The notes beneath the pieces are model-generated. The model was not told the DNA's origin. It saw only the letters and a program-made list of their open reading frames with translations, and ran no database searches. The position numbers were made by a program, and so were the translations under genes. Source: a virus. Taken from it: a stretch of DNA of 42,346 nt. The stretch lies in IMG/VR virus record IMGVR_UViG_3300037140_000379, positions 1 through 42,346 of that record; one strand, written 5' to 3'. Shown here in pieces: positions 1 through 42,346 of this stretch (positions are counted from its first letter, which is position 1; every line of letters begins with the position of its first letter).

Positions 1-48
1 CTTGTTGGAAAGCGTAATACGCTCAAGCTCTGGCATGGCGGCGACTTC
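1..48. repeat. Terminal direct repeat, left copy (circular closure)
   Basis: Bases 1-48 are identical to 42299-42346. A gene on the minus strand reads through the junction without losing frame, so this is most simply the overlap left when a circular genome is written out linearly. It is too short to be a typical terminal redundancy. Confidence 0.9.
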
Positions 49-123
49 TTTCCAAAGGGCTTTGAATTTCAAGCGGCGTGCATCACGTGCGGCAGTCTGT
101 TCGGCTGTTAGTTGGCGCTTCAT
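1..123 (-). CDS. Hypothetical protein, N-terminal part (gene spans the contig ends)
   Basis: This is the first 41 codons of a 133-residue protein that continues at 42298 down to 42020. The ATG at 123-121 overlaps the TGA of the SymE-like gene (ATGA). The start is basic and helical (MKRQLTAEQTAARDARRLKF). The rest is described at 42020-42346. I do not recognise the family. It sits in the leftward operon between a SymE-like toxin and an AAA+ ATPase. Confidence 0.85.
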   Translation of the reverse strand, partial: MKRQLTAEQTAARDARRLKFKALWKEVAAMPELERITLSNK

Positions 124-407
124 ATCGCGCCTCCATTTAAGGTGAGACCATCCGCCGCCTTGACTGTAGCCACGGTTAGCCGGTCTATCAGGTTGGTGAA
201 GTCCTCACTCCTCAACTGCGATGGAGTGCATAGCCTGATTTCCAACACTCCAGGCGAAACCGCGGTCAGTTCAACCGAACTGCCCGGTGTGAAGCCCAGC
301 GCCGTGAGCCAGCGGCCTTTGATACGCAGCAGGCTTTTGGATGGTGTGTTGTAGTCGTACTGGAAGGACTCAACTTTGATTCTCCGCGTTTCGGTATGTG
401 TCTGCAT
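120..407 (-). CDS. SymE-like toxin / AbrB-fold small protein
   Basis: 95 residues. The segment from about residue 20 to 57 fits the SymE toxin pattern: a strand with LRIKGRWLTALGF, then TPGSSVELTAVSPGVLEIRL. In SymE this hydrophobic and glycine arrangement forms a swapped-hairpin fold related to AbrB antitoxins. E. coli SymE is a toxin that affects nucleic acids or translation and is controlled by an antisense RNA. Here it is the first gene of an operon with an AAA+ ATPase and a DNA ligase, so it may instead be a nucleic-acid-binding accessory. The start ATG has GGAAAG upstream (minus strand). The stop overlaps the next start as ATGA. The family call is by motif only; toxicity is inferred. 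Confidence 0.6.
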   Translation of the reverse strand: MQTHTETRRIKVESFQYDYNTPSKSLLRIKGRWLTALGFTPGSSVELTAVSPGVLEIRLCTPSQLRSEDFTNLIDRLTVATVKAADGLTLNGGAI

Positions 408-483
408 TTTCTTTCCGCCGACTTTTACAACCTGGCTCCGGTTGTTAGTGGAGCTTGCGCCCCGGTTTAACTATTACGCGATC

Positions 484-512
484 AAATTACCCCGCAAGCC
501 CGCGCGTGTCAA
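484..512 (-). promoter_or_regulatory. Sigma70-type promoter for the leftward SymE-AAA-ligase operon
   Basis: On the minus strand, TTGACA (512-507) and TAATTT (489-484) are 17 bp apart, a near-consensus sigma70 promoter. It lies about 75 bp before the ATG at 407. An AT-rich near-palindrome CATATTTTTATATG sits just upstream (about 516-529) and could be an operator. Confidence 0.7.
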
Positions 513-601
513 CACACATATTTTTATATGCGCAACTTTATTTGCATCCCGCCGCGCCGAATGGCACAAGATATGCGTATTGATATATCTCCCTCGCCTC
601 A

Positions 602-775
602 TCACCACCTGACCGCCCTGCACCACCACCGGACCGCCTCATCACCACCGGACCGCCTCACCACCACCGGACCGCCTCACCACCACCGGACCGCCTCACC
701 ACCACCGGACCGCCTCACCACCACCGGACCGCCTCACCACCACCGGACCGCCTCACCACCACCGGACCGCCCTGC
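602..775. repeat. 19-bp tandem repeat, 8 copies plus a degenerate one
   Basis: The unit is CACCACCACCGGACCGCCT. The CCGG of successive copies falls at 629, 648, 667, 686, 705, 724, 743 and 762, exactly 19 bp apart. A degenerate copy precedes them. It is GC-rich with strong strand asymmetry and has no spacers, so it is not CRISPR. Confidence 0.9.
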
Positions 776-786
776 ACCAATCCCCA

Positions 787-845
787 TATCGTATGGGGGA
801 CATACCGGTATCGTGTGGGGAGCATACCGGTATCGTATATGTAAG
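787..845. repeat. Three 22-bp iteron-like direct repeats
   Basis: TATCGT recurs at 787, 809 and 831. The consensus is TATCGTRTGGGG followed by a short spacer and CATACCGG. A 22-bp period is two helical turns, as in iterons of plasmid replication initiators or in repressor operators. AT-rich DNA (TATATGTAAGATATAG) follows directly. Confidence 0.75.
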
Positions 846-927
846 ATATAGGGTCCTTCCACGAATCCCACAAAACAGGTGACCCAGCTCGCGGTTGTGA
901 GCCAGGGTTAGGAATTCTGGCAAAAAT

Positions 928-987
928 ATGCCAGCAGGAATGCCAGCAGGAATGCCAGCAGGAATGCCAGCAGGAATGCCAGCAGGA
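928..987. repeat. 12-bp tandem repeat, 5 copies
   Basis: ATGCCAGCAGGA is repeated at 928, 940, 952, 964 and 976. Because the period is divisible by three it opens frames on both strands (MPAG or IPAG repeats), but no gene is supported. Confidence 0.9.
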
Positions 988-1100
988 AGGACGGCAGGAC
1001 CGATTATCCAGCGTTGTTCAAGGATGGCCCGCACTGGCGTTCAGCGGCAGGAAGGCGGAGCGGCGGGCAGGCGAAGAACGTTCTTTAGGGGAGGGCGAAC

Positions 1101-1430
1101 TCAGTCGCCCTGGGCGGCGTCTTGGCAGTCGATGCGGGCGAGGGTGTCGCCGGCAAACCGCTCGATGGCGGCGACGCGAAAGGCGGCGTCGAGATAGGTG
1201 AGGGTTTCGTTGAGGGCGAATTCAGCGGGGAGATCGGCGGTGAGGACCAGGAAGGTGAGGTCGGCCTGGGGCCCGAAGGCACCGAGTTGGAGTTCTTCAT
1301 CGCGCTTGACGCTGCCGGGCAGGATGCGGATGGGGGCGCTACCGACGGCCCAAACGAAATTGGGGCAGTTGGGACCGAGGTAATCCTGGATCTGGCGGAT
1401 GCTATCCGCGTGGAGCTCGTAAGGGCTCAA
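1101..1430 (-). CDS. Putative head-tail joining protein
   Basis: 109 residues, last gene of the capsid operon. The start is TTG at 1430-1428, overlapping the TGA of the preceding gene (TTGA), so translation is probably coupled. The sequence is beta-rich with short strands around LPG, QLGAFGPQADLTFLVLTADLP and FRVAAIERFAGD, similar in size and pattern to small head-completion proteins found after the major capsid gene. The role is inferred mainly from position. Confidence 0.5.
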   Translation of the reverse strand: MSPYELHADSIRQIQDYLGPNCPNFVWAVGSAPIRILPGSVKRDEELQLGAFGPQADLTFLVLTADLPAEFALNETLTYLDAAFRVAAIERFAGDTLARIDCQDAAQGD

Positions 1431-1663
1431 GGCTTGGGGCCGGCGTCGAGGAGGGCGGCGCGCTTATTGTCGGCGACGATCTCCGCTTTGATGGCCTTTT
1501 CGACTTCGGGCGTCCAGGTGGCGACGCGGCCGGCGTGAAGCAGCGGCGCGAGGCGTTGGGCATCCTTTTTGACTTCGATGTCCACTTCGAAGGTGGCTCC
1601 TTTTTCAAGGTGCTTTCCTTCGAAGCGGCAGGAGCTGGTAACGATCAGTTTTGTGGCTGGCAT
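1427..1663 (-). CDS. Small virion-operon protein, unknown
   Basis: 78 residues, between the signal-peptide protein and the joining protein. The N-terminal half is beta (LIVTSSCRFEGKHLEKGATF), then a helical, lysine- and alanine-rich tail. It resembles small phage proteins that follow capsid genes and begin with a 'G..y.kGd.v' strand, but I cannot name a family. The ATG is at 1663. Confidence 0.5.
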   Translation of the reverse strand: MPATKLIVTSSCRFEGKHLEKGATFEVDIEVKKDAQRLAPLLHAGRVATWTPEVEKAIKAEIVADNKRAALLDAGPKP

Positions 1664-1678
1664 AGAATTGTATAGATT

Positions 1679-2266
1679 TTACGGAACGTCGGCGGCGCGG
1701 CCGGTGAGGGTCGCGGACACGACTGATTGAGTGCCGGAGAGTCCCCACAAGACGGACAGGTAGCGGCCGCAGTCCTGCAGGTTGATGCCCAGCGTCCAGG
1801 TTCCACCGCCGGTGGTGGTAATTGCCGCGGTGGCGGCCGTGGGAGGAACGAGATAGGGGGTCGCCCAGCCGGCGGTGGCGGCGGTCGGCGTGGTCACAGT
1901 GCCGGGCATTTGCCAGACATTGGTGCCCTTCAAGGTCGTGGTCGCGTAAGTGCGATTCGTATAAATGACCGTGGTGGCGGTGGCGAGGACATAGGTGGCC
2001 GCCGTCCAGTTGGTCATATCGGGCGAGCTGGAGACCGTGACGGTGGTCGCGGCGGAATCCACGGCGACGCAGGTCAAGTCGAGCTTGCCGACGCCACGGA
2101 ACATGGAGACATCGACGGTATTGGAGGCCGTCGCGGAGAGTGTCCTGGCCGCCGTGATCGCAATAGTGCGCGGTTCGCCGAAGTAGTCGAAGCCGACGCC
2201 GAGCGCGGGCAGGGCGGAGAGCACGAGGGTCGCGATGGCCAGGAAGGTGAAGAGCTTGTTTTTCAT
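1679..2266 (-). CDS. Signal-peptide protein in the capsid operon (possible head decoration)
   Basis: 195 residues. The N-terminus is a textbook Sec signal: lysines, a hydrophobic core (LFTFLAIATLVLSALPALG), and a small-residue cleavage region near residue 23. The rest is rich in Thr, Ala and Val and looks all-beta, like capsid decoration or fibre proteins. It follows the capsid gene after a 27-bp word repeat. An export signal on a product encoded among capsid genes is unexpected: it may be used, or be inherited from a host surface protein. Confidence 0.6.
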   Translation of the reverse strand: MKNKLFTFLAIATLVLSALPALGVGFDYFGEPRTIAITAARTLSATASNTVDVSMFRGVGKLDLTCVAVDSAATTVTVSSSPDMTNWTAATYVLATATTVIYTNRTYATTTLKGTNVWQMPGTVTTPTAATAGWATPYLVPPTAATAAITTTGGGTWTLGINLQDCGRYLSVLWGLSGTQSVVSATLTGRAADVP

Positions 2267-2293
2267 AATCGGTAATCAGTGATCGGTGATCGG
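2267..2293. repeat. Intergenic word repeat (GTAATCAGTGATCGG type)
   Basis: Iterations of ATCGGTAATCAGTGATCGG lie between the capsid stop and the next start. From memory this phrase is common between genes in Verrucomicrobiota. Confidence 0.6.
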
Positions 2294-4303
2294 TTATTGG
2301 TTGCCGCGGTCGGCGCTCACGGCGAAGGACTGGGCATGGCGGACGGCGACATCTCCGTAGGTGTTGCAGGTGACGCGGACTTCGCCCTGGGTGTCCAACG
2401 TATAGGGGTTCACGATGAAGTCGTAGCCGCCCCACATGGCGGGGCCGATGCAGTCTTCCCAGTTTCCGAAGAAGACCTGGTTGTTGAGGATCTGGTTGGT
2501 GGCGGCAGCACGGTAGCCGTTCACCTCGCCGTCGGAACTGCCGTCGCCCTGGTCGCCCTTATCCCAAAGGAAGATCGGGAATGTACTGGCGGCGATCTTG
2601 GGGATGGCCTTCCAGGCGCCGCGGACGGCGGGGGTGGTGGCGTAGGCCATGTTGCCGGCGTCGGCATTCGCGACGCCGAGGTCGGTCTCGAACTCAAGGA
2701 CCTTAGCCCAGGTGGCGGTGGCGCCGAAGAGGACCGAGCCGATGCCGGGGGTATTGAAGATGCCCATGGGTTCATCGTTCGCGCCGGCGCCTTGGAGGAT
2801 CAGGTAATCCCATTTGATGGCCAACACCTTCATGATGTCGTCGCGGATGAAATTCTCCACGTCGGTCGAGGACTGGAGCAGCAGTTGGCGGGTGTAATCG
2901 TTCCAAGCGCCCACGCGATGGGGGCTGAGGGGGATCTGATCGAGGGCCTGGGTGCTCTTGGTGAGCGCGGCGCTCTCGGGCACCGCGTAGGCGGTGGCGG
3001 CGCCGGTCTGGCGGGGAATGGCGACATTGCCAGCGAGGCCGGAGAGGGATTGGACACCGAGGCGCTCGCAGACCATGCGGTTGCGGAGAATCTCGATGAT
3101 GGGGACCTGGAGAATGGTGGGGACCAAGGCGCCGCCCTGGGCGAAGACGCCGACCTGGAGGTCGCGCTTACCGTGGCGGTAACTGCGGGCGCGCACGCGC
3201 ATCATGGCATCGGGAGGGACCCAGACGCCTTCGGGTTCGACGCCGATCTTGAGGCCGCACATGGCTTCATGCACTTCGCCCTCGAGGCCTTCGACTCGCC
3301 CCTTATTGACCAACATCGAGCGCAGCGCGCGACCGATGGAGTATTCCTCCTGCTCGGTTTCGTTCATGCCGAGGGAGCGCATGGTGATGGGATTGGCTTT
3401 CTTGACGCCGGGAAGAGCGGCGAGCAGCTCGGCATTGAAGTCTTCGGCGCTCTTGTTTTCGTCGATGGCCTTCTGGGCCAGGGAGCGGAACTGTTCGGCG
3501 GCCTGTGGGAAATTCTTGGCCAGCTCGCTGGCGGCCAGGGAGATGCGTTTGCTGCGAGAGCGTTCCTCATCGCGGGCGCGGTTGCCCACGACGGTGAGGT
3601 CGGGAGACGCGGTGGCCGCGGGTGAGGTGGTGAGGGTGGTGGCGCCGCCGCCGGCGGCCGGAGTGGGGTCCAATAAGATCTTCATGCGTTCGTTGGTACT
3701 TTCACGTTTTGCACCTTGGGGGGCGTCAACGGTGGCGACGGGCAAAGCGGACAGGCTGTCCGCGCGCCGGGGGGCGTCCGTTAGTTCGTAGGTGCCATCG
3801 GCGAGCATACGGAGGCCGCGGCCAATGCCGGTCCGGGGATCCTCGGGCGCTGACACGATGCTTATCTCATAAGGCTGCCACTTAAAACGAAGCGCGGCGC
3901 GGCCCGTGGTCCCTTTCGAGGAGGATTTCACGGCGATCAGGTTGTAGCCAACGGAGACATGCTTCCGGATGCCGTCGAGCACGTCCTGGAAAATCGCTTC
4001 GCCCTCCGGCAACTTGGAAAAGCGCGCCGTGGCCCGTCCCACTTTCTCATCCCTATCGATTTCAGCGTTCTCGACGACACCGCGCTGCCGCTTGAGATCG
4101 TGCATCTCGCACAGCGGGGCTCCATCGTTTAGAAGGCTGAGGTCCACGTCTTCGGGGTCGTGGCTAAGGATTTCCTCGAATTCCTCACCGTCGTCGGTCT
4201 GACGGATAACGGGAAATTCGGAGGAGAAGACCATGGAGACCGTCCGGTTTTCTTTGACGGCCTTGGCCCGGTCGAGGGTGAAGCTGCGAAACATTTTCGG
4301 CAT
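2294..4303 (-). CDS. Prohead protease-major capsid protein fusion (HK97 type)
   Basis: 669 residues from the ATG at 4303 (MPKMFRSF); longer frames upstream run into a dispersed repeat. Residues 1-165 look like an S78/U35-type prohead protease with His68 (CEMHD) and Ser117 (HVSVGY). A linker of about 40 residues follows, then an alpha-helical scaffold-like delta segment (about 215-300), then an HK97-fold capsid domain with NxxV...IPRQTG, W-and-LLLQSS helices and a C-terminal strand cluster. The protease would process the shell from within. The linker contains an in-frame copy of the dispersed repeat (3745-3768), and an internal ATG at 3685 could start a separate capsid protein. It heads the leftward capsid operon. 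The call is firm; whether one or two proteins are made is open. Confidence 0.88.
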   Translation of the reverse strand: MPKMFRSFTLDRAKAVKENRTVSMVFSSEFPVIRQTDDGEEFEEILSHDPEDVDLSLLNDGAPLCEMHDLKRQRGVVENAEIDRDEKVGRATARFSKLPEGEAIFQDVLDGIRKHVSVGYNLIAVKSSSKGTTGRAALRFKWQPYEISIVSAPEDPRTGIGRGLRMLADGTYELTDAPRRADSLSALPVATVDAPQGAKRESTNERMKILLDPTPAAGGGATTLTTSPAATASPDLTVVGNRARDEERSRSKRISLAASELAKNFPQAAEQFRSLAQKAIDENKSAEDFNAELLAALPGVKKANPITMRSLGMNETEQEEYSIGRALRSMLVNKGRVEGLEGEVHEAMCGLKIGVEPEGVWVPPDAMMRVRARSYRHGKRDLQVGVFAQGGALVPTILQVPIIEILRNRMVCERLGVQSLSGLAGNVAIPRQTGAATAYAVPESAALTKSTQALDQIPLSPHRVGAWNDYTRQLLLQSSTDVENFIRDDIMKVLAIKWDYLILQGAGANDEPMGIFNTPGIGSVLFGATATWAKVLEFETDLGVANADAGNMAYATTPAVRGAWKAIPKIAASTFPIFLWDKGDQGDGSSDGEVNGYRAAATNQILNNQVFFGNWEDCIGPAMWGGYDFIVNPYTLDTQGEVRVTCNTYGDVAVRHAQSFAVSADRGNQ
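3745..3768. repeat. Dispersed palindromic repeat R1 inside the protease-capsid linker
   Basis: AAGCGGACAGGCTGTCCGCG plus CGCC. GCGGACA and TGTCCGC form the palindrome. It encodes RRADSLSA in the fusion linker. It belongs to the same family as copies at 4330, 5087, 6712, 7317, 9786, 13394, 13429, 13992 and 20354. Confidence 0.85.
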
Positions 4304-4329
4304 TTGCTTGGGGAGAGGAGTCAATGCAC

Positions 4330-4353
4330 AAGCGGACAGGATGTCCGCGCGCC
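4330..4353. repeat. Dispersed palindromic repeat R1
   Basis: AAGCGGACAGGATGTCCGCG plus CGCC, in the short gap between the divergent capsid and gpW-like genes. The hairpin may act at the RNA level in either leader. Confidence 0.85.
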
Positions 4354-4378
4354 TTGGTTGACCGCTTGGCATGGTCAA

Positions 4379-5038
4379 ATGCCCGAATGGCCTTATATCA
4401 CCGAAGCGCAAGACCTGCCGGATGGGCAGCTTAAGCCCTACAAAGAGCCTGAATCGATTGTGGCAGGCGACACGGCGCTATGGCGGCGGGCATTCGAGAA
4501 GTACCCGGCGAGCCAGGGTTGGAGTCTGCGCTATAGCCTGCGGGGCATTCCGGGGGCGGGCAGCGATTTCGCGAGCCAAGCCAATGGAGACGAACACCTG
4601 GTCATCATTCCGGGGGCGACAACGGCCGACTGGCCGCCAGGGAAATACCGCATCCAGGGGTATGCCGAGAATTTGAGCGCGGTGCCGATCGGGGCCCCCC
4701 CGGGGACGCCGGCGAGTTCGCTGCGTTACACGATTTACAGCGGTTACCTGGTAATACGGGGCAACCTGGCGGCGACGGACCCGGAAATAGATCTCCGCAG
4801 CCATGCGCAGATCTGCGTCGATAACATCGAGGCCGTGTTACAGGGCCGGGCGACCAGCGACGTGCTGGAGAGCGAGATTGAGGGGACCAAGATCGCGCGG
4901 ATTCCGGTGAAGGATCTGCTGCTGTTTCGGGATCGGTACCTGGCGGAGATTGAGAGCCAGAACCGGGAAGCGCGGGCGAAGGAGGGGCGGGCTACCGGAA
5001 GGACGATTTTTGCGAGGTTTACGCCGGTGGGAAGGTAG
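4379..5038 (+). CDS. Head protein with gpW-like C-terminal domain
   Basis: 219 residues from the ATG at 4379 (MPEWPYITEAQDL). The longer open frame upstream reads through repeat R1 and lies antisense to the capsid gene. The N-terminal 130 residues look beta-rich. The C-terminal 70 (IEAVLQGRATSD, IARIPVKDLLLFRDRYLAEI) match the helix-hairpin-helix of lambda gpW-type connectors, which sit under the portal and are encoded between terminase and portal. It lies just before the portal gene, separated by repeats. Assignment is by pattern and position. Confidence 0.6.
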   Translation: MPEWPYITEAQDLPDGQLKPYKEPESIVAGDTALWRRAFEKYPASQGWSLRYSLRGIPGAGSDFASQANGDEHLVIIPGATTADWPPGKYRIQGYAENLSAVPIGAPPGTPASSLRYTIYSGYLVIRGNLAATDPEIDLRSHAQICVDNIEAVLQGRATSDVLESEIEGTKIARIPVKDLLLFRDRYLAEIESQNREARAKEGRATGRTIFARFTPVGR

Positions 5039-5046
5039 GGAAAATG

Positions 5047-5110
5047 AGGAAAGCAGAAAGCAGAAAGCAGAAATTGGCTCAGGGAAAAGCGGACAGGATG
5101 TCCGCGCGCC
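5047..5110. repeat. Intergenic repeats R3 (AAAGCAG iterations) and R1
   Basis: GAGGAAAGCAGAAAGCAGAA iterations (5047-5076) followed by R1 (5087-5110), ending 16 bases before the portal ATG. The same R3 phrase recurs at 9151 and 13339. Confidence 0.85.
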
Positions 5111-5126
5111 GGGGACGATCCAAATC

Positions 5127-6707
5127 ATGAAATTTCCAAGTTTGAGCCGCCTGTTTGGGGCGCCGCCGCCGGCGCCGCCGATCATCCAGCGGCCCTTGCA
5201 GCGTGTCCAGGTGACCGTGGGGGCGCGGCGGGGGCAGCGGATGTATGCCGGGGCGCAGGTGACGCGGCTGAATACGGACTGGCCGATCACACTGACGAGC
5301 GCGAACGCGGAGATTCTGGTGAGCGCGATCGCGTTGCGGAGCCGGAACCGGCAATTGGAGCGCGATGACGACTATTTTCGGAACATGCTGTGGCTGCTGG
5401 AGAACAATGTCGTGGGGCATCGCGGGGTAAAGTTTCTGCTGAAGCTGAAAGGGGATGATGAGGGGAGCTATGACACGCCGCTGATCAAGGAGGTTCGGCA
5501 CGCCTGGCATCGTTATTTGCGGCCTCGCAACTGCACGGTATCCCGCAATCTCTCGGGCGTGGAGGTGCAGCGGCTGGCGATGCGGGCGCTGGCGCGGGAT
5601 GGGGTGATGCCGTTTCGGATTTATCGCGGGTTCGACAACGAGTTCAACTTCGCGATCGAGCCGATTGAATGCGACCGGCTGGATCACAATTGGAACCGTC
5701 CGGCGGGCAGCGAGCGTCCGGGCGATCCTTACGGGCGCAATGAAATCCAGTTCGGCGTCGAGATGGACCGATTCAAGGCGCCGGTGGCGTATCACATCCT
5801 GACGCGGCATCCGGGCGACGTGTTTGCCTGGCGGGCGGGCCCGAAGTATCGGGAGCGGGTGCCGGCGCAGGACATCCTGGCGCTGTGGACAGTAGAAAGG
5901 GGCGGCCAGTTCATCGGGATGCCACTCTGGCCATCGGTGGGGGCGCGGCTGAACATGGTGCACCGGTATGAAGAGGCGGAGTTGGTCGCGGCGCGGGTGG
6001 CGGCGGCGAAGGGCGGCTGGTTCAAGAAGGACCCGAACGGTCCGCAGGCGTCGCATTACGAGGGGCCCGAGGATGGGCAGGGGAACAAGCTGACCAACAC
6101 GGAGCCGGGGATGTGGGAGGAGCTGCCGGTGGGGTTCGACCCGATTATCAACGATCCGAAGCATCCGGTGGACGCCTTCGAACCGTTTATGAAGGCGCAA
6201 TTGCGCGGGGCGAGCGCGGGGGCGAGCCTGCCATATAATTCGGTGGCAAGTGACCTGGAAGGGGTCAACTACTCATCCATTCGCGCGGGTCTGCTCGATG
6301 CGAGAGATGGGTTTAAGTATCTGCAAGAGCTGCTGGCCTGGAAGCTGATGGAGCCGTGGTTTGAGGCCTGGCTGCCTTATGCCGTGATGTCGGGTCAGCT
6401 CGACGTGGGGCTGGAGCGCATCCCGGACATCCTCGATTCGATGTGTTGGTATGGGCGGCGGTGGGGCTGGGTGGACCCGCTGAACGACACGCGAGCGGAC
6501 GCCATGGCGGTGGAGTGCGGGTTCACGTCGCGGCGGCGGGTGATTGCCGAGAGCGTCGAGGGCGGGGATGTGGAAGAGGTATTCGAGGAGCAAGACGAGG
6601 ACCAGAAGCTGGCGGCGAAGCACGGGTTGGAATTCGGGATCTACAAGCCGAAGGGCGGGGTGGAGCCGCCGGCGGACGCTAAGGAGCCGGATGCGGTGCC
6701 GATTTGA
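5127..6707 (+). CDS. Phage portal protein (lambda gpB family)
   Basis: 526 residues from the ATG at 5127 (MKFPSLSRLFG). It forms the dodecameric DNA channel at one head vertex and docks the terminase. Lambda-type landmarks: an N-terminal alpha/beta domain with RNRQLERDDDYFRNML, the DPYGRNEIQFGVEMD then APVAYHIL strand pair, RVPAQDILALW, and a C-terminal crown-side segment NYSSIRAGLLDARDGF followed by LMEPWFEAWL. The C-terminus is acidic. It lies on the opposite strand from both capsid and terminase genes. The longer frame upstream reads through repeats and is rejected. Confidence 0.9.
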   Translation: MKFPSLSRLFGAPPPAPPIIQRPLQRVQVTVGARRGQRMYAGAQVTRLNTDWPITLTSANAEILVSAIALRSRNRQLERDDDYFRNMLWLLENNVVGHRGVKFLLKLKGDDEGSYDTPLIKEVRHAWHRYLRPRNCTVSRNLSGVEVQRLAMRALARDGVMPFRIYRGFDNEFNFAIEPIECDRLDHNWNRPAGSERPGDPYGRNEIQFGVEMDRFKAPVAYHILTRHPGDVFAWRAGPKYRERVPAQDILALWTVERGGQFIGMPLWPSVGARLNMVHRYEEAELVAARVAAAKGGWFKKDPNGPQASHYEGPEDGQGNKLTNTEPGMWEELPVGFDPIINDPKHPVDAFEPFMKAQLRGASAGASLPYNSVASDLEGVNYSSIRAGLLDARDGFKYLQELLAWKLMEPWFEAWLPYAVMSGQLDVGLERIPDILDSMCWYGRRWGWVDPLNDTRADAMAVECGFTSRRRVIAESVEGGDVEEVFEEQDEDQKLAAKHGLEFGIYKPKGGVEPPADAKEPDAVPI

Positions 6708-6711
6708 CGGT

Positions 6712-6735
6712 AAGCGGACAAGATGTCCGCGCGCC
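6712..6735. repeat. Dispersed palindromic repeat R1
   Basis: AAGCGGACAAGATGTCCGCG plus CGCC, five bases after the portal stop. One substitution (GG to AA) differs from the family form. Confidence 0.8.
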
Positions 6736-6739
6736 GTCA

Positions 6740-7039
6740 GGAGAAGGGCGGCCAACGGTTTTGACGAGCGAGGCTGCGCTCGGAGGCAAAGCAACCCAGC
6801 CGCTCAGGTTAATATCGCAGGGTGGAGCAGGGAACATCCGCTGAACTTTCCAAAAAAAGCCGGTCAGAACGCACATTGTGTCATCTCGATGGGCGCAGTT
6901 CATGCAGTTATGGACGGTAGATCCAATCACATAGACCAGAGAATGGCGGGGTTTGGAGTGATGGTCAAGCGGCCGAATGAGGAGCAGATCAGGAGAACGG
7001 CGGCCAACAGTTTTGACGAGCGAGACTGCGCTCGGAGGC
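6740..7039. repeat. Pair of about 48-bp direct repeats flanking 200 bp
   Basis: Copies at 6740-6787 and 6991-7039 share GGCGGCCAAC, TTTTGACGAGCGAG and TGCGCTCGGAGGC with a few differences. The second copy forms the 3' end of the LuxR-type gene. Between them I see no convincing gene; a minus-strand frame with CMNCAHRDDTMC could be a remnant of a small zinc-binding protein. Confidence 0.75.
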
Positions 7040-7264
7040 GGCGAGGAGGCAGTTGATTTTGCGGGCGACGGATTCGATTTCGCGGTGATGGATTTTGGAA
7101 ACAAGGTGGGTGGTGGAGTGAGACTGGGTGCGGGCCAGGGCATGGCTGCAATGGGTTTTGACGGTGGCGAGGCTTAGATGGAGGAGGCTGGCGATCTCTT
7201 TGTAAGAGAGGCCGTGCTGCTGGAGTTTATTGATCTGGCGCTGGCGCGGGGACAGCTTATCCAT
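6989..7264 (-). CDS. Small LuxR-type helix-turn-helix regulator
   Basis: 91 residues. The first 45 form a GerE/LuxR DNA-binding domain: LSPRQRQINKLQQHGLSYKE, then IASLLHLSLATVKTHCSHAL, with the canonical 'S.ReveVl.l...G.s.keIA..L..s..TVk.H' spacing. There is no receiver or ligand domain, so it is a stand-alone DNA binder, possibly a phage switch protein. Its last 17 residues are encoded by the duplicated repeat at 6991-7039, so the C-terminus was probably altered by that repeat. Confidence 0.75.
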   Translation of the reverse strand: MDKLSPRQRQINKLQQHGLSYKEIASLLHLSLATVKTHCSHALARTQSHSTTHLVSKIHHREIESVARKINCLLAASERSLARQNCWPPFS

Positions 7265-7316
7265 GGAGGAAAGGTAGCGGTTGTTACCGGGAAGTCAATG
7301 ACATAGTGGACGGGCA

Positions 7317-7393
7317 AAGCGGACAGCAGCGCTAATTCAATAGGAGATCAGAGACTCCTGACGTCGTCTCCTACAGCCTCATGGTCCGCGCGC
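7317..7393. repeat. Repeat R1 interrupted by repeat R2
   Basis: The left half of R1 (AAAGCGGACAG, from 7317) and the right half (GTCCGCGCGCC, to about 7393) are separated by some 50 bp holding R2 (GAGACTCCTGACGTCGTCTC at 7351, then CTACA). This looks like one dispersed repeat inserted into another. Confidence 0.75.
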
Positions 7394-7430
7394 CGGCATA
7401 GTACATAAGGTTGACCAGACGGCGGGGGAG

Positions 7431-7916
7431 ATGGCTGCCAAACTGAGTTCCGCAATGCCAAACAGCGCCGATATCGCCGATCTCCCGATTGCCTCCGCTT
7501 GTGATGATCCGGTGGACCATTTTCTGACGGGCTGGTGCCCGGCGTGCAATCATGCGGTGGACGCGGCTTGCCCGGAGTGCGGGCACCATGTGGAGAGCGC
7601 CGGGGCGACGACGGATGGGGGCGCGGCGAGCGCGTATGAGCGGCCCGAGTTTTACCGGCGGTTTGTGACCCTGCTTCAAAGCGCGCGCAACTCGAAATAC
7701 ATGCTGGGGTGCTACCTGATCGCGACGGGTGACGCCTATGCGGAGGGCGTCAGCATGGAGGAGTTTGCGCGGCAATGGAGTGTTGGAAAAGCGGCGGTGA
7801 GCAAGACGTGCCGAGTCATTTGCCGCCAGTTGGGGTTGCCGCCGAGCCGGTATATGAGGACCGAAGAGACGGCTGCGAAGTTTCGGATGGCGAACCGGAG
7901 GCCACATCGCCTGTGA
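7431..7916 (+). CDS. Zinc-ribbon plus helix-turn-helix DNA-binding protein
   Basis: 161 residues. Residues 36-52 hold CPACNHAVDAACPECGHH, a two-CxxC zinc ribbon. The C-terminal half contains a helix-turn-helix (MEEFARQWSVGKAAVSKTCR) like sigma or Cro-type DNA readers and ends basic. The start has GGGGGAG directly before the ATG. It is the first gene of a run with tight GTGA and ATGA overlaps ahead of Gam, so it is probably an early regulator; a second small terminase-like function cannot be excluded. Confidence 0.6.
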   Translation: MAAKLSSAMPNSADIADLPIASACDDPVDHFLTGWCPACNHAVDAACPECGHHVESAGATTDGGAASAYERPEFYRRFVTLLQSARNSKYMLGCYLIATGDAYAEGVSMEEFARQWSVGKAAVSKTCRVICRQLGLPPSRYMRTEETAAKFRMANRRPHRL

Positions 7917-8506
7917 AAACCAAAAAAAAGGGTTCGGCCTTCCCGCGGATGACTCCACTGCAATGGCTCCGCTGGCGTCTCGGCACGTTTCGCGCCGCCA
8001 AAGGCACGATCAAGCATGTGAGATCGAGCAGGATGTTTCCGCAATCCCTTGTGGACGCCGGGGCAAGGAACAGCGAGTTCATGCGCTACCTGGTATTCTA
8101 TTGGCCGTGGGCTGAAGTCCACAGCTTCGAGATGGACCCGGAGCGCAGACCGATAGGAGAGCGGCACTATATGCGGCTGGGTAGCGAGCCCGGTCACCGG
8201 CTCTCTGAGTTCGTATTCCGCGCCCCCGCGCTCCTCAAAGTGGACTGCGATGAGGACACGATCAAGGTACTGGATGGCGCAGATTTGACGGCATTCGAGT
8301 GGGCTGTGGTAGAAGTGAGCGAGGATGGCAACGGGGCGCTCCCGAATAACCGGAGTGAGATCAACGAGATCATGCGAGCCGCCGGATTTACCCACAGCAA
8401 GGCGGTGGATGCCGTCGTGTGCGTCCGGTCCCACCGGATCGCCCAGACCGACGTGCTTTTCTGGAAGCCGAACTTGTCCCTATGCCAGCGGTGCATGGAA
8501 TTATGA
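7913..8506 (+). CDS. Compact FkbM-like methyltransferase
   Basis: 197 residues from the GTG at 7913, which overlaps the previous stop (GTGA). FkbM-type methyltransferases are SAM-dependent O-methylases, often of sugars or lipids. Visible: a Rossmann motif (LVDAGARNSEFMRYL, then VHSFEMDP, where the acidic end of strand 2 would hold SAM), then LLKVDCDEDTIKVLDGADL, EWAVVEVSED and a C-terminal GFTHSKAVDAVVC. The span between SFEMDP and LLKVDCDE is only about 35 residues, far shorter than usual, and the glycine motif is weak (GARNSE). It may be a shortened host gene, still in an unbroken frame. Confidence 0.6.
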   Translation: MKTKKKGSAFPRMTPLQWLRWRLGTFRAAKGTIKHVRSSRMFPQSLVDAGARNSEFMRYLVFYWPWAEVHSFEMDPERRPIGERHYMRLGSEPGHRLSEFVFRAPALLKVDCDEDTIKVLDGADLTAFEWAVVEVSEDGNGALPNNRSEINEIMRAAGFTHSKAVDAVVCVRSHRIAQTDVLFWKPNLSLCQRCMEL

Positions 8507-9144
8507 ATCACACATCACAATTACAAATCGCGGACAGATTGACCGGGCTGGGGATACGGGTGACTCCACTGGGATTGGAGTTTCCAGAAGAGCTGGCAAT
8601 CGAGGCGTGGGCGGAGGTGGGGCGGGGGCTGTGGCGGGCCGGACAGGTGTGCCAGTGGCGGCTGGGGGATTGGGCGGCTTTTGGTCTGCGCAAGTATGAT
8701 GAGGCACGGGGGAAGAATCGGGCGGATGAGCCGCCGCCGATCACGCTGCGAGATTTCGCCGCGGCCAATGGCATCGAGTATCAGACGCTGCGCAACCTGG
8801 CGTGGGTGAGCCGGGCGATTCCGTTGTCCCGCCGGCGGGACAAGCTGGAATGGACGAAGCACGCGGAGGTGGCGGCGCTGTCGGCGAGTGAGCAAGCCAA
8901 GTGGCTGGACAAAATGGAGCGGGAGGATCTGCCGCGGTCGCAGGTACGGCAGCAGATCCGGCTGAGCCAGGGGGAGAGCAACGCGCTGTTGAAGGATGGG
9001 CCGGTGACCAAGTTTGTCACGAAAGGACTGGATGATTTCACCGCCTGGCTGCGGACGCGGCCGGAGGGTTTTTGGGATGCGGAACATCGGGCGATCTGGC
9101 GGGAGAAGTTGAGGCCGATCGTGGAGTTTTGGGGGGAGCTGTAA
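8503..9144 (+). CDS. Phage DNA-binding/regulatory protein (helix-turn-helix type)
   Basis: 213 residues; the ATG overlaps the previous stop as ATGA. The order LGLEFPEELAIEAWAEVGRG, WRLGDWAAFGLRKY, TLRNLAWVSRAIPLSRRRDK, EWTKHAEVAALSASEQAKWL and SQVRQQIRLSQ is a pattern I have seen in phage and plasmid proteins with ParB-like helical DNA-binding segments, though I cannot name the family. Its neighbours, a zinc-ribbon regulator and Gam, suggest an early role. Confidence 0.5.
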   Translation: MNHTSQLQIADRLTGLGIRVTPLGLEFPEELAIEAWAEVGRGLWRAGQVCQWRLGDWAAFGLRKYDEARGKNRADEPPPITLRDFAAANGIEYQTLRNLAWVSRAIPLSRRRDKLEWTKHAEVAALSASEQAKWLDKMEREDLPRSQVRQQIRLSQGESNALLKDGPVTKFVTKGLDDFTAWLRTRPEGFWDAEHRAIWREKLRPIVEFWGEL

Positions 9145-9150
9145 GTAAGT

Positions 9151-9225
9151 GAGGAAAGCAGAAAGCAGAAAGCAGAAATTGGAAGACCGCTCAATGGCTT
9201 AACGTCGAATATCCAACGTCCAATC
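9151..9225. repeat. Intergenic repeats before gam
   Basis: R3 (GAGGAAAGCAGAAAGCAGAA and more, 9151-9180) followed by CGAATATCCAACGTCCAATC directly before the Gam ATG. Both phrases are verrucomicrobial-type intergenic words from memory. Confidence 0.7.
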
Positions 9226-9786
9226 ATGAAAACGATGCGCATTAAGGTGAGTCTGCCGATGATTAAGTCGCGGGAGGAAGCGGAGGGGGTGATGACCGAA
9301 CTGGCGACGGCGGCTAATGAACAGCGGTTGATCACGGCCGAGCGGGACGCGCTGGTGCTGACGATTAATGACCGGTTCGAGGCGGATCTGGGGGAGTGCG
9401 CCGAGATTCTCACGGAGAAGACTGATGCGCTGCGCGCGTGGGCGGAGGCCAATCCGGATGTGTTCCCCAAGGATTGCAAATCGCTGAAGCTGACGAGTGG
9501 GACGCTGGGTTTCCGAACGGGGATGCCGAAACTGGCGTTGCTATCGCGGGCGTTCAATTGGGACAAGGTGCTGGCATTGTTCCGGGCTTCGGGCTGGGGC
9601 CGGGCGTTCATCCGGACCAAAGAGGAGGTGGACAAGGATGGAATTCTAGCCATGTGCCGCAAGGTGAAGGCGACCGACCGGATCGAGAAATGCCTGAAAC
9701 GGCGAGGGTTGAAGCTGGCACAGGAAGAATCATTTTTCATCGAGCCGGATTTGACGGCGGTGGAGAGTCGGCAGGTTCAGAAGTAA
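9226..9786 (+). CDS. gam: Mu Gam-like host-nuclease inhibitor / DNA-end-binding protein
   Basis: 186 residues. Mu Gam is a Ku-like protein that binds linear DNA ends and blocks exonucleases such as RecBCD. Family landmarks in order: an N-terminal helix with IKSREEAEGVMTELATAANE, a long coiled helix, DALRAWAEANPDVFPKDCKS, the beta turn LTSGTLGFRTGMPKL, the FNWDKVLALFRASGWGRAFI block, RTKEEVDKDGIL, and a C-terminal FFIEPD strand. Length fits the family. It sits at the end of the small early-gene run, separated from the terminase by repeats and a hairpin. Confidence 0.88.
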   Translation: MKTMRIKVSLPMIKSREEAEGVMTELATAANEQRLITAERDALVLTINDRFEADLGECAEILTEKTDALRAWAEANPDVFPKDCKSLKLTSGTLGFRTGMPKLALLSRAFNWDKVLALFRASGWGRAFIRTKEEVDKDGILAMCRKVKATDRIEKCLKRRGLKLAQEESFFIEPDLTAVESRQVQK

Positions 9787-9809
9787 AGCGGACAGGATGT
9801 CCGCGCGCC
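9786..9809. repeat. Dispersed palindromic repeat R1
   Basis: AAGCGGACAGGATGTCCGCG plus CGCC, starting at the last base of the gam stop codon. Confidence 0.85.
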
Positions 9810-9827
9810 GCGCTGAGCCGGAAGGAA

Positions 9828-9849
9828 CGGGGAGGATTGCTCCTCCCCG
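9828..9849 (+). terminator. Strong hairpin after gam (terminator-like)
   Basis: CGGGGAGGA, loop TTGC, TCCTCCCCG: a perfect 9-bp stem. No T-run follows, so an intrinsic terminator is not proven. It sits between convergent gam and terminase genes. Confidence 0.45.
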
Positions 9850-9945
9850 CTGGGCCGCCATGCGCGACTGATCAGAGTTCGCGGAGGGCTCTGTCGACCA
9901 GCAGCGGGGGCGGCCATTCCGCGGTGCGATACGCGGTTAATGTAT

Positions 9946-10100
9946 AATGAGACTCCTGACGTCGTCTCCTACAATTTTACCCCACCATTTACCCAGGCCG
10001 GGGTCGGGAAAGTGGCTGTAATCGAATCGTGGAGCGTTTTTTTGCGCTGAAGATGGTGTAAAGAGGACATAATGAGACTCCTGACGTCGTCTCCTACAAT
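9946..10100. repeat. Two copies of dispersed repeat R2
   Basis: AATGAGACTCCTGACGTCGT then CTCCTACAAT at 9946-9975 and again at 10071-10100, in an otherwise featureless 300-bp gap between gam and the terminase stop. GAGAC/GTCTC and GACGTC give it internal dyad symmetry. Further copies are at 7351 and 14018. Confidence 0.85.
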
Positions 10101-10103
10101 ATG

Positions 10104-12059
10104 TCACTTAAAGCTCCAGTTGCCGCCGGCGCTGGTGCTGAAATCGCCGCCGGTTGAGATGCGTTTGCGGGGGGGCTTTTGGCCCGGAGCGAGGGGGCCT
10201 TTGCCACTGGCCGGCGGGGATGGGCCATGCTTGAGCTGGTAGTCCTTGGGCGGCTCGGCGTTCAGCCCTTTCTTCAATTGCTTGGCGATGTGGGTAATGG
10301 CGGGCTTAAGGATGTCCACTTCGGCGAGGTAATAGACACGGATGTCCAACCCCTCGTTGCGGTCGCGGACTTTCTCATAATTCTCGATGAGGACGCCGCG
10401 GACCTTATGGCTTTTGAGGACTTCGGCGGTGAGCTGGAGGAAGTACTCCTCGTTGTAGCCCTGGCCCTTGGGGAAGTGCATGTAGCGGGGGCCGAGGTCG
10501 GTGACCTTGAGTCGGGCATAAATAGTATCTTTTGCCAGTTTTGCGTTCACGGCGTAAGTGCGTAACCGATAGTGTTTGTTGAAGCGAGTGGTGACCAGGA
10601 TGGGGACGGCGCTGTTCACGCCATAGACCGGGAAGACGCGGGCGAGACCGAACTTTTGAACGAAGGCGCGGACCTTGTGCGGCTTGTGCCGCATGTCGAT
10701 GGCACTCGAGACGATCTTGAGGTCAACGCCATCGGCGCGCCGGTAACTGCGCGAGAGGTGGGCGGCGAGGTCCTGCCAGACATCGTCCTGCTCGGTGTCG
10801 CCGAAGAACTTGCGATATTCGATGCCCCAGGTTTCGTCATCTTCGCCGAGGCCGATGGTTTCGCATTCGAGCCGGTCTTTTTGGACGTCGATGCTGGCGA
10901 GGACAATGACGATGCCCTCGGGCAGGTTATCGGGGGTGTAATCTTCCTGGCGGTCGAGCAGGGGTTTGTGGTCGAGGATGTCGTACGTGCTTTCCCAGAG
11001 TTCGCAGAGGAAGGTATTGGTCCAGACCTGGAGGGCGGCCTCGCCTTTTTTGGTGGCGCGGGTGTGCTCGACGGCCATCTGGTGCAGCCGATTATCGAAG
11101 CCTTTGTGGCAGGGCCAGGGAACGTAGATGCCATTGAGGTGGTAGCCGCGCACGCCGCTGAACGGGGCGGTCGGCCGCCACTCGCCGGCGAAGTACATGT
11201 CGAGGCGCTGGCGGTCATTGAGGGCGGCGCTGCAGGCCGAGCAGAGCAACTCGCATTTCTCCGGCTGGCCCTTGGGCCAGACGACTTGCTTCCAGGTGAG
11301 GATCTGGCGGGCGCCGCACTTGGGGCAGGGGACAAACCAATACCGCTGGTCGGAGCTTTCCCACCATTCCCAAATGATGCTCTGCCCCTTGATGGTAGGG
11401 GTGCTGGCGAGCATTTTGACGCACTTGGGAAAGCTTTCGCCACGCTTGAACAGCAGCTCCAGCGGATCGCCTTCGCTGCCGCAGGAGGGCGGGTTGCTGT
11501 CCACCTCATCCCCTAAGAGGATCTCGCCCGAGGCGCCTCGGAGGGAGGCGGGGGAATTCGCCCCCACGAAAAAGACGCTGCCGCCGAGGAAGTCTTTCAC
11601 GAGGATTGTGTTGCCGCTATCGCGCGAGCGGGCGGGCTTGAGGATGGCCGCCAGGCTGGGGGTGGCCTCGACCATGGGGGAGAATTTCTTCTTGGAGTAT
11701 TTCTCGGCGGCGTCGAGCTGGGGGTACATGACGACGGCGGAGCGGGGGGCCCAATCCATGTGGTAGCCGAGGACGTTGTTGAAAATTTCCGTTTTTCCCA
11801 TGACCTGGCTGGCGCCGATCAAAACGGTCGTGTGTACCGTCGGATCGAGCGGCGCTTCCTGGATTTCCTTTTGGTGCGGGGCATCGGCAGTGCGGTAAAG
11901 GCGGGGGCCTTCGAGCGTCTTGGCGCTCACGCCTTTGGCCACATAGCGGTAGAGCTCCGCCCATTGCCAGATATTGAGGCGCGCCTTGGGCTTAAGGAGC
12001 GCCCCGAGGTCCCGGGCGACCCCCCGGGCCGTCGCGGCGCGGTGGGCGTCAGATAGAAT
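10104..12059 (-). CDS. terL: Terminase large subunit (lambda GpA family)
   Basis: 651 residues if read from an ATT codon at 12059. It cuts concatemeric DNA and drives packaging through the portal. Visible: an ATPase P-loop variant ASQVMGKTE (about 83-91), Walker B LLGDEVD (about 181-187), a CPKCG...CSAC zinc-like insertion, and the C-terminal nuclease region with DVQKDRLECE, SSAIDMRHKPHKV and HFPKGQGYNEEYFLQLTAE. The first ordinary start is GTG at 11942. However, the 39 upstream codons (ALLKPKARLNIWQWAELYRY) match the conserved N-terminus of lambda gpA (roughly LFRPEPQTAVEWADANYYLP). No ATG, GTG or TTG occurs in that frame after its upstream stop. ATT overlapping the small-subunit stop is the likeliest start. 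Confidence 0.9.
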   Translation of the reverse strand: MLSDAHRAATARGVARDLGALLKPKARLNIWQWAELYRYVAKGVSAKTLEGPRLYRTADAPHQKEIQEAPLDPTVHTTVLIGASQVMGKTEIFNNVLGYHMDWAPRSAVVMYPQLDAAEKYSKKKFSPMVEATPSLAAILKPARSRDSGNTILVKDFLGGSVFFVGANSPASLRGASGEILLGDEVDSNPPSCGSEGDPLELLFKRGESFPKCVKMLASTPTIKGQSIIWEWWESSDQRYWFVPCPKCGARQILTWKQVVWPKGQPEKCELLCSACSAALNDRQRLDMYFAGEWRPTAPFSGVRGYHLNGIYVPWPCHKGFDNRLHQMAVEHTRATKKGEAALQVWTNTFLCELWESTYDILDHKPLLDRQEDYTPDNLPEGIVIVLASIDVQKDRLECETIGLGEDDETWGIEYRKFFGDTEQDDVWQDLAAHLSRSYRRADGVDLKIVSSAIDMRHKPHKVRAFVQKFGLARVFPVYGVNSAVPILVTTRFNKHYRLRTYAVNAKLAKDTIYARLKVTDLGPRYMHFPKGQGYNEEYFLQLTAEVLKSHKVRGVLIENYEKVRDRNEGLDIRVYYLAEVDILKPAITHIAKQLKKGLNAEPPKDYQLKHGPSPPASGKGPLAPGQKPPRKRISTGGDFSTSAGGNWSFK

Positions 12060-12546
12060 GGAGCCGGGCGAGTTTATCTAACAGGGCGTCCTTGTCAGCG
12101 TCCGGCAGGGGAGTGCCGAGGATGATCTGGCGCATGCCGGCGATAATCGGCTCGTAACGCTGCTGAAAATCCGCTTTGTCGAGCAGCTCGCTTCGGACGC
12201 GGGCATTGTCGAGGGCCTGGCCATCGGCGTCTTCCATCATCTTCCGGCAGCGCTGTTTCTCGTAATCGCCGCAGATGGCGGCGTGGATGTCGGCGGTGGA
12301 GAAAAGGGAATCGGCGCCGGGGAGGATGCCGGCGGCTTTGACGCGGGTGGCGACGGTTTTGGGGCTGAGGCAGAATTCGCTGGCGGCCTGGGTGAGGGAC
12401 CAGCGGAGGAGCTTGACCTTGGACGGAGGACGGAGGGCGGAGGACGGAGGGCGGAGGACGGGGGGCGGAGGACGGAGGACGGAGGACGGAGGACGGCGCC
12501 GCGGGACGGAGGGCGGAGGGCGGAGGGCGGCTGGCTTTCGGTTCAT
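12049..12546 (-). CDS. terS: Terminase small subunit (Nu1-like) with repeat-encoded N-terminus
   Basis: 165 residues from the ATG at 12546. From about residue 50 it looks like Nu1: a winged-helix motif (LTQAASEFCLSPKTVATRVK, then AAGILPG and LFSTADIHAAICG), a helical stretch, and a C-terminal domain that would bind the large subunit. Residues 8-43 (RPPPSVPRRRPPSSVLRPPP type) are encoded by a GGACGGA word repeat that has become part of the gene. No alternative start lies between the repeat and the conserved domain, so the proline/arginine tail is probably translated. The stop is embedded in the start region of the large subunit. Confidence 0.75.
   Translation of the reverse strand: MNRKPAALRPPPSVPRRRPPSSVLRPPPPVLRPPSSALRPPSKVKLLRWSLTQAASEFCLSPKTVATRVKAAGILPGADSLFSTADIHAAICGDYEKQRCRKMMEDADGQALDNARVRSELLDKADFQQRYEPIIAGMRQIILGTPLPDADKDALLDKLARLHSI
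12418..12532. repeat. GGACGGA word-repeat tract inside terS
   Basis: About 115 bp of GGACGGAGGACGGAGGGCGG iterations on the plus strand, in frame on the minus strand as proline/arginine codons. A shorter relative occurs at 28806-28835. Confidence 0.85.
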
Positions 12547-12568
12547 AAGTTGACCGTGGCGTCAATAT

Positions 12569-13330
12569 ATGCCGCCGATCACCTTCAATGTACGCTGGGA
12601 GAATCCGGCGGTGCTGCGCCGGTATATGGAGCTATCGCGGCATACGCCGGCGGAGATTGTGAATCGGAAGATGTATTTCATCTGCCGGCGGGCGATCTGG
12701 TTTACGCACAAGGCGGATTACCAAAAGATGGGGGATGAACTGGGCCAGGTGTTGCGTCGGGTGGCGAGCGGGAACCGGATCGGCAGACTGACGATGAAGC
12801 GGGGCAAAGGGGCGACGTTCAACACGATCAACCGGAATGGGAAGGCGGCGCCGCTGCTGGAGCTGATCATCAATGCGCGGCGGGGCAGGGCGGGGCTTAA
12901 GGGGCTTTATGGGAAGGCGATGGCCGATGAGTTCCGGAAGGTTTTTGGGGCCCGGGCGCGGTCGATTGCGTATATCAAATCGGGGTGGATCGAGGCGCGG
13001 GAGATCTTCAAGCGGTTTGGTTATGGGGGGCGGGGCCTGCCGCCGAGCGAAGGGACGGGGATCGGCACCGGGGTAAGGCGGGTTGGGACGCCCAAGGGGG
13101 GCGGACAGATTGCCATGCCGGGCTGGAGCGCGTGGGCGCGGGCGTGGAACACGGCATTCGTTCGGGACCATGCGAGCGGGACGAAAACGACGCACCCGGA
13201 GGCGCTGTTCGATTATGGCTTGCCGGCGCTGAAGAAGGCTTTCGCGGAGGAAGAGGCCTCGACGCAGGAGGAGGTGCTGAAACGGGTCTATGAGGACGCG
13301 CGGCAGTGCGGTATAAAGGTGTTTCGATAG
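12569..13330 (+). CDS. Neck/minor tail-type virion protein, unconfirmed
   Basis: 253 residues, divergent from terS with only 22 bp between the two starts. Basic and helical, with VNRKMYFICRRAIWFTHKAD near residue 30 and FNTINRNGKAAPLLELIINA. The C-terminal half has glycine-rich turns and a conserved-looking GLPALKKAFAEEEASTQEEV segment. As the first gene of the plus-strand neck/tail series it fits a minor tail or head-tail completion protein (gpZ-like position in lambda), but I cannot show homology. Confidence 0.5.
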   Translation: MPPITFNVRWENPAVLRRYMELSRHTPAEIVNRKMYFICRRAIWFTHKADYQKMGDELGQVLRRVASGNRIGRLTMKRGKGATFNTINRNGKAAPLLELIINARRGRAGLKGLYGKAMADEFRKVFGARARSIAYIKSGWIEAREIFKRFGYGGRGLPPSEGTGIGTGVRRVGTPKGGGQIAMPGWSAWARAWNTAFVRDHASGTKTTHPEALFDYGLPALKKAFAEEEASTQEEVLKRVYEDARQCGIKVFR

Positions 13331-13338
13331 GGAAAATG

Positions 13339-13452
13339 AAGAAAGCAGAAAGCAGAAAGCAGAAATCGGAATTGGCCGCAGTGGCTCAGGGCAAAGCGGA
13401 CAGGATGCCCGCGCGCCGGCTCATCTCAAAGCGGACAGGATGTCCGCGCGCC
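13339..13452. repeat. Repeat cluster R3-R1-R1
   Basis: R3 AAAGCAG iterations (13339-13366), then R1 at 13394-13417 (with TGCCC for TGTCC) and a second R1 at 13429-13452, 11 bp apart. It ends 10 bases before the next ATG. Confidence 0.85.
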
Positions 13453-13462
13453 GCTGACTGAT

Positions 13463-13981
13463 ATGGATTTCCTGCTGGCAGACAAGATCGAGGCGGCGCT
13501 GGCGGCGCTGATCGCGCCGGTGGTTTCGGGCCCGCAAATTCTGACGGGAAAATCGTCGCAGGAAAAGCTGGCGCCGCCGATCATCGTTTGCTCGGCGGAG
13601 GAGACCGGGGATGAGGAGCCGATCCACTGGGGGAACTTCTGGGTGGGGGCGGCGGTGGAGATCAAATGCGCGGCGGTTTTTGCCGAGCGGCGAGCGCGGT
13701 TTTTGAGGCCATCGGTACCGGTCGGACCGCCTCGGGATGGGCCGAAGGATGCGGACCAGGACCTGGTCAGCGCTGTTTTCACCGCTATCCGCGTGGATAA
13801 CCTGGCGGCTCGGCTGAACGTCATCGGCCAGGATATGGATTTCACCGTGTTTCCCGGCAGCGTGATTTTCGAGGCGACCGTCCGGTCGCGGGAGGGGGCG
13901 TCCGGGGCGGGGAAGGACTTTCTGTGGGTGGACCGGCTGGCATTTCGGTGCCTGGCTTGCGGGTCGGCGCTGGCTGAGTGA
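13463..13981 (+). CDS. Putative tail terminator / completion protein
   Basis: 172 residues. The start MDFLLADKIEAALAALIAP is a short helix, then KLAPPIIVCSAEE and strands with FWVGAAVEIKCAAVF, then a helix around DQDLVSAVFTAI. This alpha/beta order with 'l.d.v..aL......v...' and a central PPII strand fits gpU-like or minor-capsid-completion proteins that close the tail tube, and position before the tube genes agrees. No sequence signature is firm. Confidence 0.5.
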   Translation: MDFLLADKIEAALAALIAPVVSGPQILTGKSSQEKLAPPIIVCSAEETGDEEPIHWGNFWVGAAVEIKCAAVFAERRARFLRPSVPVGPPRDGPKDADQDLVSAVFTAIRVDNLAARLNVIGQDMDFTVFPGSVIFEATVRSREGASGAGKDFLWVDRLAFRCLACGSALAE

Positions 13982-13991
13982 CCTGGTTTAT

Positions 13992-14047
13992 AAGCGGACA
14001 GGATGTCCGCGCGCCATAATGAGACTCCTGACGTCGTCTCCTACAAT
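13992..14047. repeat. Repeats R1 and R2 back to back
   Basis: R1 at 13992-14015 joined within two bases to R2 at 14018-14047, before the signal-peptide gene at 14085. Confidence 0.85.
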
Positions 14048-14084
14048 ATTTTAGCTGCGCTCGTTGACGGCGGGGGGCGTTTGA

Positions 14085-14537
14085 ATGAAACGCGTTCTTC
14101 TGGCTTTGATGCTTGGTCTGCCGGCTGTGGCCTTTGGGCAGGCGACGATCACCCACAATGTGGTCCTGAGCTATCAGGCGCCGAGCGGGGTGGTGACGGC
14201 TTCTATTGCGGTGACCAACAACGCGGAGCTGAACTTCAACCAGGCGCTGTTGAGCACGGACACTCAGTTATGGCTGACGTGTCCACTGACCCAGAGCAAC
14301 CTGCAGAGCCTCTGCCTGTATTCGCCGCAAACCCTGACGATAACGCCGACGAACGCGATTGCGCCGGGGACCGGGGCGGGGACGATGCTGACGCTGACGG
14401 CGGGGATTCCGCTGATCTGGTATAAGTCGAGCGGGGCGAGCTGTCCATTCACCACGAATGTCACATCGGTCATTCTGGACAATACGAGCGGGCTGAATAG
14501 TTCGTTCCGGATGTTCAGCGTGAGCGCGGATCACTGA
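14085..14537 (+). CDS. Signal-peptide beta-rich protein in the tail cluster
   Basis: 150 residues. MKRVLLALMLGLPAVAFGQ is a clear Sec signal with an AFGQ cleavage region. The mature part is Thr/Asn/Leu-rich and probably all-beta, with two or three cysteines (LTCPLTQSNLQSLCLYSP; GASCPF) that could form disulfides outside the cytoplasm. It lies between tail-terminator and tube genes. Nearly the same signal (MKRILLALAVLGLPWLALGQ) starts the fibre protein at 20404, so the two leaders may share an origin. Confidence 0.65.
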   Translation: MKRVLLALMLGLPAVAFGQATITHNVVLSYQAPSGVVTASIAVTNNAELNFNQALLSTDTQLWLTCPLTQSNLQSLCLYSPQTLTITPTNAIAPGTGAGTMLTLTAGIPLIWYKSSGASCPFTTNVTSVILDNTSGLNSSFRMFSVSADH

Positions 14538-14539
14538 TT

Positions 14540-14827
14540 ATGTTTAATTTCATTGAGCACGGGGACATGCCGGGGATGCTGGGGGCGCTGGCGGAGGCAA
14601 AATCCCTTAAGGGCCCGGGGCAACCGGGTGACAGCGCCGAGGCGGACGCCCAGGCGGAGGCGGTCAAAGCTTATGTGGCGAGCCAGATTGCCACGCTGGG
14701 GAAGCGGTTCAACTATTGCACGGTGACCGCGACGGCGGATTGCAACGGGCAGAGCTCAACCTTGAACGTTTCGATTGTGGCGCGGCCGGCGAAGATTTCC
14801 GGGACGCCAATGCCCACTAAGGGCTGA
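14540..14827 (+). CDS. Small tail-cluster protein, unknown
   Basis: 95 residues, two bases after the previous stop. Helical N-terminus (MFNFIEHGDMPGMLGALAEA), then an alanine-rich helix with AEAVKAYVASQIATLGKRF and a beta tail. No family recognised. Spacing implies cotranscription with the tube protein. Confidence 0.6.
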   Translation: MFNFIEHGDMPGMLGALAEAKSLKGPGQPGDSAEADAQAEAVKAYVASQIATLGKRFNYCTVTATADCNGQSSTLNVSIVARPAKISGTPMPTKG

Positions 14828-14835
14828 GGGCTGAT

Positions 14836-15258
14836 ATGCAAGTAAATGGCGCGCCAGTTAATTTCGGATTTCAGGGTCCCAATGGGATCACGATCAGTGG
14901 CCTATCCGGCCAGCTCGAATTGCAGACGGCCGATGTGACCGCCGAGGCGGAGGTGGATAAGGTGCGCAACGCCGCGGGCGATGACATGAGCCACACATGG
15001 TATGGACAGTGCAAACACGCGACGCTGGAATTCGTCATCACAGGCACGGCGCTGGGCGTCGCGATCACGAATAGCAATCTCAACGCATTTCTACCCGGCA
15101 GCTTCATCACGGTGACCCGCTGCGATTCGATGCCTGAATTGGTCGGATCGACGTGGGAAGTGCAGAACGGGGCGAAGCTGATGGGCAGCAACACGGCGGC
15201 CAAGAAGCTCTCCTGTCCGCTCTGGTACAACGGTCTGGTTACGGGGCACGCCACGTAG
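14836..15258 (+). CDS. Putative tail tube protein
   Basis: 140 residues. Beta-strand-rich with a long helix missing, glycine-poor turns, and strands such as GITISGLSGQLELQTADVTA, ATLEFVITGTALGVAI and FITVTRCDSMPEL. Small single-domain, all-beta proteins placed between neck and tape-measure genes are usually the tube subunit. Hence the call, which rests on position and composition. Confidence 0.5.
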   Translation: MQVNGAPVNFGFQGPNGITISGLSGQLELQTADVTAEAEVDKVRNAAGDDMSHTWYGQCKHATLEFVITGTALGVAITNSNLNAFLPGSFITVTRCDSMPELVGSTWEVQNGAKLMGSNTAAKKLSCPLWYNGLVTGHAT

Positions 15259-15268
15259 CCCCCGGGCT

Positions 15269-15946
15269 ATGGCGAGCTCCAACTTCGATTTTTCCGCCTC
15301 GATTCCGGAGCCGGTCCGGATTCTCGGGCTTGCGCTCCTACCGCTCTCGCTAGGCCGTTACCGACTGCTCAAACGCCTCGGCTGCGCCTTCGTGAGCGAC
15401 CCGCCTTTGCCAGTGCCGAAGGAGCCGGTGGCGCAAATGGAGTTTCTCCTGGGACACCTGCTGATCGGGGCGCTGATCTGTTCGATGCGGTGCGCGGAAG
15501 GGCTGGAGTTTCTCGAATCGCCGAAGGCGGCGCGCGAGTTGAAGCGGTGGGGCAAACGGATTCGGCGCGAGGCGCGGCGGGATCGCTATTTCAGCATCTA
15601 TGACAAAGCCGGCCTCTTCCGCCAATACCTCGATGTGGCGCATGAAGTCCCTTGGTACTGGAACCTGGAAGATACCGGCCCGGCGTCCGGGGCGGATTGG
15701 ACGGTAACGCTGGAGAATATGCTGCGGTCCGATCTTGGCTATACGCGGGAAGAGATCGAGGAGGCGCCATTGAAGAAAGCTTTGGAGGATGCCTACAAGC
15801 GCATGGAACGGATGGGGGCGATCCAGTTGATGACGCCGGCGGAAATCGAGCAGGTGAAAGCCGGCTTGGAAAGTAATCGGTCAGCAGTCATCAGTGAACA
15901 GTCTCCGGCCGCTCAACCCTCAACCCTCAACCCTCAACCACTCTAA
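15269..15946 (+). CDS. Putative tail assembly protein before the tape measure
   Basis: 225 residues. Helical, with RREARRDRYFSIYDKAGLFR and a C-terminal MTPAEIEQVKAGLESN helix. It occupies the place of tail-assembly chaperones (between tube and tape measure) but no slippery frameshift site is evident. The last 25 residues (SAVISEQSPAAQPSTLNPQP and on) are encoded by intergenic word repeats that have run into the frame. The stop TAA overlaps the tape-measure ATG as TAATG. Confidence 0.5.
   Translation: MASSNFDFSASIPEPVRILGLALLPLSLGRYRLLKRLGCAFVSDPPLPVPKEPVAQMEFLLGHLLIGALICSMRCAEGLEFLESPKAARELKRWGKRIRREARRDRYFSIYDKAGLFRQYLDVAHEVPWYWNLEDTGPASGADWTVTLENMLRSDLGYTREEIEEAPLKKALEDAYKRMERMGAIQLMTPAEIEQVKAGLESNRSAVISEQSPAAQPSTLNPQPL
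15880..15943. repeat. Word repeats at the 3' end of the tail-assembly gene
   Basis: CGGTCAGCAGTCATCAGTGA followed by CTCAACCCTCAACCCTCAAC iterations. Both are phrase-type repeats that here form the C-terminus of a protein. Confidence 0.75.
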
Positions 15947-17235
15947 TGGCCGGACTGAAACTGATGGCGGAATTGGGGCTGGACGGGACCGGCTTCGCGA
16001 CGGGATTGAAGCGGGCCGAGGGGCTGGCGATGGGGGCGACGCGGTCGATTGCCAATACATTGATCGGGATGGTGGGGATCGGGACGGTGGGGTTGGCGAT
16101 TCATAAGACGGTGGAGAGCGCGAGCGAGGTGGTGATCGCGTCGCAGCGGCTGGGGTTGGGTGTCCAGCAGCTCCAGGTGCTACGCCAGGCGGCGATCGCG
16201 GCCGGACAGGACTTTTCCTTGCTGATAAGGACCTTTGAGAAATTGGAGGTGGCGCGGAAGAAGGCCCTGACGCCGGGCCGAGAGAATGACAGCGATCGGC
16301 GGGCGTTCGCGCGCGTAGGCGTCAACCACGACATGCTGGAAAACCAGACTGCGGCGCAACTCTTTATGGGGCCGATGTCGAAGGCGTTCAAGGCCGGCAA
16401 TCAGGAGGATATGGTGACGGCCTTGAAACAGTTGGAATTGGCCCGGAATGAGTTTGGGGCAATGATTCCGGTGCTGAAGACGGATTTTGTCGAGCTATCG
16501 AAGAAGATGGGAGAGGCCGGGGCGATGATGGACACGCTCACGGCGGTGAAGCTGAAGAACCTCGGGAATGAGTTCCAATTGCTGGCGAAGATCATCACGA
16601 CGGTTTTGGGTCCGACTATCGTGCGGGTGAGCGAGTGGATTGCGCGGGCGACGTTTAAGGGGGGGAAGGCCGTGGCGGACATTGGAGGTTCAATGGGAGC
16701 AGGCACGGCCCATCAGGGGCCGCTGCGCGCGGCCTTTACCACCGCGATGATGCTCTTGTCCATTCCTGTAGCCGGAATCGTGGGGCCGATCTTCGGATCG
16801 GGCGCCGCCTACAAGATTTTTGATTCCGTGAGCAGGAAGACCGGCTACAGATGGGCGGCTGGGCAGGCCGGGGGCGCCGCTGCCAAAGCTCCCTGGGAAG
16901 CGGGCCAGAAGGAATACGAGGACATGCTGAGGCGGCTGGAGAAAGAAGCCTACGACTTGGAGCATCAGAAGCCTGACGGCGCGTTCAAGGGGGACCTGGC
17001 CAAATACAGCCCGAAGGCGTTCGAGACGCCGGGGGATAGCCTGGTGAAGATCGGGAACTTTCTGGGCGGGAGCCAGACGGCGCTGACACGGATGGCGGAG
17101 CAGCGGACGAATTACCTGCGGGTAATCGCCGCGGCGGTGACGCGGTCGGGTCCGGTGGCCGGACAAGGGCAGCAGAGTCGCATGATCCAGACGGCTCACA
17201 TGGCGGCGTTTGGGATGTTCATCCCGCATTTCTGA
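15946..17235 (+). CDS. Tail tape measure protein (short)
   Basis: 429 residues. Tape measures set tail length and pass into the host at infection. Here the N-terminus has the usual FATGLKRAEGLAMGATRSI helix, a hydrophobic GMVGIGTVGLAI segment, then ASEVVIASQRLGLGVQQLQV and long helices, with further hydrophobic stretches near 265-285 (MMLLSIPVAGIVGPIFG). At roughly 0.15 nm per residue the tail would be near 60 nm, which is short for a siphovirus. The C-terminal third is helical and charged. Confidence 0.75.
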   Translation: MAGLKLMAELGLDGTGFATGLKRAEGLAMGATRSIANTLIGMVGIGTVGLAIHKTVESASEVVIASQRLGLGVQQLQVLRQAAIAAGQDFSLLIRTFEKLEVARKKALTPGRENDSDRRAFARVGVNHDMLENQTAAQLFMGPMSKAFKAGNQEDMVTALKQLELARNEFGAMIPVLKTDFVELSKKMGEAGAMMDTLTAVKLKNLGNEFQLLAKIITTVLGPTIVRVSEWIARATFKGGKAVADIGGSMGAGTAHQGPLRAAFTTAMMLLSIPVAGIVGPIFGSGAAYKIFDSVSRKTGYRWAAGQAGGAAAKAPWEAGQKEYEDMLRRLEKEAYDLEHQKPDGAFKGDLAKYSPKAFETPGDSLVKIGNFLGGSQTALTRMAEQRTNYLRVIAAAVTRSGPVAGQGQQSRMIQTAHMAAFGMFIPHF

Positions 17236-17239
17236 TTTT

Positions 17240-18124
17240 ATGCCACGGCAAATTAATGGTTGGCTCGGGGCGTTCGCCCAGCCAGGACACTGGGGGCGGA
17301 ATGAGAGCGGGAACTTTTGGATTCAGGCCTGGGAAGGGGACTACAACTCGATTCAGTTGCTGGCCGAGAACGTGGCCAGCGTGCTGGGACTGGTATATGA
17401 GGTGACGGAATCCTTCGGCAAGTTCCGGATCGAGGTTCATTACCCGTGGAGCAATCTGCCGAATGCGGCGCAGACGGACATGGTGGTGAAGTGGGAGCTG
17501 TTCAGCGCGACCAGCGAAAAGGATTTGCTGGAGGCGCAAGTCGAGGTGCCGGACCTGATCGGGATACTGACGCAGGATCAAATCCGGCAGATCCGGCACT
17601 TTGTTTATGACAAGCCGACGACGCTGCAGACCGACCCGAATAACTCGGCACTGACGCTGCCGAGCTTGCAGCCGATCGTGGACGCGGATTTTCTGCCGCC
17701 ACTGGTGCCGGGGGTGGATCTATGGGGTAAGACGACGAACGCGCCGAACGCGCATCAGGCGACGGTCGTGTATAACCTGATGATGAAGGGGGTGACGAGC
17801 CATCCGGTGGAGCAGCCGATTCTGCGGCGGACGATGATTACGTCGCAGCATTACGCGGTGGCGCTGGCGCTGGTGAACGTGCGGAAGATCATTTCGACGG
17901 CCAGCCTGATCAGCCTGGAGAACATATCGAGCGACTCGCTATTTTACAATCCGGACAACGGGCAGCTCCTGCTGCCGAATGACGTAAGCACGTATGACAA
18001 TCTGGCTTATGGCTGGTACAAGGGCTTCCCGACCGTGCAGGAGATTGCGTTGCTGAAGTACAGCATTGTTCAGGAGTGGAAGTATGGGTTGTGGACCACG
18101 CTGGTTTGGAATACGCCGCTTTAG
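17240..18124 (+). CDS. Distal tail/baseplate-type protein, unknown
   Basis: 294 residues from the ATG at 17240. It begins MPRQINGWLGAFAQPGHWGR and has many aromatic residues and beta strands, with IQLLAENVASVLGLVYEVTE early on. It follows the tape measure, where distal tail or tail-tip proteins are encoded. No family signature seen. Confidence 0.5.
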   Translation: MPRQINGWLGAFAQPGHWGRNESGNFWIQAWEGDYNSIQLLAENVASVLGLVYEVTESFGKFRIEVHYPWSNLPNAAQTDMVVKWELFSATSEKDLLEAQVEVPDLIGILTQDQIRQIRHFVYDKPTTLQTDPNNSALTLPSLQPIVDADFLPPLVPGVDLWGKTTNAPNAHQATVVYNLMMKGVTSHPVEQPILRRTMITSQHYAVALALVNVRKIISTASLISLENISSDSLFYNPDNGQLLLPNDVSTYDNLAYGWYKGFPTVQEIALLKYSIVQEWKYGLWTTLVWNTPL

Positions 18125-18162
18125 CAAATGCTGAAAAGCTGAAATGCTGAAATGCTGAAATT
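18125..18162. repeat. GAAATGCTGAAATGCTGAAA word repeat
   Basis: Iterations of GCTGAAAT fill the gap before the next start; another phrase-type intergenic repeat. Confidence 0.75.
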
Positions 18163-18987
18163 GTGAACTTGCCGAATCCGATGTCGGGGCCGGGGCCGCT
18201 GGCACACTGGCTGAATAAGCTGCGGGAGTTTTGCCACTGGACGCAGTTGGTTTCGGGGCCGGGATACCGAGTGAAACAGTTGCAAGGGGGGCGGATGATT
18301 GAGTGGGTGCAGCAGGGGGGCGGTGGGAGCGGGACGGCGGCGCCGTCGCAGACGCCGCTGCGATTGATGACGCTGGTGTCGTTTGCGTTCAATTACTTGG
18401 TTTGCCGGCCGGACCTGGGGGCAAGCGATGGATCGCAGGACGTGAAAGTGGCGCTGCAGCCGGAGTTGCGGGATACGATTTTGACTCAGACGGTTGCGGG
18501 GGAGGCTTGGGTCTATTCGGCTTACAGCGGCTCGATCCAACAGCGGACGGCGACGCTGGGGAGCGTTGTGGAGATTGAATACATCACGCCGCGGTTTGTG
18601 GCGGGGGATCGGATTCCGGTTTGGGCTTGCGCGAATACGGGGATCAAGACGGATGGATCGGGGAGCTTGACGATTGGCGGAGGCACGGTGGCATCCGGGG
18701 GGACGGGCTATGCGGTGAGCAATGTTTTGACGGTGGCGGGCGGGACGCTGGCCGGGAGCGCAACGGCGGCGACTTTGACCGTGACGGCGATCGGAGCTGG
18801 GGGAGCCATCACGGCCGTAGCGGTGGCGTCGGCCGGGGGATATAGCGTGTTGCCGCCTTCGCCGAATGTGGTGACCGGCGGCAGCGGGGCAGGGGCGAGC
18901 ATCAAACTGAATGGTGACGCGCCGATGGCGCTGCTGGCAATCACGGGCAGAGAATGGGCCGCGGAATATGTCGCACCAGTTTCTTGA
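18163..18987 (+). CDS. Tail protein with glycine-rich beta repeat
   Basis: 274 residues from GTG at 18163 (an ATG at 18181 is an alternative start). The N-terminal 50 residues are helical and basic. Residues 160-265 form a phage-type glycine-rich beta repeat: ASGGTGYAVSNVLTVAGG, then ATLTVTAIGAGGAITAVAVA and SAGGYSVLPPSPNVVTGGSG. I know this module from fibre and tip-attachment proteins, where it trimerises or decorates. The last 20 bases overlap the next gene. Confidence 0.6.
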   Translation: MNLPNPMSGPGPLAHWLNKLREFCHWTQLVSGPGYRVKQLQGGRMIEWVQQGGGGSGTAAPSQTPLRLMTLVSFAFNYLVCRPDLGASDGSQDVKVALQPELRDTILTQTVAGEAWVYSAYSGSIQQRTATLGSVVEIEYITPRFVAGDRIPVWACANTGIKTDGSGSLTIGGGTVASGGTGYAVSNVLTVAGGTLAGSATAATLTVTAIGAGGAITAVAVASAGGYSVLPPSPNVVTGGSGAGASIKLNGDAPMALLAITGREWAAEYVAPVS

Positions 18988-20347
18988 GGGTCGGGCACAC
19001 GAGTTTGAGGAGTCGCGGGCGCATCAGCGCAATGCGGGGGCGGGCTCGGTGCCGATAGAGCCGCCGGATACCTATTGGGTGCGCCGGGTGATCGGGCAAC
19101 ATGACGTGGTGGGTTTCCCGCCGTTCAATTCCAATATCTGTCAGAGCGGAAGCGACAATTATCCGGGCGACCCGTTTATTGGCCCGTCCACGATGAACGC
19201 GTTTGTGGAGGGGATGAAGAATTCGCTGTTTCGTGACCACATGTCAATTGGCGGACCGGACACTAATTCGCCGGCGAGATATCTAACGGCGCAGTACCTC
19301 ATGAAGATCACCTTCAGCACGGTGGCCGGCGGAGTGGGAAATTCCTACTGGATACGTCGCACTGTCAATATTCATCCTCACGTTGGCGGCGCCCCGGGCG
19401 GCCTTGTCTGGAAAGATTTAGAGGAGTGGAATGCCAACGAGGGGCCAGATGGTCCGTATGTTCCGCTTTACCAGAGGAAATTGAATCAAGATGGAACTTA
19501 TACGGACTGGGGTGCGGAGGTTTCACCTTATGCAATATTCTACACCAACATTCCTGAGTCATCCGACTTTACCAGCCATGCTTTTGGGCCATTTGAAACG
19601 AACCGCAGCGCGATGATTGACGCTAGCCATGGCACGTTCTCAGAAACGCTGGTTTGGTATTACTACGGCGACCCCCTACACACCGACGGTTCGGTTTACG
19701 GGCAGGCCCAGATGGATATAAGCTACGACCTGAAAGACCCCGCCACGCCGGCGGACCAGCAGGCCCAAATCCTGTGCAACATGGTTGATCTGCTGAACCG
19801 CGATTCAAAGTACTGGATACCCAACGAAGATACCGGAGTTTACCGGGAGCTGAACGACACCGAGACGTTGCTGCTGACCTGGGTGAGGCCGATCGTGGAT
19901 GTGAGCGGGATTGATTTCACGCCGCTATCACCGAGCGGCACAAGCAATCTTGGTGATGGGGCGCCGTGGTTCGACGCCAATGCGAATTACCCGGACTATC
20001 CGCCGGCTTGGGTTTCCGGCACGCCCAGCGACTGGTGTTTGCAGGTCAGCGAGTTTTTGAACCTCTATGGCACCGGCTACGATCCGGGCGTGGCGACCGC
20101 GATGAAGACGCTGGTGGTGCTACCGGCGGGCACTTACCGCAAACGGCTGATAAATGAAATTATCCCGGTGCCCAATAGCCTGCCGCCCGACCCAACCGGT
20201 TTAACCACTCCCGACAACAGCGTGGCGCTTACCAGTTCCGGGCCGTTTGACGTGGCCTTTACGGTCACCGGCACTTACAACCTGGAGTACTACCCCGGCT
20301 CGAGCCCAGGGGGGACTTCGATTGAGACGGTGCCTTCGTCTTTTTGA
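18968..20347 (+). CDS. Virion protein, unknown (tail tip or fibre assembly)
   Basis: 459 residues from the ATG at 18968. No signal peptide. Rich in Asp, Pro, Tyr and Trp, with DTYWVRRVIGQHDVVGFPPF near the start and a long run of turn-prone sequence. The last 70 residues look Ig-like (SGPFDVAFTVTGTYNLEYYP). Unknown family, in the tip/fibre cluster. Its codons in 19250-19700 look less GC-biased than its ends. Confidence 0.5.
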   Translation: MSHQFLEGRAHEFEESRAHQRNAGAGSVPIEPPDTYWVRRVIGQHDVVGFPPFNSNICQSGSDNYPGDPFIGPSTMNAFVEGMKNSLFRDHMSIGGPDTNSPARYLTAQYLMKITFSTVAGGVGNSYWIRRTVNIHPHVGGAPGGLVWKDLEEWNANEGPDGPYVPLYQRKLNQDGTYTDWGAEVSPYAIFYTNIPESSDFTSHAFGPFETNRSAMIDASHGTFSETLVWYYYGDPLHTDGSVYGQAQMDISYDLKDPATPADQQAQILCNMVDLLNRDSKYWIPNEDTGVYRELNDTETLLLTWVRPIVDVSGIDFTPLSPSGTSNLGDGAPWFDANANYPDYPPAWVSGTPSDWCLQVSEFLNLYGTGYDPGVATAMKTLVVLPAGTYRKRLINEIIPVPNSLPPDPTGLTTPDNSVALTSSGPFDVAFTVTGTYNLEYYPGSSPGGTSIETVPSSF

Positions 20348-20353
20348 TCGGTG

Positions 20354-20377
20354 AAGCGGACAGGATGTCCGCGCGCC
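20354..20377. repeat. Dispersed palindromic repeat R1
   Basis: AAGCGGACAGGATGTCCGCG plus CGCC, 26 bases before the fibre start. Confidence 0.85.
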
Positions 20378-20403
20378 GGGGCATTGACAGGGGGGGGCTG
20401 TTG

Positions 20404-21777
20404 ATGAAACGAATTTTGCTGGCCCTGGCGGTCCTGGGGCTCCCCTGGCTCGCGCTCGGGCAATCGAATGTGGTGGTGGGTTCATACGCGGATTTCGGTC
20501 AGAATCCGCAGACTGGGCGCCGGCTCTATATGTATCCGCTCTGGCTGCCGAGCGTGAGTCCGAGTGGGATCACCACGCTGGACCGGCGGACGCTGGTAAC
20601 GGATGCGGTGACGGGCCAGGCGAGCACGGCGAACGTGCTGGCGGGGCTTTACCGCGGGGAGTTCCAAGGGACATGGCAGCCGACGACAAACTGGTTCACG
20701 ATCCCGGCGACCAACGGGACGATTTACCTGAGCAACTGCGTCGCGAGCAGCTATGTGCTGGCGGGCTCGACGATCCCGGCATATTCGCAGCCGCAGGCGG
20801 ATGCGCGGTTTGCGCTGATTGGGAGCGGCGTTGGCAGCACGGGGGGCGTTTCCGTAGTCGGGAGCGGGCCGATTGCGGTGGCCACGTCGAATGGTGTGGC
20901 TACGGTCCGCCTACTGCCCGACCCGATCTTCTTTTCCACGCTGACCTTAGCGACCAATGAAGACGCGACGGCCCCCGAAATGCTGTTCGCACCGATGGAC
21001 CTGCATAATTCTTACGGGTCAATCTATTATGACGGAACCAATTTCTATATTTCCAGCCATCTTGTCTCTGATTTCAAAGGCACGTTCAGCGGGGATGGTG
21101 CCGGGCTAACGAATCTTTCAGGCGGCGCCGGAACGAATTACACGGCCGGCAATGGCATCGTAATCACGGGGAACAGCATCGCGCTTTATTCGGCCCCGAC
21201 GATTTCCGGCTTCGTGAATGACCAGAACACGGTGGAGATTGGGGCGACGGTGTCCAGCACGGTGCTGACATGGACACTGGCCGGCGGTTCGATTGCGGGA
21301 CAGTCCATGAATCAGGGCATAGGCGCTATGTCCACGTCGCTGCGGACCACCAATGACACGGCCAGCTATTCAACCGGGCGCACCTACACCTTGACCGTGA
21401 CGGACGGAACCACGACGAACACGGCCAGCACGAGCGTCGCATTCGAGAATAAGCGTTACTGGGGGGTGAACGCCGCAACGAACTTGTCGGACGCGCAGAT
21501 CAGGTCGCTGACCAACGGCCTGACCACCGCACTGTCTCAGGAGTTCGCCACCGGCTACCAGAAGGCCGCTTTCGTCGTTTCACCATCCGCGCAGTATTTC
21601 TACTACGTGTTCCCGGACGCGTGGGGATCGGCATCGTTTTTCGATCCCTTGCAGGACACGTCCTTTGCGCTGTCGGCAACGCGGGATTTCGTGAACGGCT
21701 CCGGGAACCACACCACAAACAAAATCTACCGTTCCAGCACTCCACTGACGGGCACCTATACCATTTCCGTACAATGA
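20404..21777 (+). CDS. Tail fibre protein with Sec signal peptide
   Basis: 457 residues from the ATG at 20404; the longer frame upstream reads through R1. MKRILLALAVLGLPWLALGQ is a Sec signal. Next come a beta/fibre shaft with ADARFALIGSGVGSTGG and the fibre motif GTFSGDGAGLTNLSGGAG, then a C-terminal phage-fibre domain (KRYWGVNAATNLSDAQIRSL ... YFYYVFPDAWGSASFF ... NKIYRSSTPLTGTYTISV), common at the end of receptor-binding fibres. A signal peptide on a cytoplasm-assembled fibre is odd. The stop overlaps the next start as ATGA. Confidence 0.75.
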   Translation: MKRILLALAVLGLPWLALGQSNVVVGSYADFGQNPQTGRRLYMYPLWLPSVSPSGITTLDRRTLVTDAVTGQASTANVLAGLYRGEFQGTWQPTTNWFTIPATNGTIYLSNCVASSYVLAGSTIPAYSQPQADARFALIGSGVGSTGGVSVVGSGPIAVATSNGVATVRLLPDPIFFSTLTLATNEDATAPEMLFAPMDLHNSYGSIYYDGTNFYISSHLVSDFKGTFSGDGAGLTNLSGGAGTNYTAGNGIVITGNSIALYSAPTISGFVNDQNTVEIGATVSSTVLTWTLAGGSIAGQSMNQGIGAMSTSLRTTNDTASYSTGRTYTLTVTDGTTTNTASTSVAFENKRYWGVNAATNLSDAQIRSLTNGLTTALSQEFATGYQKAAFVVSPSAQYFYYVFPDAWGSASFFDPLQDTSFALSATRDFVNGSGNHTTNKIYRSSTPLTGTYTISVQ

Positions 21778-24662
21778 AAACACTATTCAGCATCCTGTTC
21801 GCATTCGGCCTCGCTGCTTGCAGCTTCGCGGCTGCAACTCAGGGCACCATCGTTACGTCGCCGGTGACCGTCGGGGACCCGGTGAACCTGAACAATTTCG
21901 GTTCGGGCAACACCAAGGAGATTGTTGGCGGCCCGAAGCAAGTCACCACCACGAACGACATGAACGCGTTGCCGGCGGCGCTGCTGACCGTGGGCACCAC
22001 CTGCTACGTGACGGGCGAAACTAATGAATATCGCTATCTGGGCGGCGGGGTGTGGTCACTCGTTGCTACGGGCACAGGGACAAACACCTTTACCCTAACG
22101 GCGGCTGGGGTGTCCGCAGTGGGCGGGGTGACGAATGGGCAGCCGGTCTTTAACGTGGGGGCATTGCACCTGCCATACACCAACGCTCCCGGCCTAGCGA
22201 CGGATAACAACGGCAACGTCATCGTTGGCACGGGTGGCGGCGGCAATGCGACCAACGCGGTGACCAACGTTGTGAGCGCGATACCCGGCATGGTTTCGCA
22301 AGTTGGCGGCACGGCCACAATCGGCGTGTGGCTCACCAACATTTTTGGGAAAAGCATCATCAGCGCTCAGGAATGTGGTGCGGTAGGAGATGGTACCCAC
22401 AACGATGCGCCAGCCATGAAACTTGCCATATCGAGGGCGGCGTCAATTTTTGGCGGAGGGACGATTGTGTGCGCAAATGGAACTTATCTTTGCAACGATG
22501 CTTTCACCCAAATAGGTGCCACTGGTGGATACGCAGAACTGCCAATGCCCGACGTGGATTTCGCCACTTTGGCCCCGATCAGCATAAGGATTTGCGGGGT
22601 AAATCCCGCACCGGAGATTGCGGGTAACATAACGTCCACGAATGGGGCGATCTTCATTTGCACCAACACACCGCCCAACGCGCCGTCTTGCTTCATTGGC
22701 TTTCCAAGACCGAATGGGAGCCTCTTCGGTCATTCCGGCGTTGATCTTTACCTTCAAGATGTTCTGTTCCGAACCTCCCAGGACCCGAAATTTAATGGCA
22801 TTGATGGCAGCTATTTAAGCTCCATGATGCTGAATGGGGTTAATGTGGATACCACCACTAACTACCTAAATCTTCATCAGCCCACAAATGGGGCATACGG
22901 CGTGATTATGCCGCTGGTGAACAATGGGGCTCGGAGCATGATGAAGAGCGTTTCTGTGATGGGATTCGGAACCGGCATTAGCTTTAGTGAGTTTTGTGGG
23001 GCAGACGTTGTGCGGACGTTTTGCTGTCACATCGGCTACGCCGTGCCGGGTTCTTTCTATGGTATGGAGGTGGGCAGCCTTTCTTCACAGTGGAACAATA
23101 TAGATATGATGGCCACTGGCACGAATACATCCACCGCACCCTATCAGCCCATAGAAATCCATATGTTCAACATTGAGCATGGCAACGGGACGCTGGCCTG
23201 GACAACCAATCAGAATGAGTTCGTTGATCCTAATGGTTACCTGTTCGCAAAGATAAATTATTTGAGTTGCACAGCCGGGACCTACAGTTATGCCCGCAAT
23301 AATGTTGGATGCGCCAACGCTGAATTTCGCAACATGGCGCTCAAGATGACCGATCCGTATGGTGGTCATGTTTACAACCTGGAATCGTTTTTCAATTCCA
23401 CCAATTCTCCAAGCGCCGGCACGGCTCCAATCTTCGACGGGAGCAGGTTTTACTTTGGGGCAGTTGGAGGCGTTGGCTCCGGTGGCCTGACGAGTTTCAA
23501 TGGCCGGACAGTCAGCAACGCGGTGTTGACGGCGGCGGATGTGGCGACGAACCTGCCGAGCAACGTGGTCACGCAATATTCGTCGAGCATCACCATTAGC
23601 AATTCAGCGCTACCTATGCTTTCATTTGTCGCGCATGACAGTTTCTTCGGAACAAACTCTGGCGAGTTATACTTAAGCGCAAATGGGTTGACCTTGGGAG
23701 CAACGAACGGCTGGACGGAAATATCCGGGGCGCTGGTGGTGGATGGCCCCCAGACTAATGTGTTTCCGATTTATGCGAATCTGGTAGGCGGAGCGACGGT
23801 GGCGACGAATGTCGTTGCGGGAGGCAATGTCGTCAGCAGTAATGCGACTTTCTCTGGCAACGTCGGCATCGGGACGACGGCGCCTGCACAGAAGTTAGAT
23901 GTTAATGGAGTTATAACTTTACAAGATGGTGGTAGTAGAACATGGCCAGCGGGAATTGTTACAGAAAATAATGCAAAAGCTATTGATTTTGGTGTCAATG
24001 ACGGAACATCAAATAGATTTGGACCATATCAGATTAGCCAACAGGGCGGATTTATGAGGGTTACAACAGACAATGGGACTGGTTCACTTTTTCAGTTTCT
24101 TGGCAGGTCCGGAGGGATAGCAAGCGATGCAGCGATTTTAATGTCTTTGACGATTAATGGTTATTTAGGTATTGGCACGACTTCGCCAGGAAATAATTTA
24201 CCGACTGGATTTACAACTCACGATGGAGCGTATAACGATCTTATAAAAGTTCAGTCAAAAACCGTGAACGCCGCAAGTGGCATGTTGTTAAGGAATAATA
24301 ATGATACTTTAGGTTTTGATTTATGGAACGATGCATATAACGGGGCGTCATACATTGACGATCGTTGGAATGATAGTAGAAGTACTCTCAACTTTAGGAT
24401 GAAGACAGCGGGGACTGCCGTGAATGCCATGACGATTTTGAGTTCCGGCAACGTCGGCATCGGCACGACGGTTCCCGGCAACAAACTTTCGGTGAATGGG
24501 GACATTGGGGCAATGACTATCGTTTTAACGAACGCTCCGATTCTGCTGGCTACTAACGCTACTCCATCGGGAGTGACTTGGGGTGTTACTGTGCCAGATG
24601 TTTGGTTTGTTGTGACCAATAACGTCACCCGCTATATGGTGCCGGGTTGGATCAACCACTAA
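21774..24662 (+). CDS. Tailspike: pectin-lyase-like beta-helix plus fibre repeats
   Basis: 962 residues. Signal peptide MKTLFSILFAFGLAACSFAA. Residues about 190-590 begin with ECGAVGDGTHNDAPAMKLAI, the classic start of pectate-lyase-3/tailspike beta-helices that bind and often cut capsule polysaccharide. After it come three GIGTT motifs (near 695, 800 and 892) typical of fibre shafts. The segment between the first and third (23880-24440) is strikingly AT-rich with different codon use and is flanked by near-identical repeats, suggesting a swapped receptor-binding cassette. Catalytic residues cannot be assigned by eye. Confidence 0.75.
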   Translation: MKTLFSILFAFGLAACSFAAATQGTIVTSPVTVGDPVNLNNFGSGNTKEIVGGPKQVTTTNDMNALPAALLTVGTTCYVTGETNEYRYLGGGVWSLVATGTGTNTFTLTAAGVSAVGGVTNGQPVFNVGALHLPYTNAPGLATDNNGNVIVGTGGGGNATNAVTNVVSAIPGMVSQVGGTATIGVWLTNIFGKSIISAQECGAVGDGTHNDAPAMKLAISRAASIFGGGTIVCANGTYLCNDAFTQIGATGGYAELPMPDVDFATLAPISIRICGVNPAPEIAGNITSTNGAIFICTNTPPNAPSCFIGFPRPNGSLFGHSGVDLYLQDVLFRTSQDPKFNGIDGSYLSSMMLNGVNVDTTTNYLNLHQPTNGAYGVIMPLVNNGARSMMKSVSVMGFGTGISFSEFCGADVVRTFCCHIGYAVPGSFYGMEVGSLSSQWNNIDMMATGTNTSTAPYQPIEIHMFNIEHGNGTLAWTTNQNEFVDPNGYLFAKINYLSCTAGTYSYARNNVGCANAEFRNMALKMTDPYGGHVYNLESFFNSTNSPSAGTAPIFDGSRFYFGAVGGVGSGGLTSFNGRTVSNAVLTAADVATNLPSNVVTQYSSSITISNSALPMLSFVAHDSFFGTNSGELYLSANGLTLGATNGWTEISGALVVDGPQTNVFPIYANLVGGATVATNVVAGGNVVSSNATFSGNVGIGTTAPAQKLDVNGVITLQDGGSRTWPAGIVTENNAKAIDFGVNDGTSNRFGPYQISQQGGFMRVTTDNGTGSLFQFLGRSGGIASDAAILMSLTINGYLGIGTTSPGNNLPTGFTTHDGAYNDLIKVQSKTVNAASGMLLRNNNDTLGFDLWNDAYNGASYIDDRWNDSRSTLNFRMKTAGTAVNAMTILSSGNVGIGTTVPGNKLSVNGDIGAMTIVLTNAPILLATNATPSGVTWGVTVPDVWFVVTNNVTRYMVPGWINH
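23856..24463 (+). repeat. Repeat-flanked AT-rich cassette within the tailspike
   Basis: GGCAACGTCGGCATCGG at 23856-23872 recurs at 24447-24463, 591 bp (197 codons) apart and in frame. The DNA between is much richer in A and T than the rest of the gene. Confidence 0.8.
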
Positions 24663-27600
24663 ATGCTCTTCCGCACCCTAATTCTCTCGCTCTGGCTGGT
24701 TTGTCTGACCGCTTCGGGGGCGACCTACTACGTCGCGCCTGGGGGAAGTGACGCCGCGTCCGGTTTATCAGGCAGCCCCTGGGCATCCATCGGCATGGGG
24801 TTCACGAATGCCGTGGCGGGCGATACGGTGCTGGTTGCGCCGGGGAATTACAATGACGCCAATATCAGCATGTGGACTCAGCACAGCGGCGCCAGCAATG
24901 CCCCGATAGTGATTCGTGGAACAAACGCTAATATTAGCGGCAACATTGCTACGGACCTGAAAAATAGCTGGTGGGTTGTGTCCGGGCTCACCTTTAACTA
25001 TACCATGTGGGTTCGCCCGACGGCGAGCGACTGCACCATCACCAACTGCACCTGGACGAATTTCGAGGGTGGTGGAATCCACTTTGACCAGCCGGTAACG
25101 GGAGCAAATCCAGCCGACTCCGCCCAGCGGATTACCGTCATAAACAATGTCTTTGACGGTTTGATCAATGCTCAGAACCTGGAACTATTTGGGGTCGGCC
25201 ATTTGGTGCAGGGCAATGTTTTCAAAAACGGAATATCTTCGGATGCGATATACGCTTTTGGCTCCAACGTCGTCATTCGAGCCAATCTGTTCACGAACAT
25301 GTATGCGGTGGGAGGCTATGGCAATCACCCGGACATCCTGCAAACGTTCGGCAATAACGGACTGTGGATGGTGAATTACCTCTTCGAGGACAACTGCGTC
25401 GTCAACTGCCCGATTCAACTGACGCAGTTTGAGCAAAACCAAGTGACGACCAATTCGCTTTGGGGAATCGTTATCCGCAATAACGTCTTCAAGGATTCGT
25501 CAATGACGTGCAGCATCGACACGCCCAACACCCGGCTCTACAACAACACGTTTTATCATTGCAACAACGGCGGCGCCCTGGCGGCGATAGCGTTTAACGA
25601 TCCACAGGGAAACGATCCCAGGGGCACACCTTATGGCTGTCAGATTTTCAACAACGCCTTTATCGAGTGCAGCGGCACTTACAATGCGTTTCCCAAGGAG
25701 GAAGGGATAGGGCCGCTTACCACTGCCAATGCCGGGGGCGGCGGAAGAACTGGCGGCGGCTTCGCGCGGCTGGCCAATCAGGATGATGTGCTGACAGTGT
25801 TTGGCATTTGCAGCAACCTCTCCGGCACCGTGACGGGGGCGGTTATTTACTACTACCCGCTGAACAGCAACGTCTTCAATTTCGCAGCCTCCGGTTATGA
25901 CAGCACCAACGGCGGATATAACGTCACGAATGGAGTTTTCTACTGGACTGCGGCTATGGCGACCGTGACGAACGGATGGAGCACAAACCAGCAGGATTCG
26001 ATGTGGAATAATTACAACTTCGGATTCAAGATTCTCACCACGCCATTTGGCAACGGTGAAATCAGCGGGCCGATGCTCGCATACACCCCAAGCCCGCCGA
26101 TAGATACCTTGGTGGGCTACAACTACGCGACAACCGGAGCGACGGGAACGAACGGATTGACCAGCGGAGCGCTCAACCTGGCCTCGACGAACTGGCCTCT
26201 CCCGCTGATGGGCAGCGTGCTGATTGACGCCGGGACGAATCTCAGCAGCCTGGGAGTCACCAACGATTACAACGGGAATGCCCGGCCTCAGGGCAACGGA
26301 TTCGACATTGGCGCATTCGAGTATGGCGACTTGAACATTGGTTTGCAGCTTCACCTGGACTTCTCGACGCTCATGACTGTAGGGGTGGCGGATGTCACCG
26401 GCAATGGCCATACCGCCTTGCAATTCAATTCGACGAACAACATCGCCACCACGAATGGAATCTACGGCACGACGGCGGGGCAGTGGGCATACAAGTTCAC
26501 CCAGAGCGACTTGTCAGGCCATACCTACCCGGCCTCGCAATACCTGGCGGTAACGAACATGACGGGGATTCAGTATTTGACCAACGCCACGGTCAGTTTT
26601 TGGGCGCAGATTTCCAGCAACGGGGATCTGGCCATGAACGTCATGAGCGCGGGCTTTGACCCGTACAATGCAATCGGCGGGGATGTTACGGCTGCCACCA
26701 ATGGATGGTTCATCGGCCGGGACTATACCGCGCAGTTGCGGTTTATGGATTATCCAGCCAATGGAAGCCGCAATCGAGTAGTAGCGTGGCCAAACGATAC
26801 GTCGTCAGTTGATCTTTCCACGACAAATTTCCATTTGTACACGGTCACGATTGATTGCATCAGTAATCGCGTCGTCTCTTATTATGATGGGAATCAGTGC
26901 GATACCAACACCATCGACCTTCCTTGGATACGAATGTATGGCACGATCAATCAGCCTTGGCTGGCCATCGGCACGGCGACAATGGACGGGACTCCAATGT
27001 GGGGGGACGATCTCTATCCTAACACGGCCTATTTCGTGGGGCGAATGGCCGACGTGCGCCTGTGGAATCGGACGCTATCGGCCCAGGATGCTTCGGATCT
27101 ATTCCACGGGATTGATCTCCCGGCGGTTCCTGCCGGGATCGCCACTCAGCCAGCCAGCCTGACTAACGGGTCGGGTGATAACGTGTCGTTTTCGGTAGTT
27201 CCCTATGGCACCATGCCGATCAGTTACCAGTGGAGTTTCAACACGGTGTCAGTCTCCGGGGCGACGAATGCGAGCTACGCTCTGAGCGGCATTCTGGCAC
27301 CGAACGCCGGCGGCTACCAGGTGGCCGTGTCGAACGCTTACGGCATGGTGACGAGTGCCGTGGCCTCGCTCACGGTGACAAACCCATTGCCTACCTACAA
27401 CAGTAATGGGCTGGTCGGATGGTGGAAATTCGACGAAGGGACGGGAACGGGCGCTCTGGATTCGTCGTACAACAACGGGAACCTCACCCTGCACGGAGGG
27501 CCGACGTGGGTTGCTGGAGTTTCCAATTCTGCGTTGTCGTTTTCATCGGGCACCTGGGCAGATTCACTCGCGATGGTGGGTCAAGCGGCAACCAACATCA

Positions 27601-28388
27601 GCATAGCCATGTGGGTTCAGCCGAATGACGCCAGTGACCATCAGGAGCTTCTTAATTATGGGACGGATGCGGACCACTCGATAGTCATCATGGCTGGTTG
27701 GCAGAGTGGATTCTACAACGTCTTCATGGGCAATGTTGACGGCAGCGGCGGTTACCCCAATTGGCCACCATCACTGTTTGCTTTGCCAATGACCGGACTG
27801 GGAGGTCCGTGGGACCATATTTGCTATGCGTCGGATGGTAGCACTATCTGGTGCTATTTGAATGGCACATTAGTCCATACCGTCTCTGGCAGCATGAATA
27901 CTATAGGAGTGCCGACCCAGGTTAGCATTGGCCGACCGATTGGAACGGCGTCGTATTATTTCTACGGAGCCCTTGACGACGTGCGCATCTACAACCGGGC
28001 GATCACCGGCCCGGAAGTATTGGCCCTGTTCTACGGCACAAACGGCATACCGCCAGTCATTGCGCCGGCCATCACCAGCCAGCCGCAGAGCCAGACCAAC
28101 GTGGCGGGCGCCAATGTGACGTTTTCCGTGACGGCGCAGTCTGATGGAGGGACGCCGGTTTACCAGTGGCACTTCAACGGCGCGCTGGACGTTTCCCGGT
28201 CATCGTCGGCTTATGTGCTGAACGGCATCACGACGAACAACGCCGGCGGCTACCAGGTGGTGGTGACGAACATCGGCGGGGCGGTGACGAGCGCGGTGGC
28301 GACTTTGACGGTCACCAACGTAATCGTGACGGTCACGAATGGGCCGGGTGGAATCATATACGTGGGGACGTTGAGAGTCGGGCCATAA
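24663..28388 (+). CDS. Large exported adhesin-like protein: beta-helix, LamG and Ig domains
   Basis: 1241 residues, one base after the tailspike stop. Signal MLFRTLILSLWLVCLTASG. Residues 20-340 form a right-handed beta-helix (TYYVAPGGSDAASGLSGSPW start; many 'N..F.n' coils) ending in the secreted-protein motif NARPQGNGFDIGAFEYG near 555. Two LamG/concanavalin-like domains follow (about 565-815 and 930-1110: ADVRLWNRTLSAQDASDLF; GALDDVRIYNRAITGPEVLA), interleaved with two Ig-like domains (about 825-910 and 1130-1215: SYQWSFNTV, GGYQVAVSNAYG). The architecture is that of bacterial surface carbohydrate-binding proteins, probably host-derived and used as a spike or as a lysogenic surface protein. 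Confidence 0.75.
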   Translation: MLFRTLILSLWLVCLTASGATYYVAPGGSDAASGLSGSPWASIGMGFTNAVAGDTVLVAPGNYNDANISMWTQHSGASNAPIVIRGTNANISGNIATDLKNSWWVVSGLTFNYTMWVRPTASDCTITNCTWTNFEGGGIHFDQPVTGANPADSAQRITVINNVFDGLINAQNLELFGVGHLVQGNVFKNGISSDAIYAFGSNVVIRANLFTNMYAVGGYGNHPDILQTFGNNGLWMVNYLFEDNCVVNCPIQLTQFEQNQVTTNSLWGIVIRNNVFKDSSMTCSIDTPNTRLYNNTFYHCNNGGALAAIAFNDPQGNDPRGTPYGCQIFNNAFIECSGTYNAFPKEEGIGPLTTANAGGGGRTGGGFARLANQDDVLTVFGICSNLSGTVTGAVIYYYPLNSNVFNFAASGYDSTNGGYNVTNGVFYWTAAMATVTNGWSTNQQDSMWNNYNFGFKILTTPFGNGEISGPMLAYTPSPPIDTLVGYNYATTGATGTNGLTSGALNLASTNWPLPLMGSVLIDAGTNLSSLGVTNDYNGNARPQGNGFDIGAFEYGDLNIGLQLHLDFSTLMTVGVADVTGNGHTALQFNSTNNIATTNGIYGTTAGQWAYKFTQSDLSGHTYPASQYLAVTNMTGIQYLTNATVSFWAQISSNGDLAMNVMSAGFDPYNAIGGDVTAATNGWFIGRDYTAQLRFMDYPANGSRNRVVAWPNDTSSVDLSTTNFHLYTVTIDCISNRVVSYYDGNQCDTNTIDLPWIRMYGTINQPWLAIGTATMDGTPMWGDDLYPNTAYFVGRMADVRLWNRTLSAQDASDLFHGIDLPAVPAGIATQPASLTNGSGDNVSFSVVPYGTMPISYQWSFNTVSVSGATNASYALSGILAPNAGGYQVAVSNAYGMVTSAVASLTVTNPLPTYNSNGLVGWWKFDEGTGTGALDSSYNNGNLTLHGGPTWVAGVSNSALSFSSGTWADSLAMVGQAATNISIAMWVQPNDASDHQELLNYGTDADHSIVIMAGWQSGFYNVFMGNVDGSGGYPNWPPSLFALPMTGLGGPWDHICYASDGSTIWCYLNGTLVHTVSGSMNTIGVPTQVSIGRPIGTASYYFYGALDDVRIYNRAITGPEVLALFYGTNGIPPVIAPAITSQPQSQTNVAGANVTFSVTAQSDGGTPVYQWHFNGALDVSRSSSAYVLNGITTNNAGGYQVVVTNIGGAVTSAVATLTVTNVIVTVTNGPGGIIYVGTLRVGP

Positions 28389-28411
28389 ATCGTTGACGGG
28401 TTTCGTCTGGC

Positions 28412-28603
28412 ATGATGCCGGCCGAACAATCTCCGGATGCGCTGAGGGACATGCTGAAAGTCGTGGGGCCCAACGGCATCGTGTTGGCCGCGCTCAATGT
28501 CCTAACGATTAAAGGTTGGCTGGAACTCTCGGTGCTGACATTGTCGATCGGATACACAATCTGGCGCTGGAGGCGGGATCTCCGCAATGACCACAAAAAC
28601 TGA
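28412..28603 (+). CDS. Small membrane protein, holin-like
   Basis: 63 residues. One or two membrane segments (VVGPNGIVLAALNVL; LELSVLTLSIGYTIW) ending in a basic tail (RWRRDLRNDHKN). It overlaps the next holin-like gene by 17 bp. A small membrane protein with a charged C-terminus beside another suggests a holin/antiholin pair. Confidence 0.6.
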   Translation: MMPAEQSPDALRDMLKVVGPNGIVLAALNVLTIKGWLELSVLTLSIGYTIWRWRRDLRNDHKN

Positions 28604-28808
28604 ACTGTGGCTCAAAGGCTTGCTGGCGGCGTTTGTGGGAGGCGTCGCGAATTCGTTCCTTTCGGCGGTCGGCATCGCCGGCGCGCAGACGTTTGGCATC
28701 AATGTGCAGCAGCTTAATTTCAAACAGCTCGTCATCACGACGGTAGTGGGCGGTGTCGTCGGCTCGATGCTCTATCTGAAGCAATCGCCGGTGCCTCCGG
28801 AAGGCTGA
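28587..28808 (+). CDS. Putative holin
   Basis: 73 residues. TKTELWLKGLLAAFVGGVAN opens a first membrane segment, and LVITTVVGGVVGSMLYLKQS is the second, ending in SPVPPEG. The 'LYLKQSPVP' end is a pattern I recall from phage holin-like proteins of environmental bacteria. The product would form membrane lesions at lysis. I found no endolysin nearby, so the lysis set is incomplete or its enzyme unrecognised. Confidence 0.65.
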   Translation: MTTKTELWLKGLLAAFVGGVANSFLSAVGIAGAQTFGINVQQLNFKQLVITTVVGGVVGSMLYLKQSPVPPEG

Positions 28809-28835
28809 CGGAAGACTGAGGACGGAGGACGGCGG
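28806..28835. repeat. GGACGGA word repeat, short
   Basis: GACGGAAGACTGAGGACGGA and a few more bases in the gap after the holin; related to the tract within terS. Confidence 0.7.
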
Positions 28836-28876
28836 GCGTTGACGGATTTGGGTTGGTAGTGAATCAACGCACGAAA

Positions 28877-29257
28877 ATGAAAATGAAACTTTCCGCCCTT
28901 CTGATTGCATCTTTCTCGGCTCTGCTCATCTCTGGCTGTGTGAGCGCGACCGCCACGCGCGTGACCGCCAATCAAGACGGGAGCACCACGACTGATACCA
29001 TCAAGACAAGCGCTTTCCTGGAGAACATCGGCAATGGCGCCTACTCGAATGGAACCGGCATGACGCTGTCGGTCACCTCGGCAACGCCCGATCAGGCATC
29101 GATCGCCACGCTGGCGGGCGGGGTGGTCGATTTGGGGAAGGCCGCCTTGGCGTTTGCCGCCACGAAGACGAATTCTCCGGCCGTGCTGCCCCCAAACCAA
29201 GCCGCGCAGGACCCGGCTGCCTTCGGGACGATTAAAGCAGTCAAGCCCTCGCCGTGA
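28877..29257 (+). CDS. Lipoprotein, possible outer spanin
   Basis: 126 residues from the ATG at 28877 (or 28883). MKMKLSALLIASFSALLISG then Cys is a lipobox (LISGC). The mature part is small, Thr/Ala-rich and unstructured-looking. Position after the holins would suit an o-spanin, though it is longer than most and no inner spanin is visible. The stop overlaps the next start as GTGA. Confidence 0.55.
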   Translation: MKMKLSALLIASFSALLISGCVSATATRVTANQDGSTTTDTIKTSAFLENIGNGAYSNGTGMTLSVTSATPDQASIATLAGGVVDLGKAALAFAATKTNSPAVLPPNQAAQDPAAFGTIKAVKPSP

Positions 29258-29799
29258 GCCGGGCGAGGAAATACTTCCTTGGGGTCACCGGTTTCTTCGC
29301 CGGGGCGATCCTGTCCGGCTATGTGGCCGGCTGCGCATCCGCGCAGGGCGGCGGCGCGCAGGGGATTCCAAATCTCCGGCTGGTGGAGGCGCCGTCGATT
29401 TACCGGAGCGGACAGATTACATCGATGGCGCAGTGGATCTACGTCCGGGACGTGCTGCAGGTGTCCAATGTGGTCAAATTGAACGAGATCAATGAAGCGC
29501 CGGACGTTTTGCCGCCGGGCATGACACTCTACTATTTTCCCATCTCGATCGAGGAGCAGTTGGACCCGCTGCTGGTCGGCCGCGTGGCCTGGCAGATCCT
29601 GGAGGCGGTGCGGAAGATCGGGCCGGGGACATTGGTGCATTGCGAGTATGGGAACGACCGGACGGGAGCGGCGATTTATGCGCGGCGCATCCAGGAGGGC
29701 TGGAGCGAGGAGGCCGCACGCGCGGAGCTGCTGGCCGATGGATTTCATCCGCTGCTGCTGGGGTTGGAGCGTTTCACGAGGAGCTATACAACGCCATGA
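29254..29799 (+). CDS. Lipoprotein protein-tyrosine/dual-specificity phosphatase
   Basis: 181 residues from GTG at 29254. Signal with a lipobox ending VAGC (Cys27), so it is predicted to be an exported, membrane-anchored lipoprotein. Residues 40-175 form a cysteine-dependent phosphatase domain: APSIYRSGQIT, then VHCEYGNDRTGAA, where HCxxGxxRTG gives the P-loop nucleophile Cys130 and Arg136. An Asp general acid could lie in the preceding EEQLDPLLVG loop. It could remove phosphate from tyrosine or from phosphorylated cell-surface compounds. It is translationally coupled to both neighbours in a phage lysis-region operon. Confidence 0.8.
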   Translation: MSRARKYFLGVTGFFAGAILSGYVAGCASAQGGGAQGIPNLRLVEAPSIYRSGQITSMAQWIYVRDVLQVSNVVKLNEINEAPDVLPPGMTLYYFPISIEEQLDPLLVGRVAWQILEAVRKIGPGTLVHCEYGNDRTGAAIYARRIQEGWSEEAARAELLADGFHPLLLGLERFTRSYTTP

Positions 29800-29990
29800 G
29801 CCAGGCGGAACTTGCGCGGGCCAAGTCGAAGATGCGGCTGTTTGTGGCCGCCTGCCGGGTTATCCGAATGGCGGACGCCGGCGGGAGGGTGGACTGGGAG
29901 GCGCTGCCGGCTGAACTGCGAACGCTGATCGAGCAGATCAAGCGGCGCACGGCGGCGAAGTTCGGGGAGCCGCTGTATCATGCGGATTAG
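29796..29990 (+). CDS. Small protein coupled to the phosphatase
   Basis: 64 residues from the ATG at 29796, overlapping the phosphatase stop (ATGA). Helical and basic (MSQAELARAKSKMRLFVAAC; LRTLIEQIKRRTAAKFGEPL). No family recognised. Confidence 0.55.
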   Translation: MSQAELARAKSKMRLFVAACRVIRMADAGGRVDWEALPAELRTLIEQIKRRTAAKFGEPLYHAD

Positions 29991-30009
29991 TTGACGGGAC
30001 TCCGCAGGC

Positions 30010-30297
30010 ATGTGCACCGGCTTTAACAACATCGTCCAGGGTTACCTGGAGTGCCGGCGCCGCCACCAAATTGAACGTTTACGAAGAAAAATGAACACCG
30101 CTATCCAAAATTTGAATCAGGCCGTCGTCGCCCTGAACAACCTCGCGCCCCAAGTCATCACCATCCTCGGCACGCCCAATCCGAATGATCCGCAGATTCA
30201 GGCCGCGGCGGACTCGATAAATTCCGTGGTCAGCAGCATCACTGCCGCTTTGCCGGCTGCGCCCGCGCCTGTCAGCTCGGCCACCCTTAAAGGCTGA
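30010..30297 (+). CDS. Small helical protein, unknown
   Basis: 95 residues from the ATG at 30010; a second in-frame ATG at 30091 (MNTAIQNLNQAVVALNNLAP) is at least as likely and would give 68 residues. The mature part is amphipathic helix with hydrophobic heptads and a Pro/Ala tail. No homology recognised. Confidence 0.5.
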   Translation: MCTGFNNIVQGYLECRRRHQIERLRRKMNTAIQNLNQAVVALNNLAPQVITILGTPNPNDPQIQAAADSINSVVSSITAALPAAPAPVSSATLKG

Positions 30298-30350
30298 GAT
30301 TGACCCAATCCTGACCCAAGGGCGGCCAGGCTCGGAATCCCCAATGAAAG

Positions 30351-30387
30351 TGGCGGGAGCGGCGGGGCTCGAACCCGTGACTCCCGC
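30351..30387 (-). other. Probable attP core matching a tRNA (or tmRNA) 3' end
   Basis: Read on the minus strand, 30387-30351 gives a T-arm (CGGG-TTCGAGC-CCCG), a 7-base acceptor strand (CGCTCCC), a discriminator G and CCA. The 5' half of a tRNA is absent. A lone tRNA 3' end beside a tyrosine integrase is the usual sign of attP, since such phages integrate into the tRNA end and rebuild it. The exact core limits and tRNA identity cannot be fixed without the host. Confidence 0.65.
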
Positions 30388-30479
30388 TGCTCTTTTTTGC
30401 CTCCGGAACGCCCTATTCCAGGGGTTCCTTGCTGTTTGGCCACTTTGTTCCACGGGGAACTTTTGGCAGATTGCGGCAG

Positions 30480-30857
30480 CTAGCGGCAGGTTTCCTTGAC
30501 CCAATCTGACCCAATGTGCCGGATCGGACATCTTTGCGGCGGCACATTGTCGCCATATTGGGTGTCGAGCGATAGACGGCAGCCGACTTCCGGGATGACC
30601 GGGTCAACCGATGGATGTTTGCAGAAGCTCCACATATTTTCGTCGTCATCGGTGGCATCAAAATCAATATGCGGACAGTCTCTGCATTTAGCCGGGATCG
30701 CCGAACCAACCGGCTGCCCTAGCAGCCTGGCTGCTGCCGCCAGACAGAGATGGGGAGCTCTAGCAGCCTTTTGTATGCGCAGCATCGTTGCCAAGCTGGT
30801 AAGTCGCGCGGCTAGTTCCGCATTACTCAGTTCTGACTCATCGGATTGCATTTTCAA
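30480..30857 (-). CDS. Small cysteine-rich protein downstream of the integrase
   Basis: 125 residues from TTG at 30857 (TTGA overlap with the integrase stop), or ATG at 30851. N-terminal helices, then CRDCPHIDFDATDDDENMWS, FCKHP, GCR and RCPIR: five or six cysteines with a histidine that could hold zinc. No family recognised; coupled to the integrase and possibly a directionality or DNA-binding accessory. Confidence 0.5.
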   Translation of the reverse strand: MKMQSDESELSNAELAARLTSLATMLRIQKAARAPHLCLAAAARLLGQPVGSAIPAKCRDCPHIDFDATDDDENMWSFCKHPSVDPVIPEVGCRLSLDTQYGDNVPPQRCPIRHIGSDWVKETCR

Positions 30858-32323
30858 TTGGATCCACGCTTGCCCCAGGCGAAGAGCGTATCGAGGTCCG
30901 GACGCGTGGGGTTGATTGCGAACCAGGCGGCGGCTTCTTCGGCATCCACGGTCTTCTTGTAGTTCTTGTTGATGCGTTCGGGGCTGGTCCCGGCTTCGAG
31001 GGCGACTTTGCCGATGTTCTCGACCAGGGCGAGCCGGCTGCTGATGAAGGTGCGCCGGAGGCCGTTATCCCGCCATTGGACTTTCGCGAGCCGGGCGGCG
31101 CGCTGGAAGGCGTTATTGGCGTTGGCAAGCTCGCAGATTGGCCCGGACGGCCGTGCTTCAGCATAGGGCTTCAGCCAGGCGATGAGGTTGTCGCTCAGGG
31201 GGACGAAACGGTCGCGGCCGATCTTACGGGCGACCTCCTCCCGGACATGGATTCGTTTGCGTTTGAGGTCCACATCGCGCCAATCGAGGACGGGCAGGGG
31301 CTTTCCATTGGGATCTTTGCCGGCGCACATTTCCTCGTGCCGGAGGCCGGCGAAGGCGCCGATGGCCAAGTAGGGAATCATGGTCTTATACGGGCGGCCA
31401 CGGTCGGCCATGCCTTTCTCGATGGACTCGCGGGCGGCCAGGATGCGTTGGAATTCGTCAGCCGGGAAAAGGGCGATCCGGATAGGTTCATCTTTGGCGC
31501 GGTGGACGTCGTCCATGGCGGACCAGTCCCTGGGGACATAGTGGTTGTCCTTAGCGAACCGGTAGAAAGCGACCAGGGCGCCGCGGTAGTTGTTGCGGGT
31601 GCGCCGGGTGACGGGGAGCTTCCGGAGCCAGGCATTGAGATCCGGGCCGGCGATGCTGAGGACCGGGCCGGTGAAGTCCTTGGCGAAACGGCCCAGGCGG
31701 CTGGCGAGGTCTTCCAGGGTGTTTTGCGCCGCGCCATCGGTTTTTCTGGCGGCCAGGAGTTCCTGGAGGATCTCGGGGCAGGTACGGGAGGCGACGCCTT
31801 TGGCGTGATGATCGGCATAGAAGCGCGCGGCGAGCGCCAGGGCCCCGGTGGGGAAATCTCCAATGGCCGCGCGCAGGATGGCCAGGGCGGCGGCGCCGTC
31901 CGCGGCGAAGAGCTCGAGGGAAAGGCCCGAGGGGCGGAGAAGCTCTTCGGCGCGCTGGACGCTGGCTTTTTTGGCCTGACTGAAGCTGAGGAGACTGATC
32001 TGGCCGTTGGAGATGGTGTTGGCGTATTCGCGACCGATGGCTATGATGGCTTTTACGGAGTTCCTGGCTACCCGGCGTCCGCCGGCGGCGGCCGGAAGCT
32101 GGATGTACCACTTTTCATAGATTCGCCGGCGCTTTTTGTCATACCAGCGGCCCTTCCAGCGCCAAAGTGTGACGTAACCGTCGTCGCTTTTTATCGGGAA
32201 ACTTTTTCGCGCGCCCGGAACGTGGAGCGTGAAGGTATCATCCGAGGGGATTTGCCGGCGCGAACGGCCGGGCGCCAGCTCGAACTGTGCCTCGCCGGCA
32301 GTTTGAGGAACGCTAGAAAACAT
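30854..32323 (-). CDS. int: Tyrosine recombinase (phage integrase)
   Basis: 489 residues from the ATG at 32323, which overlaps the upstream stop. It would integrate the phage at the tRNA-like attP about 470 bp away. N-terminal arm-type region (about 25-110), SAM-like core-binding domain (about 150-270), catalytic domain: Arg328 in GAFAGLRHEEM, Lys near 367 in EEVARKIGRDRFVPL, the box II variant WRDNGLRRTFISS (Asn where His is common; Arg423 present), and Tyr455 in RINKNYKKTV. It lacks the extra helix segment typical of integron integrases and it faces a tRNA-type site, so I read it as a phage integrase, not IntI. Confidence 0.85.
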   Translation of the reverse strand: MFSSVPQTAGEAQFELAPGRSRRQIPSDDTFTLHVPGARKSFPIKSDDGYVTLWRWKGRWYDKKRRRIYEKWYIQLPAAAGGRRVARNSVKAIIAIGREYANTISNGQISLLSFSQAKKASVQRAEELLRPSGLSLELFAADGAAALAILRAAIGDFPTGALALAARFYADHHAKGVASRTCPEILQELLAARKTDGAAQNTLEDLASRLGRFAKDFTGPVLSIAGPDLNAWLRKLPVTRRTRNNYRGALVAFYRFAKDNHYVPRDWSAMDDVHRAKDEPIRIALFPADEFQRILAARESIEKGMADRGRPYKTMIPYLAIGAFAGLRHEEMCAGKDPNGKPLPVLDWRDVDLKRKRIHVREEVARKIGRDRFVPLSDNLIAWLKPYAEARPSGPICELANANNAFQRAARLAKVQWRDNGLRRTFISSRLALVENIGKVALEAGTSPERINKNYKKTVDAEEAAAWFAINPTRPDLDTLFAWGKRGSN

Positions 32324-32699
32324 AAGACTGGTAGTCGAATTCCTTGCCGCCGATCCAAACTTTGGTGAGCTTGAACTTGAATGGGTCGAAGCGTTCGCCG
32401 CTGCCATCCTTGGAGAATTCGGCCAGGAGGACAGTGATGGCTTCCCCGGGCGCGAGTGAACCGATCACGTACCGGTACGCGAAAGGCGGGTCGCCGTTGA
32501 TGAAGACGTTGAGGGCAGGCCAATTGGTTTGATCGAGATTCATTATCCCGAGGGTGGTTGCGTCGAAACGAACGTCGGCCTTGACCACCTTGTGCGCCGG
32601 CGCGGATGTCGGGGACGCAACCTGGCTCTCTGAACACAGATCGATCACATAGAGGACGAGAGCGAGGACGAGGAGCGCGGCGAGGCAGTTTTTTATCAT
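32313..32699 (-). CDS. Exported or membrane-anchored protein upstream of int
   Basis: 128 residues from the ATG at 32699. MIKNCLAALLVLALVLYVID is a signal or anchor. The rest is a small beta domain (VKADVRFDATTLGIMNLDQT, LNVFINGDPPFAYRYVIGSL) resembling periplasmic domains of unknown function. It overlaps the integrase start by 11 bp. Confidence 0.6.
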   Translation of the reverse strand: MIKNCLAALLVLALVLYVIDLCSESQVASPTSAPAHKVVKADVRFDATTLGIMNLDQTNWPALNVFINGDPPFAYRYVIGSLAPGEAITVLLAEFSKDGSGERFDPFKFKLTKVWIGGKEFDYQSYVF

Positions 32700-32730
32700 G
32701 GGAGTCCGGGCAGAAATGGTGTGAGGTCGA

Positions 32731-33006
32731 TTATGTTCCGGTCTTTTTCTTTGGGGCAGGACGATCTTCGGCGGTGGAGAATTCTCGCCGGGCCGGCGGA
32801 TAGGCCGAAGTCGAGCGGGAGGATTTCCCCAAGCTAGGCTGGTCCTTGGTGCCGAAGATCTGGTCATAACGCTCGCGAATCAACTCTTCGACCAGAATGC
32901 TGAGCGATGTATAATGCCGCTTGGCCATGATCTTCTTGGCCCATTCAATAATCTCGGGTTGAAGCGTGAGGTTGACGGCGCGTTTGTTTCTCATTCTGCT
33001 GCGCAT
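32731..33006 (-). CDS. Ribbon-helix-helix regulator
   Basis: 91 residues from the ATG at 33006 (a second at 32994). RAVNLTLQPEIIEWAKKIMA then SLSILVEELIRERY matches a CopG/Arc-type ribbon-helix-helix: a DNA-contacting beta strand, then two helices. The C-terminus is basic and proline-rich. It is divergent from another such gene at 33134, with operator-like repeats between them. It could control the integrase/early switch. Confidence 0.75.
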   Translation of the reverse strand: MRSRMRNKRAVNLTLQPEIIEWAKKIMAKRHYTSLSILVEELIRERYDQIFGTKDQPSLGKSSRSTSAYPPARREFSTAEDRPAPKKKTGT

Positions 33007-33133
33007 TGTACGCGCCGGTTGATGCTCAAGCAAATAAAAAAGCAGCCTATGCGCATTTTGTGAATAACCTGTGAATAACTTTCCCAAAATAGTTGTTGCC
33101 CTTAGTGTGCTGTGTGCGCATAGTGTGCATTAT
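33000..33133. promoter_or_regulatory. Divergent control region with DnaA-box pair and TGCGCAT repeats
   Basis: TGTGAATAA (a DnaA box, TTATTCACA, on the minus strand) occurs at 33059 and 33070, 11 bp apart. TGCGCAT occurs at 33000, 33050 and 33115, and TAGTGTGC at 33103 and 33121. It is AT-rich around 33030-33090. The repeats suit operators for the flanking ribbon-helix-helix proteins; the DnaA boxes hint at host-linked control. Confidence 0.6.
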
Positions 33134-33307
33134 ATGAAAACAACGAAGATGAAGAAAGCACGCCGGCGGCCGGTGAATCTGAGCCTGACGGTGGAGACGA
33201 TTGAATGCTTGCAGGCTCTGAAATCAGCGCTGAACCGAAGCGGATCGAATACGGTAGAGGAGCTGGTCAAGGACAAGGCCAGGGATCTCAAGCTCATTGC
33301 CGCCTAA
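33134..33307 (+). CDS. Short ribbon-helix-helix protein
   Basis: 57 residues from the ATG at 33134. RRRPVNLSLTVETIECLQAL then SNTVEELVKDKARDL is the strand-helix-helix of Arc/CopG-type repressors. Divergent from the larger relative at 32731, and first gene of the rightward early operon. Confidence 0.75.
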   Translation: MKTTKMKKARRRPVNLSLTVETIECLQALKSALNRSGSNTVEELVKDKARDLKLIAA

Positions 33308-33394
33308 GAATTTCGTCGCGGCTGGCGGCGGCGCCTTTCCCCAGAGGCATCCACTCCTCCGCCGCTGGCCGCGCGATTAACAACGAAAGGATAA

Positions 33395-33610
33395 ATGAAC
33401 ATAAACACCACCAGAGAAATGCCAGGATCAAAAAACGACTTCCTGCGATTCCAAATCGGGCGCATGGAAACCCGGCCCGAAGAAATCGCAATATACGAAA
33501 ACCGCCGCGTTACCGGATATGAAAAAGGGGAAACCCTTATGTCCACGTTTCGCTTGCTCGGCTGTGGATCGACGCTTGAGAAAGCCGAGAAGATGGCGGG
33601 CACTGTCTAA
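33395..33610 (+). CDS. Small early protein, unknown
   Basis: 71 residues. The leader AACGAAAGGATAAATG gives a good ribosome site, repeated before the next gene. Sequence is DFLRFQIGRMETRPEEIAIY, then FRLLGCGSTLEKAEKMA; alpha/beta, no family recognised. Confidence 0.65.
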   Translation: MNINTTREMPGSKNDFLRFQIGRMETRPEEIAIYENRRVTGYEKGETLMSTFRLLGCGSTLEKAEKMAGTV

Positions 33611-33626
33611 CGAAAGGATAACAAAC

Positions 33627-33833
33627 ATGTACACGCTAACGGATGGACAAGCTCAAATGGCAGAGCGCACGGTGGAAGATCGGCTGCGGTGGTGGATTTT
33701 CCTGCTCTTTGTCGGTAACCTTCTTCTGCTGGGCACGACGACGGCTGCCCTGTTGGAGTTCAAGGCCACCAGGGATGCGGCGCTCTACTGGCAGGACAAG
33801 TGCGTCGCAATGGAAGGGAGGGCACGGCCATGA
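33627..33833 (+). CDS. Small membrane protein
   Basis: 68 residues from the ATG at 33627, with the same AACGAAAGGATAA leader as the previous gene. One membrane segment (WWIFLLFVGNLLLLGTTTAA) between charged ends. The stop overlaps the next start as ATGA. Confidence 0.65.
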   Translation: MYTLTDGQAQMAERTVEDRLRWWIFLLFVGNLLLLGTTTAALLEFKATRDAALYWQDKCVAMEGRARP

Positions 33834-34426
33834 AGCTGCTTAGAATCGCCTGGCCGGCGGTGGTGGGGCTGGCAATCCTCATCACCTTCAATCCCGCCCG
33901 CGGGTTTTTACCGCGCGCTGTGGCGAGGCAAGTCGTTATACCACCGGTTCCTCTTCCGCCAGTAATTGCGGCGGTATCGGTTGAGTTCGTTCTGGGATTT
34001 AATCGCCAGCTGCAGATTATATTTGACCTCACCGGCTGGACGAACTGCCCGGCCACTTCCGCAACCAACCTTGTGGTGAGAGTGCCGACCACCACGGACC
34101 AGTTTTCGAGCAGTGTGATCTGGAATCCATACGCGGCGCAATCGTCCGGAGCGCTCGACGGGGTCTTTACCAACACGATGACGTTGCGGTTCGACAGCGG
34201 GCTCTCACTGGGTATGACTGGCAACTGGGTGTTAACCTGCCAGCGCACCACCACTGACGGACAAATCTGGCTCCAGACGGTCTTGAATACTGGGGGCGTC
34301 GTTTGCTTCTCCGCAAGTGGATGGACGAATTATAACGATCCTCGTTTTAAGGGTCGGGCGCATGACACTTCGGCTGGGCCAGAGCCGCCGGCGCAGTTCT
34401 GGAGGGTCATACAGGAGGCGCTATGA
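33830..34426 (+). CDS. Signal-peptide protein, unknown
   Basis: 198 residues from the ATG at 33830. MKLLRIAWPAVVGLAILITF is a signal or anchor. The rest is beta-rich with SVEFVLGFNRQLQIIFDLTG and a WxxTxW-type surface pattern; the end GPEPPAQFWRVIQEAL is common at the C-termini of verrucomicrobial secreted proteins from memory. Coupled to both neighbours by ATGA. Confidence 0.6.
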   Translation: MKLLRIAWPAVVGLAILITFNPARGFLPRAVARQVVIPPVPLPPVIAAVSVEFVLGFNRQLQIIFDLTGWTNCPATSATNLVVRVPTTTDQFSSSVIWNPYAAQSSGALDGVFTNTMTLRFDSGLSLGMTGNWVLTCQRTTTDGQIWLQTVLNTGGVVCFSASGWTNYNDPRFKGRAHDTSAGPEPPAQFWRVIQEAL

Positions 34427-34542
34427 GCACGGCACAAACGATTTCGCCGGGCGCGGTGGTGACTATTGTTGATCGGTCGTTTCCTGGCCTGTGTGGGCTG
34501 GGGCTGCCGCGCTCGGCGACTCCTCAACTCCAAATAAAATGA
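34423..34542 (+). CDS. 39-residue ORF linked by ATGA overlaps on both sides
   Basis: The ATG overlaps the previous stop and its own TGA overlaps the next ATG. It reads MSTAQTISPGAVVTIVDRSF followed by PGLCGLGLPR and a polar end. The double ATGA coupling favours a real small gene; no function can be given. Confidence 0.5.
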   Translation: MSTAQTISPGAVVTIVDRSFPGLCGLGLPRSATPQLQIK

Positions 34543-34751
34543 GCGCGAAACGATATCGGAATCGAAGTGAGGGGGTGGCGGCCGAGAATTACAAGGAGGC
34601 ACTGCAGGAAGCGCGCGGCGGGGAGTCGCTCTCCAGTGGCCAACAGATTTCTGCCTACGTCACCGAGGCAGAAGAGGGGCGCGTGCTGATTCCACGCCCG
34701 GACGCCGGCGCAGCGACCAACGCCGCTGCGCCGGCTGTTTGCCCCCGATGA
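34539..34751 (+). CDS. Small early protein, unknown
   Basis: 70 residues from the ATG at 34539. Basic N-terminus (MSAKRYRNRSEGVAAENYKE), then disordered. It links by ATGA to genes before and after. Confidence 0.55.
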   Translation: MSAKRYRNRSEGVAAENYKEALQEARGGESLSSGQQISAYVTEAEEGRVLIPRPDAGAATNAAAPAVCPR

Positions 34752-34966
34752 ACCAGGACGCCCCAACAACGCAGGCCGATGGCGCTTTTCTGACGCCGCA
34801 GCAGTTGTGTGCTCGCTGGCAGATGGCGGAGCGGACGTTGCGGGAGTGGAATAGGCGCCGGGTGGTGCCATTTTTTAAGCTCGGTGGAAAGCTACTCCGA
34901 TATCGGCGCGCGGACGTCGAGGCGTTCGAAGGCAAGGGCTGGCGGGCTGCCCGGAGGACCAAATGA
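34748..34966 (+). CDS. Excisionase/MerR-like helix-turn-helix protein
   Basis: 72 residues from the ATG at 34748. FLTPQQLCARWQMAERTLRE, then WNRRRVVPFFKLGGKLLRYR and RADVEAFEG is the winged helix-turn-helix of the HTH_17/excisionase group. It could be the Xis partner of the integrase or an early regulator. Confidence 0.75.
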   Translation: MNQDAPTTQADGAFLTPQQLCARWQMAERTLREWNRRRVVPFFKLGGKLLRYRRADVEAFEGKGWRAARRTK

Positions 34967-35055
34967 CTATGAGCAAAATCCAAAAACGACAAACAGGACG
35001 GCGATCCCGCCGTCCGTCTCCAGCCTATGACAAAACTCTGGCAACACATGTCTGA
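34963..35055 (+). CDS. Possible 30-residue ORF over the hairpin at the array edge
   Basis: The ATG overlaps the excisionase stop. The product is very basic (MTMSKIQKRQTGRRSRRPSP). It coincides with a hairpin and with attC-like sequence, so it may not be a gene. Confidence 0.25.
   Translation: MTMSKIQKRQTGRRSRRPSPAYDKTLATHV
34985..35018 (+). other. Hairpin resembling attC halves at the left edge of the cassette array
   Basis: AACGACAAAC leads into GGACGGCG-ATCC-CGCCGTCC (perfect 8-bp stem, 34996-35015). AACGACAAAC and ATCCCGCCGTCCG also occur in the arms of the attC at 35234-35322. It may be a decayed or collapsed attC, or a terminator after the early operon. Confidence 0.35.
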
Positions 35056-35284
35056 AACGCACGGCGTGCTTCTGCTCGAATCGGAAGAATCTGACATCCG
35101 ATGGGCGGCAAATGAAGATGCCGAAAACGAACGCATCAAGCTCATAAACCAAGTGACGCAACTTATCTCCGAAAATCTGCGGCTCAAAAAAGCCATCCGT
35201 GAAACACTGGACGACAACCTGCATCTTGCCGACGGTGAACGACAAACTCTGCGGCGGCGGGCCACTGAGCAACAAAACGACTGA
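35027..35284 (+). CDS. Cassette A: coiled-coil protein
   Basis: 85 residues (ATG at 35048 is an alternative). Coiled coil through INQVTQLISENLRLKKAIRE, with acidic SEESDIRWAANEDAENER before it. Its C-terminal codons lie within the 5' arm of the first attC, as is common for cassette genes. The cassette's own left end is missing: no GTT matching its R'' box lies upstream, so it is a partial cassette or the array junction. Confidence 0.6.
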   Translation: MTKLWQHMSETHGVLLLESEESDIRWAANEDAENERIKLINQVTQLISENLRLKKAIRETLDDNLHLADGERQTLRRRATEQQND

Positions 35285-35322
35285 AGCGGAATCCCGCCGT
35301 CCGCTGGAGTGATTGGTTAGCC
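35234..35322 (+). other. attC site A
   Basis: R'' GGTGAAC (35234), spacer GACAA, L'' ACTCTGCGGCGGCGGG (35246-35261). Then L' CCCGCCGTCCGCTGGAGT (35293-35310), spacer GATTG, R' GTTAGCC (35316-35322). The arms pair over the L boxes with two extra bases on the L' side and one mismatch. Confidence 0.75.
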
Positions 35323-35326
35323 GATT

Positions 35327-35533
35327 ATGCCCACCTACAAACAGATAGCAACGTGTCATCACCGCATGGGGCATTACTCGTGGTCGCCGTCTGGCACTGA
35401 CCGTGGAGATGTGCGGTTGTGTGGCAAATCCGCAACGCACGTCGCGGAGTATCCAGGAAAACCACCGTCTTACTTTTGCCGGAAACATGCAAGGACTCGA
35501 AGCTATGTGCGCGAGTTGCCGACACCAAGGTGA
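35327..35533 (+). CDS. Cassette B: small Cys/His protein
   Basis: 68 residues, starting just after the recombination point of attC A. Contains CHHRMGHYS, LCGKSATHVAEYPGKPPSYF and CRKHAR, a CxH/C...CxxH pattern that could bind zinc. Nothing else recognised; small orphan proteins of this kind are typical of integron cassettes. Confidence 0.6.
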   Translation: MPTYKQIATCHHRMGHYSWSPSGTDRGDVRLCGKSATHVAEYPGKPPSYFCRKHARTRSYVRELPTPR

Positions 35534-35666
35534 GTGGCGGCGGCGATAAACACTGACTATGAGCACGACACCAACCGACAAATTTGAAGTGACTCCGCCA
35601 CGGTGGCGGTGCTGCTTCCATCCGACTACCGGCGATCCGGCTGTTGGCTCACGCGACTTGTTATGC
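35517..35666 (+). other. Weak attC site B
   Basis: A 5' half resembles that of site E (ACCAAGGTGAGTGGCGGCGG, compared with ACTGAGGTGAGCAGCGGCG). The 3' half is L' CGGCTGTTGGCTCACGC (35638-35654), spacer GACTT, R' GTTATGC (35660-35666), like site C. The two halves pair poorly with each other, so the site is degenerate or a hybrid. The R' is well formed: its TTATGC matches the R'' of cassette C. Confidence 0.5.
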
Positions 35667-35963
35667 TGCGTCGCACTCGCATGCGCTGAAGCCGTCCAAT
35701 ACGAGTCCGGCCCCACACTCAACGCCGAACACATCAAGCCGGTACTCGAAAAGTATCTGCCGCGATGGGTCGAGAAATACTACGTGCCGAAGCGCCCCGG
35801 ATGGCACTACACCCGGAACCTCGATGGCACCATCTCCGCCCGCTACTTCGACGACAGTAAACAAAGCTGGTGGGCCAGCAACGCCCGCGATGGATGGACA
35901 CCCAACGACTCATTCACCGAATGGCTACAGGTGCCCGGTGTGTCAGAGAACCAAGCAGCATAA
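35559..35963 (+). CDS. Cassette C: protein of unknown function
   Basis: 134 residues in the longest frame, but the cassette boundary (35660/35661) falls inside it. The native start may be TTG at 35658, giving about 101 residues. After the boundary: a helix with ACAEAVQYESGPTLNAEHIK, then YLPRWVEKYYVPKRPGWHYT, DGTISARYFDD and SWWASNARDGWTPNDSFTEW, a Trp/Tyr-rich alpha/beta protein. The stop TAA is inside the R'' box of site C. Unknown family. Confidence 0.6.
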   Translation: MSTTPTDKFEVTPPRWRCCFHPTTGDPAVGSRDLLCCVALACAEAVQYESGPTLNAEHIKPVLEKYLPRWVEKYYVPKRPGWHYTRNLDGTISARYFDDSKQSWWASNARDGWTPNDSFTEWLQVPGVSENQAA

Positions 35964-36066
35964 CCGTCAAGCCAAGCCACAGCCGCGAATGACCACAATG
36001 CTTCAATCTCAAAACGGGCATCCTGCTACCAGCGATCCGGCTGTTGGCTTCGGCGCATGGTTGGGC
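35958..36066 (+). other. attC site C
   Basis: R'' GCATAAC (35958), spacer CGTCAA, L'' GCCAAGCCACAGCCG (35971-35985). L' CGGCTGTTGGCTTCGGC (36038-36054), spacer GCATG, R' GTTGGGC (36060-36066). L boxes pair as GCC-AAGCC-ACAGCCG against GCCGAAGCCAACAGCCG, two extra bases. R'' is exactly complementary to the first bases of its own cassette (GTTATGC at 35660). Confidence 0.85.
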
Positions 36067-36089
36067 ATCACGTCAAACTGCAAACAAAT

Positions 36090-36719
36090 ATGAAAAAAAT
36101 AGTAAGCCTGTATCAACGGAACTACGACGGCGACCGCCTCGTAAGAAACGAAATCGTGCCGGGTGCTGAATGGGTGGCAGCCGGTGAGGGCATCGCCACA
36201 CGAAAGCATGATGGAACGTGCTGCATGGTGCGCGATGGGAAACTCTGGAAGCGATACGACGCCAAGCAAGGCAAGACACCTCCGCCGGGATTCGAGGCAG
36301 CGCAAGAGCCAGACGCCGTGACTGGACATCATCCGGGATGGCTGCCGGTCGGTGATGACAATGGCGACCAATGGCATCGTGAGGCTCTAAACGCTGCGGG
36401 CGGAACTCTGCCAGATGGCACATACGAACTGTGTGGGCCGAAAATCCAAGGCAACCCGGAACGACTACCGACGCATCAACTCATCCCGCATGGATGCGAA
36501 AAACTCGACGCTCCTCGAACCTTCGATGAAATCAAGGCGTGGCTCGCGGACAAGAACATCGAGGGCATCGTCTGGCATCATCCCGATGGCCGTATGGTGA
36601 AAATCAAGACGCGCGACTTCGGTATGAAGCGAGTGATGCCCAACACCGAACTCAGCAGCGGCGGGACTGCTGATAAACGACAACAAACAGAGCAGGCTGC
36701 CCGCCGTCTGCTGAAGTGA
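36090..36719 (+). CDS. Cassette D: RNA-ligase-like nucleotidyltransferase
   Basis: 209 residues from the ATG at 36090. Covalent nucleotidyltransferase (ligase superfamily) motifs in order: motif I KHDG with Lys39 as the AMP-accepting lysine (ATRKHDGTCC), KRYD after it, motif III DGTYELCGPKIQGNPE (Glu113), motif IV NIEGIVWHHPDG (Glu158), and motif V MVKIKTRDFG (Lys171, Lys173). Length and the short motif I fit DUF5565/RNA-ligase-type enzymes that seal nicked RNA. The last 25 or so residues are encoded by attC D. It could repair tRNA cut by host anti-phage nucleases; that role is inference. Confidence 0.75.
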   Translation: MKKIVSLYQRNYDGDRLVRNEIVPGAEWVAAGEGIATRKHDGTCCMVRDGKLWKRYDAKQGKTPPPGFEAAQEPDAVTGHHPGWLPVGDDNGDQWHREALNAAGGTLPDGTYELCGPKIQGNPERLPTHQLIPHGCEKLDAPRTFDEIKAWLADKNIEGIVWHHPDGRMVKIKTRDFGMKRVMPNTELSSGGTADKRQQTEQAARRLLK

Positions 36720-36729
36720 TTGGTTCGGA
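36638..36729 (+). other. attC site D
   Basis: R'' GCCCAAC (36638), spacer ACCGA, L'' ACTCAGCAGCGGCGGG (36650-36665). L' CCCGCCGTCTGCTGAAGT (36700-36717), spacer GATTG, R' GTTCGGA (36723-36729). Pairing ACT-CAGCAG-CGGCGGG with ACTTCAGCAGACGGCGGG leaves two extra bases. R'' is exactly complementary to the start of its own cassette (GTTGGGC at 36060). Confidence 0.88.
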
Positions 36730-36731
36730 AT

Positions 36732-36917
36732 ATGCAACTATACGTGCAGGTCTCATTCTGGCTCGGGCTCATCGTGACGCTCATCCGGCTCATCGAAATG
36801 GGCGTCATCGAATGGCCACAGGAACGGAAACCGAAGTCGCTGGGCCAGCAAGTGGCGGAAATGATTATCGGAATAGTCATAATGCTCTGGGCCGGATGGC
36901 TCTTATGGGCGAGGTGA
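36732..36917 (+). CDS. Cassette E: two-segment membrane protein
   Basis: 61 residues from the ATG at 36732, nine bases after the recombination point. Membrane segments MQLYVQVSFWLGLIVTLIRL and MIIGIVIMLWAGWLLW around a charged loop (QERKPKSLGQQ). Small membrane proteins are common in cassettes; function unknown. Confidence 0.65.
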   Translation: MQLYVQVSFWLGLIVTLIRLIEMGVIEWPQERKPKSLGQQVAEMIIGIVIMLWAGWLLWAR

Positions 36918-36918
36918 T

Positions 36919-37021
36919 TCCGAACACTGAGGTGAGCAGCGGCGATTAAACCAAGCGATCCTATGCCAAAGACAACTCACGAAAACCCGAACCTCCCGTC
37001 TGCTCGACCGCTTGGTTCGGC
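36919..37021 (+). other. attC site E
   Basis: R'' TCCGAAC (36919), spacer ACTGA, L'' GGTGAGCAGCGG (36931-36942). L' CCGTCTGCTCGACC (36996-37009), spacer GCTTG, R' GTTCGGC (37015-37021). GGT-GAGCAG-CGG pairs with GGTCGAGCAGACGG, two extra bases. R'' is exactly complementary to its own cassette start (GTTCGGA at 36723). Confidence 0.88.
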
Positions 37022-37244
37022 GTCCGGTGTGTATCCAACCCTCCGAGCCGCCGAGGAAGCGCATGGACCCTGCCCGAGGCCAATCACCGAGGACGGAAGC
37101 CACTGGTGGTATAACGACTGGGATGCAATAGAACGCAGGACGCATCGGCGCGGAGCACTCCTCGACAGTTGGCCGTGCATGTGCAAGACGTGTGGCCTGA
37201 GAGTGGAGACAAGCGTAAATGCGCCAGACCATCCCGAGGTATGA
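36963..37244 (+). CDS. Cassette F: small protein with Cys pair
   Basis: 93 residues from ATG at 36963, but that ATG lies in the loop of attC E, belonging to the previous cassette; GTG at 37029 is the first start within cassette F (MYPTLRAAEEAHG...). Core: ITEDGSHWWYNDWDAIERRT, then DSWPCMCKTCGLRVETSVN with a CxCxxC cluster. Unknown function. Confidence 0.55.
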   Translation: MPKTTHENPNLPSARPLGSASGVYPTLRAAEEAHGPCPRPITEDGSHWWYNDWDAIERRTHRRGALLDSWPCMCKTCGLRVETSVNAPDHPEV

Positions 37245-37245
37245 C

Positions 37246-37376
37246 GCCGAACGATCAAGCTGAGCCACGGCCCGGCGAATAACCAATGATATGAGCGAAG
37301 AAACCAAACCACCGACGACCACTGACGTAGTAACCGAACAGGACAAGGGCCGTTGTGCTCCAGCGCCTGGTTCGGC
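37246..37376 (+). other. attC site F
   Basis: R'' GCCGAAC (37246), spacer GATCAA, L'' GCTGAGCCACGGCCC (37259-37273). L' GGGCCGTTGTGCTCCAGC (37347-37364), spacer GCCTG, R' GTTCGGC (37370-37376). R'' and R' are perfectly complementary, and R'' matches its own cassette start (GTTCGGC at 37015). Confidence 0.85.
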
Positions 37377-37557
37377 ATTCCCAGGCCGACGCTGGGTCTG
37401 CTGCCACACCCGCAAATGCGGGTGGGTCGGATCGGAGCCCGAACTGGTGCAAGTGCCCAGCAAGCGGTTTGGAAAACAGGGCATAAAAGCTACGGACGGC
37501 ACCTGCCCGCGCTGCGGTGGCGGGAAATTCTACATCCGCCCCCTGCCGAACGATTGA
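37291..37557 (+). CDS. Cassette G: zinc-ribbon protein
   Basis: 88 residues in the longest frame; the first 30 come from the attC F loop. The native part starts near GRRWVCCHTRKCGWVGSEPE and ends GTCPRCGGGKFYIRPLPND. CC...C and CPRCG make a zinc ribbon like those in small nucleic-acid-binding proteins. The codons for its last residues include the R'' box GCCGAAC of a truncated attC. Confidence 0.6.
   Translation: MSEETKPPTTTDVVTEQDKGRCAPAPGSAFPGRRWVCCHTRKCGWVGSEPELVQVPSKRFGKQGIKATDGTCPRCGGGKFYIRPLPND
37545..37557 (+). other. Truncated attC (R'' box and spacer only)
   Basis: GCCGAAC then GATTG, exactly complementary to the start of cassette G (GTTCGGC at 37370), but no L'' or 3' half follows before phage-like genes resume. 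This marks the right edge of the intact array. Confidence 0.65.
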
Positions 37558-37559
37558 AT

Positions 37560-37835
37560 ATGGCGCAGTGCGTACACATCGGGCGGCTCTTTAGGTATCG
37601 CAAAGCTCGCAGGGAACGTGTGTTGCGCAAAATGTCCTCGATGCGAGCGGCTAAGGCCAGGAAGCGTCAGGCCGACATTGCCGCGGGATTGATCGAGCGC
37701 GAGCCTCGCATGGAGCGCTGGTATCGTTTTCAGTATGGAGTGCGGGATAAGAGTACCGGCGAGGAGCACTGGCGAGACCTGAAGAGCGTCCGGCAGATGA
37801 AAACGGCGGTTGGATTGATTCTAAAACACATCTAA
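37560..37835 (+). CDS. Basic small protein, unknown
   Basis: 91 residues from the ATG at 37560. Very basic helix (LFRYRKARRERVLRKMSSMR, AAKARKRQADIAAG), then ERWYRFQYGVRDKSTGEEHW and a C-terminal helix. Likely nucleic-acid binding; family unknown. Confidence 0.55.
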   Translation: MAQCVHIGRLFRYRKARRERVLRKMSSMRAAKARKRQADIAAGLIEREPRMERWYRFQYGVRDKSTGEEHWRDLKSVRQMKTAVGLILKHI

Positions 37836-37839
37836 AAAG

Positions 37840-38100
37840 ATGAACACACACGCAGGCAACGTTTCAGGGAGTTTTGCGCAGCTCAAGCGGGGGTCGCCGT
37901 TCTACCGGTTGTTCGATGGCGGTCGGGTTCCGCTCAAAAACATCCGACCCAAGATGGCCGAAAGTATCGGGGACGGCGTGCCGGAGGCATTCATGCTCGA
38001 TATGGAAAAGTTCACCGCGAGGCAATATTACGCGGCGATCCATTGGGTGCGCCACCGCTGCGACCCCAGTTCTACGCTGGACCGGCGGCGCGAAAACTGA
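37840..38100 (+). CDS. Small protein before the replication initiator
   Basis: 86 residues. FAQLKRGSPFYRLFDGGRVP, then GVPEAFMLDMEKFTARQYYA and a basic end. The stop TGA overlaps the next ATG (TGATG). Unknown family; coupled to the replication gene. Confidence 0.55.
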   Translation: MNTHAGNVSGSFAQLKRGSPFYRLFDGGRVPLKNIRPKMAESIGDGVPEAFMLDMEKFTARQYYAAIHWVRHRCDPSSTLDRRREN

Positions 38101-38948
38101 TGAATACCAGCACGTCAGAAACTGTTGTCAGCCCGGCGAGCCCGCCGTCTGCTGAAGTGCCGGATGCTGATTTTCGGAAGCTATTTCTGACGCTGGCTTG
38201 CGCACTATCCTTCGATGCTCTGCGTCTGAAGCCGCGAGAAAAGCAGCTCGCCCTGATCTTGGGCCTGGAATCCTTTGCGAATGGTTTAGGATTCGGTGCG
38301 ATTGACATGGGCGCCTGGCGATTACGGCTATCCACCTGGCGAAGCAACGAATTGAAGAACATGATCGCGGATTGGAAACGCTCTGGCTGGCTCGCGCTCG
38401 ATGCGACTGAGAAAACATTCCGGCTCGCGCCGGATCGTTTCCCAGGCTGGGTTGACGTGCAGACGATCGCGGGCTCGGAGCAGAGGAACGGCACCCTGGG
38501 TCTGCTGACCGAAGACGACCTCCCTAAGACGCTTGCGAAATTTTCGCAAGAAGCTGCGAAATTTTCGCAACGGGGGGTAGGGGGGATCTCGGAAACGTTT
38601 AATCGTTCCGACGTAAAACGATCAAACGTTGAACGTTTTAACGTTGGATCTTGCGAAAATTTCGCAACTTCGGATGAGGTGTCAAACCTGAAAGACCTGG
38701 TCAGGAAATTCGTGGGGGACGCTGACTGGTCAGATAAACGTTTGTGGAACTCAGGTCTGGGATATCGTCACACAATATTCATGGAAGAATCGACTCGGCT
38801 GAGGAACGCGCTGAATTACTGCGAAGCAGGGTTGAAGAGCGGGGAGTGCCGCATCAAAAAAACACGCGGCGCCATGCTCTGGAATGAATTCCAAAGGTTG
38901 CGCCGAGAGCCGTTAATGCGTATTGATATTCGTCCGGCGACGGCGTAA
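38100..38948 (+). CDS. Putative replication initiator (lambda O-like organisation)
   Basis: 282 residues from the ATG at 38100. The N-terminal domain (about 20-130) has a winged-helix look: LKPREKQLALILGLESFANG, then WRLRLSTWRSNELKNMIADW and KRSGWLALDATEKTFRLAPD. A low-complexity middle (LAKFSQEAAKFSQRG; FNRSDVKRSNVERFNV) is encoded by palindromic repeats. The C-terminal 90 residues are helical and could contact a helicase loader. Initiators such as lambda O carry their origin iterons inside the gene, which is what the repeats here look like. No P/DnaC-like partner is obvious. Assignment is by architecture. Confidence 0.55.
   Translation: MNTSTSETVVSPASPPSAEVPDADFRKLFLTLACALSFDALRLKPREKQLALILGLESFANGLGFGAIDMGAWRLRLSTWRSNELKNMIADWKRSGWLALDATEKTFRLAPDRFPGWVDVQTIAGSEQRNGTLGLLTEDDLPKTLAKFSQEAAKFSQRGVGGISETFNRSDVKRSNVERFNVGSCENFATSDEVSNLKDLVRKFVGDADWSDKRLWNSGLGYRHTIFMEESTRLRNALNYCEAGLKSGECRIKKTRGAMLWNEFQRLRREPLMRIDIRPATA
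38112..38158 (+). other. Possible attC remnant inside the initiator's 5' end
   Basis: CCCGCCGTCTGCTGAAGTG at 38141 is identical over 19 bases to the L' arm of attC D (36700). No R' box follows and the 5' arm is poor, so it may be a leftover from a lost cassette. Confidence 0.35.
38531..38668. repeat. Origin-like iterons inside the replication gene
   Basis: TTGCGAAATTTTCGCAA near 38532, its relative TGCGAAATTTTCGCA at 38555, and TTGCGAAAATTTCGCAA near 38651 are self-complementary. Between them AACGTT occurs at 38594, 38625, 38632 and 38640. The region is AT-rich for this genome. It suits initiator-binding sites, although the AACGTT part also resembles a verrucomicrobial word repeat. Confidence 0.6.
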
Positions 38949-38951
38949 TCT

Positions 38952-39473
38952 ATGACAATGACCGCCGCGCGTTCAACCTTTCCCAAATATGCCATCGGGA
39001 AGAGCCATCCGGACGATCCCCATACCTGGCTCATCCGGCTGCGCAATCCGCTCCTGCTCGCGCGCGTCGAGCAGCGCGGCGCATTCGGGATGCACCTGCA
39101 TTGCTGGCCAAGGGAGGTTGAGAAAAGGATTGGCAGCCACAAGTTAGCCCGAGTCTTTGGGGATATGGCGGCGATTTGGAGCACAGAAGTGGAGCACAGC
39201 AAATGGCTCCCGAATGGCTGGAGCTTTTGTTTTTTGGCATCCTTCACCCCGCCTCTCCGTCTGGTCCTGACCGGCGCCCGATCTGAATGGATTGGGATAC
39301 TAGAAACATTGCCCCGGCGACTATACCAGGTGCGATCGGTCCCTGGCGGTGGTGATATGATTGAGGGCCTTCTCGACTTCGGTGCCCAGCCTGGCGTCTT
39401 GGCGGATATTGAAAAGCTTATCATTTTCTGGCGCGACTACTGCCGCAAAGTGAGGGACCATGCGAAAGGATAA
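38952..39473 (+). CDS. Protein of unknown function in the replication cluster
   Basis: 173 residues from the ATG at 38952 (or 38958). MTMTAARSTFPKYAIGKSHP, then RVEQRGAFGMHLHCWPREVE and a tail helix IEKLIIFWRDYCRKVRDH. Mixed alpha/beta; no motif I can assign. Follows the initiator by three bases, where a helicase-loader gene would be expected. Confidence 0.5.
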   Translation: MTMTAARSTFPKYAIGKSHPDDPHTWLIRLRNPLLLARVEQRGAFGMHLHCWPREVEKRIGSHKLARVFGDMAAIWSTEVEHSKWLPNGWSFCFLASFTPPLRLVLTGARSEWIGILETLPRRLYQVRSVPGGGDMIEGLLDFGAQPGVLADIEKLIIFWRDYCRKVRDHAKG

Positions 39474-39699
39474 TACGAAGAATTCAGGGGCCGCCCGGCG
39501 GCGGGCGTCCTTGAACTATCGCGCGCGCCAGCGGGCGGCCGGGCGCTGCGTGCAATGCGGGCGGCCAGCGAGCGGACAGCTTGTCCGCTGCGAATCGTGC
39601 GACGAAAAGCAACGCGCCCGAAACCAGGCCAGTCGCGGCTTTAACCGCTGGCGTCCTGGCGGTCCCGGGCGTCCGCCGAAAACAAAAAGCCCGGCGTGA
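39460..39699 (+). CDS. Small basic zinc-finger protein
   Basis: 79 residues, overlapping the previous gene. Basic N-terminus (RRRASLNYRARQRAAGRC), then VQCGRPASGQLVRCESCDEK: CxxC...CxxC zinc ribbon, and an Arg/Pro-rich tail. Typical small nucleic-acid-binding protein of phages. Its stop codon is in the loop of the terminator at 39680-39706. Confidence 0.65.
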   Translation: MRKDNTKNSGAARRRASLNYRARQRAAGRCVQCGRPASGQLVRCESCDEKQRARNQASRGFNRWRPGGPGRPPKTKSPA

Positions 39700-39706
39700 G
39701 CCGGGC
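39680..39706 (-). terminator. Intrinsic terminator for the leftward ligase operon
   Basis: On the minus strand: GCCCGGC, loop TCAC, GCCGGGC, then TTTTTGTTTTC. A perfect 7-bp GC stem with a T-run, 19 bases after the ligase stop. Confidence 0.85.
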
Positions 39707-39724
39707 GTGGCAGGGGGTCCGACT

Positions 39725-40411
39725 TTAGCCTGCGCAGCACTCCGCCGCGGCCTTGTCCGTACGGATACGGACCAGCCTGGCCTCCCGGAATTTCCCGCTG
39801 GCGTGCCGGGAATGACATTCGATCTCTACGACGTCGCCGATTTTGAGCCGCGCAAACGTGTTGGCTGACAGCACGGCGAGCCAGCCGCAATCCACCGGAT
39901 GGCCGCTGGCGTCAAACTGAATCAGATGCACCGAGGACCGCGACGGGTGAAGCTCGCTTACCACGCAATCATGCGTTTCCGACCGCTTGCATTTCACCCA
40001 ATCCTGGCCATATCGAGCGTCAAGTCGTTTCGCCACGATGCCCTCGCCCCCGCGCGCGAGGACGGCCTCGAGGAACTCGCCACCGGCCCCCGTCGCCGGT
40101 CGCCGCCAGTGTGTTGCCCAGGGATTGCCGTTGGCGATGCCACTGGCCGTCCAGAAATCTAAGAGAGCAATCCGACCCGAAAGCGGCTGCGCTCGCAGGT
40201 CCTCGCCTCGGTAGCTGATTATGTCGAACGCGAAAAATCGACCGTCCGGCATTTTCTCGCCGCCGACGGTGGCGTCCGCCAGCGTTTCGACGTGCCAGAC
40301 GCCGTCCATCTTTTCCTCATATCGCCACCCGCCGCCCCCGCGCCAGCGCAGGCCGGCGGCGAGGGGGACACTGGTGAAGACTGGTTTGAGGGTATGCATG
40401 TTATTAATCAT
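39725..40411 (-). CDS. ATP-dependent DNA ligase (small phage type)
   Basis: 228 residues. Seals nicks in duplex DNA through a lysyl-AMP step. Motif I YEEKMDGVW with Lys34, motif III FFAFDIISYRGEDL, motif IV GGEGIVAKRLD (Glu123, Lys128), motif V DWVKCKR (Lys140, Lys142), then an OB-fold C-terminus (KIGDVVEIECHSR). It is a minimal ligase without added domains. Last gene of the leftward operon; its ATG overlaps the previous stop (ATGA). Confidence 0.88.
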   Translation of the reverse strand: MINNMHTLKPVFTSVPLAAGLRWRGGGGWRYEEKMDGVWHVETLADATVGGEKMPDGRFFAFDIISYRGEDLRAQPLSGRIALLDFWTASGIANGNPWATHWRRPATGAGGEFLEAVLARGGEGIVAKRLDARYGQDWVKCKRSETHDCVVSELHPSRSSVHLIQFDASGHPVDCGWLAVLSANTFARLKIGDVVEIECHSRHASGKFREARLVRIRTDKAAAECCAG

Positions 40412-40647
40412 TCATGATTCTCCGGGAGTCCTGCGAAGCGATTATATTCGGCCTTGGTGATGAGTCCGGAGGTCAGGGCGTGACTCACCACCGCTGCGGC
40501 GCGCACCGGCCCCATGTCAGTCGCCGCTTCATCTTCCCATCCATGCGCTTCCCCGGCGACGACCAGCACGGGCTGACCATATGAGCTTGCCGCGTGATCG
40601 GTGGTGAGCGCGTATTCCGTTTTTCCGATTTTGAAGTTTTTTTTCAT
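40408..40647 (-). CDS. Small protein before the ligase, unknown
   Basis: 79 residues from the ATG at 40647. KKNFKIGKTEYALTTDHAAS, then YGQPVLVVAGEAHGWEDEAA and a helical end. The longer frame upstream is not needed. Shares SxYG/VLVV features with its neighbour at 40703, so the two may be related accessory proteins. Confidence 0.6.
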   Translation of the reverse strand: MKKNFKIGKTEYALTTDHAASSYGQPVLVVAGEAHGWEDEAATDMGPVRAAAVVSHALTSGLITKAEYNRFAGLPENHE

Positions 40648-40702
40648 TTTTTTCTTTCTGCCGGGATTTCCGGCTCTGTTTTTGAGCGGGTTTCCGCTCG
40701 GT

Positions 40703-41038
40703 TTAACTATTGATTTTCGGTCCATCTTTCCATTGGGAGCAAAACCTGCTGAGGATCGCAACCTGTTGGGGAGTGATGAATCCTTCCGGATGATCGAAAC
40801 TCTTGGAAGCCTGGCTGCGGTCCATCGCTACTGCATCCGCGCAGATTTGCGCTGCCGTGCGGCCCGGAGTTCCTTCGTAATCGGTTCCAGGGATTTGATC
40901 TGCGGGACCAAAATCCGGACCTTCGTCAGCGATGCTGAGCACTCCGATTCCATACCGACTGCCGGAGGTTTCGTCCGTCCACACTACAGGTTTTCCGCTG
41001 TCTTTTCCGTTTGCCACTACTGCGATTTGAATCTTCAT
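40703..41038 (-). CDS. Small protein in the ligase operon, unknown
   Basis: 111 residues from the ATG at 41038. MKIQIAVVANGKDSGKPVVW, then SRYGIGVLSIADEG and a C-terminal helix GFITPQQVAILSRFCSQW. Unknown; cotranscribed with AAA+ and ligase genes. Confidence 0.6.
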   Translation of the reverse strand: MKIQIAVVANGKDSGKPVVWTDETSGSRYGIGVLSIADEGPDFGPADQIPGTDYEGTPGRTAAQICADAVAMDRSQASKSFDHPEGFITPQQVAILSRFCSQWKDGPKINS

Positions 41039-41061
41039 TTTGTTCTTTCGGTTACCCGGTC

Positions 41062-41094
41062 GCCCGGGTCTGGCTTCTGGCCAGATTGCCCGGG
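41062..41094. promoter_or_regulatory. Imperfect hairpin in the operon gap
   Basis: GCCCGGGTCTGGC and GCCAGATTGCCCGGGG face each other around TTCTG in the 85-bp gap between the AAA+ gene and the next. It could stabilise or attenuate the operon mRNA. Confidence 0.35.
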
Positions 41095-41123
41095 GCGCAT
41101 GTCCCCGGGACATCTATCCAGAG

Positions 41124-42023
41124 CTATGCCGCCGCCGCCTGCTTTCTCGTTTCGGGTATCACGCCGAACGTCAAATAAGCCGCTGTTTGCAGCAGTGCTT
41201 CCCGCACATTCCCGCCTGCCGCCTGACTGATGGCTTCCGCCATTTCAACAGGGAGATTCCAGCGCTCCCAAAGCCAACGGCCCAATTCCGCCACCGAAGG
41301 CGCGGCCACGTGAATTTGCTGGAAGCGCGAGCAGAAGCGCTCCGTAAGGTCATCATGCGATTCGTTGCTGGTGCCGATCACCGCAATTCCCGCCGGTAGT
41401 TCGTCCAGGTAGCTGAGAAGCAAGTCCTGTGCGGCTCGTGGCACCAGGTCCATTTCATTGATGACCTTCACGCGCCACCCGCCAAACAGTGAGCCATACG
41501 CGCAACCCGAAGCCCACTCGCGCACGCGATCAATGGTCAGGTCGCGGCCATTCACCGCTTCCATTTCCAGCTTGTGATTGCAGAGAATCTTTGCGGCCAT
41601 TTCGGCCAGCGTGGTTTTCCCGCAACCGGGCGGACCATAAAATGCAAGTTTCATGCTCACGCCGCCCGTCGCCTTGATTGCGCGGACGTGTTGCAGCGTG
41701 CAACCGGCTAACTGTGCCGCCTGGCCGATCAAATCGCCCGGCACCATTGGCCTAAACTCCGCCGGATTCATCGTGAGGCATCCGGGGAGAGATTCTCCGG
41801 CTTGCTCTGTCATCTGGCCGTCCGTGGCGTCTGGCTCGACTTGAACTACCCGCGCGGCGAACACTTGCGCACGGCGGGCATCCGCTCGGCGTTGCGCCCA
41901 GGCTTTGACCTGGCCGAACAGCCATACCACCAATTGCCAGCCGAGTTTTCCCAGGGCTGCGACGCCTCGGATCAAAGCCGCGCATAGGACTGCGCTGGCT
42001 GTCATTTTCTGTTCGCGCTTCAT
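41124..42023 (-). CDS. AAA+ ATPase (clamp-loader/RuvB-like)
   Basis: 299 residues from the ATG at 42023, which overlaps the upstream stop (ATGA); the longer frame is not needed. A hydrophobic helix lies near residues 8-40. Residues 125-240: Walker A YGPPGCGKTT (129-138), Walker B variant VKVINEMDLV with Asn189 where Asp is usual and Glu190 kept, sensor 1 VIGTSN (Asn220), and the arginine finger FCSRFQ (Arg233). The lid follows. Closest in style to replication factor C/RuvB-type loaders. With a DNA ligase in the same operon, a replication or repair role is likely. Confidence 0.8.
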   Translation of the reverse strand: MKREQKMTASAVLCAALIRGVAALGKLGWQLVVWLFGQVKAWAQRRADARRAQVFAARVVQVEPDATDGQMTEQAGESLPGCLTMNPAEFRPMVPGDLIGQAAQLAGCTLQHVRAIKATGGVSMKLAFYGPPGCGKTTLAEMAAKILCNHKLEMEAVNGRDLTIDRVREWASGCAYGSLFGGWRVKVINEMDLVPRAAQDLLLSYLDELPAGIAVIGTSNESHDDLTERFCSRFQQIHVAAPSVAELGRWLWERWNLPVEMAEAISQAAGGNVREALLQTAAYLTFGVIPETRKQAAAA

Positions 42024-42346
42024 ATAGCCTCCGCATGATTTGCAAACAGTTCCAAGGTGGCATCCGGGACGGCTTGCGATTTCGGCGTAGCCTGGCTTAG
42101 GACTTGGCCGCGCAAGTTGAAGCACTGGCTTGCACTTGCAATCTCGAATTGTGGAATAGCGCCCATCAGGCCGCCGCCCTTTCCGGCAGTTGTGACTGGC
42201 CCAATTTCATCTGTCTGCCCGATGTCAAACAGCGTACCAATGATGAGCATCGAATTGCACAAGCTCAGCGCATGGCCTTCAACTGTGATAAAGCCCGGCT
42301 TGTTGGAAAGCGTAATACGCTCAAGCTCTGGCATGGCGGCGACTTC
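42020..42346 (-). CDS. Hypothetical protein, C-terminal part (gene spans the contig ends)
   Basis: This part holds codons 42-133 plus the overlap; the N-terminus is at 1-123. It contains EGHALSLCNSMLIIGTLFDI, a glycine stretch (TTAGKGGGLMGAIPQFEIAS) and a polar C-terminus. No family assigned. The stop overlaps the AAA+ ATG. Expressed with SymE-like, AAA+ and ligase genes. Confidence 0.8.
   Translation of the reverse strand, partial: EVAAMPELERITLSNKPGFITVEGHALSLCNSMLIIGTLFDIGQTDEIGPVTTAGKGGGLMGAIPQFEIASASQCFNLRGQVLSQATPKSQAVPDATLELFANHAEAI
42299..42346. repeat. Terminal direct repeat, right copy
   Basis: Identical to bases 1-48; see the left copy. Together they show that the sequence is circular or circularly permuted. 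Confidence 0.9.

Follow-up and report, generated by a model that had tools for sequence, protein, structure and literature searches.

The window, the whole 42,346-nucleotide stretch analysed here, is best read (probability about 85%) as a temperate phage carrying an IntI-less cassette array of the integron type, inverted in polarity, with each attC site directed against its gene. In the textbook view, integrons are platforms of bacteria, and expression from Pc sets the polarity of their cassettes. From the sequences of this array and of its counterparts in other phage contigs, we conclude that these phages hold a polarity-inverted cassette pool that is apparently unreported; no earlier report of inverted polarity was found in the literature searched, a scope that left out preprints and most subscription journals.

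The phage record and its array

The 42-kb record carries the terminase, portal, capsid and integrase genes of a tailed temperate phage, as recognised by Pfam and PHROGs. IntI gave no TIGR02249 match in the record even at E 10, the record being linear and possibly incomplete, and Rfam gave 0 matches in the window. No close relatives of the phage were found, relatives of its terminase large subunit (TerL) being at most 53% identical, and IMG/VR yielded none for the replication-region protein or for ORF C. Searches with TerL and the replication-region protein returned no empty-site relative of the array. With at least two attC sites and no nearby IntI, the array has the composition of a CALIN, which upholds the first-pass annotation in its proposal of an IntI-less CALIN in a temperate phage.

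Table 1. Features of the record and layout of the array. Cuts of the cassette units are predicted by analogy with cassettes shared among other phages, because no copies of the window's units were found in other sequences.
Feature	Position	Strand	Remarks
Terminase large subunit	10104..11942	-	phrog_15, E 2.4e-168; marks record as tailed phage
Phage tyrosine integrase, not IntI	30854..32407	-	phrog_1, E 1.3e-15; no TIGR02249 match
HTH_17 excisionase-like protein, left of array	34739..34966	+	PF12728, E 3.4e-8; phrog_66
ORF A, 85 aa, function unassigned	35027..35284	+	no Pfam match
attC site 1	35234..35322	-	26.8 bits; left box GGTGAAC, predicted cut 35239/35240; extra bases in right arm
Cassette unit 1 (site 1, ORFs B and C)	35240..35963	.	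cuts by analogy
ORF B, 68 aa, function unassigned	35327..35533	+	no Pfam match
Weak or decayed attC-like site upstream of ORF C	35517..35665	.	right box GTTATGC complements GCATAAC at 35958
ORF C, 134 aa, function unassigned	35559..35963	+	stop TAA within left box of site 2
attC site 2	35958..36066	-	20.2 bits; left box GCATAAC, predicted cut 35963/35964
Cassette unit 2 (site 2, RNA ligase gene)	35964..36643	.	cuts by analogy
RNA ligase, phage family phrog_14301	36057..36719	+	phrog_14301, E 1.4e-80; PF17720, E 8.5e-17; likely start 36090
attC site 3	36638..36729	-	29.0 bits, fold z = -4.5; left box GCCCAAC, predicted cut 36643/36644
Cassette unit 3 (site 3, ORF E)	36644..36924	.	cuts by analogy
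ORF E, small, probably membrane (by eye)	36720..36917	+	
attC site 4	36919..37021	-	29.5 bits; left box TCCGAAC, predicted cut 36924/36925
Cassette unit 4 (site 4, ORF F)	36925..37251	.	cuts by analogy
ORF F, 93 aa	36963..37244	+	listed ATG inside loop of attC site 4
attC site 5	37246..37376	-	16.6 bits; left box GCCGAAC, predicted cut 37251/37252
Cassette unit 5 (site 5, ORF G)	37252..37550	.	cuts by analogy
ORF G, 88 aa, zinc-ribbon-like (by eye)	37291..37557	+	listed ATG inside loop of attC site 5
Bare terminal box GCCGAAC, no attC behind	37545..37551	-	complements GTTCGGC at 37370
Decayed half-site	38141..38163	-	20 of 23 bases of site 3's extra-base arm

The C-terminal tail of the RNA ligase is encoded by attC site 3. 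Unit 2 as predicted contains no stop codon and reads into the next attC, a point against the proposed reading. The bare box that closes the array occupies the position equivalent to its attI-side end.

Detection of the attC sites

By sequence criteria, the five attC sites of the window are real. A covariance model (R1), trained on 13 attC sites from class 1 plasmids, one bacterial MAG and phage TJE1, placed them as the top five matches in the whole record, all on the minus strand, with scores from 29.5 down to 16.6 bits (Table 1) and the next best match at 12.0; the fifth-ranked site reached an E of 0.13 only. Applied to 248 kb from other phage loci, among them those of RNA-ligase phages and of terminase relatives, the same model gave 0 matches at E<=0.1. 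A box-and-arm scanner found only 4 sites scoring at least 25 in the record, all within the array, where the fifth site scored 24; in 1000 dinucleotide shuffles of that region, two sites at this threshold never occurred together. Both methods thus recover the five well-formed sites that the first-pass annotation had described when it proposed a covariance-model search. The model missed the weaker site that the annotation placed at 35517, which also lacks a left box to match. A blastn search of named phages and plasmids, with a single short phage attC as query, gave no match.

The window sites consist of paired R boxes (RYYYAAC and GTTRRRY) around paired L boxes, with two extra bases, six apart, in the right arm; these are clear in four of the five, while the site at 37246 has three extra bases at less regular spacing. 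The ends of cassettes C to G are complementary, as had been observed, exactly so by eye and in three of them by program count, and these complementary ends support the earlier suggestion that the units moved as circles.

Polarity of the window array

All five attC sites lie on the minus strand, whereas all genes of the array lie on the plus strand. The canonical arrangement, in which a gene runs in the same direction as its attC for Pc expression, is thus absent from the window. Comparison of the arms gives the same orientation, as the extra bases occupy the left arm in class 1 sites and the right arm in those of the window. The earlier description of two extra bases at fixed positions therefore stands as to their number and spacing, but relative to the genes they are on the other arm compared with aadA-type sites, so that the R''/L'' and L'/R' labels first assigned were swapped. 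It has been reported that inverting the extra bases of attC causes the other strand to be recombined and moves the crossover to R'' (PMC2727003). With sites on the minus strand and genes on the plus strand, the predicted unit is attC followed by gene, cut in the left box at YYYAA/C (the slash marking the cut), and not, as first proposed, gene followed by attC and cut at G/TT.

Survey of phage attC arrays

Phage contigs were selected by two attC arm patterns, and gene strand was assigned with a home-made codon-usage gene finder that replaced greedy longest-ORF calling, the strands of which were noisy. Strand assignment was backed by Pfam matches to methyltransferases, PAPS reductases and an RNA ligase. 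Across 66 phage loci and the window, 168 sites were antiparallel to their genes, 11 mixed and 2 parallel, and 51 of 55 sequence clusters were antiparallel. In the first attC family all sites lay on one strand in each of the 62 contigs, 58 of which were antiparallel and 2 parallel; all 76 bounded cassettes were antiparallel. The second family comprised 8 mixed, 2 parallel and 39 antiparallel contigs, the last count still including L154, which was rejected as an antiparallel contig with IntI, being bacterial-like with a parallel cassette gene; the cassettes of this second family divided 75:7 between antiparallel and parallel. Class 1, class 3, cyanobacterial, Shewanella and Vibrio integrons, used as controls, were parallel. 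No attC was found in the genomes of two bacterial phyla searched for contrast; the bacterial side of the comparison is therefore drawn from plasmids, one MAG contig and integrons of host origin in phages. Nor was attC found near relatives of the RNA ligase in Mycobacterium, Cellulophaga and Burkholderia phages.

Evidence of exchange accompanies this polarity. Neighbouring boxes matched fully in 59 of 91 pairs, against a mean of 6.4 and a maximum of 16 in shuffles. Cassettes 99-100% identical occur in otherwise unrelated phage contigs with differing neighbourhoods; they start and end at the left box, and the shared units contain the upstream attC. In three phage contigs that encode IntI (L142, L145 and L160), attC points away from IntI, which is the canonical geometry, and the genes run toward intI.

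Comparison with known systems

Phage-borne CALINs have been published, for phages TJE1, P12002L and PH101, and 5 of 6 sites tested there recombined with attI1 by IntI1 (Qi et al. 2023, PMC9892861). The presence of an array alone is therefore not new, and the window resembles those described there in lying in a phage genome without IntI; the parts of that report consulted contain no analysis of attC/gene polarity. Not all phages show the inverted polarity: the sites of TJE1 are parallel to their genes, whereas those of the window and of most IMG/VR arrays examined are antiparallel. Virus Rctr41k (KX853513) is likewise a phage, with IntI and six attC-like sites, but its cassettes are parallel and its intI is co-directional with the array.

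Class 1 and class 3 cassettes share with the window the R boxes, the L boxes, the two extra bases six apart and the box complementarity of successive units. They differ in that gene and attC run the same way, in a Pc-expressed unit of gene plus attC, whereas the phage unit is attC plus gene and antisense to any Pc. The sedentary chromosomal integrons of Vibrio and Shewanella and a cyanobacterial plasmid integron have the same attC-IntI geometry as the phage contigs with IntI; however, their genes run mostly away from intI, and those of the phage contigs toward it.

Alternative explanations

The array might consist of ordinary host cassettes acquired by the phage, that is, a standard CALIN of gene-plus-attC units in canonical polarity, for which Vibrio and Shewanella phages provide a precedent (PMC9892861) and the parallel TJE1 an example. 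This is highly improbable for the window, where both the covariance model and the extra bases place 5 of 5 sites antiparallel, and shared units elsewhere extend over the upstream attC, with their breaks at left boxes. An artefact of wrong-strand gene calling or contig selection would have to arise from the home-made codon model or from the two arm patterns; it can be almost dismissed, as the patterns carry no gene information, strand is fixed by Pfam and PHROGs matches, annotated bacterial controls are parallel, and a bacterial integron within IMG/VR (L196, 14 sites) is mostly parallel under the same gene finder.

An ancient array might have degenerated, leaving immobile sites that now act solely as spacers, translation starts or hairpins within the phage operon; this is unlikely. 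ORF starts within attC loops (35559, 36963 and 37291), one decayed site, the half-sites at 38141 and the absence of IntI are consistent with such decay, but exact box matches persist across five successive units, arms and extra bases are kept in five sites, and other phages hold nearly identical units in differing neighbourhoods. A phage recombinase other than IntI, such as the tyrosine integrase of the window, might instead read attC-like hairpins in the other polarity, and of 49 phage records with arrays, only 1 indeed has an IntI match above the cut-off. This, too, is very unlikely, given that the window's recombinase matches phage integrases and not TIGR02249 and that, where IntI exists, the geometry of attC to it is canonical.

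Proposed mechanism and implications

Under the preferred reading of inverted polarity, the gene-sense strand would fold into the attC hairpin and YYYAA/C would be cut by IntI acting in trans, from the host or a co-infecting phage. This makes a sharp prediction, namely that the sense strand recombines with the crossover in the other box: at the site 36638-36729 the plus strand would recombine, with the crossover in GCCCAAC instead of GGTTCGGA. Units would then pass between phages as circles, and transcription of their genes would come from the rightward operon of the phage itself and not from Pc. Inverted polarity would keep the genes in sense when a phage promoter reads the array toward its attI end, and would separate the pools, bacterial cassettes being antisense in a phage array and phage cassettes antisense in a bacterial one.

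Almost every phage array of this kind has the opposite polarity, which speaks for a pool of cassettes separate to phages and makes it doubtful that the array serves chiefly as a vehicle for host cassettes, as was first suggested. The balance of evidence leans toward phages having an integron system of their own, with an inverted pool exchanged among unrelated phages, mobilised by phage IntI (as in L142, L145 and L160) or by host IntI in trans, isolated from bacterial integrons and with genes in sense with phage operons. Inverted cassettes would mean that phages run a separate gene-exchange pool and do not merely carry host cassettes; polarity would offer a sequence-only criterion separating phage from bacterial cassettes, and the pool would bear on the origin of new cassettes. 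The phage CALINs of PMC9892861 carry methyltransferase cargo, a likeness to the phage arrays examined here. The proposed phage cassette pool is rich in DNA methyltransferases, and PAPS-reductase-like proteins and RNA ligases also occur in it.

attC sites in the window

The window, one linear IMG/VR record, measures 42,346 bp. It encodes a terminase large subunit (phrog_15 match, E 2.4e-168), a portal, a major head protein and a phage tyrosine integrase, and beside the attC array lies a gene for an excisionase-like HTH_17 protein; it is a tailed temperate phage. The first-pass annotation had already proposed a temperate phage. That annotation had also seen no integron integrase (IntI), and the TIGR02249 profile gave no match in the window at E<=10. 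The head protein, portal and terminase genes are split between strands (2294-4411, minus; 4950-6707, plus; 10104-11942, minus), an unusual layout among tailed phages, and low-complexity repeats near the left record end (528-1034) translate as TTTGPPHHHRTAS- and IPAG-type repeats.

A scanner that looks for R boxes together with pairing arms, run over the whole 42,346-bp record, returned only four sites scoring at least 25, all within the array (35234, 35958, 36638 and 37246), with the site at 36919 slightly under 25; when the array region was dinucleotide-shuffled 1000 times, no shuffle contained two sites at this level. The covariance model R1, meant as a test independent of the scanner, was built from 13 attC sites, oriented according to their genes, that come from class 1 resistance plasmids, phage TJE1 and contig L025 of a bacterial MAG. 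Unfiltered over the window, its top five matches are exactly these five sites (29.5 to 16.6 bits; rough E-values 1.4e-4 to 0.13), the sixth reaching only 12.0 bits, and 248 kb of other phage loci gave zero matches at E<=0.1. Model, scanner and shuffles agree, and the five good sites first proposed are genuine attC sites. Cassettes C to G open with bases that exactly complement the following left box, as had been claimed (by eye; the automated count takes three pairs), which is the mark of circular intermediates. Decayed attC half-sites lie on both flanks (34970-35030 and 38141-38163); the latter, inside the start of gene 38043-38948, keeps 20 of 23 bases of the arm of site 3 (36638-36729).

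Inverted polarity of the cassettes

Clean class 1 sites always carry the two extra bases in the arm adjoining the gene 3' end (left arm, genes plus). All five window sites carry them in the opposite arm, and R1 places 5/5 on the minus strand, opposite to the array genes, RNA ligase included, which are on plus; the polarity first assigned to these sites is therefore reversed. Extrahelical bases select the recombining strand, and their inversion leads to top-strand recombination with the crossover shifted to R'' (Bouvier et al., PMC2727003). Because the extra bases choose the strand and sit in the opposite arm, the predicted units are attC+gene. With this division, ORFs C, F and G keep their start codons, which lie inside attC loops, and the RNA ligase has no stop codon within its unit.

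Predicted units of the window array
Feature	Content	Coordinates
Cassette unit 1	attC+gene	35240-35963
Cassette unit 2	attC+gene, RNA ligase	35964-36643
Cassette unit 3	attC+gene	36644-36924
Cassette unit 4	attC+gene	36925-37251
Cassette unit 5	attC+gene	37252-37550
Closing element	bare box	37545-37551

Polarity across phage arrays

attC sites and annotated genes share a strand in class 1 integrons, a class 3 integron (L149), a cyanobacterial plasmid (L147) and the integron of host origin in Shewanella phage M16-3 (L148), as they do for most of a Vibrio phage fragment (L150). The same holds for TJE1 (L042) and Rctr41k (L146), which shows that parallel arrays do occur in phages. Bacterial genomes of two phyla, searched as a contrast, held no attC, and the bacterial contrast for polarity is modest.

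A scan of IMG/VR, whose contigs may be partial, for one attC arm pattern gave 88 stretches, in which R1 at E<=0.01 found 180 sites in 66 loci. These loci plus the window, minus one duplicated stretch, made 62 scored contigs, each site being compared with the local strand from a home-made gene finder. Every site within a contig points the same way (62/62); 168 sites are antiparallel to their genes, 11 mixed and 2 parallel; by contig, 58 are antiparallel, 2 mixed and 2 parallel. The best gene is antiparallel in 76/76 cassettes flanked by two sites, and 51 of 55 clusters are antiparallel once contigs with more than 1 kb in common are merged. In a second survey, based on another pattern whose core is class-1-like, 39 contigs came out antiparallel, 8 mixed and 2 parallel (cassettes 75:7). 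Its two parallel contigs and the bacterial-looking integron L196 have an IMG name form unlike that of metagenome contigs, and from IMG numbering we take them to be isolate-derived proviruses. Pfam confirms the gene strand for N6/N4 and MT-A70 methyltransferases, PAPS reductases, RNA ligase and DHHA1 proteins. A terminase, sought with a single Pfam family, occurs in 13 of 49 array-bearing records, none of whose loci was called parallel. Antiparallel polarity is thus general in phages, though some phage arrays are parallel.

Left boxes in the first-survey site set read NNNTAAC in 141 of 181 cases, so the TAA stop of a gene can coincide exactly with the cut. GTTATGY, which contains ATG, occurs among the right boxes, and Shine-Dalgarno-like GGAG is frequent in the extra-base arm.

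Natural junctions and integrases

Among 91 pairs of adjacent boxes, 59 show a complete match (shuffles: mean 6.4, maximum 16). Cassettes 99-100% alike occur in otherwise unrelated phage contigs (L046/L085, L082/L109, L087/L094 and the start of L072/L079), with identity running from a left box, across attC and gene, to the next left box; in L087/L094 its start is shifted by a one-base indel. Canonical cassettes should break at the right box, G|TTRRRY. The left box is the crossover predicted for antiparallel attC, so these junctions agree with inverted polarity. In one pair, L032/L033, identity stops at a right box; there the two attC sequences do not differ, and the case is ambiguous. None of the window's units has a close relative.

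Three phage loci, L142/L143 (IMGVR 3300020042_007480), L145 and L160, combine a complete integron integrase with antiparallel cassettes. The L142 IntI scores 474 bits to TIGR02249, L145 has a 72% identical IntI, and that of L160 is 59% identical to IntI1. In all three the array lies 5' of intI with attC directed away, the canonical geometry, and the cassette genes read toward intI, the same way as the phage operon; the extra bases thus occupy the position expected by IntI, and what has been turned round is the gene. In L142 a box GCCTAAC directly before intI resembles an attI junction. In virus Rctr41k (KX853513), absent from the Qi 2023 table of complete phage integrons, the gene at 4680-5678, annotated xerD, is homologous to IntI (48% to that of L142); six attC-like sites, parallel to the genes, follow at 6641-10101, and intI runs in the direction of the array.

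That phages can carry attC arrays is already published (PMC9892861); the open-access journal literature searched yielded no earlier report of inverted attC/gene polarity. The data establish the sites, their polarity, the junctions and the geometry. We infer that the window sites are active: most likely, IntI of the host or of a co-infecting phage would excise and insert units by way of the gene-sense strand in its folded form, with expression from a promoter of the phage itself. It is the reversal that leaves a unit in sense where the operon runs toward the attI end.

RNA ligases recur beside antiparallel attC sites: a Mu-like phage (L003) encodes one at 5565-5981, 67% identical to the window's and followed by two such sites, and L078 another at 12144-12746.
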